Source of the DNA: Stappia indica
GTDB taxonomy: Bacteria; Pseudomonadota; Alphaproteobacteria; Rhizobiales; Stappiaceae
Direction: 5' to 3'
Length of the DNA stretch: 64,000 bases
Assembly (NCBI RefSeq): GCF_009789575.1
Contig: NZ_CP046908.1
Span: 4,927,001-4,991,000, forward strand
Under the pieces are notes generated by a model. That model was not told the origin of the DNA, did no database searches, and worked only from the letters and a program-made list of their open reading frames with translations. The number at the start of each line of letters is the position of its first letter. The stretch's first letter is position 1. This document shows, in pieces, positions 1-64,000 of the stretch. A program made the translations under genes and the position numbers.

Positions 1-1
1 G

Positions 2-1324
2 CGCGGCGTGCGCCCCGATATCGTCGTCGGCCATGATTTCCGCGGCTATTCCGCCTCGATCAAGATGGCGCTGATCACCGGCCTGATGGCGGGCGGCGTG
101 CGCGTCCACGACATCGGCCTTGCCCTGTCGCCGATGGCCTATTTCGCGCAGTTCGCCCTCGACGTGCCGGCGGTCGCCATGGTCACGGCCTCGCACAACG
201 ACAATGGCTGGACCGGCGTCAAGATGGGCATCGAGCGTCCGCTGACCTTCGGCCCCGGCGAGATGGGGCGGCTGAAGGAGATCGTCCTGACGGCGAGTTT
301 CCGCGAAGGCTCGGGCAGCTACCGTTTCGTCGAGAATTTCCAGGAACAGTATATCGCGGATCTCACCAACCGGCCGCGCCTGTCCCGCCCCATCAAGGTG
401 GTGGCTGCCTGCGGCAACGGCACGGCGGGCGCCTTCGCGCCGCGCGTCCTTGAGGCCTTGGGCGCCGAGGTGATCCCGCTCGATTGCGAGCTCGACCACA
501 CCTTCCCGCGCTACAACCCCAATCCGGAAGACATGAAGATGCTTCATGCGCTCCGCGACCAGGTGCTGGAGAGCGGCGCCGAGGTGGGGCTGGGCTTCGA
601 CGGCGACGGCGACCGCTGCGGTGTCGTCGACAACGAGGGCGAGGAGATCTTCGCCGACAAGGTCGGGGTGATGCTGGCCCGCGACCTGTCCGCGCTGCAT
701 CCCGGATGCCGCTTCGTCGTCGACGTGAAATCGACGGGCCTGTTCGCCACCGATCCGGTGCTGCAGGAAAACGGCGCGGTGACCGACTACTGGAAGACCG
801 GCCATTCCTACATCAAGCGCCGCGTCAACCAGCTGGATGCGCTGGTCGGCTTCGAAAAGTCCGGACACTATTTCTTCAACGCGCCGATCGGCCGCGGCTA
901 CGACGACGGCCTCGTCTCGGCCATCGCCATTCTCGACATGCTGGACCGCAACCCGGACCGGTCGATGGCAGACCTGCGCCGCGCGCTGCCGCGCACCTGG
1001 GGCTCGCCGACCATGTCGCCGCATTGCGCCGACGAGATCAAGTACGAGGTCGTCGACCGGGTGGTGGAGCGCTTCACCGCCATGAAGGAGCGCGGCGAGA
1101 CGATTGCCGGACACGGCATCGCCGATCTGGTCACGGTCAACGGCATCCGTGTCGTCGCCGAGGACGGTACATGGGGTCTGGTGCGTGCCTCGTCCAACAA
1201 GCCGGAGCTTGTCGTCGTGGTGGAAAGCCCGGTCTCCGAGGAGCGCCTGCACGCCATGTTCCACGCGGTGGATGCGGTCCTGCGGGAAAATCCGGAAGTC
1301 GGCGACTACAACCAGACGCTCTGA
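2..1324 (+). CDS. Phosphomannomutase/phosphoglucomutase, 5' end outside window
   Basis: An alpha-D-phosphohexomutase that interconverts hexose 6-phosphate and 1-phosphate, feeding NDP-sugar synthesis in the cytoplasm. The four family signatures are visible in order: the phosphoserine loop TASHND (near base 190), the metal-binding DGDGDR (near 600), the sugar-recognition motif EKSGH (near 855) and the phosphate-binding RASSNKPE close to the C-terminus. About 440 residues are visible against 460-500 for the family, so roughly the first 40-60 residues lie left of the window. A GTG at base 8 is in frame but falls inside the conserved N-terminal domain, so it is not the real start. The stop is followed 33 bp later by the AGE-family isomerase, suggesting a shared transcript for mannose-type precursors. 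The preferred sugar (mannose or glucose) cannot be decided from motifs alone. Confidence 0.9.
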   Translation, partial: RGVRPDIVVGHDFRGYSASIKMALITGLMAGGVRVHDIGLALSPMAYFAQFALDVPAVAMVTASHNDNGWTGVKMGIERPLTFGPGEMGRLKEIVLTASFREGSGSYRFVENFQEQYIADLTNRPRLSRPIKVVAACGNGTAGAFAPRVLEALGAEVIPLDCELDHTFPRYNPNPEDMKMLHALRDQVLESGAEVGLGFDGDGDRCGVVDNEGEEIFADKVGVMLARDLSALHPGCRFVVDVKSTGLFATDPVLQENGAVTDYWKTGHSYIKRRVNQLDALVGFEKSGHYFFNAPIGRGYDDGLVSAIAILDMLDRNPDRSMADLRRALPRTWGSPTMSPHCADEIKYEVVDRVVERFTAMKERGETIAGHGIADLVTVNGIRVVAEDGTWGLVRASSNKPELVVVVESPVSEERLHAMFHAVDAVLRENPEVGDYNQTL

Positions 1325-1357
1325 CGCTGCGGCGTCGGTCTTGGGGAGGAGGCGGTA

Positions 1358-2536
1358 GTGCGCGCGACATGGTCCGAGGGTCCCGCCTCCGAACTGATGG
1401 TGGTTCGCGAGCGGTTGAAGAACTGGCTCGTGCGCGACGCCCTGCCGCTGTGGGCCGAGGCCGGCTACGACGCGCAGAGCGGGCGTTTCGCCGAGAGCCT
1501 GACGCTGGAAATGGCCGAGCCCTCACGAGCGCCCGCACGGCCGCGGGTGCCGCCCCGGCAGATCTATTCCTTCCTTGAGGGCGCGCGGCTCGGCTGGCCG
1601 GGCGATGCGGCAGGCATCGCCACCCGAGGACTCTCCGCGTTCCATGCCGACTTTCTGCAGGGCGATGGCAGCCTGCGCCCGCAGGCCGCTGGCGGATCGC
1701 GCCCCTTCGACCTCTACGACCAGGCCTTTGCCCTGTTCGCCTATGCCAGCATCGCCGGCGCCGTGGCGGGCCTGCGCGAGGCCGCAGTCGAGGAGGCCAG
1801 GCGCCTTCGGGATCTGTTGACGGGCAAGCTCGCCCATCCGGACGGCGGCTTCGAGGAGGATGTTCCGCGCCGGCTGCCGCTGCGCGCCAATCCCAACATG
1901 CACCTGTTCGAGGCGGCGCTCGCCTGGGAGCAGCTGTCGGGCAGCCCGCGCTGGGGCGCCATGGCACGCGGCATTGCCGAACTCGCCATGAGCCGCTTCA
2001 TCGATCCCGATCTCGGGATGCTTCGCGAATATTACGAGGGCGACTGGTCGCCGGCGGCAGGCGAGGCGGGACACAAGATCGATCCGGGGCACCTCTTCGA
2101 ATGGTGCTGGCTGCTGACGGTGTGGGGCCGCCGAGCCGGCCGCAATGATGCGCTTGCCGCGGCCGCGCGGCTCTATGCGGCCGGGATGCAGCATGGCATC
2201 TGCCCGGACCGCGGCGTCGTCATGCTGGAGATCGGCGACGATTTGCGTCCGCGCGAGCCGGTCGCGCGGCTGTGGTCCCAGACGGAATGGCTGAAGGCCT
2301 CCCTGGTCATGATGGAAGAGGGGCGCAAGGCCGGGGACGTGCCGCGCGAGCGCGAGGCTGCAGCGTCCGCGATTGCGGCCGCCCGCGTCATCGAGAGCTA
2401 TCTGGACGTCGAGCCGCGCGGCCTCTGGCGCGACCGCCTGGCGCCGGACGGCCGGTTCGTCGAGGAGTCGGCGCCGGCCAGCTCGCTGTATCATCTCGTC
2501 TGCGCCGTCGCCGAACTCGACCGTGTCTGCGGCTGA
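1358..2536 (+). CDS. AGE-family sugar epimerase/isomerase
   Basis: A 392-residue member of the N-acylglucosamine 2-epimerase (AGE) superfamily, an (alpha/alpha)6-barrel group that includes GlcNAc 2-epimerases, aldose-ketose isomerases and mannose-6-phosphate isomerase-like proteins. Supporting features are the length, the run of amphipathic helices, the NPNMHLFEA stretch near residue 180 and the histidine-bearing KIDPGHLFEWCW segment near residue 240, both typical of the active-site face. The start is GTG at 1358 because a strong purine-rich ribosome site (GGGGAGGAGG) lies just upstream. It follows the phosphomannomutase by 33 bp, so a fructose-6-P/mannose-6-P interconverting role supplying GDP-mannose is plausible but is inference. 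Sugar specificity cannot be read from the sequence. Confidence 0.8.
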   Translation: MRATWSEGPASELMVVRERLKNWLVRDALPLWAEAGYDAQSGRFAESLTLEMAEPSRAPARPRVPPRQIYSFLEGARLGWPGDAAGIATRGLSAFHADFLQGDGSLRPQAAGGSRPFDLYDQAFALFAYASIAGAVAGLREAAVEEARRLRDLLTGKLAHPDGGFEEDVPRRLPLRANPNMHLFEAALAWEQLSGSPRWGAMARGIAELAMSRFIDPDLGMLREYYEGDWSPAAGEAGHKIDPGHLFEWCWLLTVWGRRAGRNDALAAAARLYAAGMQHGICPDRGVVMLEIGDDLRPREPVARLWSQTEWLKASLVMMEEGRKAGDVPREREAAASAIAAARVIESYLDVEPRGLWRDRLAPDGRFVEESAPASSLYHLVCAVAELDRVCG

Positions 2537-2549
2537 GCCGGGCCTGCTA

Positions 2550-2568
2550 TCACGCAAATTTCACGCAA
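2550..2568. promoter_or_regulatory. Direct repeat, operator-like
   Basis: Two perfect copies of TCACGCAA begin 11 bp apart (2550 and 2561), one helical turn, in the short gap upstream of the exported-protein and RTX protease genes. This arrangement is typical of a response-regulator or other tandem-binding operator. No regulator can be named and the assignment is speculative. Confidence 0.3.
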
Positions 2569-2625
2569 CTCGTGGAAAGTGCCGTGAAACGAGGCTATGG
2601 TTAACGTCGGTAGGTAATTTTGGCA

Positions 2626-3135
2626 GTGTGGGATTCTGCTGTGTCAGCGCGTTACTGCAAAACGATTGCTGATTGGAGCTTGGTCCCGCAGCTTGGGCAT
2701 ATTTTGGTTGTTGCCGCCACGGTAGCTGCCGTTATGGTGCCGGAAACGGGCGCGGCCCGTATCGCCGGCAAAAAGGTAACCGATCTTGTGATTGCACAGG
2801 GGCCTCAAAAACTTGTCGTCACTTGCGATGCAGGTGGGGACGACTGGCGCAGAAACGCATGCGAAGGGCTTGCGGCCGGCCTTCGCGAGCGGATGCCAGG
2901 TGCGGAAGTCCGGATTGCCGGAGACGACAGCAATGCCTCCGCCATGCGCGTATCCGTGGAATGGGTCAGGTCCCACGAGACCTTCGTGATGGCGCGCCTG
3001 TCCTGGCGCCAGGGCGCGGAGGCCGCTGCCCAGGGCCCTGTGATCGAGTTTTCCGTCAACGACAGGCGGATCGAAGCTTCCGATGCCCGGCCGTTCGGCC
3101 GGACGTTGGCCGATACTTTCCCCTTGGGGGGATGA
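2626..3135 (+). CDS. Hypothetical exported protein upstream of RTX protease
   Basis: I do not recognise this protein. It is about 169 residues from the GTG at 2626; an in-frame TTG at 2620 and a GTG at 2641 are alternatives, and the ribosome site is weak. The N-terminus carries one hydrophobic stretch (LGHILVVAATVAAVMV) that could be a signal peptide or membrane anchor. The rest is a soluble domain of about 115 residues with two cysteines, predicted extracytoplasmic. It ends 75 bp before the RTX metalloprotease start on the same strand, so co-transcription is likely. A partner or inhibitor role for the protease was considered, but there is no recognisable similarity to the serralysin inhibitor family. 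Confidence 0.55.
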   Translation: MWDSAVSARYCKTIADWSLVPQLGHILVVAATVAAVMVPETGAARIAGKKVTDLVIAQGPQKLVVTCDAGGDDWRRNACEGLAAGLRERMPGAEVRIAGDDSNASAMRVSVEWVRSHETFVMARLSWRQGAEAAAQGPVIEFSVNDRRIEASDARPFGRTLADTFPLGG

Positions 3136-3210
3136 TGATCAGCGGCCGGCGCGCGCTGCCGGTCATTCGGGCGCTTGGCGTCCGATCAGATTGCGAAAGG
3201 GTGGAAGATC

Positions 3211-6200
3211 ATGTGTGACCTTTGTGCGATGACCTACCGGGATCCCGAAGTTCCCGTGGTTGCCGGCTACAGCTGCGACGAGACGTTCACTCCGGGTGCG
3301 GATGCGGACTTCGCGGTCATCTCGGAAGGCGTGGATGCCTCTGCAAGCACCTCCACCTCCTACACGATCAATGTCGGCGACAGCTTCAACGGCACTCTGA
3401 CGAGCGGCGACCGGGACTGGGTACGGGTCACGCTCGAGGCAGGCACGACCTACAACATCGCATTGACCGCAAACACGTCGGGCCTCGACACTTATCTTCG
3501 CGTCCACAACTCCTCCGGCACCCAGATCGCTTATGACGACGATGGTGGCTCTGGCGTCAATTCGTTCCTCTCCTTCACCGCGACGACCGGCGGCACCTAC
3601 TATCTCAACGCAGGTTCCTATAACGGTGCATCCACGGGCAACTACACCCTGTCGATCACGGCCCCGCCGCCGCTCCCGGTCTTCGACAACGACCAGATCG
3701 CCGCGCAGCTGACCAACGGCTATTGGGAGTCGACCGGGCGGGCGCAGCGGTCCTTCAATGTGTCCTCCGGCGGCACTCTCGATGTGAACATCACGGGCCT
3801 GACGGCTGACGGGCAGTTCCTGGCGACACAGGCGCTGGCTGCCTGGAGTGCGGTGACCGGCATCAACTTCAACTTCGTGTCCGGTTCCGCCGCGATCATG
3901 ATCGACGACAACGACAGCGGCGCCTACAACTCGTCGACCACCAGCGGCAACACGATCCTGTCGTCGACCGTGAACGTCTCGACCGCCTGGCTCGCCAATT
4001 CCGGCACGACGATCGACAGCTATTCCTTCCAGACCTACATCCACGAGATCGGTCATGCGCTGGGGCTGGGGCATGCCGGCAACTATAACAGCACGGCGAC
4101 CTACGGCATCGACAACCACTACAGGAACGACTCCTGGCAGGGCACCGTGATGTCCTACTTCGACCAGGACGAGAATACCTATATCAACGCCACGCGCGCC
4201 TACATCATCACTCCGATGGTGGCGGACATCATCGCCATCCAGAACCTGTACGGCGCATCAACGACGACCAATCTCGGCAACACCGTGTACGGATCCACCG
4301 GTGCCAACAACACCGGAACCTATGTCGACAACTTCCTGAGCTATGGAAGCAATGTCGCCCTGACCATCCATGACAATGGCGGTACCGACACTCTCGACTT
4401 TTCCGGCATCAACGCCGATCAGCTCATCGACCTGCGCCAGGAAACCTATTCGAATGTCGGCGGCCTGACCGGCAACCTCACGATCGCGCGCGGCACGGTC
4501 ATCGAGAATGCGACCGGCGGCAACGGCAACGATACGTTGATTGGCAACAGCGCGAACAATCAGCTGAACGGCAATGCTGGCGCCGATACGATGATCGGCG
4601 GGGCGGGCAATGACACGTATTACGTGGACAATGCCGGCGACACGGTTGTCGAGCTTGCCGGCGAGGGGACGGACAGCGTGTTCAGCTCGATCTCGATCGA
4701 GCTTTGGCGTCACAGTCAGCATCTTGAGAATGTGACGCTCCAGGGTACGGGCGACCTTTTTGCCGTCGGCACGGTGCAGGCGAACGTGATGACGGGCAAT
4801 TCCGGGAACAATGCGCTTGATGGCGCGTCGGGCGCTGACACGATGATCGGCGGCGCGGGCAACGACATCTACTACGTGGACAATGTTGGTGACACGGTCG
4901 TCGAGCTTGCCGGCGAGGGGATCGACTGGGTTCGCAGTTCGGTGAGCTTTGCGCTGAATGCGCATGGTCAGCACATCGAGAACCTTGTTCTGACGGGTTC
5001 GGGCAACATCAACGGCACGGGTAATGGCCAGAACAATCAGATCACGGGCAATTCCGGCGACAATGTGCTGGACGGTGGCAACGGCTGGGACGTCCTGATC
5101 GGCGGCGCGGGCAACGATACGTTCAACGACTTTGGTGGCGGCGACCGGATGGAAGGCGGCACTGGCAACGACACCTATTATGTCGACAATGCGGGTGACC
5201 GGATCGTCGAGCTTGCCGGCGAGGGGACGGACAGCGTGTTCAGCTCGATCTCGATCGAGCTTTGGCGTCACAGCCAGCATCTTGAGAATGTGACGCTCCA
5301 GGGTACGGGCGACCTTTTTGCCGTCGGCACGGTGCAGGCGAACGTGATGACGGGCAATTCCGGGAACAATGCGCTTGATGGCGCGTCGGGCGCTGACACG
5401 ATGATCGGCGGCGCGGGCAACGACATCTACTACGTGGACAATGTTGGTGACACGGTCGTCGAGCTTGCCGGCGAGGGGATCGACTGGGTTCGCAGTTCGG
5501 TGAGCTTTGCGCTGAATGCGCATGGTCAGCACATCGAGAACCTTGTTCTGACGGGTTCGGGCAACATCAACGGCACGGGCAATGGCCAGAACAATCAGAT
5601 CACGGGCAATTCCGGCGACAATGTGCTGGACGGTGGCAACGGCTGGGACGTCCTGATCGGCGGCGCGGGCAACGATACGTTCAACGACTTTGGTGGCGGC
5701 GACCGGATGGAAGGCGGCACTGGCAACGACACCTATTATGTCGACAATGCGGGTGACCGGATCGTCGAGCTTGCCGGCGAGGGGACGGACAGCGTGTTCA
5801 GCTCGATCTCGATCGAGCTTTGGCGTCACAGCCAGCATCTTGAGAATGTGACGCTTCAGGGTACGGGCGACCTTTTTGCCGTCGGCACGGTGCAGGCGAA
5901 CGTGATGACGGGCAATTCCGGGAACAATGCGCTTGATGGCGCGTCGGGCGCTGACACGATGATCGGCGGCGCGGGCAACGACATCTACTACGTGGACAAT
6001 GTTGGTGACACGGTCGTCGAGCTTGCCGGCGAGGGGATCGACTGGGTTCGCAGTTCGGTGAGCTTTGCGCTGAATGCGCATGGTCAGCACATCGAGAACC
6101 TTGTTCTGACGGGTTCGGGCAACATCAACGGCACGGGCAATGGCCAGAACAATCAGATCACGGGCAATTCCGGCGACAATGTGCTGGACGGTGGCAACGG

Positions 6201-6504
6201 CTGGGACGTCCTGATCGGCGGCGCGGGCAACGATACGTTCAACGATTGGGGCGGCAACGACATCTTCACCGGTGGAACGGGTGCCGATACCTTCGTTTTC
6301 CGCACTGCCGGTGAAACCGACACGATCACGGACTTCGAGGCGGGGATTGACACGATCCGGATCGGGGTTGGCGCCAGCAACTTCTCGCAGGTGACGGTGA
6401 CGGATGTGGGGGCGGACACGCACCTGACCTTCGGCAGCAACACGGTCATCCTGCAGAACTTCGATCACACGCTGGTGTCGTCCGGTGACTTTGCGTTCGT
6501 GTGA
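3211..6504 (+). CDS. Secreted RTX serralysin-type metalloprotease with PPC domain
   Basis: A 1097-residue protein predicted to be a type I-secreted zinc protease. Order of parts: a short N-terminus without a Sec signal; a bacterial pre-peptidase C-terminal (PPC) domain at about residues 49-150; an M10 metzincin domain at about 155-350 with the zinc motif HEIGHALGLGH starting at residue 278 and the Met-turn MSYF at 314; then, from about residue 434, calcium-binding GGxGxDxxx repeats. These include three copies of a 186-residue unit encoded by near-identical 558-bp DNA repeats. The C-terminus (SSGDFAFV) has the aspartate-plus-hydrophobic ending common in T1SS substrates. The start is ATG 3211, behind a purine-rich stretch; an upstream in-frame TTG at 3175 is less likely. 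No T1SS transporter genes lie in the window. Lengths in the repeat region depend on correct assembly. Confidence 0.88.
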   Translation: MCDLCAMTYRDPEVPVVAGYSCDETFTPGADADFAVISEGVDASASTSTSYTINVGDSFNGTLTSGDRDWVRVTLEAGTTYNIALTANTSGLDTYLRVHNSSGTQIAYDDDGGSGVNSFLSFTATTGGTYYLNAGSYNGASTGNYTLSITAPPPLPVFDNDQIAAQLTNGYWESTGRAQRSFNVSSGGTLDVNITGLTADGQFLATQALAAWSAVTGINFNFVSGSAAIMIDDNDSGAYNSSTTSGNTILSSTVNVSTAWLANSGTTIDSYSFQTYIHEIGHALGLGHAGNYNSTATYGIDNHYRNDSWQGTVMSYFDQDENTYINATRAYIITPMVADIIAIQNLYGASTTTNLGNTVYGSTGANNTGTYVDNFLSYGSNVALTIHDNGGTDTLDFSGINADQLIDLRQETYSNVGGLTGNLTIARGTVIENATGGNGNDTLIGNSANNQLNGNAGADTMIGGAGNDTYYVDNAGDTVVELAGEGTDSVFSSISIELWRHSQHLENVTLQGTGDLFAVGTVQANVMTGNSGNNALDGASGADTMIGGAGNDIYYVDNVGDTVVELAGEGIDWVRSSVSFALNAHGQHIENLVLTGSGNINGTGNGQNNQITGNSGDNVLDGGNGWDVLIGGAGNDTFNDFGGGDRMEGGTGNDTYYVDNAGDRIVELAGEGTDSVFSSISIELWRHSQHLENVTLQGTGDLFAVGTVQANVMTGNSGNNALDGASGADTMIGGAGNDIYYVDNVGDTVVELAGEGIDWVRSSVSFALNAHGQHIENLVLTGSGNINGTGNGQNNQITGNSGDNVLDGGNGWDVLIGGAGNDTFNDFGGGDRMEGGTGNDTYYVDNAGDRIVELAGEGTDSVFSSISIELWRHSQHLENVTLQGTGDLFAVGTVQANVMTGNSGNNALDGASGADTMIGGAGNDIYYVDNVGDTVVELAGEGIDWVRSSVSFALNAHGQHIENLVLTGSGNINGTGNGQNNQITGNSGDNVLDGGNGWDVLIGGAGNDTFNDWGGNDIFTGGTGADTFVFRTAGETDTITDFEAGIDTIRIGVGASNFSQVTVTDVGADTHLTFGSNTVILQNFDHTLVSSGDFAFV
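4673..6246 (+). repeat. 558-bp tandem repeat array, copies 1-3
   Basis: A coding tandem repeat with a period of exactly 558 bp (186 codons); equivalent points fall at 4673, 5231 and 5789. The third copy diverges near 6246. Copies differ at only a few, mostly silent, positions, for example CTC or CTT in the codon before the GGGTACG run. The same unit recurs in the next gene. Confidence 0.9.
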
Positions 6505-6831
6505 CCCGGGCGGAGATGTGCTGACGAGATGGATGCCGGCGATCCGCTGAGGGCGCCGGTGTTCCCTTGAACCGGCAATGAGGTCCCTTGCGGGCTTTCG
6601 CTCAAGGAACTCTCAAAATTGCCCGAGGCGTTTACAATTTGATTCTTATTGCGATAACTAACAGGGCTGACTGATCGAACCGCGTTTCTCGCTCGCAATT
6701 TTCCGCCTGAAGACCTCTCCCCGATAAAGTATTTCGGTTGCGGCGGGAGGCATCGATGCCAGGCTCAATCGTGCCGAGCGGCGCCGTTCAAGGGGATTTG
6801 GGCCATTGCCAGGCTCATTGGAGGGGTTGAA
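6505..6831. other. Intergenic region between the two RTX genes
   Basis: 327 bp without a credible gene. It contains a weak dyad GCCGGT/ACCGGC (6555-6576) without a T-run after the first RTX gene, then an AT-richer patch near 6630-6660 that may hold the promoter of the second RTX gene, and an excellent ribosome site (GGAGGGG) just before the ATG at 6832. Confidence 0.6.
6631..6658 (+). promoter_or_regulatory. Possible sigma70-type promoter of second RTX gene
   Basis: TTTACA (6631-6636), a 16-bp spacer and GATAAC (6653-6658) match the -35/-10 consensus at five and four of six positions. They sit in the only AT-rich part of the gap. Position upstream of the second RTX gene fits, but there is no further support. 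Confidence 0.3.
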
Positions 6832-9800
6832 ATGACGACGTATTCAGGCGGAAACGGCAACGACGTATTCTCGATTACCGGCTTCGGTCACACCTATATC
6901 GGCAGCGGTGGCAACGATACGATCACGCTTCTTCCCGAGGTCGATCTTTATGCCGACTACACGGGTTTTTCAGCGGCGCTGACGATCGTCGTCGACGGGG
7001 ACGCTGGTGGTGGGCAGGTCACCAAGGACGGGATCGGCACGGATACCTTCCTTGCGGGCGGCGAACTTGATCCGGATATCAGCGGTCTGACGTTCGGTCT
7101 CGGCTCGGGCAACGACAGCGTCACGATCGACGACCCGGGCGGGATCTTCTTCGGCATCCGGTCCAGTGCGGGCAACGATACGATCACCAACATCGCGGGC
7201 TTCGTACGCGTCGACTACCGCAGCGTCGGTTCCGGGATCACCTACACCAGCAACAACGGGTCGGGCGTCAGCGGCACGGTGACCGGGACCGGCATGGGCA
7301 CGGATACGCTCGTCAACGTCTCCGAGATCATGGGTTCGACCGGCAACGACACGTTCAACGGCGGCAATGGCAACGAGCGTTTCATTCCGCTCGGCGGCAA
7401 TGACATCGTCAATGGCGGCAACGGCTTCGACATGATCCGCTTCGACCGTGATGGAGTCGGGTCCGTTGTCGTCGACCTGGGCGCCGGAACGGCGACGGGA
7501 ACCTACAACGGCGTCGGGTTCTCGCATACGCTGTCCGGCATCGAGCATGTCCGCGGATCGCGGACGGAAAGCACCCAGTTCATCGGATCCAATGCCGACG
7601 AGCGCTTCGATGGTTATGCCGGCGACGACACTTTCAACGGCGGCGGTGGCAACGACATCATCAATGTCGGCACCGGCAGCGATACGGTCTACGGTTCGAC
7701 CGGCAATGACACGATCAACATTCTGGCCAGCGAAGACGCTTTCCTGAACTACAGCGCGTTCTCAAGCGCCCTGTCGGTAAATCTCTCCGGCACGACAATG
7801 ACCATCGACAAGGGCGCTGGTGGCATCGATACGGTCAATATCGGCGGCCCCTACGACAACAGCGGCACGATCACCCTTGCTCTGGGCTCCGGAAACGACA
7901 ACGTCACCATCGATGCGGTCGGCGGCATCTTTATCCAAGTCCGGGGCGGTGCGGGCGACGACACGATCACCCAGCTGGGTTACGGATCGGTGCGTGCCGA
8001 TTATCGCAACGTTTCGTCCGGCATCACCTATACCAGCAACAACGGATCTGCCGTCAGCGGTACGGTGACCGGCACCGGCATCGGCACCGATACGCTGGTC
8101 GGCATCTCGGAGATCCGCGGCACCGACTATGATGACGTCTTCAACGGCGGCGACGGCGACGAGCGCTTCATCCTTCGCGGCGGCAACGACACCGTCAACG
8201 GCGGCGGCGGCTACGACATCGTTCGCTTCGATCGCAGTGGTATGGGCGCGGTAACCGTCGATCTGCAGGCAGGCACGGCAACGGGCCTGTTCAACGGCAA
8301 TGCCTTCAGCCATACCCTGTCCGGGATCGAGGCCATCCGCGGCTCGCGGACGGAAGGCGACAGCCTGACGGGCTCGTCCGGCAACGACACGCTGGAGGGA
8401 CTTGGCGGCAACGACACGCTGAACGGCGGGGCCGGCAACGACTACCTCGACGGAGGCGACGGCAACGACATCATCAACACCGGCGCGGGCGAGGACACGG
8501 TCATCGGGTCTGCCGGCAACGACACGATCAACGTGCTGCAGCAGCACGATTCCTTTATCGATTATGGGCAATTCGGCACCAACATGACGGTCACGATGAC
8601 CGGCAGCGTGATAACCATCGACAAGGGAACCGGCGATGTCGACACGCTGAATGTCACCGGCCCGATCGATCCCGCTCTGGGCAGTGTTACGCTCTCTCTC
8701 GGGTCCGGGAACGACACGGTCACGATCAATGCGACCGCAGGTATTTTCGTGCAGGTTCGCGGTGGTGCCGGCGACGACACCATCACGCAGACCGGTGATG
8801 GTTCGGTCCGCGCAGACTATCGCAACGCGTCCTCCGGTATCACCTATACCAGCAACAACGGCTCCGGCGTCAGCGGCACCGTGACCGGCGCAGGCATCGG
8901 CACCGATACCCTGGTCAATGTGAGCGAGATCCGTGGCTCCGACTCCAACGACGTATTCAACGGCGGCGATGGCGACGAGCGTTTCATCCTGCGCGGCGGC
9001 AACGATACGGTCGATGGCGGCGGTGGCTTCGATACGGTTCGCTTCGATCGCAGTGGGATGGGGGCCGTCACGGTCAATCTCGCGGCCGGTACGGCGACGG
9101 GTTTGTTCAACGGCAATGCCTTCAGCCATACGCTCGCCAATATCGAGCACGTTCGCGGATCGCGCACCGAGAGCGACACGTTGACAGGTTCCAACGGAAA
9201 CGACCGGCTCGAAGGTCTCGGCGGCAACGACACGCTGAACGGTGGCTTGGGTGCCGACACGCTGATCGGCGGTACGGGCAATGACACCTATTACGTGGAC
9301 AACGTCGGTGACACGATCGTCGAGCTTGCCGGCGAGGGGACCGACAGCGTGTTCAGCTCGATCTCGATCGAGCTTTGGCGTCACAGCCAGCATCTTGAGA
9401 ATGTGACGCTCCAGGGTACGGGCGACCTTTATGCCGTCGGCACGGTGCAGGCGAACGTGATGACGGGCAATTCTGGGAACAATGCCCTTGATGGCGCGTC
9501 GGGCGCCGACACGATGATCGGAGGGGCGGGCAATGACACGTATTACGTGGACAATGTTGGCGACACGGTTGTCGAGCTTGCCGGCGAGGGGACGGACAGC
9601 GTGTTCAGCTCGATCTCGATCGAGCTTTGGCGTCACAGCCAGCATCTTGAGAATGTGACGCTCCAGGGTACGGGCGACCTTTTTGCCGTCGGCACGGTGC
9701 AGGCGAACGTGATGACGGGCAATTCCGGGAACAATGCGCTTGATGGCGCGTCGGGCGCTGACACGATGATCGGCGGCGCGGGCAACGACATCTACTACGT

Positions 9801-11427
9801 GGACAATGTTGGTGACACGGTCGTCGAGCTTGCCGGCGAGGGGATCGACTGGGTTCGCAGCTCGGTGAGCTTTGCGCTGAATGCGCATGGTCAGCACATC
9901 GAGAACCTTGTTCTGACGGGTTCGGGCAACATCAACGGCACGGGCAATGGCCAGAACAATCAGATCACGGGCAATTCCGGCGACAATGTGCTGGACGGTG
10001 GCAACGGCTGGGACGTCCTGATCGGCGGCGCGGGCAACGATACGTTCAACGACTTTGGTGGCGGCGACCGGATGGAAGGCGGCACTGGCAACGACACCTA
10101 TTATGTCGACAATGCGGGTGACCGGATCGTCGAGCTTGCCGGCGAGGGGACGGACAGCGTGTTCAGCTCGATCTCGATCGAGCTTTGGCGTCACAGCCAG
10201 CATCTTGAGAATGTGACGCTTCAGGGTACGGGCGACCTTTTTGCCGTCGGCACGGTGCAGGCGAACGTGATGACGGGCAATTCCGGGAACAATGCGCTTG
10301 ATGGCGCGTCGGGCGCTGACACGATGATCGGCGGCGCGGGCAACGACATCTACTACGTGGACAATGTTGGTGACACGGTCGTCGAGCTTGCCGGCGAGGG
10401 GATCGACTGGGTTCGCAGTTCGGTGAGCTTTGCGCTGAATGCGCATGGTCAGCACATCGAGAACCTTGTTCTGACGGGTTCGGGCAACATCAACGGCACG
10501 GGCAATGGCCAGAACAATCAGATCACGGGCAATTCCGGCGACAATGTGCTGGACGGTGGCAACGGCTGGGACGTCCTGATCGGCGGCGCGGGCAACGATA
10601 CGTTCAACGACTTTGGTGGCGGCGACCGGATGGAAGGCGGCACTGGCAACGACACCTATTATGTCGACAATGCGGGTGACCGGATCGTCGAGCTTGCCGG
10701 CGAGGGGACGGACAGCGTGTTCAGCTCGATCTCGATCGAGCTTTGGCGTCACAGCCAGCATCTTGAGAATGTGACGCTTCAGGGTACGGGCGACCTTTTT
10801 GCCGTCGGCACGGTGCAGGCGAACGTGATGACGGGCAATTCCGGGAACAATGCGCTTGATGGCGCGTCGGGCGCTGACACGATGATCGGCGGCGCGGGCA
10901 ACGACATCTACTACGTGGACAATGTTGGTGACACGGTCGTCGAGCTTGCCGGCGAGGGGATCGACTGGGTTCGCAGTTCGGTGAGCTTTGCGCTGAATGC
11001 GCATGGTCAGCACATCGAGAACCTTGTTCTGACGGGTTCGGGCAACATCAACGGCACGGGCAATGGCCAGAACAATCAGATCACGGGCAATTCCGGCGAC
11101 AATGTGCTGGACGGCGGCAACGGCTGGGACGTCCTGATCGGCGGCGCGGGCAACGATACGTTCAACGATTGGGGCGGCAACGACATCTTCACCGGTGGAA
11201 CGGGTGCCGATACCTTCGTTTTCCGCACTGCCGGTGAAACCGACACGATCACGGACTTCGAGGCGGGGATCGACACGATTGCAATCGGCCTCGGGGTGAC
11301 GCAGTTCTCGCAAATCACCGTGACGGATGTGGGGGCGGACACGCACCTGACCTTCGGCAGCAACACCGTCATCCTGCAGAACTTCGACCACACGCTGGTG
11401 TCGGAGAGCGACTTCAGCTTCGTGTGA
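6832..11427 (+). CDS. Giant RTX repeat protein, putative extracellular adhesin/matrix protein
   Basis: A 1531-residue protein made almost entirely of hemolysin-type calcium-binding repeats (GGxGNDxxx). The N-terminal part, to about residue 810, holds three diverged larger repeats about 262-272 residues apart, each with a GITYTSNNGS segment and an RFDRxGxGxVxVxL segment. The C-terminal part holds one short 252-bp unit and three copies of the 558-bp unit shared with the upstream protease, and ends in a tail almost identical to it (SESDFSFV). No protease, lipase or other catalytic motif is seen, so a structural, adhesive or S-layer-like role is the best inference. Secretion is probably by a type I system encoded elsewhere. 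The start ATG 6832 is supported by a strong GGAGGGG ribosome site. Confidence 0.85.
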   Translation: MTTYSGGNGNDVFSITGFGHTYIGSGGNDTITLLPEVDLYADYTGFSAALTIVVDGDAGGGQVTKDGIGTDTFLAGGELDPDISGLTFGLGSGNDSVTIDDPGGIFFGIRSSAGNDTITNIAGFVRVDYRSVGSGITYTSNNGSGVSGTVTGTGMGTDTLVNVSEIMGSTGNDTFNGGNGNERFIPLGGNDIVNGGNGFDMIRFDRDGVGSVVVDLGAGTATGTYNGVGFSHTLSGIEHVRGSRTESTQFIGSNADERFDGYAGDDTFNGGGGNDIINVGTGSDTVYGSTGNDTINILASEDAFLNYSAFSSALSVNLSGTTMTIDKGAGGIDTVNIGGPYDNSGTITLALGSGNDNVTIDAVGGIFIQVRGGAGDDTITQLGYGSVRADYRNVSSGITYTSNNGSAVSGTVTGTGIGTDTLVGISEIRGTDYDDVFNGGDGDERFILRGGNDTVNGGGGYDIVRFDRSGMGAVTVDLQAGTATGLFNGNAFSHTLSGIEAIRGSRTEGDSLTGSSGNDTLEGLGGNDTLNGGAGNDYLDGGDGNDIINTGAGEDTVIGSAGNDTINVLQQHDSFIDYGQFGTNMTVTMTGSVITIDKGTGDVDTLNVTGPIDPALGSVTLSLGSGNDTVTINATAGIFVQVRGGAGDDTITQTGDGSVRADYRNASSGITYTSNNGSGVSGTVTGAGIGTDTLVNVSEIRGSDSNDVFNGGDGDERFILRGGNDTVDGGGGFDTVRFDRSGMGAVTVNLAAGTATGLFNGNAFSHTLANIEHVRGSRTESDTLTGSNGNDRLEGLGGNDTLNGGLGADTLIGGTGNDTYYVDNVGDTIVELAGEGTDSVFSSISIELWRHSQHLENVTLQGTGDLYAVGTVQANVMTGNSGNNALDGASGADTMIGGAGNDTYYVDNVGDTVVELAGEGTDSVFSSISIELWRHSQHLENVTLQGTGDLFAVGTVQANVMTGNSGNNALDGASGADTMIGGAGNDIYYVDNVGDTVVELAGEGIDWVRSSVSFALNAHGQHIENLVLTGSGNINGTGNGQNNQITGNSGDNVLDGGNGWDVLIGGAGNDTFNDFGGGDRMEGGTGNDTYYVDNAGDRIVELAGEGTDSVFSSISIELWRHSQHLENVTLQGTGDLFAVGTVQANVMTGNSGNNALDGASGADTMIGGAGNDIYYVDNVGDTVVELAGEGIDWVRSSVSFALNAHGQHIENLVLTGSGNINGTGNGQNNQITGNSGDNVLDGGNGWDVLIGGAGNDTFNDFGGGDRMEGGTGNDTYYVDNAGDRIVELAGEGTDSVFSSISIELWRHSQHLENVTLQGTGDLFAVGTVQANVMTGNSGNNALDGASGADTMIGGAGNDIYYVDNVGDTVVELAGEGIDWVRSSVSFALNAHGQHIENLVLTGSGNINGTGNGQNNQITGNSGDNVLDGGNGWDVLIGGAGNDTFNDWGGNDIFTGGTGADTFVFRTAGETDTITDFEAGIDTIAIGLGVTQFSQITVTDVGADTHLTFGSNTVILQNFDHTLVSESDFSFV
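9344..11166 (+). repeat. RTX DNA repeat array, one 252-bp unit plus three 558-bp units
   Basis: Equivalent points fall at 9344, 9596, 10154 and 10712: one short 252-bp step, then 558-bp periods, the last copy ending near 11166. The units are almost identical to those in the upstream gene. The CTT variant of the last protease copy reappears in the last two copies here, consistent with gene conversion between the two genes. Confidence 0.88.
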
Positions 11428-11506
11428 CCGGGGGATAGGGCGAGCGCCCGGCGGAGGAGAACTCTCGCCGCCGGGGCTTGCCGCGCTGCGACGCCTGTGC
11501 GACACG

Positions 11507-11546
11507 AAACGGCATGCGGAAGCTCTTCCGCATGCCGTTTCTCTTT
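11507..11546 (+). terminator. Rho-independent terminator after RTX genes
   Basis: Perfect 15-bp arms AAACGGCATGCGGAA (11507-11521) and TTCCGCATGCCGTTT (11526-11540) around a GCTC loop, followed by CTCTTTC. It lies 80 bp after the stop of the second RTX gene and before the nucleotide-sugar dehydrogenase. The near-symmetric arms would also work in reverse. Confidence 0.85.
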
Positions 11547-11572
11547 CATCGAACCCTACCAGAGATCCGATC

Positions 11573-12898
11573 ATGGCCGCGGACACCAATCACTCCGATG
11601 CCCTTGCCAGCCTGTGCGCCCGCCTTGCCGACCGCTCCGCCGTCATCGGCGTCATCGGCCTCGGCTATGTCGGCCTGCCGCTCGCCTTGCGCTTTTCGCA
11701 GATCGGCCACCCCATCGTCGGCTTCGACGTGGATCCGGCGAAGATCGCTCGGCTCAACGCGGATCGCGGTTTTCCCCGCTATGTCGGCAACCGGCGCGAG
11801 GAGGTGCGGTTCGCCGGCCCCTTCGAAGCGACGACCGACTTCGCCCGCGCGGCCGACTGCGATGCGCTGATCATCTGCGTGCCGACGCCGCTCGGGCGCT
11901 TCCACGATCCGGACATCGGCTACATTCTCGATGCCGCCCGCGCCATCCGCCCCTACCTGCGGCCCGGCCAGGTGGTCGCGCTGGAATCGACCACTTATCC
12001 CGGCACCACCGAGGACGACATGCTGCCGGCGATGGCGCGCGAGGACCTGGTGGTCGGCCAGGACCTCTTCGTCGTCTACTCGCCCGAGCGCGAGGATCCG
12101 GGCAATGCCAGCTTCGGCATCCGCGAGATCCCCAAGGTGGTGAGCGGCGTCACCCCCGCCTGCCTTGCGGCGGCGCAGGCGCTCTACGGGTCCGCCGTCG
12201 ACCAGCTCGTGCCGGTCTCCTCGACCCGCGTTGCCGAGATGACCAAGCTGCTGGAGAACATCCACCGCGCGGTCAATATCGGCCTCGTCAACGAGATGAA
12301 GACGCTCGCCGACCGCATGGGCATCGATATCTTCGAGGTTATCCGCGCCGCCGCCACCAAGCCCTTCGGCTTCACCGCCTTCTATCCCGGCCCCGGCGTC
12401 GGCGGTCACTGCATCCCGGTCGACCCGTTCTACCTGACCTGGAAGGCGCGCGAATACGGCCTGCACACCCGCTTCATCGAGCTGGCCGGCGAGATCAACC
12501 GCTACATGCCGGACTTCATCGTCGAGAAGCTGATGGACGCGCTCAACGGCCACCGCAAGGCGCTCAATGGCGCCAGGGTGCTGGTGCTCGGAGCCGCCTT
12601 CAAGAAGAACATCGACGACATCCGCGAGTCGCCGAGCCTGATGGTGATGGAGCGGATCGTCGCGCGGGGAGGGGAGCTCTCCTATGCCGATCCCTTCGTG
12701 CCGCAGCTGACGCTCGAAAGCGGCGGCGCCTTCGCGGCCGTGGAGGCCGATGCCGAGACCATCGCGCGCCAGGACGCCGTCGTCATCGCCACCGATCACG
12801 ACGCCTTCGACTACGCGATGATCCTCGACAAGGCGAAGCTGGTGGTCGACACCCGCGGCCGCTACCCGGCGAGCGAGCCGAAAGTGACGCGCGCCTGA
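11573..12898 (+). CDS. Nucleotide-sugar dehydrogenase (UDP-HexNAc 6-dehydrogenase type)
   Basis: A 441-residue NAD-dependent four-electron dehydrogenase that oxidises C6 of a UDP-linked sugar to the uronate. It shows the N-terminal Rossmann motif GVIGLGYVGLPLA (about residues 26-38), the STTYPGTTE segment near 142, and the catalytic cysteine in GVGGHCIPVDP near residue 280. The wording GGHCIPVDPFYL and STTYPGTTE resembles the WbpA/UDP-GlcNAc branch more than UDP-glucose dehydrogenases (Ugd), which usually read GGSCFPKD. The start is ATG 11573. With the mutase and AGE isomerase upstream it suggests exopolysaccharide or glycan precursor supply, although it is separated from them by the RTX genes and a terminator. 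Confidence 0.85.
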   Translation: MAADTNHSDALASLCARLADRSAVIGVIGLGYVGLPLALRFSQIGHPIVGFDVDPAKIARLNADRGFPRYVGNRREEVRFAGPFEATTDFARAADCDALIICVPTPLGRFHDPDIGYILDAARAIRPYLRPGQVVALESTTYPGTTEDDMLPAMAREDLVVGQDLFVVYSPEREDPGNASFGIREIPKVVSGVTPACLAAAQALYGSAVDQLVPVSSTRVAEMTKLLENIHRAVNIGLVNEMKTLADRMGIDIFEVIRAAATKPFGFTAFYPGPGVGGHCIPVDPFYLTWKAREYGLHTRFIELAGEINRYMPDFIVEKLMDALNGHRKALNGARVLVLGAAFKKNIDDIRESPSLMVMERIVARGGELSYADPFVPQLTLESGGAFAAVEADAETIARQDAVVIATDHDAFDYAMILDKAKLVVDTRGRYPASEPKVTRA

Positions 12899-12911
12899 GG
12901 CCATACAAGAC

Positions 12912-12934
12912 GCCGGCATGCCCGCCATGCCGGC
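12912..12934 (+). terminator. Hairpin after nucleotide-sugar dehydrogenase
   Basis: Perfect 9-bp arms GCCGGCATG and CATGCCGGC around CCCGC, 13 bp after the stop codon. The T-rich run (GTATTTTTCTT) starts about a dozen bases later, so termination may be imperfect. Confidence 0.5.
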
Positions 12935-13041
12935 CGTGACGATTGTATTTTTCTTGCCGGTCGGCTAACCCACGCAACGACATGTTGCGGGCGGCGCAGC
13001 GGTTCCTCGCCCGGCGACCAATTCAGAACGGGACATCTGTG

Positions 13042-16000
13042 ATGTACGAAGCCATCGATCCGAATCCCAATTTTCCCAAGCTCGAGGAAGACATCCTCAA
13101 GTTCTGGCAGGAAAACCGGATTTTCGAGATTTCGGTGGAGAGCCGCCGCAACCAGGACGGGGCGGGCGAATACATCTTCTACGACGGCCCTCCCTTCGCC
13201 AACGGCTTGCCGCATTACGGGCACCTGGCCACCGGCTTCGTCAAGGACCTGATCCCGCGTTACCGCACCATGCGCGGCGACTGCGTCGAGCGCCGCTTCG
13301 GCTGGGACTGCCACGGCCTGCCGGCGGAGCTGACCTCGGAGAAGGAACTCGGCATCTCGGGCCGCAACGAGATCCTCGAATACGGCATCGGCAAGTTCAA
13401 CGAGCACTGCTCGGTCTCGGTCATGCGCTTCACCAACGAGTGGCGCTACTATGTCGAGCGGCAGGGCCGCTGGGTCGACTTCGAGAACGATTACAAGACC
13501 ATGAACCTCTCCTTCATGGAGAGCGTGATCTGGGGCTTCAAGCAGCTCTGGGACAAGGGGCTGGTCTATCGCGGCTACCGCGTCGTGCCCTATTCCTGGG
13601 CTGTGCAGACGCCGCTGTCGAACTTCGAGACGCGCCTCGACAACTCCTATCGCGAGCGCCAGGACCCGGCGCTGACCGTCGGCTTCCTGCTCAAGGGCGA
13701 GCGCTTCGCCGCCGTGCCGACGCGCCTGCTCGCCTGGACGACGACGCCCTGGACCCTGCCGTCCAACCTTGCGCTGGCCGTGTCGCCGGATCTCGACTAC
13801 GCGATCCTGGAAAAGGACGGCGTGCGGGTGATCCTCGCCGAGGCGGCGCTGGAGCGCTACGAGCGCGAGTTCGGCGAGTGGCAGAAGGTCGGCGCGCTGA
13901 CGGGCGCGGAGCTGGCCGGCACCGCCTACGAGCCGCTCTTCCCCTATTTCAAGGGCACCGAGAACGCCTTCGCCGTGCTTGCCGCCGGTTTCGTCGAGGC
14001 GGGCGACGGCACGGGCTGCGTGCACATCGCGCCGGGCTTCGGCGAGGACGACTTCGAACTCGCGCGCGAGCGCGGCATCCCGCTGGTGGTGCCGGTGGAC
14101 GAGGCGGGCAAGTTCACCGCCGAGGTCGCCGACTATGTCGGCCAGAACGTCATCGAGGCGAACAAGGACATCATCCGCGACCTCAAGGCGCGCGGCGATA
14201 CCGTCTATCGCCACGAGACCTATCTGCACGATTATCCCCACTGCTGGCGCACGGACACGCCGCTGATCTACAAGGCGATCGACGCCTGGTACGTCGCCGT
14301 CTCGCAGTTCAAGGACCGGATGGTCGAGCTCAACCAGCAGATCGACTGGATCCCCTCGCATGTGCGCGACGGCCAGTTCGGCAAGTGGCTGGAAAACGCC
14401 CGCGACTGGAACATCTCGCGCAACCGCTTCTGGGGCTGCCCGATCCCGGTCTGGGTGAGCGACGACCCGAACCATCCGCGCATGGACGTCTACGGCTCGC
14501 TGGAGGAGCTGGAGCGCGACTTCGGCGTGAAGGTGGACAACCTGCACCGGCCGATGATCGACGAGCTGGTGCGGCCCAACCCGGACGATCCGACCGGCAA
14601 GGCGATGATGCGCCGCGTGCCGGAAGTGCTCGACGTGTGGTTCGATTCCGGCTCGATGCCCTTTGCCCAGCAGCACTATCCGTTTGAGAACAAGGAGCAT
14701 TTCGAGCGGAATTTCCCGGCCGACTTCATCGTCGAATACGTCGCCCAGACCCGTGGCTGGTTCTACACCTTGATGGTGCTGTCGACGGCGATCTTCGACC
14801 GTGCGCCGTTCCGCAATGCGGTCTGCCACGGCGTGGTGCTGGACGAGAACAAGCAGAAGCTGTCCAAGCGGCTGCAGAACTATCCGGACCCGGTCGGCGT
14901 CTTCAACACCTACGGCGCCGACGCGCTGCGCTGGTACATGCTGTCCTCGCCGCTGCTGGTCGGCGGCGACCTGGCGGTGGCCAAGGACGGCCGCGGCATC
15001 GCCCAGGCGCTGCGCCAGGCGATCATCCCGATCTGGAGCGCCTATTACTTCTTCACGCTCTATGCCAATGCCGACCAGTACAAGGCGCAGGTCCGCTTCG
15101 ACCAGAAGGGCCTCTTGGACCGCTATATCCTGGCCAAGACCCGCGAGCTGATCGAGCAGATCGAGGGCTCGCTCGATGCCTACGATATTCCCGCCGCCTA
15201 TTCGCATGTGCCGGGCTATATCGACGCGCTCAACAACTGGTACATCCGCCGCTCGCGCGCCCGCTTCTGGGGCGAGGAGCTGAACGACGACAAGCGCGAT
15301 GCGCTCGACACGCTCTACACGGTGCTGACGCACTTGATGCGCGTGCTGGCGCCGATGATGCCCTTCGTCAGCGAGCGCATCTACAAGGGCCTGACGGGCG
15401 AATTGTCCGTGCATCTGGCCGACTGGCCGGAGGCAGGCAAGATGCCGAGCGATCCGGATCTCGTGCGCCGCATGGACCTTATCCGCGACGTCTGCAACTC
15501 GGTCATGTCGCTGCGCGAGGCCAAGCGCCTGCGCGCCCGCCTGCCGCTGAAGACGCTGACCGTCGCCCATGCGGACATTGAGGACCTGCGCCCGTATTCG
15601 CAGCTGATCGCCGACGAGGTGAACGTCAAGGAGCTGGTGCTGGAGGCCGATCCGCTGTCGGTCGGCGAGCACAGCCTTGTGGTCAAGCCGCAGATCGGCA
15701 AGCGCCTGGGCCAGAAGATGAAGGAGGTGATGACCGCCTCCAAGACCGGCAACTGGACGCTGCGGCCCGACGGCATCGTCGAGCTGGCCGGCGTCGAGCT
15801 GCCGCCGGAAGACTACACCATGCGCGTCATGGCGCCGGAGGGCTCGGACACCGGCCTCTTCGATGCCAGCCGCGGCGTGGTGGTGATGGACACGCGGATC
15901 TATCCGGAGCTGGAGCGCGAAGGCTATGCCCGCGACGTGGTCCGCCTGATCCAGCAGACCCGCAAGGACGGCGGGCTGCAGGTGACCGACCGCATCCGCC

Positions 16001-16179
16001 TCAACCTGGTCCTGCCGGAGGCGCTGGTCCAGGCGGTGGAGGAGCACCGCGCCCGCATCGCCCAGGACACGCTGGCGCTGGAGCTGACCATCGGCGGCAC
16101 GCTGGACGGCGCCTACCGCGCCACGCATGAGGTCGGCGGCAGCGAGATCGCCATCGAGCTCGTCAAGGCCGAGGCCTGA
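13042..16179 (+). CDS. ileS: Isoleucyl-tRNA synthetase, eukaryote-like type 2
   Basis: Charges tRNA-Ile with isoleucine. The 1045-residue length and motif wording place it in the type 2 (IleRS2) clade: it starts with a short N-terminus into DGPPFANGLPHYGHL, with the HIGH-equivalent HYGH at residues 58-61, and carries KLSKR (606-610) followed by LQNYPDP. The large CP1 editing domain is present between them, including LAWTTTPWTLPSN. Bacterial type 1 enzymes are about 930-960 residues, usually with a C-terminal zinc finger, which is absent here. The start is ATG 13042; the frame is open for another 99 bp upstream but the conserved protein begins with MYEAIDPNPNFP. IleRS2 enzymes are known to be poorly inhibited by mupirocin. 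Whether the genome also has a type 1 copy is unknown. Confidence 0.95.
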   Translation: MYEAIDPNPNFPKLEEDILKFWQENRIFEISVESRRNQDGAGEYIFYDGPPFANGLPHYGHLATGFVKDLIPRYRTMRGDCVERRFGWDCHGLPAELTSEKELGISGRNEILEYGIGKFNEHCSVSVMRFTNEWRYYVERQGRWVDFENDYKTMNLSFMESVIWGFKQLWDKGLVYRGYRVVPYSWAVQTPLSNFETRLDNSYRERQDPALTVGFLLKGERFAAVPTRLLAWTTTPWTLPSNLALAVSPDLDYAILEKDGVRVILAEAALERYEREFGEWQKVGALTGAELAGTAYEPLFPYFKGTENAFAVLAAGFVEAGDGTGCVHIAPGFGEDDFELARERGIPLVVPVDEAGKFTAEVADYVGQNVIEANKDIIRDLKARGDTVYRHETYLHDYPHCWRTDTPLIYKAIDAWYVAVSQFKDRMVELNQQIDWIPSHVRDGQFGKWLENARDWNISRNRFWGCPIPVWVSDDPNHPRMDVYGSLEELERDFGVKVDNLHRPMIDELVRPNPDDPTGKAMMRRVPEVLDVWFDSGSMPFAQQHYPFENKEHFERNFPADFIVEYVAQTRGWFYTLMVLSTAIFDRAPFRNAVCHGVVLDENKQKLSKRLQNYPDPVGVFNTYGADALRWYMLSSPLLVGGDLAVAKDGRGIAQALRQAIIPIWSAYYFFTLYANADQYKAQVRFDQKGLLDRYILAKTRELIEQIEGSLDAYDIPAAYSHVPGYIDALNNWYIRRSRARFWGEELNDDKRDALDTLYTVLTHLMRVLAPMMPFVSERIYKGLTGELSVHLADWPEAGKMPSDPDLVRRMDLIRDVCNSVMSLREAKRLRARLPLKTLTVAHADIEDLRPYSQLIADEVNVKELVLEADPLSVGEHSLVVKPQIGKRLGQKMKEVMTASKTGNWTLRPDGIVELAGVELPPEDYTMRVMAPEGSDTGLFDASRGVVVMDTRIYPELEREGYARDVVRLIQQTRKDGGLQVTDRIRLNLVLPEALVQAVEEHRARIAQDTLALELTIGGTLDGAYRATHEVGGSEIAIELVKAEA

Positions 16180-16200
16180 TCGCGGGGACAGCACTGACGA

Positions 16201-16227
16201 GGCCACGGGGACAAGTGCCCCGCGGCC
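16201..16227 (+). terminator. Hairpin downstream of ileS
   Basis: GGCC-A-CGGGG pairs with CCCCG-C-GGCC around an ACAAGTG loop, 22 bp after the ileS stop. There is no T-run, so it may be a transcript-stabilising hairpin rather than a terminator. Confidence 0.4.
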
Positions 16228-16287
16228 TTGAGCCTGGCGCAGTCCGAGGGCGGACCGCGAAAGCGGGGATAGACGGCGCAACGGGAT

Positions 16288-16415
16288 CGAGAGCGGTTTC
16301 TCGAAATTTCGCCGAGCTGGTTGGGCTTTTTATTTTAAGTATTTGAAATAATTTTGTTATTCGGCGCGATGTGCTTGTGCAAATTTCGAGACGGATTTTG
16401 CAAAAACCGCTCTCG
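16288..16415. repeat. MITE-like interrupted inverted repeat
   Basis: The left arm runs CGAGAGCGGTTT (16288-16299) into CTCGAAATTT. The right arm carries AAATTTCGAG (from 16381) and, after 12-13 extra bases, AAACCGCTCTCG (16404-16415). The arms pair in nested order around an AT-rich core (TTTTTATTTTAAG region), unlike the GC-rich surroundings. No transposase is present. Confidence 0.5.
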
Positions 16416-16735
16416 AAATCCGCTGAAATCGAGACGGCGAAGCAAATCGGCCGGATGGCTTGAGTTGCGGGCGATTGGCCTGCCCGGCGATTGACCTGCC
16501 CGCATCGGGTTCTCCCTTGCGCAAACCTCCCCGGCGTCTTCCCGGGCAAGGCGAAGCCGCGACCCGGGATCGGGGAGGCACGGCGGTCGTGGCATGGTTC
16601 CGGAGCGCACCTCATTTGCCCTCGGCTCGCCGATCCCGCATCGCCGCTGCGCTGCGTGCGGGATGACGCCGACGAGGGGCTGGAGCGCAGCGCTGGCGAT
16701 GACCCGCCGACGCGACCCCACCTCTCGGCTGTCGT

Positions 16736-16763
16736 CCCGGTTTCGGCGAAGCCGAAGACCGGG
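16736..16763. repeat. REP-like palindrome
   Basis: CCCGGT/ACCGGG ends around TTCGGC/GCCGAA give an imperfect 28-bp palindrome. It is typical of extragenic repeats scattered in GC-rich alphaproteobacterial genomes. Confidence 0.6.
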
Positions 16764-16859
16764 AACCAGTAACCCCAGTCGCGCGGGTCGAGCCGAGGCG
16801 GGCGCCGGAAGGCCGCAGGCTGCCGCTTTCGCACAACCGCGCGACCCGGCGGATACTGG

Positions 16860-16879
16860 ATACCCGCCTTCGCGGGTAT
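16860..16879. repeat. REP-like palindrome
   Basis: Perfect 8-bp arms ATACCCGC and GCGGGTAT around CTTC, preceded by GGATACTGG and followed by GAC, the common layout of extragenic palindromes. Confidence 0.65.
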
Positions 16880-17119
16880 GACAGCAGTGGGGGAGGCGAC
16901 GCCGTCCCGCCTCAAGCCTGCCTCACTCACGCCCCTCTTTTCGTCCTCCCGGACGCAGGCAAAGCCGGAGATCCGGGATCGGAGAGCCGAGGGCCTGTCG
17001 GAGGCGCCCGGCCGTCCCCTCGAACGCTTGTGCCTCTCCGGTTCCGGCTCGCGCTTCGCTTGGCCGGAATGACGAAAAGAGAGGCTGGCGCAAAGTCGCC
17101 GGCCTCTTACGCCCCCCTC

Positions 17120-18127
17120 CTAAAGCCGGACCGGCTGGCCGCTTTGCGCGGAGAGCGTTGCCGCGTCGGCGAGCCGCTGCGCCATCAGCCCGTCATGGCC
17201 GCTCGGCGAGGGGGCGGTGGTGCCGCGCGCGCAGTCGATGAAGGCGGCAAGCTGCAGCCGGTAGGCCTGGGCGTAGCGCTCCAGGAAGAAGTTCTGCACC
17301 GGGTCGGCGGTGAAGCCCGAGGCGGTCGCCAGTTCCACGGTGGTCTCGTGCTGGTTGCCGGCGCGCAGCAGGCCGAGCGAGCCGTGCACCTCCACCCGCT
17401 GGTCGTAGCCATAGGTGGCGCGGCGCGAGTTGGAGATCTGGCAGATCTTGCCGCGCGCGGTCTTCAGCAGCACCGCCGCCGTGTCGACATCGCCCGCCTT
17501 GCCGATCTCAGGGTCGACAAGGGCGGAGCCGACCGCGTGCACCTCCACCGGCTCGTCGCCGAGCAGGAAGCGCGCCATGTCGAAGTCGTGGATCATCATG
17601 TCGCGGAACAGGCCGCCCGAGCGCTCGATATAGGAGACCGGCGGCGGGGAGGGATCGCGCGACAGGATCGTCACCAGTTCGACCTCGCCGATCCGCCCTT
17701 CGGCGATGCGGGCGCGCAGCGAGGCGAAATTCGGGTCGAAACGACGGTTGAAGCCGATGAACAGCGGCACGCCGGCCGCCTCGACCACCTCGAGCACGCC
17801 CTCGATGCGCTGCGCCGACATGTCGACGGGCTTTTCGCAGAAGATCGCCTTGCCGGCCCTGGCGGCGCGCTCGATGAAATCCGAGTGTGTGTCGGTCGGC
17901 GAGGCGATCAGCACCGCGTTCGAGCCTTTGCCCTCCAGCGCCTCGTCCAGCGAGATCACCGGCGCGCCGAGGCGCGTTGCAAGGGTCGCGGCGGCCACCT
18001 CCATCGCATCGCAGATGCCGGCCAGTTTGACGTCGTTGGTCTGTGCCGCGCGCGCGGCCAGATTGGCGGCATGGATCTGGCCGATCCGCCCCGCACCGAT
18101 GACTGCTACAGACAGCAAGGCTCTCAT
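17120..18127 (-). CDS. iolG: Inositol 2-dehydrogenase-like Gfo/Idh/MocA oxidoreductase
   Basis: A 335-residue NAD(P)-dependent dehydrogenase predicted to oxidise myo-inositol to 2-keto-myo-inositol, the first step of inositol catabolism. It has the N-terminal Rossmann motif VIGAGRIGQIHA, the EKPVD motif near residue 98 that contributes the catalytic lysine, and GGLFRDMMIHDFDMARFL near 168-185, with the Asp and His of the active site arranged as in IolG proteins. The start is ATG at 18127. Just upstream lies GGAA-N6-TTCC, the motif described for the inositol repressor IolR in Sinorhizobium meliloti. The gene is divergent from a second Gfo/Idh gene. Other sugars cannot be excluded, since the family is broad. 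Confidence 0.78.
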   Translation of the reverse strand: MRALLSVAVIGAGRIGQIHAANLAARAAQTNDVKLAGICDAMEVAAATLATRLGAPVISLDEALEGKGSNAVLIASPTDTHSDFIERAARAGKAIFCEKPVDMSAQRIEGVLEVVEAAGVPLFIGFNRRFDPNFASLRARIAEGRIGEVELVTILSRDPSPPPVSYIERSGGLFRDMMIHDFDMARFLLGDEPVEVHAVGSALVDPEIGKAGDVDTAAVLLKTARGKICQISNSRRATYGYDQRVEVHGSLGLLRAGNQHETTVELATASGFTADPVQNFFLERYAQAYRLQLAAFIDCARGTTAPSPSGHDGLMAQRLADAATLSAQSGQPVRL

Positions 18128-18135
18128 CCTTTCAG

Positions 18136-18149
18136 GGAACGTTTATTCC
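18136..18149. promoter_or_regulatory. IolR-type operator GGAA-N6-TTCC
   Basis: GGAA, six bases (CGTTTA), TTCC. This is the motif reported for IolR, the RpiR-family repressor of inositol genes in S. meliloti. It lies 9 bp upstream of the iolG-like start codon, where binding would block initiation. A single copy is seen here, while functional sites are often tandem. Confidence 0.5.
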
Positions 18150-18155
18150 ATATTG

Positions 18156-18201
18156 ACGCAATCATAGAATTTGCGTTTCATCCTTGCAAGATCATGCAAG
18201 G
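18156..18201. promoter_or_regulatory. Two further dyads in divergent region
   Basis: ACGCAA-N9-TTGCGT (18156-18176) and CCTTGCA-N6-TGCAAGG (18182-18188/18195-18201) are perfect inverted repeats between the divergent Gfo/Idh genes. Their position suggests operators, perhaps for a LacI- or GntR-type regulator; none is encoded nearby. Confidence 0.35.
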
Positions 18202-18282
18202 GCTGACCGCAGGGGATGCCGGGCGTTACGCACCGGTTTTTGCCCCTCGGGTCGGCAGGCACTGTCGCAGGGAGACGATGCG

Positions 18283-19410
18283 ATGACCAGTCCGGACGGG
18301 TCCCTCGGTGTCGGCCTTATCGGCACCGGGTACATGGGCAAGTGCCACGCGCTGGCCTGGAATGCGGTGCGGGCCGTCTTCGGCGATGTCGCCCGCCCGA
18401 GGCTCGAAATGCTGGCCGAGGTCAGCGAGGACCTGGCCCGCCAGCGGGCCTCGGCCTTCGGCTTTGCCCGCGCAACGTCCGACTGGCGGGCGCTGGTGAA
18501 CGATCCGGCGGTCGATGTGGTGTCGATCACGACGCCGAACGCGTTTCATCCCGAAATGGCGATCACCGCGCTGCAGGCCGGCAAGCATGTGTGGTGCGAA
18601 AAGCCGATGGCGCCGGCCCTTGCCGATGCGCAAGGGATGCTGGCGGCGGCGCGGGCGAGCGGGCGCATCGCGGCGCTCGGCTACAACTACATCCAGAACC
18701 CGGCCTTTCGCGAGATCGCCCGCATGATCGCGGACGGCGCCATCGGCGAGCCCATCCAGTTCCGCGCCGAGATGGACGAGGACTTCATGGCCGACCCGGA
18801 GCAGGCCTTCTATTGGAAGAGCGAGGCGAGTTCCGGCTACGGCGCGCTCGACGATTTCGCCGTGCATCCGCTGTCGCTGGCGCACCGGCTGTTCGGCAAG
18901 GCGGAGCGCGTGTTCTGCGACATGGCGAAACCCTATGCCACCCGGCCGCTGGCCGAGGGCGGCCGCCGCGCGGTGGAAACCCACGACATGGCCAATGTCC
19001 TGCTGCGCTTTCCCGGTGGGCTGCAGGCGAGCCTGCTGGTCAACCGTTCGGCCTGGGGGCGCAAGGGCCGCATCGCGCTGCAGGTCTTCGGCTCGAAGGG
19101 CTCGATCCTCTACGACCAGGAGCGGATGAACGAGATCGAGCTGTACAGCGCGACCGGCGATCCGGCCCGCCAGGGCTTCACCCGCATTCTCGCCGGGCCC
19201 GCGCACCCGCCCTATGGCAGCTTCGTGCCGGCGCCGGGCCATGGCCTCGGCTTCAACGATCTCAAGGTGATCGAATGCCGCGAGCTGATCCGCCTCATCA
19301 AGGGCGAGCCGGCGAGCCTGATCACCTTCGAGGAGGGGATCGAGATCGAGCGCACGGTCCATGCCGCCGCCCGCTCCTTTGCCAGCGGCGGCTGGGAGGA
19401 GGTCGGCTGA
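18283..19410 (+). CDS. Gfo/Idh/MocA family oxidoreductase
   Basis: A 375-residue NAD(P)-dependent dehydrogenase of unknown sugar or polyol substrate. Evidence: a Rossmann motif GLIGTGYMGKCHA near residue 10, CEKPM near residue 106 with the catalytic lysine, and GALDDFAVHPLSLAHRLFG near 186-204 with an Asp-x3-His arrangement. The start is ATG 18283 behind GCAGGGAGACG; another ATG 5 bp upstream is out of frame. It is divergent from the iolG-like gene and convergent with the MocR gene (3' ends almost abut). A role next to inositol degradation, for example on a stereoisomer, is possible but unproven. Confidence 0.75.
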   Translation: MTSPDGSLGVGLIGTGYMGKCHALAWNAVRAVFGDVARPRLEMLAEVSEDLARQRASAFGFARATSDWRALVNDPAVDVVSITTPNAFHPEMAITALQAGKHVWCEKPMAPALADAQGMLAAARASGRIAALGYNYIQNPAFREIARMIADGAIGEPIQFRAEMDEDFMADPEQAFYWKSEASSGYGALDDFAVHPLSLAHRLFGKAERVFCDMAKPYATRPLAEGGRRAVETHDMANVLLRFPGGLQASLLVNRSAWGRKGRIALQVFGSKGSILYDQERMNEIELYSATGDPARQGFTRILAGPAHPPYGSFVPAPGHGLGFNDLKVIECRELIRLIKGEPASLITFEEGIEIERTVHAAARSFASGGWEEVG

Positions 19411-20808
19411 TCAGTTGATCCCGCGGGCCTCGCTCAAGGCCTCTGCCAGCACGGCATCGACCTGCGGCCCGCCCATCTGGCTGACGTTGAAGCGCATGAA
19501 GGCAGGTTGCGTCTGCGCCGCGCTGAAGGCATTGCCGGGCGCCAGCACGATGCCCCGCTTCAGCGCGGCGCGGGCGACATCGGCCGCATCCAGCTCCTCC
19601 GGCAGCCGGCACCACAGGTAGAAGCCGCCGCGCGGCTCCAGCCAGGGGGTGATGCCGAGCGCGCCGAGCCGCAGGGCCGCCTGCCGCCGCGCCCGCGCAA
19701 GGCGCGTCTGCAGGGCGGCGACATGCTTGCGGTAGCCGCCATCGGCGAGCACTACGCGCAGCAGCTCGGCTGCCATCGGGCTCGGCCCGCCGAAATTCGT
19801 CGCCACCTGCAGGTCGATCAGCGCCGAGATCCAGTCGGGCCGGGCGGCGATATAGCCGCAGCGCGCCGAGGCCGACAGCGTCTTGGAAAAGCTGCCGATG
19901 CGGATCACCCGCTCCAGCCCGTCGAGCGCGGCAAGGCGGGGGGAGGGCTCCGGCTCGAAGGCGGCGAAGATGTCGTCCTCGATGATGGTGAGATCGTGCT
20001 GCGCGGCGAGCACCAGCAGCCGGTGCGCCACGGGAGCCGAGATGGTCGCGCCGGTCGGGTTGTGCAGGGCCGAGTTGGTCAGGTAAAGCCGCGGCCGCGC
20101 GCTCGCCAGCACTTGCGCGAACCGCTCCGTGTCCGGCCCCTGCGGCGTATAGGGAACACTGATGATCCGCACCTGATGCGCCCGCAGCAAGGCCTGGAAG
20201 TTGAAGTAGCAGGGATCGTCGACCAGCACCGTGTCGCCGGGGCGCAGCAGCAGCCGGCAGATCAGGTCCATTCCTTGCGTCCCCGAACCGGCCAGCAGGA
20301 TGCGGTCGGGCGGCACCTCCAGCCCCTGCTCGGCAAGATCGCGGGCGATCAGCCGGCGCAGCTCGCCCTGTCCCTGCGCGCTGCCATAGTCGGCGAGCGT
20401 TTCCGCCTCCACCCGCGACAGGGCGCGCAGGGCCCGCCGGAGAGCATCGGTCGGCATCCACTCGGCCGGCAGCCAGCCGCAGCCGGGCTTGGGCAGGGCG
20501 GGATCGGCGTCCAGCGCCTGCCGCGAGATCCAGAACGGATCGATGGCCCGGTCGAGCCGTGCTCCCGTGGCGGAGATCTGCAGCGGCTGCGGCGTGTCCA
20601 GCACGAAGAAGCCGGAGCCGCGCCGGGCTGTGATCAGCCCGTCGGCGGCCAGCCGGTCGTAGGCCTCCACCACGGTGGACGGCGAGACCTGCATGGAGGC
20701 GGCGAGACCGCGGATCGAGGGAAGCCGCTCGCCCGGCGCCAGCGCCCGCGTCTCGATCCGCCGGCGGATCGCTGCCATCACGGTCTGCGTGCGGGTGCCG
20801 CGGGTCAT
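19411..20808 (-). CDS. MocR-type GntR/aminotransferase-fold transcription regulator
   Basis: A 465-residue regulator with an N-terminal winged helix of the GntR family (about residues 1-70, including LPSIRGLAASMQVSPSTVVEAYDRL) and a C-terminal fold-type I aminotransferase-like domain. The PLP-lysine region is IGSFSKTLSASARCGYI near residue 300, with NPTG near 238 and DD near 258. MocR proteins sense PLP or amino-compound adducts and usually control an adjacent divergent gene; here that gene is a DMT-family permease. The start is ATG at 20808, just before the conserved winged helix; the frame is open further upstream. Confidence 0.88.
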   Translation of the reverse strand: MTRGTRTQTVMAAIRRRIETRALAPGERLPSIRGLAASMQVSPSTVVEAYDRLAADGLITARRGSGFFVLDTPQPLQISATGARLDRAIDPFWISRQALDADPALPKPGCGWLPAEWMPTDALRRALRALSRVEAETLADYGSAQGQGELRRLIARDLAEQGLEVPPDRILLAGSGTQGMDLICRLLLRPGDTVLVDDPCYFNFQALLRAHQVRIISVPYTPQGPDTERFAQVLASARPRLYLTNSALHNPTGATISAPVAHRLLVLAAQHDLTIIEDDIFAAFEPEPSPRLAALDGLERVIRIGSFSKTLSASARCGYIAARPDWISALIDLQVATNFGGPSPMAAELLRVVLADGGYRKHVAALQTRLARARRQAALRLGALGITPWLEPRGGFYLWCRLPEELDAADVARAALKRGIVLAPGNAFSAAQTQPAFMRFNVSQMGGPQVDAVLAEALSEARGIN

Positions 20809-20819
20809 CCTGTCGCCAT

Positions 20820-20871
20820 CTGTATGGTTCGTTGCATCGATACAGTTTGGAGTGATTGTACTGGTCTGTAC
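20820..20871. promoter_or_regulatory. Putative MocR operator region
   Basis: Between the divergent MocR regulator and DMT permease lie a perfect inverted repeat CTGTAT-N14-ATACAG (20820-20845) and a direct repeat TGTAC at 20857 and 20867, spaced 10 bp. Direct repeats one helical turn apart are common for MocR/PdxR-type regulators. Confidence 0.45.
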
Positions 20872-20928
20872 CTGTCTCCGCCAGCGCTCCTGCGCCACAC
20901 ATTGCGGATGACGGACAGGAACAGTGGC

Positions 20929-21789
20929 ATGCACTCACCTCTCGCCGCCTGGGGCAACGGCCTTCTCGGCGTTCTGATCTTCAGCGGCTCGCTGCCGGCC
21001 ACCCGCGTTGCGGTCGGCGGGTTCAGCCCGCTGTTCCTCACCTCGGCTCGCGCGGTGCTGGCGGCGCTGCTGGCCGGGGCGATCCTGCTTGCGTTCCGTC
21101 AAAGGCGCCCGGCGGCGAGCGATGTGGTGCCGCTGGTGCTGGTGGCGCTCGGCGTCGTCGTCGGCTTCCCGCTGCTCACCGCGATGGCGCTGGAGCATGT
21201 CACGGCGGCCCATTCCATCGTCTTCATCGGGTTGTTGCCACTGGCGACGGCGATCTTCGGCGTGTTGCGCGGCGGAGAAAACCCGCGCCCGCTGTTCTGG
21301 GCCTTTTCCGGCGCCGGTGCGCTGGCCGTCGCCCTCTTCGCCTTGCAGGGCAATGGCGAGATCTCGCTGGTCGGCGATCTGCTGATGCTCGCCGCGATCC
21401 TCGTCTGCGGCTTCGGGTATGCGGAAGGGGCGCGGCTGGCGCGCCGTCTCGGCGGCTGGCAGGTGATCTGCTGGGCGCTGGTGTTCTCGCTGCCGCCGAT
21501 GCTGGCGCTGGCTCTGCTGGTCCATCCGCAGACCCTTGCCGGCATCGCGCTGCCCGCCTGGATCGGCCTTGCCTATGTCTCGGTCTTCTCGATGCTGGTC
21601 GGTTTCTTCTTCTGGTATCGCGGGCTGGCGCTCGGCGGCATTGCCGGCGTCGGCCAGTTGCAGCTGCTGCAGCCGTTTTTCGGCCTGCTGCTGGCCGGGC
21701 TGCTGCTCGGCGAGCCGGTCGCCCCGTCGATGATCGCCGTCACCGTCTTCGTGGTGGCCTGCGTCGTCGGCGCCCGCCGCCAGGCCTGA
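20929..21789 (+). CDS. DMT-superfamily (EamA) permease
   Basis: A 286-residue inner-membrane protein with about ten hydrophobic segments forming two EamA repeats, typical of drug/metabolite exporters such as RhtA/YdcZ-like amino-acid or metabolite efflux pumps. The start ATG 20929 is chosen because AGGA lies 8 bp upstream; an in-frame ATG at 20908 would add seven residues but has no ribosome site. It is divergent from the MocR regulator, which probably controls it. The substrate is unknown. The 3' end faces the LysR gene. Confidence 0.82.
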   Translation: MHSPLAAWGNGLLGVLIFSGSLPATRVAVGGFSPLFLTSARAVLAALLAGAILLAFRQRRPAASDVVPLVLVALGVVVGFPLLTAMALEHVTAAHSIVFIGLLPLATAIFGVLRGGENPRPLFWAFSGAGALAVALFALQGNGEISLVGDLLMLAAILVCGFGYAEGARLARRLGGWQVICWALVFSLPPMLALALLVHPQTLAGIALPAWIGLAYVSVFSMLVGFFFWYRGLALGGIAGVGQLQLLQPFFGLLLAGLLLGEPVAPSMIAVTVFVVACVVGARRQA

Positions 21790-21807
21790 GGCCAGGCCTA
21801 AGGGAGG

Positions 21808-22689
21808 TCAGGAGAAGATCCCGCGCTCGCTCGCCACCGCCTCGGAAATGAAGTCGGCGACCACGCGCACGCGCCCAAGGTCGCGGACGCTCTCATGCAG
21901 CACCAGCCAGTAGCCGCGCGAGATCGTGCGCTCGGGCAGCACCTGCACCAGGTCGGGGTCGCTCCGGGCGATGAAGGCATGCAGGATGCCGATGCCCGCA
22001 CCGGAGCGCACCGCCTCGGTCTGGCCGAGCGCGGAGGCGATCTCGAAGCGCGGCTGGAAGGCGCGGTCGATCTCCTCGGCATAGGCGAGCGCGCCGGAAT
22101 AGACGAGATCCTCCACATAGCCGACCAGCGCGTGCGACTTGAGCTCGGCGGCGGTCTGCGGCGTGCCGGCCCGGGCGAGATAGTCGCGCGAGGCGTAGAG
22201 GCCGAGCGTGTAGTCGACCAGCTTGCGCGCCACCAGCCGGCCATGGTCCGGCCGCTCCACGGTGATGGCGATGTCCGCCTCGCGCCGCGACAGCGAGACC
22301 GCGCGGGGAACGGGGACGAGCTGCAGCGTCAGGGCCGGATGGCGCTCGGTCAAGGTGCCGAGACGCGGGGCGAGGAAGGCGACGCCGAAACCGTCGGGCG
22401 CGCCGATCCGCACGGTGCCGGAAACGGCGACATCCGCATCGCCGATCTCGGCGCGGGCCTCCAGCATCTCCGCCTCGATCCGCTCGGCGGTGGCGAGAAA
22501 CCGCTCGCCGGCCGTCGTCAGCGCCGAACCGGTGGTGCGCCGGTCGACCAGCTTGACGCCGAGATCCTCCTCCAGCGCGCTGAGGCGGCGTGCGACCGTC
22601 GCATGGTTGACGCCGAGCGCCCTTGCGGCGGCGAGCAATTGTCCGCTGCGCGCCACGGCGAGGAAAATGCGTGTATCGTCCCAGTTCAT
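21808..22689 (-). CDS. LysR-family transcription regulator
   Basis: A 293-residue LTTR: N-terminal helix-turn-helix (about residues 2-60, with NHATVARRLSALEEDLGVKLVDRR) and a C-terminal periplasmic-binding-protein-like effector domain. The start is ATG at 22689 (MNWDDTRIFL), the normal LTTR N-terminus; longer frames lack family similarity. It is divergent from the methylmalonate-semialdehyde dehydrogenase gene, the usual LTTR target geometry. The effector is unknown. Confidence 0.87.
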   Translation of the reverse strand: MNWDDTRIFLAVARSGQLLAAARALGVNHATVARRLSALEEDLGVKLVDRRTTGSALTTAGERFLATAERIEAEMLEARAEIGDADVAVSGTVRIGAPDGFGVAFLAPRLGTLTERHPALTLQLVPVPRAVSLSRREADIAITVERPDHGRLVARKLVDYTLGLYASRDYLARAGTPQTAAELKSHALVGYVEDLVYSGALAYAEEIDRAFQPRFEIASALGQTEAVRSGAGIGILHAFIARSDPDLVQVLPERTISRGYWLVLHESVRDLGRVRVVADFISEAVASERGIFS

Positions 22690-22764
22690 GCGCGCTCTCC
22701 GAAAACCCTGGCTCAGGGCTAGCACGACTATAAATTTCGCACAACGGATGCGGCTTTCCGCCTA

Positions 22765-22800
22765 TTGCGCGCAACAAAAAACGAAGGCATGACAGTGTCA
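22765..22800. promoter_or_regulatory. Palindromes in lysR/mmsA divergent promoter
   Basis: TTGCGCGCAA (22765-22774) is a perfect 10-bp palindrome with the general look of an LTTR recognition half-site pair. TGACA-G-TGTCA (22790-22800) is a second perfect dyad. Both lie in the 188-bp gap between the divergent genes. Confidence 0.35.
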
Positions 22801-22877
22801 GCCTCGAACGTGGCATCTGGCCGCGAAAAGGTGCGCGCTCCATCGTGCGGGCTGCGCCAAAAGGGAGAGAACGACCC

Positions 22878-24377
22878 ATGAACACAATCGGACATTTCAT
22901 CGGCGGCAAGCATGTCGAGGGCACCTCGGGCCGCTTCGCCGACGTCTACAATCCGGCCACCGGCGAGGTTCAGGCCAAGGTGGCGCTCGCCTCGCAGGCA
23001 GAGCTGCGCGCCGCGGTCGAGAACGCCGCCGCCGCCCAGCCGGCATGGGCCGCCCAGAACCCGCAGAAGCGCGCCCGCGTGCTGATGAAGTTCGTCGATC
23101 TGCTGCATCGCGACATGGACAAGCTCGCCGAGGCGCTGTCGCGCGAGCACGGCAAGACCATTCCGGACGCCAAGGGCGACGTCATCCGCGGTCTCGAGGT
23201 TGCCGAGTTCTGCATCGGCGCCCCGCACCTGCTGAAGGGCGAGTTCACGGAAGGCGCCGGCCCCGGCATCGACATGTATTCGATGCGCCAGCCGCTGGGC
23301 GTCGTTGCCGGCATCACGCCGTTCAACTTCCCGGCGATGATCCCGATGTGGAAGTTCTGCCCGGCGATTGCCGCCGGCAACGCCTTCATCCTGAAGCCGT
23401 CGGAGCGCGATCCGTCCGTGCCGATGATGCTGGCCGAGCTGATGATCGAGGCGGGCCTGCCGGCCGGCATCCTCAACGTCGTCAACGGCGACAAGGAAGC
23501 GGTCGACGGCGTTCTGGACGATCCGGACATCATGGCGGTCGGCTTCGTCGGCTCCACCTCCATCGCGGCCTATGTCTATTCGCGTGCCACCGCCAACGGC
23601 AAGCGCGCGCAGTGCTTCGGCGGCGCCAAGAACCACATGATCATCATGCCGGATGCCGACATGGACCAGGCGGCCGATGCGCTGATCGGCGCCGGCTATG
23701 GTGCTGCCGGCGAGCGCTGCATGGCGATCTCGGTTGCCGTCCCGGTCGGCGAGGAAGCCGCCAACGCGCTGATGCAGCGCCTGATCCCGCGCGTCGAGGC
23801 GCTGAAGATCGGGCCTTACACGGCCGGTAACGATGTCGACTTCGGCCCGCTCGTCACCGCCCAGGCGCTGGCCCGCGTCAAGGGTCTGGTCGACCAGGGC
23901 GTGAAGGAAGGCGCGACGCTTGCCGTCGACGGCCGCAACTTCACCATGCAGGGCTACGAGAACGGCTACTTCATGGGCGGCTGCCTGTTCGACAACGTCA
24001 CCAAGGACATGTCGATCTACAAGGAAGAGATCTTCGGCCCGGTGCTCTGCGTCGTGCGCGCCAACGACTATGACGAGGCGCTCGACCTGCCGATGAGCCA
24101 CGAATACGGCAACGGCACCGCGATCTTCACCCGCGACGGCGACACGGCCCGCGACTTCGCCAGCCGCATCAACATCGGCATGGTCGGCATCAACGTGCCG
24201 ATCCCGGTGCCGCTCGCCTATCACACGTTCGGCGGCTGGAAGAAGTCGGGCTTCGGCGATCTCAACCAGCACGGCCCGGATGCGTTCCGCTTCTACACGC
24301 GGACCAAGACGGTGACCTCGCGCTGGCCGTCGGGCCTGAAGGACGGCGCCGAGTTCGTTATTCCGACGATGAAGTGA
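22878..24377 (+). CDS. mmsA: CoA-acylating methylmalonate-semialdehyde dehydrogenase
   Basis: A 499-residue aldehyde dehydrogenase that converts (methyl)malonate semialdehyde plus CoA and NAD to propionyl- or acetyl-CoA, CO2 and NADH in valine and myo-inositol degradation. Family features are GITPFNFPAMIPMWKFCPAI near residue 150, KPSERDP near 175, and the catalytic cysteine C281 in GERCMAIS, the MmsA wording. The start is ATG 22878 behind AAGGGAGAGA. It probably serves the inositol and branched-chain amino-acid functions encoded around it (iolG-like gene, Liv transporter). It is likely controlled by the divergent LysR protein. A strong hairpin follows the stop. Confidence 0.93.
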   Translation: MNTIGHFIGGKHVEGTSGRFADVYNPATGEVQAKVALASQAELRAAVENAAAAQPAWAAQNPQKRARVLMKFVDLLHRDMDKLAEALSREHGKTIPDAKGDVIRGLEVAEFCIGAPHLLKGEFTEGAGPGIDMYSMRQPLGVVAGITPFNFPAMIPMWKFCPAIAAGNAFILKPSERDPSVPMMLAELMIEAGLPAGILNVVNGDKEAVDGVLDDPDIMAVGFVGSTSIAAYVYSRATANGKRAQCFGGAKNHMIIMPDADMDQAADALIGAGYGAAGERCMAISVAVPVGEEAANALMQRLIPRVEALKIGPYTAGNDVDFGPLVTAQALARVKGLVDQGVKEGATLAVDGRNFTMQGYENGYFMGGCLFDNVTKDMSIYKEEIFGPVLCVVRANDYDEALDLPMSHEYGNGTAIFTRDGDTARDFASRINIGMVGINVPIPVPLAYHTFGGWKKSGFGDLNQHGPDAFRFYTRTKTVTSRWPSGLKDGAEFVIPTMK

Positions 24378-24400
24378 GCCCCGGTCGGGCGCAGCCCGAG

Positions 24401-24423
24401 CCATCGCCCCAGTGGGGCGATGG
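24401..24423 (+). terminator. Hairpin after mmsA
   Basis: Perfect 10-bp GC-rich arms around AGT, 24 bp after the mmsA stop. No T-run follows, so it may stabilise the 3' end rather than terminate. Confidence 0.4.
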
Positions 24424-24579
24424 CAGGGGCGAACGCGGTCGAGTGTAAGCGGGCGTCAGCCCGCGTCGAGACCGCAACCCGGTCCGGCCCTTCGGGGCCG
24501 GATCGATCGTGCCGGTGGCATGATCGCGAGTGCACGCGGGCGCCAACCTGCGCCACGACCGCCACCCGGAAATATTGCG

Positions 24580-24616
24580 AAACCCGCTTCGGCCTGGCCG
24601 GGGCGGGTTTTTGTTT
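24580..24616 (+). terminator. Rho-independent terminator
   Basis: AAACCCGC (24580-24587) pairs with GCGGGTTT (24603-24610), with GGCC inside the loop, and is followed by TTTTTGTTTG. This is a clear intrinsic terminator for transcription from the mmsA side. Confidence 0.75.
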
Positions 24617-24845
24617 GCGCGAGGAGGGGAGCCGGCTGGCATGGCGCGGGAGCTTGAAAACGCTTCCTGATCCACCTGTCCGCCCGGCCTTCGGCGACAC
24701 GTCCGCCTTGCTAAATATGCCGTGGCTTGTTTACCTGTCGCCCAGGGGCAAACTGGGCTGGCATCGGGGTCGGGAGGCACTCTCCTCGTCGTCGGCGACT
24801 GGACGGAAAATTCACAGGTCGGGCAATACGGAAGCGAGTAGATTG

Positions 24846-26039
<1,194 letters not shown>

Positions 26040-26059
26040 TCGCACACCCTCTCGTGCCG

Positions 26060-26089
26060 GGGGCCTTTCCCTTTCCCTGAGAAGGCCCC
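26060..26089 (+). terminator. Hairpin after thiolase
   Basis: GGGGCCTT (26060-26067) pairs with AAGGCCCC (26082-26089), 21 bp after the stop. A T-run is lacking, so the strength is uncertain. A second dyad, CTGCCCGCC/GGCGGGCAG, follows before the next gene. Confidence 0.45.
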
Positions 26090-26177
26090 ATCTGCCCGTC
26101 AGACCCTATGTGTCGGTTCCTGCCCGCCGCGCCCATGGCGGGCAGGCCGATCATTGCCCGGCGATGGAAGCGAAGAC

Positions 26178-27176
26178 ATGACCCTGTCGGCCCTGCGGCT
26201 TGCCGCCGCCCTGTTGTTCGTTCCGCTTGGCGGCCTTTCGCCGGCGGGCGCCCAATCTACCGGTGCGCCGGCGGGCGGGTTCACCCTTGACGAGGGGGCG
26301 GACCATCCGCTGGCCGGTCGGGTCTGGTCGGTCTCAAGGTCCGCCTTCGTGCCGCCGGCCGAGGTGGAGACGGCGGTGGCCCGCGCACGCTTCGTCCTGC
26401 TCGGCGAGATCCACGACAACCCGGACCATCACGCGCTGCAGGCGCAGCTGTTGGCGGCGGCGACGGGGGAGGGCGGGCGCAAGCCCGCGGTGGTGCTGGA
26501 GATGCTGCCGCGCGACCGACAGGGCGATGTCGAGGCCTATCTCGCCAGCGGAACGGCAACGGCGGCAGGGTTCGGCGAGGCGCTCGGCTGGGCGGAGAGC
26601 GGCTGGCCGGACTATGCGATCTATCGGCCGGTGATCGAGGTCGCCTTCGAACTGGGGCTGCCCGTCATTGCCGGCGACACGCCGCGCGAGGAGCGCCGCA
26701 AGGTCGCAGCCGAAGGGGCGGAGGCTCTGGGCGCGGAGCGGATCGCGGCGCTGCGCCTTGCCGAGCCGCTGGGCGAGGCGGCCGATGCGGTGCTGCTCGA
26801 CACCCTGTTCGACGGACATTGCGCGATGATGCCGCGCGAGGCGCTGACCCCGCTCGTCGCCGTGCAGCGGCTGCGCGATGCAACGCTTGCCGATGCGATG
26901 ATCTCGGCCGGAGACGACGGGGCTGTCCTGATCGCCGGCAGCGGCCATGTCCGCAAGGATCTCGGCGTGCCGCGCTATCTCGAATGGCGGGAGCCGGATG
27001 CGGCTGTCGTTGCCGTCGGCTTCGTCGAGGTGACGGAGGGCGAGAGCGCGCCGTTGCTTTATGCCGGCGGGACGGCGGACGTGCCGCCGCCTTACGACTA
27101 TCTCTGGTTCACGCCCCGCAAGGATCGCGGGGATCCTTGCGAGGGATTGAAAGAGCGCTTCGGCGGCAAGAACTGA
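26178..27176 (+). CDS. ChaN-family (DUF399) exported protein
   Basis: A 332-residue protein of the ChaN family; the Campylobacter ChaN homologue is a haem-binding lipoprotein. Family motifs are LLGEIHDNPDHH near residue 75, LEMLPRDRQ near 110, GDTPREERR near 175 and IAGSGHVRKDLGVP near 255. The N-terminus has a signal peptide ending near SPAGAQS and lacks a lipobox cysteine, so it should be periplasmic. The start ATG 26178 follows GGAAGCGAAGAC. A link to iron or haem handling fits the metallophore locus downstream but is only suggestive. Confidence 0.8.
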   Translation: MTLSALRLAAALLFVPLGGLSPAGAQSTGAPAGGFTLDEGADHPLAGRVWSVSRSAFVPPAEVETAVARARFVLLGEIHDNPDHHALQAQLLAAATGEGGRKPAVVLEMLPRDRQGDVEAYLASGTATAAGFGEALGWAESGWPDYAIYRPVIEVAFELGLPVIAGDTPREERRKVAAEGAEALGAERIAALRLAEPLGEAADAVLLDTLFDGHCAMMPREALTPLVAVQRLRDATLADAMISAGDDGAVLIAGSGHVRKDLGVPRYLEWREPDAAVVAVGFVEVTEGESAPLLYAGGTADVPPPYDYLWFTPRKDRGDPCEGLKERFGGKN

Positions 27177-27194
27177 CGGCCGCCGGCGAAAGGC

Positions 27195-27506
27195 TCAGGG
27201 GGCCGGGGCCGTTGCTGCTCCGCTGGCGACCTTCGCGTCGTAGCACTGGCGAACTGCTTCCTTTTCGGCGTCGGTCATTTCGCGCTCGCCGAGCGCAAAG
27301 CTGTCGAACCCGAAGGGTGCGGCAACGCCGTTCGTGACGCTCACTCTCTGCCGGATCGTGGAGAAGCCCTCCAGCTTCGCCTCCTTGGTGCAATCCGAGA
27401 AGATGAAAAACTCGGGAGGAGGCCCCTGCCGCTTGGGTGCGGAGCCGCAGGCGGCAACCAGGGAGGCCGAGGCGATGACGAGGGCAAGCGTAGTCAATCG
27501 GTGCAT
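27195..27506 (-). CDS. Small putative lipoprotein
   Basis: A 103-residue protein starting at ATG 27506 (MHRLTTLALVIA), with a type II signal peptide and lipobox LVAAC near residues 17-21. The mature domain of about 80 residues has two cysteines (SDCTKEAKLEG and RQCYDAK) that may pair. I do not recognise the family. It is convergent with the ChaN-like gene, with only 18 bp between the stop codons. The frame extends upstream to 27593, but that would bury the signal peptide. Confidence 0.65.
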   Translation of the reverse strand: MHRLTTLALVIASASLVAACGSAPKRQGPPPEFFIFSDCTKEAKLEGFSTIRQRVSVTNGVAAPFGFDSFALGEREMTDAEKEAVRQCYDAKVASGAATAPAP

Positions 27507-27624
27507 GCTGAATGGTCCATGACATGAAATGAAAGACACTGTGACGGGCGCACCATAAGGGAGCGCTTCCACGATGTCTTTTCCCCAGTTCATGTTTTTT
27601 GCCCGCCTTCAGGCGACGGCTCGC

Positions 27625-29736
27625 TCAGCGGGACTGGTCGCTGCCGGCGGCGGCAAGGCGCGGCGGCGCGTCGGGCTCGTCGTCCCGGTCATCGCTCTTG
27701 CGCTTGGCCGGGGCCTCGTCCTCGTCGTCGTCCTGGATGCTCGCCTTCGTCGTCGCGCGCGCTGCCGCGGGCGGCGGGGCGACCGGTGTCGAGGCCGGTG
27801 TCGAGGCAGGTGTCGAGGCTGGGGACTTGGCGGTGTCCGCTGGCGGCGCGTCGGACGCAGGGACCTCCGTCGCCGCCGGCCGGTCATAGGCGTTCTTGCG
27901 CCGCGCGATCACCTTGGCGCGCGCCCGTTTGCGCCGGATGCGGCCGGTCACCCGGCGGGTGGCCTTGTAGATGTCCTCGCGCGAGAAGAAGAAGGGCAGG
28001 GTCGGTTCCGCCGGCTCGACATGTTCCACGGCAAGGCCGACGGCGGTGATGACGTGGTCGTCGTCGATCGCGCGCACCACCAGGTCGATGTCGCCATAGG
28101 CGACGCGGTCGGTCGGCTCCACGTCGTCGCCGAGCTCGCGCATCATGAAGGCGCGCAAGGTCAGGTCCGCATCGCCCTTGTTGACATGGAAGCCGTAGAG
28201 CGCACCGAGTTCCGCCAGCCGGGTCTCCGGGTCGAGGTCGAAGTCGCCGAACAGCGCCGGGTCGTTCTCCTCCTGCGTCGCGGCGGCGAACAGCGTGTCG
28301 AGCACCGGCACCTGGCGCGGGTTGGCGAGGATGTAGAGCCGGTCGCCGGGCTGCGGCTTGCCGGCCTTCTGCAGGCGGATGTTGCGGCCCTCGCGCAGGA
28401 TCAGCACCGGCCGCGCCCAGCGGGGAATGCGCTCGCCTCTCGCGACCGGGCTCGCCGGATGGACGGTGTAGCCGACCAGCTCCAGGTCCTGTCCGCCGGG
28501 CAGCTCCAGCTCGATCCGGTCGACCGGTCCCATGCGCGCCGGCACGGTCAGCTTCAGCCAGCGCGCCATCGGGCGGATCGTCCAGCCCTGCAGCACCAGC
28601 GAGGTCAGCACGATCAGGAAGGTGACGTTGAAGATCTCCTGCGCGTTCGGCAGGCCGGAGATCAGCGGCAGGATGGCGAGCAGGATCGACACCGCACCGC
28701 GCAGGCCCACCCAGGACACGAAGGCGATCTCGCTGCGGGAAAAGCCGAAGGGCATCAGGCAGAGCCAGACCGCGAAGGGCCGGGCGAGGAAGATCAGCAC
28801 CGCGGCAAGGCCGAAGCCCTGCACCGCCACGTCGCCGAACTGCGAGGGCGCGGCGAGCAGGCCGAGCGTGACGAACATGCCGATCTGGCTGAGCCAGGTC
28901 GTGCCGCCCTGGAACTTCTTGAGCGAAGGCTGCTGGCGCATGCGCACGTTGCCGCACAGGATGCCGGCGACATAGACCGCCAGGAAGCCGCTGCCGCCGA
29001 CCAGGGTGGTCACGGTCATCAGGACCAGCGCCAGCGCCAGCACCAGGATGGGGTAGAGCGCGGCCTCGAGCTTGATGCGATTGACGATCTGCACGATGGC
29101 ATAGCCGCCGGAAAGGCCGGCCAGCAGGCCGAGACCCATCTGGCGGACGAATTCCAGGATCATCTCGGCGCCGGCCGCCGCATCCGCTTCCACCGAGCCG
29201 GCGGTGATCATGCCGATCAAGGTCACCGTGAGGAAGATGGCCATCGGGTCGTTCGAGCCGGATTCGACCTCCAGCGTCGCGGAGATCATTTCGCGCAGGT
29301 TCACCCCGCCGACCCGCAGCAGGAAGAACACCGCGGCCGCGTCGGTCGAACCGACGATGGCGCCGAGCAGCAGGCCGTCCGTCCAGGCCCATCCGAACAG
29401 GTAATGCGCCGCCGCGCCGACGACGCCCGCGGTCAGGGCAACGCCGACGGTCGCCAGCGCCAAGGCCGGCGCGGCCGCCAGGCGGAACGTCGCCAGCCGG
29501 GTGCGGAACCCGCTGTCGAACAGGATGAAGGTGAGGGCGATGGAGCCGATGAAATAGGCGGCCCTGGTGTCGGAGAAGGCGATGCCGCCCGGCCCGTCCT
29601 CGCCGGCGGCCAGACCCACCACCAGGAACACCAGCAGCAACGGTGCGCCGATGCGGAAGCTCACCAGCGACGTGAACACCGAAAGGGCGACGAGCCCGGC
29701 GGCGATCAGGATCAGCAGGTTGAGCGTTTCGAACAT
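27625..29736 (-). CDS. CPA1-family K+(Na+)/H+ antiporter, NhaP2/CvrA type
   Basis: A 703-residue inner-membrane antiporter. The first 400 residues form about 12-13 membrane segments with the ion-binding region STDAAAVFFLLR near 130 and ESGSNDPMA near 160. A cytoplasmic TrkA-C/RCK-like region (about 410-490) and a CorC/HlyC-like domain (about 490-570) follow, as in NhaP2/CvrA potassium/proton antiporters. Beyond residue 600 there is an unusual low-complexity tail with PAST repeats and an acidic DDDEDE stretch. The start is ATG 29736, and the ORF ends just upstream of the lipoprotein gene on the same strand. It probably serves cytoplasmic K+ and pH control. Confidence 0.88.
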   Translation of the reverse strand: MFETLNLLILIAAGLVALSVFTSLVSFRIGAPLLLVFLVVGLAAGEDGPGGIAFSDTRAAYFIGSIALTFILFDSGFRTRLATFRLAAAPALALATVGVALTAGVVGAAAHYLFGWAWTDGLLLGAIVGSTDAAAVFFLLRVGGVNLREMISATLEVESGSNDPMAIFLTVTLIGMITAGSVEADAAAGAEMILEFVRQMGLGLLAGLSGGYAIVQIVNRIKLEAALYPILVLALALVLMTVTTLVGGSGFLAVYVAGILCGNVRMRQQPSLKKFQGGTTWLSQIGMFVTLGLLAAPSQFGDVAVQGFGLAAVLIFLARPFAVWLCLMPFGFSRSEIAFVSWVGLRGAVSILLAILPLISGLPNAQEIFNVTFLIVLTSLVLQGWTIRPMARWLKLTVPARMGPVDRIELELPGGQDLELVGYTVHPASPVARGERIPRWARPVLILREGRNIRLQKAGKPQPGDRLYILANPRQVPVLDTLFAAATQEENDPALFGDFDLDPETRLAELGALYGFHVNKGDADLTLRAFMMRELGDDVEPTDRVAYGDIDLVVRAIDDDHVITAVGLAVEHVEPAEPTLPFFFSREDIYKATRRVTGRIRRKRARAKVIARRKNAYDRPAATEVPASDAPPADTAKSPASTPASTPASTPVAPPPAAARATTKASIQDDDEDEAPAKRKSDDRDDEPDAPPRLAAAGSDQSR

Positions 29737-29855
29737 CGGCAGGTATTCTCCGGGCGCGGTGCGATCGCGCCGTGTCTGGACCGTGACGACCTCTCGGTTA
29801 TCGGCAAATCGCGCCCGAAGCGGGGCGGAACATGGATATTGTATTGATATGAGTT

Positions 29856-29883
29856 AAAAAAATGGCGGTGCCAGGCACCGCCA
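29856..29883 (-). terminator. Rho-independent terminator of saccharopine-dehydrogenase-like gene
   Basis: On the minus strand TGGCGGTG-CCTGG-CACCGCCA is followed directly by seven Ts. It lies 31 bp past the stop codon at 29914 and is a textbook intrinsic terminator. Confidence 0.85.
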
Positions 29884-29913
29884 AGGGGTTTTCTTCGGCA
29901 AAATGTCCTGCCG

Positions 29914-31044
29914 TCACGCCGCCGCGCGTTGCGCCCCCGCCGGTGCGGCGCCGAGCGCGCCGCTGTCCTGTCCGTAGGCGCGGCCGAAACGGTTGGCGAG
30001 GAAGGCACTGAGCGGGATCGCCTCCTGCGTGACGAAGCCGCGTGCCGGCAGCGTTCCGTCGCGCAGCATGTCCAGCGTCGCGCAGATGCCCGATGCGGTG
30101 GTGATCTGGATCGCGCTCCAGGTCTCGCCGGCCACGTCCTGCGCGGTCACCCGGTACACCGCCGACATCTGCTCGCGCTGGTCGCCGCGCCGGCCCGAGG
30201 CGGTGATGAACACCAGCACCACGTCCTGCCGGGTGATCGGCACCGCCGTCTCCAGCACGTCGCGCATCAGGTCGCGGCGGTCCTTCAGGCCGAGATCGGT
30301 GAGCAGCAGCCGCATGATGTCGCGGTGGCCGGGATAGCGCACGGTGAGGTAGCGCAGGTTGCGCACCCGCCCCGCCAGCGTCTCGGCCAGCGAGCCGAGC
30401 CCCCCGGAAGTGTTGAACGCCTCGTAGTCGACGCCGTCCAGCGAGAAGGTCTCGTAGCCTTCCAGCGGCTGCAGCAGCGTCCGCTCGCCGTCGAGCACCG
30501 CTTCGCAGGGGTTGCAGTATTCGTTGATCAACCCGTCCGTCGACCAGGTGAGATTGTATTTCAGCGCATTGGTCGGGTAGCGGGGCAGGGCGCCGACCCG
30601 CAGGGTCAGGTTCTCCAGCGCGTCGAAGCGGCCGGCAAGGTCGTGCGCGGCGATGGAGACGAAGCCCGGCGCCAGGCCGCATTGCGGCGCAAACGCCGTC
30701 TGCGCGCCCTCGGCCAGCGCCTTCACGGCCTTGGTCGAGGCGACGTCCTCGGTCAGGTCGAGATAATGCGCGCCGGCGCGCTTTGCCGCGCGGGCAATGG
30801 TCTGGGTGAGAAAGAACGGGGCGGCCGACAGCACCGCGCGGTGGCCGGCGAGTGCCGCTACCAGCGCCTCCTCGTCGGCGACATCCACCTGCGCCACGGC
30901 AATGTCCGGGCGCCGTGCGGCGGCGAGCGCGGCCGCGTCCCGGTCGGCGATGGTCACGCGGTAGTCGCCGGTTGCGGCGAGCAGGGCGGCGATGGTGCGG
31001 CCGATCTTTCCCGCACCGACGATGAGCACTGGCCAGACAGTCAT
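29914..31044 (-). CDS. Saccharopine dehydrogenase-like NAD(P) oxidoreductase
   Basis: A 376-residue protein with the N-terminal nucleotide-binding motif [16 protein letters not shown] and the saccharopine-dehydrogenase fold ([18 protein letters not shown] near residue 135, [24 protein letters not shown] near 170). Related enzymes include L-lysine dehydrogenase/saccharopine reductase and carboxynorspermidine dehydrogenase; the exact substrate cannot be assigned. The start is ATG 31044, preceded by GAGGAG. It lies 114 bp downstream of the AraC regulator on the same strand, but its own operator-like palindrome and terminator suggest a separate unit. Its connection to the metallophore locus is doubtful. 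Confidence 0.72.
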
Positions 31045-31091
31045 GTCGAAATCTCCTCTGGATGGTGTTTCCACGAGGATATCCCGGCCCA

Positions 31092-31109
31092 TGTCCGGAT
31101 ATCAGGACA
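31092..31109. promoter_or_regulatory. 18-bp palindrome upstream of saccharopine-dehydrogenase-like gene
   Basis: TGTCC-G-GATATC-A-GGACA, symmetric except for one pair, lies 48-65 bp upstream of the start on the minus strand. Size and symmetry suit a dimeric regulator such as an Lrp/AsnC or GntR protein. Confidence 0.4.
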
Positions 31110-31158
31110 CAGTGCGCCGAAGATGGCGCGGCTTCCGGTAATATGACGGAGTATCCGA

Positions 31159-32163
31159 CTAAACGCCGGAGGCTTCCATCCGGTTGCGGCGCACGAAGTC
31201 GGAGGGCGTCATGCCGTATTCGCGCAGGAACAGCTGCGAGAAGCGGCTGGGATTCGCATAGCCGACCGCCAGCGCCGTCTCGGTCACCGTCGCCCCGTCG
31301 CGCGCCAGCAGCGTGCGCGCCTCCTCCATCCGCGACTTCTGCAGGAAGCTGTAGACCGGCAGGCCGAACTGCTGGCGGAACCCGTCCTTCAGCCGCTTTT
31401 CGCTGAGGCCGACGCAGGTCGCGAGGTCGTGGATCGTCCAGCTGCGGTCGAGCTGGCGCAGGAGCGTGTTCTTCGCCTCGTTGAGCTTGCGCGAGTCGCG
31501 CAGGATCTTGGTCTTCTGGCAGAACAGCGGCTCGCGCATCATCGAGATCGCGGCGGTGAGCAGGTCGAGGCAGCGCGCCTCGATGGCCAGGTCCTCGCAG
31601 CCGCGGTCGAGCCCGCTGGCGACCAGCCCGGCGGCCAGCGCGTCGATCATCTCCGTCGCCGGGAACCGGCCGACCCAGAACGAGCCGGTGGCGGCCACCG
31701 TCAGCGGATGCCCGCTCAAGGCCTGCTCGAACAGCGCCGTCGCGTCGAGCCGGCGCAGGAAGGCCTCGCTGGCGCGGATCTCGATGCCGCGGAAGCGCGT
31801 GTCCGCCGGCACGTCGTAGCCGCCGCTGAGCGGCGTCCTGGAAAAGATCATCAGCGCCGAGCGCGGATCGTAGTCCAGCCGCACGGCGCGCGGATCGCCG
31901 TCCAGCGCCCGCAGCATGCTGCTGCCGGTGGCGTGTTGCAGGATGACGATGGTCAGGCCCGGCGCCATGTTGGCTGTGCGGCGGAAACGGTCCTGCAGCT
32001 GCAGGTCGTAGACGGACAGTTCCAGCCCGAGGCGGATGCCGAAGCGACGGAATTCTCCGTCGACCGCCATCTCCGTCAGGCCGCTGTGGCTTGGCTGCCG
32101 CACCGCGAGGTCGAACTCGCTGGCAGCCTGGCTCAAAGGGCGCTCTTCGATGTTCAGAGCCAT
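31159..32163 (-). CDS. AraC-family regulator, YbtA/PchR type
   Basis: A 334-residue regulator: an N-terminal ligand-binding region of about 220 residues and a C-terminal double helix-turn-helix (about 230-330), containing IHDLATCVGLSEKRLKDGFRQQFGLPVYSFLQKSRMEEARTLL and the YANPSRFSQLFLREYGMTPSDF signature of the PchR/YbtA group (written here only as location markers near residues 243-325). In the pyochelin and yersiniabactin systems this type of protein activates synthesis and receptor genes when bound to the ferric siderophore. It is divergent from the 12.6-kb PKS/NRPS gene, exactly as expected for a pathway-specific activator. The start is ATG 32163. Confidence 0.87.
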   Translation of the reverse strand: MALNIEERPLSQAASEFDLAVRQPSHSGLTEMAVDGEFRRFGIRLGLELSVYDLQLQDRFRRTANMAPGLTIVILQHATGSSMLRALDGDPRAVRLDYDPRSALMIFSRTPLSGGYDVPADTRFRGIEIRASEAFLRRLDATALFEQALSGHPLTVAATGSFWVGRFPATEMIDALAAGLVASGLDRGCEDLAIEARCLDLLTAAISMMREPLFCQKTKILRDSRKLNEAKNTLLRQLDRSWTIHDLATCVGLSEKRLKDGFRQQFGLPVYSFLQKSRMEEARTLLARDGATVTETALAVGYANPSRFSQLFLREYGMTPSDFVRRNRMEASGV

Positions 32164-32182
32164 TCGAACCTCTCCCGGGGCT

Positions 32183-32217
32183 GTGCACCAGAAAAGTGCC
32201 TAGAGGGACTAGTGCAC
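32183..32217. promoter_or_regulatory. Possible AraC-regulator binding repeats
   Basis: GTGCAC occurs at 32183-32188 and 32212-32217, with AGTGCCTAG and CTAGTGCAC in between, giving a partly symmetric array 20-50 bp upstream of the AraC gene. YbtA/PchR regulators bind repeats in such divergent regions. Motif identity is unverified. Confidence 0.3.
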
Positions 32218-32290
32218 GCAAAAATAAGTATCGATTGGGGCCTTGCCGGCCCGGATCGGGGTAGCGGGCACGTCCATGATCTCCAATTCT

Positions 32291-32305
32291 TGACTGAAAA
32301 AGTCA
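32291..32305. promoter_or_regulatory. RirA-type iron-responsive operator (TGA-N9-TCA)
   Basis: TGACTGAAAAAGTCA matches the TGA-N9-TCA iron-responsive operator described for RirA in rhizobia; the dyad extends to TTGACT/AGTCAA. It is located 107 bp upstream of the PKS/NRPS start and between the divergent regulator and synthesis genes. It would make the locus iron-repressed, as expected for a metallophore. Confidence 0.5.
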
Positions 32306-32411
32306 ACATTTAATCGCGCTCCCCCGAAACCCGCCTGTTCCTCGAAATGCGCCATTCGCCACGGGAAAACAGACGGTTATCGCACTGCGACAGGTTAGCT
32401 GGAGTTCATGC

Positions 32412-44984
<12,573 letters not shown>

Positions 44985-45019
44985 ACCGCCATCTCCCTTC
45001 ACTTCATTCAGGACGTCCC

Positions 45020-48000
45020 ATGCGCGCTTTCGACATGAGCCTTTTCACCGAGATCTATCAGGACGTGGAACCGGTCGCGATCATCGGGGCGGGATGCCGC
45101 TTCATGGGCGCGGCGGATCCCTTCACCTTCTGGCGGCGGCTTGCCGATGGCGAGGAACTCTCGCGCCGGGTCACCGCGCAGGATCTCGCCGCTGCCGGTC
45201 TCGATCCCGCGCTGCTGGAACGGGACGACTTCGTTCCCGTCGCCAGCGTCGTCGACGAAGCCGAGCATTTCGACGCAGGCCTCTTCGGCTATTCGCCGGC
45301 GGAGGCCGCGACCATCGACCCGCAGCAGCGCCTGTTCCTCGCCTGCTCGCGCGAGGCGCTGGACATGGCAGGGCTGGCAGGCTCGGTCGCCGGCATGCGC
45401 ATCGGGGTCTTCGGCTCCGCGCGCATGAGCACTTTCGTCATGCCGCAGCCGGAGGACGTGCTGTCGGCCGGCCAGTCGCGGACCTTCCAGCGGCTGATCG
45501 GCAACGACAAGGACTATCTGGCAACGCGCACGGCCTACAAGCTGGGTCTGACGGGGCCGGCGCTGACGGTCCAGACGGCGTGCTCCAGTTCGCTGGTGGC
45601 GGTGCATGTGGCCTGCGAACAGCTGCGCAGCGGCGAATGCGATCTGGCGCTGGCCGGGGGCGCGGCGCTGACCTTCCCGATGGCCGCCGGCTATTTCCAC
45701 CAGCCGGGCATGATCTTCTCGCCCGACGGAACCTGCCGGCCCTTCGATGCGGAGGCGTCCGGCACCTTCATCGGCAATGGTGTCGGCGTCGTGCTGCTGA
45801 AGCCGCTCCGCCGGGCGCTGGAAGACGGCGACGGCATCCTTGCGGTCATCCGCGGATCGGCGGTCAACAACGACGGCACCGACAAGGCCGGCTTCACCGC
45901 GCCTTCGCTTGCCGGGCAACGGGCGGTGATCGAGGAGGCGATGGCGCTGGCCGGCGTCACCTCGGATCGCATCGGCATGGTGGAGACGCACGGGACCGCC
46001 ACGCCGCTCGGCGACCCGATCGAGCTCAATGCGCTGGCCGAGGCCTTCGGCCGCGACACGCCGCGCCGCCACCCTTGCGCGCTCGGCGCGCTGAAGGCGA
46101 ATACCGGGCATCTCGACACCGCCGCCGGCATCGGTGCGCTGATCAAGGCCGCCTTCAGCGTGCGCACCGGACTGATCGCGCCCTGCCTGCATTTTCGCAA
46201 GCCCAATCCGGCGCTGGAAATCGATGCGACGCCCTTCATCGTGCCGCAGGCGCTGCAGGCCTGGCCGGAGGGACCGCGGATCGCCGGCGTCAGCTCCTTC
46301 GGCATCGGCGGGACCAATTGCCACGTGATCGTCGAGGACCTGCCGGAGCCGCTGAAGCCGGCGCCGCGGACGGGCGAGGGTCCCTTGCGGCTCGCCCTCG
46401 CGGCGCCGGACCTGCCGGCGCTGCGCGCCCTGTCGCAGGCCCATGCGGACTTGCTGCTGGACGGCGCCTATCAGGGCGAGCTGCCGCGCTATTGCGACAC
46501 GCTGGTGCGTCAGCATCGCGGCGCAGACGGCATGCGGCTGGAGATCGGCGGCGGAGACGGGCTGGATCTTGCCCGCACACTGTCGCTGTTCGCCCGGACC
46601 GGCGGCGAGGACGAGGCCTTCGTGCAGGACAAGGACGAGGCGGCGCCGTTCTGGCGTGCCGGCGTGGCGGAGACTGAGCTGCCCGCCGGCCCTGCGGGAC
46701 CGCGCGTGGTCGCGCCGGTCGCCCCGCGCATCGGCAGCCGCATTGCCCGGCCGGGCGCGCAAGGTCAAAGGGGGGACGGCTGGCGCGAACTGGTCGCGAG
46801 TCTCGGCGAGGCGTCGCGGCTGCGCGCGGCCGAGCACGACTGGTCGTCGCTGGATGCGGAAGGCGCGGCCGTCGCCCGGCTGCACGCGATCCATGTCGCC
46901 CATGCCTTCGACAGGCTCGGCGTCTTTGCCGGCGGTGCCTGGCGCACGGTCGAGGAGGCGATGGCGGCGGGCGGCATCCTTCCGCACTACGCCCAGCTTA
47001 CCGCCCGTCTGTTGCGCGATCTCGTGGACGAAGGCGTTCTGCAACGGGAGGGGGACAGGTTCGGTGCCCTGATCGTGCCGCCGATGGGCGAGGCGGAGCC
47101 GCTGCTCGCGGACATGGCCGGGCGCGGCTATCGCCGCCTGACCGGCATGGTCGCCCGCGTCGGACCGCAGCTTGCGCAGATGCTGACCGGCGCGGTGGAT
47201 GCGGTTTCGCTGGTGTTCCCGTCCGCCGCCATGGACGACGTGGAGGACATGTACGAGCGCCAGCGCGACAGCGTCTTCCTCAACGATCTCGCCGCCGACG
47301 CGGTTGCGGCGCTCATTGAGGAACTGCCGGCCGACAAGCCCCTGCGCGTGCTGGAAGTCGGCGCAGGAACCGGCGGCACCACGTCCGCGCTGCTGCCGGT
47401 CCTGCCGACGCGGCGGACCCGCTACACCTTCACCGATATCGGGCCGCTGTTCCTGCGCAAGGCGCGCGACAAGTTCGCCGCCTTTCCGTTCCTCGACTTC
47501 GCGACGCTGGACATCGAGAAGGACCTTGTCGCCCAGGGCTTCGAGCCGGGCGGCTACGATCTCGTGGTGGCGGCCAACGTGCTGCATAACGGCCGCGACC
47601 TGACACGGGTTCTCGCCGACGTGCGCCGCCTGCTGGCGCCGGGCGGGGTTCTCCTGATGCGTGAGATTTCTGAGCCAAAGCCCCTGTTCGACTTCATTTT
47701 CGGTCCCTTGGTGCCCGTGCTCGACGACATCGAGGCGCGCGGCGGCGAGCTGTTTCCCTCGCTTGCCCGCTGGGGGACGTTCCTCACCGAGGCCGGATGG
47801 TCCGACTGGTCGTCCTTCCCGCCGCCGGAGCAGAAGGACGGCGCCATCGGCGAGAGCATTCTTCTTGCCCGCAACGGAACGCCCCCTGCGCATTCAGCGT
47901 CGGCGCTCGCCGGGCGCCAGCTCGAGACGGCGCCTGTCACCGATGCCGCAGGCCTGCTTGCCGGCCTTGCCGGACGGGCCGGCGACGGGTTCTGGCGGTT

Positions 48001-51000
48001 CGAAGGCGTGCAGCTTGCGCCGGCCGCAACACCGCAGCCCGCGCATTGGATCACTGCCGCCGACGAACTCGCCCTTGCGACGGACGAGGGGGAGCGTCTG
48101 ATCGCGGCAAGGCCCGTCCCGTTTGCCGGTGCTGCGCTGCCGCCCCTGCCTCAAGAGGGCGCGGCAGCCGTTTCCGGCCCGCTTGCCGATCTCTTGCGCC
48201 CGGTGCTTGCGGAACTGCCCGGAAAGGGCCCGCTTGTCGCCGATGCGGTCAGCGGTACGTGCGGACACCTGTCGGACGCGCGCCTTGCCGTCAGGACGCG
48301 CCAGGACGGCGGGCTGGACCTCGCCGTCTTCGACCAAGCGGACTGGCCGGCTCTGTGGATCGACAATCTCCGCAAGGGTCGGCCGGCCACTGCCGCGACG
48401 CGCCCCCAGCTCTGCCATTGGCGCTGGGAGGCTGCCAACTTCCGCGCGTCCGGCGGGCGCGTCGCGGCGGTGATCTCGCGTGCCTCCGGGTTTTTCGTGC
48501 CGCCGGGCCTGTCTGCCGGCGATACGTGCCTCGTCGATCTCGCGGATGTCGACGACGGGCTGTCTCACGCGATCCTTCATGCGGGCCTTGCCGAACTCGT
48601 TCGCGAGGCCTCGCAAGCGGGGTGCCGGCTCGTGCTGCTGACGCGCGGAGCGCTGGCCGTTGTCCCCTGGGACCGGCCGAAAGCGCCGTTTCTCGCGGGC
48701 ATTGCAGGCCTCGTGCGGGTTGCCGCCCAGGAATATCCGGGCCTGGCATTGCGGCTCGTCGACGACGACGGCAGCCATGGCGAGGACGCGCTGCATCGGG
48801 CGTGCCTTGTCGAGGACGGCGAGGCGGTCGTCGCCTTGCGCCGCGGGCGGCGCTTCGTGCCCCGTCTGGTAGCGGAGGATAATGCAGCCGTGCCGCTCGG
48901 CATGGAACGGGACGGCGTCCACCTTCTGCTCGGCGGCCTCGCGCCCATGGCCCTGGCGACGGCCGAATGGCTCGCAGGAAAAGGCGCGCGCAGCCTCCGC
49001 CTCGTCGCACGCCGCGCGCCGTCGGACGTCGAGGCCGCCCGGCTCGCCGCGCTGACCGCTGCCGGGGTTGAGGTGACCGTGGACAGCGAGGTGGACCTGA
49101 CGGACGAGAACGATCTCGACCGTCTGTTCGCCGGCATCGAGGGGCGAAGCCTTGCCTCCGTCTTCCACTTCGCCGGCCATCTGGAGGACATGCCGCTCGC
49201 GGCTCTCGATGCGGCGGCGCTGGAGCGGGTGCTGGCACCGAAGCTGCGCCCGGCCGAGGCCCTGCGCCGGCATCTTGCGCGCCTTGCGCCTGCGCGTGTG
49301 GTCTTTGCCTCCTCGGCTGCGACCGTCTTCGGCCCGGCGGGGCAGGCGGCCCATGCAATTGCCAATGCCGCCCTGGAGGGGCTGGCGGCAGCCTTGCGCG
49401 CGGACGGTGTGCCCGCGACCGCCCTTGCCTGGGGATACTGGCAGGATGGGCGCGCGGAGCGGGTGAGGCTCGCCCAGGACCTCGCCGGCCGGGGCATGCT
49501 GACGCTCGCGCCGGCCGACGCGTTGGCGCTGATGGAGACGGCGCTGCAGCGGGGGCATGCGGTGGCAAGCCCGCTGCATGTCGATTGGCAGGCGCTGACG
49601 AAGGCTGCGGGCGGACGCCTGCCGCCGGCCCTGTCGCGAATGGCGCCGGCCGCACCGGCCCGCGAGCCGGCACTTGCGCATGGGGATACTGTCGAACCTC
49701 TCGGCGTCGAGACCTGGCTTGTCGACCGTCTGGCGAGCCTGCTCGCTCTTCCGCGCGAGCGGATCGACATGCAGGCAAGCCTGCTGTCGCTGGGCGTCGA
49801 TTCCCTGATGATGTTGGAACTGGCGCAGGCGGTGAAGGGCGAGCTCGGGCTCGAGCTTTCCGGCGGCTTCGCCCTGCAGGATCATACGCCGGCCTCGCTC
49901 GCGAAGCATTTGCGCGAGGCGGGCGGCCAGATGCCGGCGGCGGCCGGAGCGGATCTCGAGGGCACCGTCAGGACGCTTGTCGCGGACCTTCTGTCGCTTC
50001 CTTCGGATGCGGTGCGCCCCGAGAGCCGGCTGATCGACCTGGGGCTCGATTCCCTGCTGTTCCTCGATCTGGCGGAGCGGCTTGCCGCCGAGACCGGGCT
50101 GCGGCTGTCGGGCGAGGCGGCCATGCGCTTCGACACGGTCGCCGCGCTGGTCGAGGGGATCCGGGCGCAAGGCGGTACGCAGGGGGATGCGGAGGCGGGA
50201 TCGCTGCGCGCGGCGCTTGATGAGCTGGCGGCAAGCCGGCCCGGCCTGTTGCTTGCCAATGGTGATCTCGCGCCGGTGCTCGCGCGCCCGGGCATGACCT
50301 GGCCGCTGTCGCCGCTCCAGCGGGCATGGTGGCTGGGCCGACGGGCAGGCGCACCGCTCGGCGGCACCGCCCGGCACATGTATGTGGAATACGACAAGGA
50401 GACGGCGAGCTTCGACCTCGACGCCTTCGAGCAGGCCTGGGCCCGGTTCGTGCAGCGCCACCCGGCCCTGCGCATGACCGTCGACGCCGAGGGCAGGGCG
50501 GTGCCGGCCGATGTCGAGACGGTTCCTGCGATCGTCCGTGAGGACCTTTCCGGCCTGCCCGACGCGGAGCGGGAGGAGCGGCTTGACGAAACCCGCCGGC
50601 GCATGAGCGCACAGGCCTTCGACCTGTCCGCCTGGCCGTTCTTCGAATGGCGCGCCTCGCTGCTGCCGGAAGGGCGCATTCGCCTGCATTTCGATATCGA
50701 CACGACCTTCCTCGATATCGAGAGCTTCCAGGTGATGCTGCGCGAACTGGGACGGCATGTGGCCGATCCCGAGCGGGAACTGCCGCGGCTCGGCTTTTCG
50801 GCCACCGACTACATGCGCGGGATGGCGCTGCTGGGCGAGACGAAGGCCGCTGCCGTGGCGCGCAAGGCGGCCGGCGAGCGCCTTGCCGCCCTGCCGCCGG
50901 CGCCCGACCTGCCGCTTGCCGCGCTGCCCGAAACACTGCCGCCGCGGTTCGCCATCGAGCGCCGGGCGCTGGACCGCGCCTCCTGGCTTTCGGTCCGTGA

Positions 51001-51670
51001 TGCGGCCGCCAGCCGGGGTGTTTCCGGCACGGCGCTGGTGCTTGCGGCCTTCGCCGCCGGCTTGCGCGAATGGTCGGCGGACACGGGGCGGTTCTCCCTG
51101 CAACTCGCCTATCCCGACCGCAAGCCGCTGCATGCGGAGGCGATGAACATCGCCTGCGAGGCGAGCGCGGCGATGGCGGTGCCGTTCGATTTCGCCGGGG
51201 CGCCGAGTTTCGGGGACCTCATGCAGCGCACCGAGGCAGCGATCCGCGAGAACCTGTCGCCGCTGCTGTGCGGAGGGCTTGCCGAGGCGAATGCGGCACG
51301 CGACCTGCCGACGCTGGTGCTCCCGGTGGCGATGACATCGCTGCTCGGCGTGCGGCAGGCCTATGCGCTGCCGGAAAGCGCCGATCCGCTGCTCGGCATG
51401 CCGGCCTACGAATACGCCGCCCAGCCGCAGGTCGCCTTGCATTTCCAGGTGCTGGAGGAGGAGCGCGAGCTCCTGTGCAACATCGACGAGATCGCCGGCC
51501 TGTTCCCGCAAGGGCTCGCTGCCTCCGTCTTCGACACCGTGCTGGCGATCCTCTCACGGGGCGAGGAGGCGTGGTCGCTGCCGCTTGCGGATCTGGTCGG
51601 CACCAGAACGCCACCGGCTGGCGAGCTCGGCCTGCGCGCCTGGCTGGGAGGCCTCGGCCATGGCGGGTGA
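45020..51670 (+). CDS. PKS with degenerate KR and terminal Cy: KS-cMT-KR-ACP-ACP-Cy, no AT
   Basis: 2216 residues, starting at ATG 45020 (AGGAC upstream), 35 bp after the first synthase. Domains: KS about 16-445 with C188 in QTACSSS and the two KS histidines (VETHGTAT, TGHLDT); a linker of about 130 residues where an AT would normally sit, with no GHSxG; C-methyltransferase about 590-950 with an intact SAM motif VGAGTGGTT near 778; KR about 960-1540 whose loop reads GGLAPMA (1305-1311) and whose catalytic Tyr is H1445; tandem ACPs with S1595 and S1678; Cy from about 1760 with DTTFLDIES near 1894 but QVALHFQ instead of QVWLDHQ (H2141 for Asp). It resembles yersiniabactin HMWP1 minus AT and minus the C-terminal MT-PCP-TE. 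It probably adds a gem-dimethylated malonate unit. Confidence 0.92.
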   Translation: MRAFDMSLFTEIYQDVEPVAIIGAGCRFMGAADPFTFWRRLADGEELSRRVTAQDLAAAGLDPALLERDDFVPVASVVDEAEHFDAGLFGYSPAEAATIDPQQRLFLACSREALDMAGLAGSVAGMRIGVFGSARMSTFVMPQPEDVLSAGQSRTFQRLIGNDKDYLATRTAYKLGLTGPALTVQTACSSSLVAVHVACEQLRSGECDLALAGGAALTFPMAAGYFHQPGMIFSPDGTCRPFDAEASGTFIGNGVGVVLLKPLRRALEDGDGILAVIRGSAVNNDGTDKAGFTAPSLAGQRAVIEEAMALAGVTSDRIGMVETHGTATPLGDPIELNALAEAFGRDTPRRHPCALGALKANTGHLDTAAGIGALIKAAFSVRTGLIAPCLHFRKPNPALEIDATPFIVPQALQAWPEGPRIAGVSSFGIGGTNCHVIVEDLPEPLKPAPRTGEGPLRLALAAPDLPALRALSQAHADLLLDGAYQGELPRYCDTLVRQHRGADGMRLEIGGGDGLDLARTLSLFARTGGEDEAFVQDKDEAAPFWRAGVAETELPAGPAGPRVVAPVAPRIGSRIARPGAQGQRGDGWRELVASLGEASRLRAAEHDWSSLDAEGAAVARLHAIHVAHAFDRLGVFAGGAWRTVEEAMAAGGILPHYAQLTARLLRDLVDEGVLQREGDRFGALIVPPMGEAEPLLADMAGRGYRRLTGMVARVGPQLAQMLTGAVDAVSLVFPSAAMDDVEDMYERQRDSVFLNDLAADAVAALIEELPADKPLRVLEVGAGTGGTTSALLPVLPTRRTRYTFTDIGPLFLRKARDKFAAFPFLDFATLDIEKDLVAQGFEPGGYDLVVAANVLHNGRDLTRVLADVRRLLAPGGVLLMREISEPKPLFDFIFGPLVPVLDDIEARGGELFPSLARWGTFLTEAGWSDWSSFPPPEQKDGAIGESILLARNGTPPAHSASALAGRQLETAPVTDAAGLLAGLAGRAGDGFWRFEGVQLAPAATPQPAHWITAADELALATDEGERLIAARPVPFAGAALPPLPQEGAAAVSGPLADLLRPVLAELPGKGPLVADAVSGTCGHLSDARLAVRTRQDGGLDLAVFDQADWPALWIDNLRKGRPATAATRPQLCHWRWEAANFRASGGRVAAVISRASGFFVPPGLSAGDTCLVDLADVDDGLSHAILHAGLAELVREASQAGCRLVLLTRGALAVVPWDRPKAPFLAGIAGLVRVAAQEYPGLALRLVDDDGSHGEDALHRACLVEDGEAVVALRRGRRFVPRLVAEDNAAVPLGMERDGVHLLLGGLAPMALATAEWLAGKGARSLRLVARRAPSDVEAARLAALTAAGVEVTVDSEVDLTDENDLDRLFAGIEGRSLASVFHFAGHLEDMPLAALDAAALERVLAPKLRPAEALRRHLARLAPARVVFASSAATVFGPAGQAAHAIANAALEGLAAALRADGVPATALAWGYWQDGRAERVRLAQDLAGRGMLTLAPADALALMETALQRGHAVASPLHVDWQALTKAAGGRLPPALSRMAPAAPAREPALAHGDTVEPLGVETWLVDRLASLLALPRERIDMQASLLSLGVDSLMMLELAQAVKGELGLELSGGFALQDHTPASLAKHLREAGGQMPAAAGADLEGTVRTLVADLLSLPSDAVRPESRLIDLGLDSLLFLDLAERLAAETGLRLSGEAAMRFDTVAALVEGIRAQGGTQGDAEAGSLRAALDELAASRPGLLLANGDLAPVLARPGMTWPLSPLQRAWWLGRRAGAPLGGTARHMYVEYDKETASFDLDAFEQAWARFVQRHPALRMTVDAEGRAVPADVETVPAIVREDLSGLPDAEREERLDETRRRMSAQAFDLSAWPFFEWRASLLPEGRIRLHFDIDTTFLDIESFQVMLRELGRHVADPERELPRLGFSATDYMRGMALLGETKAAAVARKAAGERLAALPPAPDLPLAALPETLPPRFAIERRALDRASWLSVRDAAASRGVSGTALVLAAFAAGLREWSADTGRFSLQLAYPDRKPLHAEAMNIACEASAAMAVPFDFAGAPSFGDLMQRTEAAIRENLSPLLCGGLAEANAARDLPTLVLPVAMTSLLGVRQAYALPESADPLLGMPAYEYAAQPQVALHFQVLEEERELLCNIDEIAGLFPQGLAASVFDTVLAILSRGEEAWSLPLADLVGTRTPPAGELGLRAWLGGLGHGG

Positions 51671-52784
51671 AGTGCTGAACGTCGTCGTCTGCGGCACCTG
51701 CTTCGGCGAGCACTACCTTGCCGCCATCGCCCGGCTCGGCGGCGATGTCCGCCTGGCCGGCATTCTGGCGCGCGGCGGGGCGCGGTCGCGCGCGCTTGCC
51801 GCTCATCTGGACGTGCCGCTCTACCGGGACGTTGCGGATCTGCCGGCCGACATCGACGTGGCCTGCGTCGTGGTCCGCACCACGCTGTTCGGCGGCGACG
51901 GCACCCGCCTTGCCGAAGCGCTGCTGAAACGCGGCATCCACGTGCTGCAGGAGCACCCCGTCCATCCCGGAGAGGTGGCATCCTTGCGCCGGCAGGCGGA
52001 AGCGGCAGGCGTGCGCTACCACGTCAACAGCTTCTATCCACATCTGCCGGCTTTCCGGCACTTCATCGCCTATGCGAGCGCGGCGGGCGAACGGGCGCCG
52101 GCGGCCTTTGCCGAAGTCACCACCAGTCCGCAGCTGCTCTATTCGGCGCTCGACAGCCTTGGGCGCAGCCTCGGCTCGCTGGCCGGGCTCGACTGCGTCG
52201 GGCCGCTGGTTCCGCCGTCCGACGGGTTGCCGTTCCATGCCTTCCAGGGGCGGGTCGGCGGCGTTCCCTTCTCCCTGATGCTGCAATCCTGGCTCGACCC
52301 GTCCGATCCCGATCACCATTCGCTGGTCATGCATCGCATGGCGGTCGGCTGGCCGGAGGGGACCGTCAATCTGGTCAACAGTTTCGGCCCCGTCGTGTGG
52401 AGCCACTCGCTCTATGCGCCCGACTATCGGCAGGACGGCGAGGCGAGCTCCTACCTGCTGTCGCCGGAGCGCCATGCCGGCTGCCGCCATTTCACGCAGC
52501 CGAGCGCCCATGCGCTGGGTTCGCCCGCGGGCGCGCCGTTCTGGGACGTGGTGCATGCCGAGTTCCCCGAGGCGATCGGCCATGCGCTCGCCGAGCTGCG
52601 CCGCGCCATCGAGGCGCCAGGCAGCGTGCCCTGGCAGTCGGACGCCTATCTCGCCGATCTCGGCAAGGCCTGGCTGACCGTTCTGCGCCAGGCCGGGCCG
52701 CCGCGCGAACGCGCCATGCCGGTGCCGCCGCCGCCCCACCCCGATCCCGTCGAATTCGCAAGGACCCTCACCGATGCCGACTGA
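51660..52784 (+). CDS. Thiazolinyl imide reductase (Irp3/PchG-like)
   Basis: A 374-residue NADPH-dependent Gfo/Idh-type reductase that works in trans on the assembly line, reducing one carrier-bound thiazoline to a thiazolidine, as Irp3 (yersiniabactin) and PchG (pyochelin) do. Supporting features: length close to Irp3, the unusual nucleotide-binding motif VVVCGTCFGEHYL replacing the classic GxGxxG, EHPVHPGE near residue 100 in place of EKP, and YHVNSFYPHL near 120. The start is ATG 51660, overlapping the end of the PKS gene by 11 bp, so translational coupling is likely. Its presence argues that the product contains one thiazolidine. Confidence 0.88.
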   Translation: MAGEVLNVVVCGTCFGEHYLAAIARLGGDVRLAGILARGGARSRALAAHLDVPLYRDVADLPADIDVACVVVRTTLFGGDGTRLAEALLKRGIHVLQEHPVHPGEVASLRRQAEAAGVRYHVNSFYPHLPAFRHFIAYASAAGERAPAAFAEVTTSPQLLYSALDSLGRSLGSLAGLDCVGPLVPPSDGLPFHAFQGRVGGVPFSLMLQSWLDPSDPDHHSLVMHRMAVGWPEGTVNLVNSFGPVVWSHSLYAPDYRQDGEASSYLLSPERHAGCRHFTQPSAHALGSPAGAPFWDVVHAEFPEAIGHALAELRRAIEAPGSVPWQSDAYLADLGKAWLTVLRQAGPPRERAMPVPPPPHPDPVEFARTLTDAD

Positions 52785-54414
52785 ACCGGTCGCAGAGCGC
52801 ACCCGCAGCGCCTATTCCGCCCTCGACGAGGCTTTCGTGCAGGCCGGGCTCGACGGGCACGCGCATTTCCTCAACTGGGGCTACGAGCCGATTGCCGGCC
52901 TTGCCGACGGGGCCGTGCCCGGTCTTGCGCAGCCGGGTGCCAACGAGGCCTGCGAGCGTCTCGTCGCCGAGCTGCTGGGACCCGTTGCGCTCGATGGACT
53001 GAGGGTCGCGGACATCGGCTGCGGCCGCGGCGGCGCGCTGGACATCGTCACGCGGCGGTACCATCCGCTTGCCGCGATCGGCCTCGATCTCAGCGCCGAC
53101 AACATCGCGGGGGCCCGCCGTCTGCTGGCCGGACGACGGGTTCGCCTGCAACTGGCCGATGCCTGCGCCCTGCCGCTTGCGGATGGCAGCCAGGAGGTTG
53201 TGCTCAATCTGGAATCCTCCGGCGCCTATCCGGACATGGGCGCCTTCCTGCGTCATGTCCGCCGCGTGCTGGCACCCGGCGGGCTGTTCCTGCATGGCGA
53301 TCTCTGGCCGTCGGAGCTGGTCGGCCCGTTCCTCGAGACGATGGAGGAGATGGGTTTCGTCCTGGAAAGCCTGCGCGACGTGACGCGGCAGGTCTGCCGC
53401 GCCCGCGACCGGATGCCCGCCGGGCTGATGGCGCGCCTTGCCGGTGCCAGGCGGGCGGCGGACGTGCAGGACTATTTCGCCGCGCCCGGATCGGCCATGT
53501 ACGACTGCCTCGACCGCGGCGCGATCACCTATCTGCTCGGCCGCTGGCGGCGAAGCGCAGAAGCGGCCGGGGCGGCGGACACGGCGCTGCTGGAAACCCG
53601 CGCGGCGCGGATCGAGGCGCTGCTGGGCGAGGCGCGCGCCTCGCTTGCCGAGCGTGCCGACTGGTTCCCGTTCGGCGGGCCGAGACGTGGTGCGGATGTC
53701 AACATCCTCGCCTTTCCCCATGCGGTGGCCGGCGCTTCGGCCTTCAAGGCCTGGCAGGGCCAGTTCCCGCGCGACTGGCAGGTCTCGCCGGTGCAGCTTC
53801 CCGGCCGGGAGGGACGGATCGCCGAGCCGCCGTTCACCACGCTGTCGGCGGCCGTCGAGGCCTTGCTGCCGAAGGTGAGGCCCTACCGCGACACGCCGCT
53901 GGTCCTCCTCGGCTGGAGCCTCGGCAGCAAGATCGCGTTCGAGCTGGCGCACCGGCTGGAGCAGGAGGGCACCTGCCGGCCACTGCTGGTGGTCGCGGGC
54001 GTGTGTCCCGGCCCGCACGAGCCCTTGCCGGACCTGCGCAGTTTCTTCGGCGAGGACGGCATGGAAACGCGGCTGCGCCTGCTCGGCGGGACGCCGGAAA
54101 ACATCCTGGCGAGCGGCGAGATGCTGTCGGCGCTGCAGACGACGATGGAGGGCGACACGGCGATGGCCGCCAGCTATCGCAGCGAGGCGGTGATCCGCGC
54201 GCCGATGCTGGCGCTGTCCGCCACGCAGGACGACCTCGTCTCAAAGGAGGCGGTGGAAAGCTGGCGGCCGCGCACGGCGGGAGGCTTCACCCATCGCCGG
54301 CTCGAAGGCGGGCATTTCATGGCCCGCGACGACGCACCTGCCGTCGCCGGCGTGGTGAAGGACGCGGTCGCAGAGCGCCTGCGCCAGGGCGACCGGCAGG
54401 CGGAGGTTGCCTGA
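52774..54414 (+). CDS. Methyltransferase-thioesterase fusion
   Basis: 546 residues, overlapping the reductase gene by 11 bp. Residues about 1-280 form a class I SAM methyltransferase (VADIGCGRGG near 77-88, post-I acidic residue in GLDLSADN). Residues about 305-540 form an alpha/beta-hydrolase thioesterase of the GrsT/RifR type with nucleophile S382 in GWSLGS, an Asp in ATQDD near 487 and H514 in GGHFM. In yersiniabactin-like systems an MT and a TE end the last synthase; here both sit in a separate protein, while the last synthase ends in Cy. Inference: the MT part N-methylates the thiazolidine and the TE part releases the chain, or edits it. The stop overlaps the next start (ATGA type). Confidence 0.83.
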   Translation: MPTEPVAERTRSAYSALDEAFVQAGLDGHAHFLNWGYEPIAGLADGAVPGLAQPGANEACERLVAELLGPVALDGLRVADIGCGRGGALDIVTRRYHPLAAIGLDLSADNIAGARRLLAGRRVRLQLADACALPLADGSQEVVLNLESSGAYPDMGAFLRHVRRVLAPGGLFLHGDLWPSELVGPFLETMEEMGFVLESLRDVTRQVCRARDRMPAGLMARLAGARRAADVQDYFAAPGSAMYDCLDRGAITYLLGRWRRSAEAAGAADTALLETRAARIEALLGEARASLAERADWFPFGGPRRGADVNILAFPHAVAGASAFKAWQGQFPRDWQVSPVQLPGREGRIAEPPFTTLSAAVEALLPKVRPYRDTPLVLLGWSLGSKIAFELAHRLEQEGTCRPLLVVAGVCPGPHEPLPDLRSFFGEDGMETRLRLLGGTPENILASGEMLSALQTTMEGDTAMAASYRSEAVIRAPMLALSATQDDLVSKEAVESWRPRTAGGFTHRRLEGGHFMARDDAPAVAGVVKDAVAERLRQGDRQAEVA

Positions 54415-55184
54415 TGAACGCGCCCGTTCGAGCCGTTTCGCCCTGGTTCCCTTTCGGCCGTCCGGCCGGACGGGGCAGGGCGGTGCTTTTCGCCTTCCAC
54501 CATGCCGGCGGGGCGGCGTCCTTCTTCCATGGCTGGCGGGATCATCCGCTGCTGGCCGATCTGGATGTCTGCCCGGTCGAGCTGCCCGGCCGCGGCCGCC
54601 GCTTCCTGGAGCCGGCTTGCCGCGCTTTCGGCGAGGTTCTGGCCGGGCTCGTGCCGGCCCTGTGCGGCGCTGTTCCCGCCGGGCGGCCCGTCATCCTGTT
54701 CGGCCACAGCCTCGGGGCGCTTGTCGCGTTCGAAGCCGCGCTGGCGTTGCAGGCGCGGGGGCTGCCGCCGGCCGCCTTCATCGCCTCGGCCCGCCGCGCC
54801 CCGCAGCTGCCGACACCGCAGCCCTGGCGCCATGCCATGCCCGACGCGGCGTTGATCGGTGAATTGCGCCGTCTCGGCGGCACGCGCGACGAGGTGTTGG
54901 AGAGCGAAGAACTCCTCGAGCTGTTCCTGCCGGCGATCCGGGCGGACTTCGCCCTGACCGAGACCTATGCGCTGCGGACCGGGGCGAGGCTGGACTGCCC
55001 GGTTCTGGCCTTGCGCGGGACTGGAGACCTGGAGGTGTCGGCGGCCGACGTCGACGCCTGGGACGCGGTCTGCGGATCGCGCGTCGCGCGGGCGGACCTG
55101 CCGGGCGATCACTTCTACCTCTCCGAGCCGTCGGTGCTTGCCGACATTCTCGTTCGCCTGCGTCGCCACGCGGGGCTGGCGTGA
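54414..55184 (+). CDS. Type II thioesterase
   Basis: A 256-residue alpha/beta-hydrolase of the GrsT/YbtT group, which clears misprimed or stalled acyl chains from carrier domains. The catalytic serine is S99 in GHSLGA, the Asp lies in GTGDLEVS near 203, and the His is H233 in GDHFYL. The N-terminal FAFHHAGGAASFF is the typical type II thioesterase opening. The start ATG 54414 overlaps the preceding stop by one base. It could also be the releasing enzyme if the fused TE is the editing one. Confidence 0.87.
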   Translation: MNAPVRAVSPWFPFGRPAGRGRAVLFAFHHAGGAASFFHGWRDHPLLADLDVCPVELPGRGRRFLEPACRAFGEVLAGLVPALCGAVPAGRPVILFGHSLGALVAFEAALALQARGLPPAAFIASARRAPQLPTPQPWRHAMPDAALIGELRRLGGTRDEVLESEELLELFLPAIRADFALTETYALRTGARLDCPVLALRGTGDLEVSAADVDAWDAVCGSRVARADLPGDHFYLSEPSVLADILVRLRRHAGLA

Positions 55185-55309
55185 CATGCGGGCAACGGTG
55201 CGCAAGAGGGGGCACGAAAGGCCCCGATCGGGACTGAAGCGGGTCCGATCCGGGTGGCAGACCTTGCGAGGGCCAATTAAGGCCGGAATGTGATCGGGGT
55301 AAGCATTTC

Positions 55310-56575
55310 ATGACATCGAATCCAGGCGCGTCGGGCGCCTTCACCTTCAGGATCCTGAGCCTGTTCATCGGGCTCTACGCGGCGCAGGCCATCACCGGCA
55401 GCCTCGTGCAGACCGGTCTCCCGACCGTGCTGCGCGAGGAGGGGATGGGGCTCGACCGTATCGGCCTCCTGTCGCTGCTGTTCCTGCCCTGGGCGCTGAA
55501 GTTCCTGTGGGCGCCGCTGGTCGATCGGTTCTGCGTCGTCCGCCTCGGCCGGAGGCGATCCTGGCTGCTCGTGTGCCAGGCGCTGATCGCATTGAGCTTC
55601 GCGGTCCTGTCGCTGCTGTCGCCGGCCGGGCACTTCGAACTGATGCTCTGCATGCTGCTGGCTGTATCCGTCTTTGCCGCGACCCAGGACATCGCCACAG
55701 ATGCGCTGGCCGTCGAGGTGGTCGACGAACACCGCCGCGCGGCCGTCAGCAGCGCCGGTGTCTTCGGCGGGTATGTCGGGTTCCTGCTGGGCGTCGGCGC
55801 GTGGTTGCCGGTCTACGCCGCTTTCGGCTGGCAGGCCTCGATGCTGTTCATGGCGGGCGTCGTCGCGGTGCTGACGATCCCGGCCGTCGCCGCGCGCGGG
55901 ATCGAGGACGGCGCACCGGTTCCATTGAGCGAAGCAGCGTTTCGCCCGCGCCTTTCGGCGTCGTTCCACAGGGTCGAGTATCGCCGCGGCCTCGGCTTCA
56001 TGCTGGTCTACCAGTCGGGCCTGCGTCTCGGCATCGCGCTGATCGGGCCGTTCCTGGTCGATACGGGACTGACGCTTTCCGATATCGGCTGGCTCAAGGG
56101 AGCGGGCGGTGCGGCCGCCGGTCTGGTCGCCGCGCTCGCCATGCTGGCCGTGCTGCGGCGCCCTTCCGCGCGTGCCCTGATGCTCGCCGCCCTCGCCAAC
56201 GCAGCCCTGTTCCTGGCGCTGGCGGGCGTGTGGGCCGGTATCGTCCCCCGCGACCTCGTCGCGCCGCTGATCCTTGCCCAGTCCGCCGCCGCGGCCACGT
56301 CGATGATCGCGCTCTATGCGGTGATGATCGGCTGGTGCTCGCCGCATCAGGCCGGCACCGATTTCGCCCTGCTGCAAAGCGCCGACGCGGTGATGGCCAT
56401 CGCCTTCGGTATCGCCGCCGGCTTCATCGGCCAGGCCTTCGGACATGCTGCGGTCTTTGCCCTTGCCGCTCTTCTGCTCGTCGCCGGCGCAGTTCTCGCC
56501 CGGCGCCTCCCGATTGCTTCGGAATCGCCTCTGTCTGTCGACGGGGCGTTGGAAATACAAGGAAATCAACAATGA
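55310..56575 (+). CDS. MFS metallophore importer, RhtX/FptX type
   Basis: A 421-residue inner-membrane protein with 12 predicted membrane segments. Wording such as SLLFLPWALKFLWAPLVDR near residue 60 and ATQDIATDALAVE near 125 is characteristic of the RhtX/FptX siderophore permeases (rhizobactin 1021 and ferripyochelin uptake) and of AmpG-related MFS proteins. It would carry the metal-loaded compound from periplasm to cytoplasm. The start is ATG 55310, after a 125-bp gap, so a secondary promoter is possible. Its stop overlaps the receptor start by 4 bp, which ties both genes to one uptake function. Confidence 0.88.
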   Translation: MTSNPGASGAFTFRILSLFIGLYAAQAITGSLVQTGLPTVLREEGMGLDRIGLLSLLFLPWALKFLWAPLVDRFCVVRLGRRRSWLLVCQALIALSFAVLSLLSPAGHFELMLCMLLAVSVFAATQDIATDALAVEVVDEHRRAAVSSAGVFGGYVGFLLGVGAWLPVYAAFGWQASMLFMAGVVAVLTIPAVAARGIEDGAPVPLSEAAFRPRLSASFHRVEYRRGLGFMLVYQSGLRLGIALIGPFLVDTGLTLSDIGWLKGAGGAAAGLVAALAMLAVLRRPSARALMLAALANAALFLALAGVWAGIVPRDLVAPLILAQSAAAATSMIALYAVMIGWCSPHQAGTDFALLQSADAVMAIAFGIAAGFIGQAFGHAAVFALAALLLVAGAVLARRLPIASESPLSVDGALEIQGNQQ

Positions 56576-58590
56576 GAAGCCGTGCTCTGCTGGGTGTTTC
56601 CCTCGTCGCGATGATCGCCGTGCTGCGTCCGTTCCCCTCGCAGGCGCAGGACGCCATCGCGTCCGAGGAGCCGACCGTGCTTCCCCGCATTATCGTCTCC
56701 GCCACAAAGCGCCTGCAGGATGCGTTCGAGGCGATCGGCGAGGTTGCGACCGTCGAGGCGGACGAGCTGGAGCAGCGCGGCTTTTCCACCATCGACCGTA
56801 TCGACCGGGTGTTCCCGGACGTGTTGATCCGCCAGCGCTCGAGCCGTGCCTATTCCGGGATTACCGTGCGCGGCCAGTCGTCGGTCGACTTCTACAACCC
56901 GGCGACCCAGCTCTATGTCGACGGCCTGCCGCAGGACCAGGCGCTGTTCAGCCAGTTGCTGCCGCAGACGCTGGAGCGGGTCGAGCTGCTGTACGGGCCG
57001 CAGGGCACGCTCTACGGCCGCAACGCCATCGGCGGCGTGATCAACGTCGTCACCCACAAGCCGGAGAACGAATATTTCCTCAGCCCCGTCATCGACGTGA
57101 ACAGCCTCGGCGCTCTGGGCGGCGTGGCCTTCGGCGGCGCGCTGATCAAGGACGTGCTCTACGGCGATGCGTGGTTCAGCGCCGAGCGTGAGGACGGCGA
57201 GATGCGCGACATGATCACCGGTGAGCGCACCGGCGACAGCGAGACGATGGCCGGCCAGGCCCGCCTGCGCTACGCGCCCGTCGGCAGCCCCCTCGACATC
57301 ATGTTCTCCTATGGCCGCAGCGAACGGACCTCGGACGAGGAACGCTTCGTGATGCAGTCGATGCTGGACAGCCGCATCTCGCTGCCCGTTCCGTCCCACT
57401 ACGAGCTGACGACCGACAGCTACGGCCTCACCGCCTCCTACGATCTCGGCCCGGCGACGATCACATCGCTGACCGGCTATCAGGACCGCTCGCTGCTGCG
57501 CACGATCTTCGGCTCCTACACGCCCGAATGGCAGAAGACGTTCAACCAGGAACTGCGCATCGCCTCCAATCCGCAGGAGGGCGCGATGTTCGACTACGTC
57601 GCCGGCCTCTATTTCCAGGATCTGGATTTCCGCCGCGAGGTGCCGGCCGCGACGCTGGCCTCGCATCAGGAGATCCGCTCCTACGCGGCCTTCGGCGAAG
57701 TCACCTGGCATGCGACCGACCGGATCGACCTGACCGGTGGCCTGCGGTTCGACTACGAGGAGGTGGATGCGGCGACGACCCTTGCCGGTTTGCGCCAGAC
57801 GAACAGTGCGGATTTCTCCGCGCTCTCGCCCAAGGTGGGCGCCAGCTACAAGGTCACGGAGGACGTGCTCGTCTACGCGCTGTTCAGCACCGGCTTCAAG
57901 GCCGGCGGCTTCACCCGCGCGGTGACCCCGGCCAATATCGGCTTCTCCTACCAGCCGCAGCACAGCTACAACTATGAGGCCGGCATCAAGGCCAGCCTGT
58001 TCGACGACACGCTGGAGCTCGGTTCCTCCGTCTACTTCACGATGACGGACGACTACCAGCTCTCGGTCGGCCCGGTGACCGGCCAGTACCTGCAGAATGT
58101 CGGCGAGGTGGAGAGCAAGGGCATCAGCCTGACGGCCCGCTGGCAGCCGGTCGATCCCTTCATGCTGTCGGGCGGCATCGCCTTCAACGACAGCTATTTC
58201 AGCAGCTACAACAATCCCGCCAATCCGGGCGTCAACCTGACCGGAAACACGGTTCCCTACGCCCCGGATGTCACGGCCAACCTGACCGCGGCCTACACGT
58301 TCGGCCTGCCGGGCGAGTTCGGCGACCTGACCGCCCGGGCCGGCGTCACCTATGTCGGCAAGACCTGGTTCGACGAGGCGAACACCGTCGGACAGGGCGC
58401 CTATGCGCTGCTCGACGCGGGACTGTCCTGGAAGCATGGCGAGCATGTCGTCGCGGACTTCTACGTCGACAACATCACCGACGAAACCTATGCGGTCTAC
58501 GGTTTCGACTCCGCCGGCGCCGGCTTCGGCAATGTCTACCAGCTCGGCCAGGGGCGCACGATCGGCGGCCGCCTCAAGATCACGTTCTGA
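56572..58590 (+). CDS. TonB-dependent outer-membrane receptor, FyuA-like
   Basis: 672 residues, nearly the length of FyuA, the yersiniabactin/pesticin receptor. A signal peptide (to about residue 25, ending SQAQ) is followed by a TonB box (PRIIVSA, about 38-44), a plug with ITVRGQSSVDFYNPATQLYVDG near 98 and RVELLYGPQGTLYG near 138, and a beta-barrel ending in the terminal aromatic LKITF. The DFYNPA...LYVDG wording matches what I recall of FyuA. The start ATG 56572 overlaps the MFS gene (ATGA). Predicted to import the metal complex of the compound made by this locus. It could also take up related foreign metallophores. Confidence 0.9.
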   Translation: MRSRALLGVSLVAMIAVLRPFPSQAQDAIASEEPTVLPRIIVSATKRLQDAFEAIGEVATVEADELEQRGFSTIDRIDRVFPDVLIRQRSSRAYSGITVRGQSSVDFYNPATQLYVDGLPQDQALFSQLLPQTLERVELLYGPQGTLYGRNAIGGVINVVTHKPENEYFLSPVIDVNSLGALGGVAFGGALIKDVLYGDAWFSAEREDGEMRDMITGERTGDSETMAGQARLRYAPVGSPLDIMFSYGRSERTSDEERFVMQSMLDSRISLPVPSHYELTTDSYGLTASYDLGPATITSLTGYQDRSLLRTIFGSYTPEWQKTFNQELRIASNPQEGAMFDYVAGLYFQDLDFRREVPAATLASHQEIRSYAAFGEVTWHATDRIDLTGGLRFDYEEVDAATTLAGLRQTNSADFSALSPKVGASYKVTEDVLVYALFSTGFKAGGFTRAVTPANIGFSYQPQHSYNYEAGIKASLFDDTLELGSSVYFTMTDDYQLSVGPVTGQYLQNVGEVESKGISLTARWQPVDPFMLSGGIAFNDSYFSSYNNPANPGVNLTGNTVPYAPDVTANLTAAYTFGLPGEFGDLTARAGVTYVGKTWFDEANTVGQGAYALLDAGLSWKHGEHVVADFYVDNITDETYAVYGFDSAGAGFGNVYQLGQGRTIGGRLKITF

Positions 58591-58600
58591 GGCGGAGGGC

Positions 58601-59755
58601 ATGCGGATCCTGATCTCGGGCGCGGGGCCTGCCGGTCTTGCGCTCGCCAACTGCCTGCTCGATGCGGGCCTGTCGCCGGTGGTGGTGGAGAAGGCGCCGA
58701 CTTTGCGCACGGCCGGCTATGCGGTCGGCCTGCATCTCGGCGGCTGGGAGGTCGCCGAGCGCCTCGGCCTGATCGAGGCGCTGAAAGCGCGGGCGATATC
58801 GATCCAGCGGGCCGACTATCGCGACGCGCAGGGTCGCAAGCTGTTCTCCTACAATTATCGGCACCTTTCGGCAGCCTGCGGCGACCGCATGCTGGTGATC
58901 ATGCGCGATGCGTTGCAGGAGGTTCTGGTCGAGCGGCTGGCGGGGCGGGTGCCGATCCGGTACGGGACCACCGTCACCGCCCTTGCCGATGAGGGCAAGG
59001 CGGTGGAGGTCGAACTTTCGGACGGGTCGCGCGAGCGCTTCGATCTGGTGGTTGCGGCCGATGGCTATCGCAGCGGCGTCCGGGACCTGCATTTCGGCCC
59101 GCATTCGGCGTTTCTGAAACCGCTCGGCTATCGCAGCGCCGCCTGGCGCATGCCATCCTCGCAGGCGATGGACTGCGACTACGCAGCCTTCATGGATATC
59201 GACCTGCAGGCCGGCCTCTACCGGGTCGGCGACGGCACGGTGGCGACGCTGTTCTGCTGGCGCGACGACGACATGTCCCGCGTGCCGGCGGATCAGCGCA
59301 CGGCCGAACTCGTCAGCCGGTTCTCGCACTGGCCGGCGCTGATTTCGGACACGTTCCGGGACGGCGTCGAGTGGTCGGACGGCTTCTTCGACACGATCTG
59401 CCAGGTCGAGGTGCCGCAGTGGTCGCGTGGGCGGGTCGTCCTCTTGGGCGATGCGGCGCATTGCATGACGTTCCTGTCGGGGCAGGGCACCTCGACGGCG
59501 GTCGTCGGGGCGCATGTGCTGGCGTCCGAGCTCGCGGCGCGGCCGCTGGACGAGGCGCTTGCCGCCTACGAGGCGCGGCTTCGGCCCGTGGCTTTGAGGC
59601 TCCAGAAACAGTCGGAGAAGATCGGCGGGCACTATGTGCCGCGCAGCCGCTTCGGCCTTGCGGTCCAGTCCTGGATCATTCCGGCGTTGATGCGTCCACC
59701 GCTGGTCCGCCTGATGGCGCGCAAGATGGAGGCCTCCTCGCCGTCCATCGGGTGA
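58601..59755 (+). CDS. FAD-dependent aromatic monooxygenase-like protein
   Basis: 384 residues of the PHBH/UbiH-like flavoprotein group: N-terminal dinucleotide motif GAGPAGLALAN (6-16), VVAADGYRSGVR near 148-159 and the second FAD motif GDAAHCMTFLSGQGTS near 284. Proteins of this type hydroxylate aromatic or other activated substrates, or give antibiotic resistance. The start is ATG 58601, 10 bp after the receptor stop, with GGCGGAGGGC as ribosome site, so it belongs to the same transcript. It could tailor the alkylphenol ring or help break down the imported complex. No such gene is needed for yersiniabactin, and its role is open. Confidence 0.8.
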   Translation: MRILISGAGPAGLALANCLLDAGLSPVVVEKAPTLRTAGYAVGLHLGGWEVAERLGLIEALKARAISIQRADYRDAQGRKLFSYNYRHLSAACGDRMLVIMRDALQEVLVERLAGRVPIRYGTTVTALADEGKAVEVELSDGSRERFDLVVAADGYRSGVRDLHFGPHSAFLKPLGYRSAAWRMPSSQAMDCDYAAFMDIDLQAGLYRVGDGTVATLFCWRDDDMSRVPADQRTAELVSRFSHWPALISDTFRDGVEWSDGFFDTICQVEVPQWSRGRVVLLGDAAHCMTFLSGQGTSTAVVGAHVLASELAARPLDEALAAYEARLRPVALRLQKQSEKIGGHYVPRSRFGLAVQSWIIPALMRPPLVRLMARKMEASSPSIG

Positions 59756-59769
59756 GCGTTTGTCCGTGC

Positions 59770-59800
59770 TTGACCTTCCACTTGCTGGAAGGTCCACTAT
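59770..59800 (+). promoter_or_regulatory. MerR-type promoter with 19-bp spacer
   Basis: -35 TTGACC (59770-59775), 19-bp spacer, -10 CACTAT (59795-59800). The spacer carries a perfect dyad ACCTTCC-N7-GGAAGGT (59773-59793). The over-long spacer with a central dyad is the hallmark of CueR/HmrR-controlled promoters, and it drives the regulator and cytochrome genes just downstream. Confidence 0.85.
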
Positions 59801-59833
59801 GTCCGAGATGACAACCAACATCCCGGATGCGCC

Positions 59834-60247
59834 ATGAACATCGGAGAGGCTGCGGCTCTCGCCAACCTGCCGCCCAAGACGATCCGCTATTACGAGGACA
59901 TCGCGCTGCTCCGCCCGGCGCGTGCCGGCAACGGCTATCGCGACTATTCGGAGACGGACATCCACCGTCTGCAGTTCCTGCAGCGCGCACGCAGCCTCGG
60001 CTTCACCATCGAGGAGTGCCGCGTGCTGCTGTCGCTCTACGACGACGAGCACCGCGCCAGCGCCGATGTGCGCGCCGTCGCGATGGAGAAGATCGGCGAG
60101 GTGGAACGCAAGATCGTGGAACTGCGCTCGATGAAGGCGACGCTCACCCGCCTGGTCGAGTCCTGCCATGGCGATGCGCGGCCGGACTGCCCGATCCTTG
60201 AGGATCTCGCCAGGGGCAGCGGGCCGTCCTGCGGCGGCCACTCGTGA
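59834..60247 (+). CDS. MerR-family regulator, copper-type (CueR/HmrR)
   Basis: A 137-residue MerR protein: N-terminal winged helix (MNIGEAAALANLPPKTIRYYE), a dimerisation helix and a C-terminal metal-binding loop with C111 and C119 (C-x7-C, SCHGDARPDCPI), the pattern of Cu(I)/Ag(I)/Au(I) sensors. A His-rich tail (GGHS) ends the protein, also common in HmrR. The promoter immediately upstream fits autoregulation. The stop overlaps the GTG start of the cytochrome gene, so the two are coupled. Confidence 0.9.
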   Translation: MNIGEAAALANLPPKTIRYYEDIALLRPARAGNGYRDYSETDIHRLQFLQRARSLGFTIEECRVLLSLYDDEHRASADVRAVAMEKIGEVERKIVELRSMKATLTRLVESCHGDARPDCPILEDLARGSGPSCGGHS

Positions 60248-60663
60248 TCTTGCGAAAGGGCCTGCTTCTCGGCGGCGGCGCGGTGCTGGTCGCCGTGCTC
60301 ATCGTGGTCCTGCGGCCGCAGGATGCGCCGGATCACGAACCGGCGTCCGCCATGGTCGAGGTGACGGTGCCGGAGCTGTCGGGTCTTGCGGCCGAGGGCA
60401 GAACCGCCTTCGACGCCCTTTGCGCCAGTTGCCACGGCGAGAACGCGGCCGGACGGCAGGGGATCGCCCCGCCGCTGGTCCATGTCATCTACGAGCCGGG
60501 GCACCACGCCGACGGGGCGTTCCTGCTGGCGGCAACGCGCGGCGTTCGCCAGCACCACTGGACCTTCGGCGACATGCCGCCAGTGCCTGAGGCGAGCCCG
60601 CAGGACGTCGCCGCGATCACCGCCTATGTGCGGGAATTGCAGCGGGCCAACGGCATCTTCTGA
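60244..60663 (+). CDS. Membrane-anchored c-type cytochrome
   Basis: 139 residues with a GTG start at 60244 overlapping the MerR stop by 4 bp. One N-terminal membrane segment (about residues 7-24), then a class I cytochrome c domain with haem motif C60-A-S-C63-H64 and probable axial M111 in GDMPP. Periplasmic electron carrier, anchored in the inner membrane. Coupling to a copper-type MerR regulator suggests metal-induced expression, perhaps feeding a copper-detoxifying oxidase or reductase encoded elsewhere. Its 3' end faces livF with 13 bp between. Confidence 0.85.
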   Translation: MILRKGLLLGGGAVLVAVLIVVLRPQDAPDHEPASAMVEVTVPELSGLAAEGRTAFDALCASCHGENAAGRQGIAPPLVHVIYEPGHHADGAFLLAATRGVRQHHWTFGDMPPVPEASPQDVAAITAYVRELQRANGIF

Positions 60664-60676
60664 GTCGGGTCCCGCC

Positions 60677-61399
60677 TCAAACGCCGAGATAGGCCTCGCG
60701 CACCCGCTCGTCGGCCAGCAGCGCGGCGCCCTTGCCCTCCATCGCGATCTCGCCGGTCTCGATGACATAGCCGCGCGTGGCGATGGACAGGGCCGCGAAG
60801 GCGTTCTGCTCCACCAGGAACACGGTGACGCCGTCCTCGCGGTTCAGCCGCTGGATGATCTCGAAGACCTGGTCGACCAGCACCGGCGCCAGGCCCATCG
60901 ACGGCTCGTCGAGCAGCAGCAGCGTCGGCCGGCTCATCAGGGCGCGGCCGATGGCCAGCATCTGCTGCTGGCCGCCGGACAGGCCGCCGGCAGGGTTCTT
61001 GCGCCGCTCCTTCAGCACCGGGAAGAGGTCGTAGACCCGCTCAAGATCGGCGGCGATCTCCGCATCCTTGCGCAGATAGGCGCCGAGGCGGAGATTGTCC
61101 TCGATGGCGAGCGGCGCGAAGATCTGGCGCCCCTCCGGAACCTGGGCGATGCCGGCTGCGACCCGCGCATGCGGGCTGGCACGCGAGATGTCGCGTCCCT
61201 GGAACGACAGGCTGCCGCCGGTCATCGGCTGCACGCCGGAAATGGTGCGCAAAAGAGTGGTCTTGCCGGCGCCGTTGCCGCCGACCAGGGCGACGATCTC
61301 GCCGGACGCGACGCTCAGCGAGACGCCGTGCAGGGCCTCGATCCGTCCATAGGCGGAGCGCAGCGCCTCGACGCGCAGAAGCGGATCAGTCGAATGCAA
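60677..61399 (-). CDS. livF: Branched-chain amino-acid-type ABC transporter ATPase LivF
   Basis: 240 residues. Walker A GGNGAGKTTL near 40, ABC signature LSGGQQQML near 137, Walker B LLLDEPSMGLAP near 155: the LivF type of ATPase in HAAT-family importers. The start is set at TTG 61399 because GGGAGG lies about 6 bp upstream and the length then fits the family; another TTG at 61429 would add ten residues. It overlaps the end of livG by 14 bp. Substrates of such systems include Leu/Ile/Val, urea and short amides, so substrate is not fixed. Confidence 0.9.
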   Translation of the reverse strand: MHSTDPLLRVEALRSAYGRIEALHGVSLSVASGEIVALVGGNGAGKTTLLRTISGVQPMTGGSLSFQGRDISRASPHARVAAGIAQVPEGRQIFAPLAIEDNLRLGAYLRKDAEIAADLERVYDLFPVLKERRKNPAGGLSGGQQQMLAIGRALMSRPTLLLLDEPSMGLAPVLVDQVFEIIQRLNREDGVTVFLVEQNAFAALSIATRGYVIETGEIAMEGKGAALLADERVREAYLGV

Positions 61400-62186
61400 G
61401 GTTGGCCTCCCGCGTGCCGTGGGTTCCAAGATAGGCCTCGATCACCTTCGGGTTCGAACGGATCTCGGTTGCCGAGCCCTCCGCCAGCACCCGGCCCTGG
61501 TCGAGCACCAGGATGCGGTCGGAGATGCGCATGACGAGCTTCATGTCGTGTTCGACCAGCACCACGGCGACGCCGTCGTCGGCGATCTTGCGGATCAGCT
61601 TCTCGATTTCCTCGGTCTCGACCGGATTGCACCCGGCGGCCGGCTCGTCGAGCAGCAGCGCCCTCGGCTCGGCGGCGAGCGCACGGGCGATCTCCAGGCG
61701 CTTCAGCGCGCCATAGGACAGGTTTGCAGCCGGAATGTCTGCCTGCGACGACAGCCCGACACGCTCCAGCAGGGCATCGGCGATCTCCGCGCTCTCCCGG
61801 TTCTGGCGGCCGGTGGAGGGGAGGGCAAGCAGGTGGGCGAGCAGCCCGCGCTTTTCGCGCAGGTGCCGGCCGACCATCACGTTCTCCCGCGCGGTCATGC
61901 GGAAGAAGACCTGCAGGTTCTGGAAGGTGCGCGACAACCCGCGCTCGGCCAGCCGGTTGGGCTCCAGCGCGGTGACGGGCTCGCCGGCCAGCCGGACGGA
62001 TCCCCCCTTCGGCGTGTAGACGCCGGAGACCAGGTTGAACAGCGTGGTCTTGCCCGCGCCGTTGGGGCCGATGATCGAGAACACTTCGCCGGCGCGTGCC
62101 GAGAAGCTGACATTGTCGACGGCACGCACGCCGCCGAAGGAGATGCCGATCTCGCTGACCTCGAGAAGAGGCGTTGTCGTGGTCAC
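61386..62186 (-). CDS. livG: ABC transporter ATPase LivG
   Basis: 266 residues from GTG 62186, which overlaps the livM stop by 4 bp. Walker A GPNGAGKTTLF near 39, signature LSYGALKRLEIARAL near 153 and Walker B LLLDEPAAGCNP near 177 mark it as the LivG-type ATPase with its longer C-terminal tail. The Walker B neighbourhood has Cys where Leu is usual, a harmless-looking change. It forms the nucleotide-binding pair with LivF. Confidence 0.91.
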   Translation of the reverse strand: MTTTTPLLEVSEIGISFGGVRAVDNVSFSARAGEVFSIIGPNGAGKTTLFNLVSGVYTPKGGSVRLAGEPVTALEPNRLAERGLSRTFQNLQVFFRMTARENVMVGRHLREKRGLLAHLLALPSTGRQNRESAEIADALLERVGLSSQADIPAANLSYGALKRLEIARALAAEPRALLLDEPAAGCNPVETEEIEKLIRKIADDGVAVVLVEHDMKLVMRISDRILVLDQGRVLAEGSATEIRSNPKVIEAYLGTHGTREANLAFD

Positions 62187-63130
62187 TTGGTCCGCCTCCC
62201 CTGGAAGAATGCCGCGATGCTGGGCACGATGCCGGCGCGCAGCACGATCATGATCACCATCATGATGAGGCCGAGGATCATGTGTTCGTAGTCGTGGAAG
62301 CCGGTCAGCGCCTGCGGCAGCACGACGAGGATCGCAGCGCCTGCCAGCGAGCCGAGGATCGAGCCCATGCCCCCGAGCACGACCATTGTCACCAGCTCGA
62401 TGGAGTGCAGGAAGTTGGCCTTGTCCGGCGTCACGAAGCCATTGACCAGGGCCAGCGTCGAGCCGGCCACCGAGGCATAGACCGCCGAGATGACGAAGAC
62501 GGTGAGCTTGGCGCGGGCGACGTCGATGCCGGCGACGCGCGCGGCGACCTCGGAATCGTGCAGCGCTCTCAAGGCCCGGCCCGTCGGGCTGGCGACGAGA
62601 TTGCAGGCGATCCAGGCGCCGATCACCAGCAGGCCGCCGCTGATCCAGTACCAGGTGTCGGCGCCGCGCACCCGCCAGCCGAACAGCGTCAGCCGCTCGA
62701 CCGGCATGCCGTCCGGTCCGCCGGTCAGCCAGGCCTCGTTGGAGATCGTCATGGCGATCAGGATGCCGAAGCCGAGCGTCGCAACAGCGAGATAGTGGCC
62801 CTTGAGCCGCAGGATCGGCCGGCCGACCAGGAAGGCGATGGCGGCGGTGGCAACGGCACCGGCCAGCACCGCAAGCAGCGGGTGCAGGCCGAACTGCGGC
62901 GGCAGCACGGCCACCGCATAGGCGCCGATGCCGAAGAACCCGGCATGGCCGAGGCTCACCTGACCGGCATAGCCCATCAGCAGGTTGAGGCCGATGACGG
63001 CAAGGGCCGAGATCCAGACCAGCGCGGCGACGCGGTAGTAGAAGTTGGAGGGCATGGCGAAGGACAGCGCGACGACCAACAGGGCGATCACGAGCGGGAC
63101 GGCAAGGCGATGGGAGAGAAGCTTGCCCAT
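62183..63130 (-). CDS. livM: ABC transporter permease LivM
   Basis: 315 residues with about 8-9 membrane segments; GLNLLMGYAGQVSLGHAGFFGIGAYA near residue 48-73 and LRALHDSEVAARVAGIDVARAK near 188 are LivM signatures. The start is ATG 63130; a GTG at 63136 overlapping the livH stop is an alternative two codons upstream. Inner-membrane permease subunit partnering with LivH. Confidence 0.91.
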   Translation of the reverse strand: MGKLLSHRLAVPLVIALLVVALSFAMPSNFYYRVAALVWISALAVIGLNLLMGYAGQVSLGHAGFFGIGAYAVAVLPPQFGLHPLLAVLAGAVATAAIAFLVGRPILRLKGHYLAVATLGFGILIAMTISNEAWLTGGPDGMPVERLTLFGWRVRGADTWYWISGGLLVIGAWIACNLVASPTGRALRALHDSEVAARVAGIDVARAKLTVFVISAVYASVAGSTLALVNGFVTPDKANFLHSIELVTMVVLGGMGSILGSLAGAAILVVLPQALTGFHDYEHMILGLIMMVIMIVLRAGIVPSIAAFFQGRRTK

Positions 63131-63132
63131 GG

Positions 63133-64000
63133 TCACACCCGCTCCACGCTGGCCTTGCCGAACAGGCCGCCCGGCAGGGCGAAGAGCACGACGAGGATGA
63201 CGATGAAGGCGATGGCGTCCTTGTAGGTGGACGAGATGTAGCCCGCGCCGAGCGCTTCCAGCAGGCCGACGGCCAGTCCGCCGACCACCGCGCCGAGCGG
63301 ATTGCCCATGCCGCCGAGCATGGCCGCGGCAAAGCCCTTGAGCGCCAGCAGCATGCCGACGTCGTAGCTGGTCAGGGTGATCGGGGTGACGAGGATGCCG
63401 GCAATGGCGCCGATGGCCGCCGACATGACGAAGGACAGGCCCATCACGAAGGAGGTGTTGATGCCGACGAGGCGGGCCGCCAGCCGGTTCGCTGCCGTCG
63501 CCAGCACGGCCTTGCCGGTCAGCGTGCGGTTGAAGAAGGCCCACAGCAGCACGACGATCACCGCCGCGCCGCCCAGCACCCAGAAGCTCTGGGGCAGGAT
63601 CGCGGCGCCGCCGAAGCGGATCGGCGTGTCGCCGGAAAAGGCGGGAAGCGAATGGAACTGCTTGTCGAACACCACCTGGGCAAGGCCGCGCAGGAAGATT
63701 GAGGCGCCGATGGTGATGATGATCAAGGTCACGGGCGAGGCGCCGCGCGCCGGCTCGATGGCCAGCCGGTGCAGCAGCAGCCCGACCACCATGGCAACGA
63801 GGATGGCGCCGATCACGGCCAGCGGCAGCGGCACGCCGGCGGCGGTGGCGAAGACCGTGGTCATGCCGCCGATCATGACGAACTCGCCTTGCGCGAAGTT
63901 CACCACGTCGGAGGCGTTGTAGATGATGGTGAAACCGAGCGCGACCAGCGCGTAGACCGCGCCGACCGTCAGTCCGGAAACACAGAATTGCAGCAACTCG
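63133..64000 (-). CDS. livH: ABC transporter permease LivH, 5' end probably outside window
   Basis: About 288 visible residues with 7-8 membrane segments and LivH wording (GAVYALVALGFTIIYNASDVVNFAQGEF near the start, LKGFAAAMLGGMGNPLGAVVGG near 215). The frame stays open to the right edge; a TTG at 63996 could start it, but Glu-Leu precedes it in frame and family members usually begin a few residues earlier, so the true start is probably just outside. The substrate-binding protein gene is not in the window. Confidence 0.88.
   Translation of the reverse strand, partial: ELLQFCVSGLTVGAVYALVALGFTIIYNASDVVNFAQGEFVMIGGMTTVFATAAGVPLPLAVIGAILVAMVVGLLLHRLAIEPARGASPVTLIIITIGASIFLRGLAQVVFDKQFHSLPAFSGDTPIRFGGAAILPQSFWVLGGAAVIVVLLWAFFNRTLTGKAVLATAANRLAARLVGINTSFVMGLSFVMSAAIGAIAGILVTPITLTSYDVGMLLALKGFAAAMLGGMGNPLGAVVGGLAVGLLEALGAGYISSTYKDAIAFIVILVVLFALPGGLFGKASVERV

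What the first reader, a model, noticed from the sequence alone, without database searches (positions are those of the whole stretch)
31159..59755. Yersiniabactin/micacocidin-like metallophore locus predicted to make a two-ring product
Gene and domain content (YbtA/PchR regulator, FAAL-iterative PKS, Cy-A-PCP-Cy-PCP, KS-cMT-KR, Irp3-like reductase, MT-TE, type II TE, RhtX-type importer, FyuA-like receptor) defines a thiazoline metallophore pathway. Only two functional-looking Cy domains and two PCPs exist, so I infer alkylphenol-thiazoline-(N-methyl)thiazolidine-C(CH3)2-acid, the general layout I recall for agrochelin, rather than the three-ring micacocidin. Compound identity is inference from domain logic and memory.
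Basis: partly seen in the sequence, partly recalled or inferred. Interest (0 to 1): 0.85.

Follow-up and report, generated by a model that had tools for sequence, protein, structure and literature searches.

The report
Agrochelin-type iron-scavenger gene cluster
A marine bacterium carries a gene cluster for a two-ring sulfur-containing iron-binding molecule of the agrochelin type, a kind already described in this genus; the added details are its insertion site, a likely on-switch in the DNA and an oddly conserved leftover-looking enzyme domain.

Summary
It is not new. The genome looks like Stappia, and an agrochelin/massiliachelin cluster with agrochelin II was published for four Stappia species in 2026 (PMC12997852, MIBiG BGC0002764); the same planar compound, massiliachelin, was assigned to such a locus in Massilia (PMC6604713).

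What I add, counting the window among the aligned copies. (1) Cy1 and Cy2 keep the catalytic Asp; a third, C-terminal Cy-like domain has His there in 8 of 8 copies, yet is under purifying selection. (2) The dimethylating PKS module has no AT, and its ketoreductase has His for Tyr in 8 of 8, so decay is unlikely. (3) The 8-residue epimerase-domain insertion, the published argument for 14S, is in 4 of 4 Stappia copies and 0 of 4 others, but the key His is kept and the domain is not clearly less constrained than without it. (4) Two Rhizobium strains carry the gene set without the insertion. (5) A tandem repeat lies in both promoter regions. (6) A related strain shows the empty site: 28.58 kb inserted, matching the stated coordinates.

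The parts
31159..32163 (-). AraC-family regulator (YbtA/PchR position)
   Evidence: PF12833/PF00165; 62% identical gene at the same place in Rhizobium rhizoryzae
32231..32265 (+). candidate regulator operator 1: tandem repeat CCGATYNGG-N12-CSGATCNNGGTRGC between the divergent regulator and synthetase genes
32412..44984 (+). AgrA-type hybrid synthetase FAAL-ACP-KS-AT-KR-ACP-Cy1-A(MTe)-PCP1-Cy2-PCP2, 4190 aa
   Evidence: Pfam; motifs
38904..40211 (+). Cy1, catalytic motifs intact (DMLINDAMS, TPQVWLD)
40317..41357 (+). adenylation core; signature read by eye with recalled numbering fits Cys
   Evidence: Pfam; aligned with BmdB
41679..42761 (+). methyltransferase-like epimerase (MTe) inserted in the A domain; key His (NALHR) kept
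42315..42338 (+). 8-residue Stappia-specific insertion in MTe, between helix A and strand 2
   Evidence: present in 4 of 4 Stappia rows, absent in 4 of 4 others; low-confidence model
43269..44591 (+). Cy2, catalytic motifs intact (DNLVCDGRS, TPQVWID)
45020..51670 (+). AgrB-type PKS: KS-cMT-KR-ACP-ACP-Cy3*, no AT
   Evidence: Pfam
48914..49447 (+). KR with catalytic Tyr replaced by His (about 49352-49354)
   Evidence: 8 of 8 aligned copies, window included, have His
50303..51580 (+). C-terminal Cy-like domain Cy3*, catalytic Asp replaced by His (about 51440-51442)
51660..52784 (+). thiazolinyl imide reductase (Irp3/YbtU type)
   Evidence: TIGR01761 369 bits, cut-off 189
52774..54414 (+). methyltransferase-thioesterase; inferred N-methylation and chain release
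   Evidence: PF00975, PF08241
54414..55184 (+). type II thioesterase
   Evidence: PF00975, GHSLG
55224..55258 (+). candidate regulator operator 2 upstream of the import genes
55310..56575 (+). MFS transporter, best NCBIfam hit RhtX/FptX but below cut-off
56572..58590 (+). TonB-dependent receptor, siderophore type by best hit
   Evidence: PF00593, PF07715; TIGR01783 slightly below cut-off
58601..59755 (+). FAD-dependent monooxygenase, last gene of the conserved unit, role unknown
   Evidence: PF01494; 62% in both Rhizobium loci

Best explanation
It is an agrochelin/massiliachelin-type siderophore cluster, most likely making agrochelin II or a close stereoisomer. Inferred route, following the published massiliachelin scheme: the FAAL loads hexanoate onto the first ACP; the iterative KS-AT-KR-ACP adds three malonates to make 6-pentylsalicyl; Cy1-A-PCP1 adds the first cysteine as a thiazoline; Cy2-PCP2 adds the second, loaded by the same A domain; the reductase turns ring two into a thiazolidine; KS-cMT-KR-ACP adds one malonate (supplied by an AT in trans), methylates it twice and reduces the ketone; the MT-TE protein N-methylates and releases a two-ring hydroxy-dimethyl acid. 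The C-terminal Cy-like domain makes no ring. The ferric complex returns through the TonB receptor and MFS carrier, and the AraC regulator switches on both operons through the tandem repeat. Domain content, motif states, conservation and insertion site are shown here; product, order of steps, AT source, transport and regulation are inferred.
For: Domains. Two intact Cy domains and one with the catalytic Asp replaced. No counterpart here of the Cy-A-MT-PCP-TE protein found in S. symbiotica. Same constitution isolated from Massilia and Stappia, with loss of micH as the stated reason for two rings; route proposed in PMC10291242 (first of four parts and passages). Four of 14 genus genomes hold the full-length AgrB, the same number of Stappia species clusters as in print. 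Operator at both promoters in the window and in 5 of 5 alphaproteobacterial relatives scanned.
Against: No product measured from this genome. Starter length is not fixed by sequence; the Stappia paper reports masses consistent with longer and shorter chains. The replaced KR Tyr would normally predict no hydroxyl. The Massilia, Ralstonia and MIBiG sequences were not compared directly. The operator pattern was derived from the same kind of sites it then finds, and 3 of 100 shuffles of the window also held two matches at the loosest setting. Carrier and receptor score below their curated cut-offs.
Confidence: 0.88

Rival explanations
1. The third Cy domain is active and the product has three rings, as in micacocidin or yersiniabactin, with cysteine loaded in trans.
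For: Cy3* keeps DTTFLDIES (DxxxxDxxS) and is under purifying selection, omega 0.16-0.23 in six Stappia pairs and 0.147 in the Rhizobium pair.
Against: Catalytic Asp is His and the Thr of TPQV is Gln; no carrier domain follows it; no extra Cy-A-MT-PCP-TE gene; known Stappia and Massilia products have two rings.
Confidence: 0.04
2. Same pathway, but the main product differs from agrochelin II in chain length or stereochemistry (for example 14R), because the epimerase is active.
For: MTe keeps the His that falls on PchE H1204 (by end-point arithmetic) and evolves under purifying selection, omega 0.21-0.30 in six Stappia pairs against 0.195 (0.14-0.27) in the Rhizobium pair without the insertion, intervals overlapping; the insertion sits in a loop predicted away from the SAM site.
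Against: The published NMR data were read as agrochelin II with 14S, partly from this domain. MTe is the least constrained of the five domains bootstrapped, in every one of the six Stappia pairs. The fold model has low confidence.
Confidence: 0.3
3. The cluster is silent or decayed.
For: In the Stappia paper the antibacterial activity appeared only with succinate as carbon source (abstract).
Against: No broken frame in the cluster genes; catalytic motifs kept; low omega in enzymatic domains; two candidate operators kept.
Confidence: 0.03

Closest known systems
Agrochelin/agrochelin II cluster of Stappia quadratibracata 28M-7 (MIBiG BGC0002764, PMC12997852)
   Same: Genus (from named relatives at 85-92% AgrB identity), single Cys A domain, 8-residue MTe insertion, Tyr to His in a KR
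   Different: No difference shown; the record was not held, so no direct alignment was made. The paper's sentence places the Tyr to His change in AgrA; here it is in the second (AgrB-like) synthetase and the first keeps Tyr
Massiliachelin cluster of Massilia sp. NR 4-1 (MIBiG BGC0002687, PMC6604713)
   Same: micC- and micG-type synthetases, reductase, no MicH, two-ring product, by print
   Different: By the 2026 paper massiliachelin MTe lacks the 8-residue insertion; product assigned 14R; sequence not compared here
Micacocidin cluster (Ralstonia)
   Same: Shared synthetase families by print
   Different: Has the extra MicH module for a further thiazoline, by print; Ralstonia DNA was not fetched
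Yersiniabactin synthetase HMWP2/HMWP1
   Same: Cy-A(E)-PCP-Cy-PCP layout, reductase, AraC regulator
   Different: By print (passages), HMWP1 brings a third Cy with PCP3 and PKS domains including AT, and the starter is salicyl; here no AT in the second PKS, no ring-forming third Cy, FAAL-iterative PKS start
Clusters in Rhizobium sp. FKY42 (L006) and on a R. rhizoryzae megaplasmid (L028), uncharacterised
   Same: Regulator-to-monooxygenase gene set, 52-70% per protein (regulator only partly seen in L006), both operators
   Different: No MTe insertion

Membership tests
agrochelin/massiliachelin biosynthetic cluster | FAAL plus iterative PKS fused to Cy-A(MT)-PCP-Cy-PCP | tested here: met
agrochelin/massiliachelin biosynthetic cluster | second PKS with KS, cMT, KR, ACP | tested here: met
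agrochelin/massiliachelin biosynthetic cluster | thiazolinyl imide reductase | tested here: met
   TIGR01761 above cut-off
agrochelin/massiliachelin biosynthetic cluster | no MicH-type further thiazoline module | tested here: met
   no such gene between 31159 and 59755; present in S. symbiotica
agrochelin/massiliachelin biosynthetic cluster | product C23H34N2O4S2, m/z 467.20 | not testable with these tools
   needs LC-MS
agrochelin II (Stappia) subtype | 8-residue insertion in MTe | tested here: met
   4 of 4 Stappia rows, 0 of 4 others
agrochelin II (Stappia) subtype | epimerase inactive, 14S | tested here: inconclusive
   His kept; omega 0.21-0.30, not clearly above the Rhizobium pair; insertion loop predicted away from active site
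yersiniabactin/micacocidin (three-ring) | third ring-forming Cy with its PCP | tested here: not met
   Cy3* lacks catalytic Asp and has no downstream PCP
RhtX/FptX transporter family | score above TIGR02718 cut-off | tested here: not met
   159.6 of 356 bits
YbtA/PchR regulator | siderophore-dependent AraC activator binding cluster promoters | tested here: inconclusive
   AraC family and candidate operators; binding not testable

The most novel reading that the evidence does not exclude
The C-terminal Cy-like domain is a repurposed condensation-fold domain, with a conserved His in place of the ring-forming Asp, that serves hand-off or release of the finished chain to the separate MT-TE protein; together with a ketoreductase working with His instead of Tyr and an AT supplied in trans, it makes this PKS module a distinct catalytic type shared by two-ring and three-ring pathways.
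Probability: 0.3. Interest if true: 0.6.

Novelty: already known. Interest (0 to 1): 0.36.

Why it matters
The cluster type and its two-ring product are in print, so the finding itself is confirmatory. What could matter: the KR result turns a published puzzle (a product hydroxyl despite a KR predicted inactive) into a testable claim about His-based ketoreduction; the Rhizobium loci are candidates for how the original Agrobacterium agrochelin is made; and the published explanation for the Stappia stereochemistry looks weaker than stated.

Tried and rejected
Three-ring product: rejected on Cy3* motifs and the missing extra module. Decayed cluster: rejected on intact frames, motifs and omega. Dead epimerase from the 8-residue insertion: not confirmed; the kept His and purifying selection argue against simple loss, but the question stays open. 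Structure models of MTe and Cy3* came out with mean pLDDT 49.6 and 48.5, so no fold search was run and only secondary structure of the better part of MTe is used. A search for a betaproteobacterial copy found none (0 of 399 genomes), but it had no positive control and the centre genome is only presumed betaproteobacterial. Direct repeats or mobility genes at the ends were not seen in the stretches printed; this was not a systematic search. A match in Granulosicoccus (L007) shows only synthetase pieces in the 24 kb fetched and was dropped from the alignments. For the comparison with a longer pathway I used a Serratia symbiotica plasmid rather than the Salmonella yersiniabactin plasmids listed or a Ralstonia megaplasmid, none of which I fetched.

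Full report
Where it is. The window lies at 4927001-4991000 of a 5.117 Mb single-contig genome. The closest named relatives of its second synthetase are Stappia sp. SP245, WLB 29 and TSB10P1A at 85-92% identity, so the genome is read as Stappia; its name is not given. Four of 14 genomes of its genus hold the full-length second synthetase. The 2026 paper on Stappia quadratibracata reports the agrochelin cluster in six strains of four Stappia species (PMC12997852, section 16), so this locus, or a near twin, has very probably been counted already; that is inference.

What is there. Pfam and NCBIfam give an AraC regulator; a 4190-residue FAAL-ACP-KS-AT-KR-ACP-Cy-A(MT)-PCP-Cy-PCP protein; a KS-cMT-KR-ACP-ACP-Cy-like protein without an AT match; a thiazolinyl imide reductase; MT-TE; type II TE; MFS carrier; TonB receptor; FAD monooxygenase. 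AT is also missing from the second synthetase of R. rhizoryzae, Undibacterium and S. symbiotica (3 of 3 scanned), so an AT must act in trans in all of them; which one is not known.

Why two rings. Cy1 and Cy2 of the window carry DxxxxDxxS and TPQVxxD, the latter in 8 of 8 aligned copies each, window included. The C-terminal domain of the second synthetase matches solved Cy domains at E 2e-41 at best, against 2e-102 for Cy2 and 4e-93 for Cy1. There TPQVWLD reads QPQVALH. The Asp is read as PchE D480, from the spacing T474-D480-Q482 given in a passage of PMC8807600. It is His in the 7 aligned copies that cover the site and in the separate piece of the split Undibacterium gene: 8 of 8, with Gln for the Thr in all. 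DIES of the other motif is kept in 8 of 8, its first Asp in 7 of 8. S. symbiotica has the same altered domain and, besides, a separate Cy-A-MT-PCP-TE protein. So the extra protein, not the C-terminal domain, most likely decides the number of rings; this is inference, since the S. symbiotica product is not known to me. Nei-Gojobori omega for Cy3* is 0.16-0.23 over all six Stappia pairs and 0.147 in the Rhizobium pair, against 0.07-0.12 for Cy1 and Cy2: constrained, about twofold more loosely. It may have another role.

Ketoreductase. The 2026 paper notes a Tyr to His change in KR domains of this cluster and of yersiniabactin and micacocidin synthetases, and a conflict with the hydroxyl in the product (section 17). 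That sentence names AgrA; in the window the His is in the second synthetase, while the first keeps Tyr (8 of 8 copies). His in the second is in 8 of 8 copies from alpha-, beta- and gammaproteobacteria, and omega for the domain is 0.11-0.17. I read this as a conserved, working variant rather than loss; I saw no assay.

Stereochemistry. The paper ascribes 14S in agrochelin II to an 8-residue insertion disabling the epimerase domain. I find the insertion (window 42315-42338) in 4 of 4 Stappia copies and in 0 of 4 others (R. rhizoryzae, Rhizobium FKY42, Undibacterium, S. symbiotica). But the His of NALHR (NSLHR in R. rhizoryzae) is kept in 8 of 8; from the end point of the profile match to PchE (profile 323 at residue 1246) it falls on H1204, which PMC8807600 calls essential (passage), if no gap intervenes. 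By the same arithmetic PchE's proposed acid E1234 falls on an Asn that is invariant here with and without the insertion, which speaks neither way. The insertion lies between helix A and strand 2 in the model (blocks 201-250 at pLDDT 55-74, mean of the whole 49.6) and in the alignment to CurJ, which in this fold is away from the SAM pocket (general knowledge). Omega for the domain is 0.21-0.30 in six Stappia pairs, bootstrap intervals 0.15-0.44, and 0.195 (0.14-0.27) in the Rhizobium pair: overlapping, though the domain is looser than Cy1, Cy2, Cy3* and KR in every Stappia pair. The pairs share branches and are not independent. So the explanation in print is possible but not secured.

Relatives. 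The reductase was found, at E 1e-40, in 3 of 398 genomes drawn from the phylum (own included), 2 of 397 from the order (both of the window's genus, own included), 2 of 297 from the family of Rhizobium FKY42 (FKY42 included), and 0 of 399 from another family presumed betaproteobacterial. Rhizobium FKY42 and R. rhizoryzae carry the synthetase-to-monooxygenase genes at 52-70% identity, with the regulator complete in R. rhizoryzae and cut by the locus end in FKY42. Agrochelin was first reported from a marine Agrobacterium (PMC6604713), and these are Rhizobiaceae without the insertion, so they are candidates for its genetic source. The one search for agrochelin with Rhizobium found no paper in the held library, and the 2026 paper's main text has no word beginning with 'Rhizob'.

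Regulation. The pattern CCGATYNGG-N12-CSGATCNNGGTRGC was read off the window and Rhizobium promoters. In the window at up to 3 mismatches it occurs twice, at 32231 and 55224, against 0.21 expected; 3 of 100 shuffles also reached two. In the whole genome six places match at up to 2 mismatches, of which only these two have at most 1; the reversed control has none. At up to 1 mismatch it stands at both promoter positions in 5 of 5 alphaproteobacterial relatives scanned (L003, L004, L005, L006, L028); Undibacterium has one at 2 mismatches between its divergent receptor and synthetase genes; S. symbiotica has none at up to 4; three stray places appear at 4 mismatches, in the window, L003 and L006. 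The derivation is partly circular, so binding must be tested.

Insertion. In G001, which lacks the full-length synthetase, homology to the window runs to 31170 and resumes at 59751, leaving 60 bases in place of 28,580. In G011 this site is also empty (flanking genes about 1.1 kb apart) although its cluster sits on another contig; there too homology ends at window 31165 on the left, while its right end was not fetched. G007 has the cluster between the same flanking genes as the window. In the remaining genomes the two flanking genes are not neighbours or one is missing. G+C is 70-72% over 32-56 kb against 68.1% for the window. The unit has moved within the genus; how is not known.

Limits. No product data from this genome; Massilia, Ralstonia and MIBiG sequences not compared; supplementary files not read; the Cys signature of the A domain was read by eye with recalled numbering.

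Noticed in passing
window 31171-59750: The cluster is a clean insertion between a saccharopine-dehydrogenase-like gene and a region that by eye starts with a MerR-like and a cytochrome-like frame, followed by liv transporter genes; the site is empty in G001 and G011, and G011 has the cluster on another contig.
   Followed up: partly
window 58601-59755: FAD monooxygenase is the last gene in the Stappia and both Rhizobium loci, and a 33% relative lies in the Undibacterium locus, though the agrochelin structure does not obviously need such a step; role unexplained.
   Followed up: no
G000:C1:4421091-4458807: Many KS matches in very long open frames, fitting a large PKS such as the trans-AT sesbanimide cluster reported for Stappia; a possible but not general source of a trans AT.
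   Followed up: no
L030:1575-7028: Serratia symbiotica plasmid carries a related cluster with an extra Cy-A-MT-PCP-TE protein, as expected of a micacocidin-like pathway.
   Followed up: partly
L029:6983-26735: Undibacterium plasmid has a related cluster with both synthetases split over separately annotated genes; the second split falls inside the C-terminal Cy-like domain.
   Followed up: partly
window 27625-29736: Left neighbour frame (703 aa, minus strand) reads like a membrane antiporter at its start, by eye only; no family scan was run on it.
   Followed up: no
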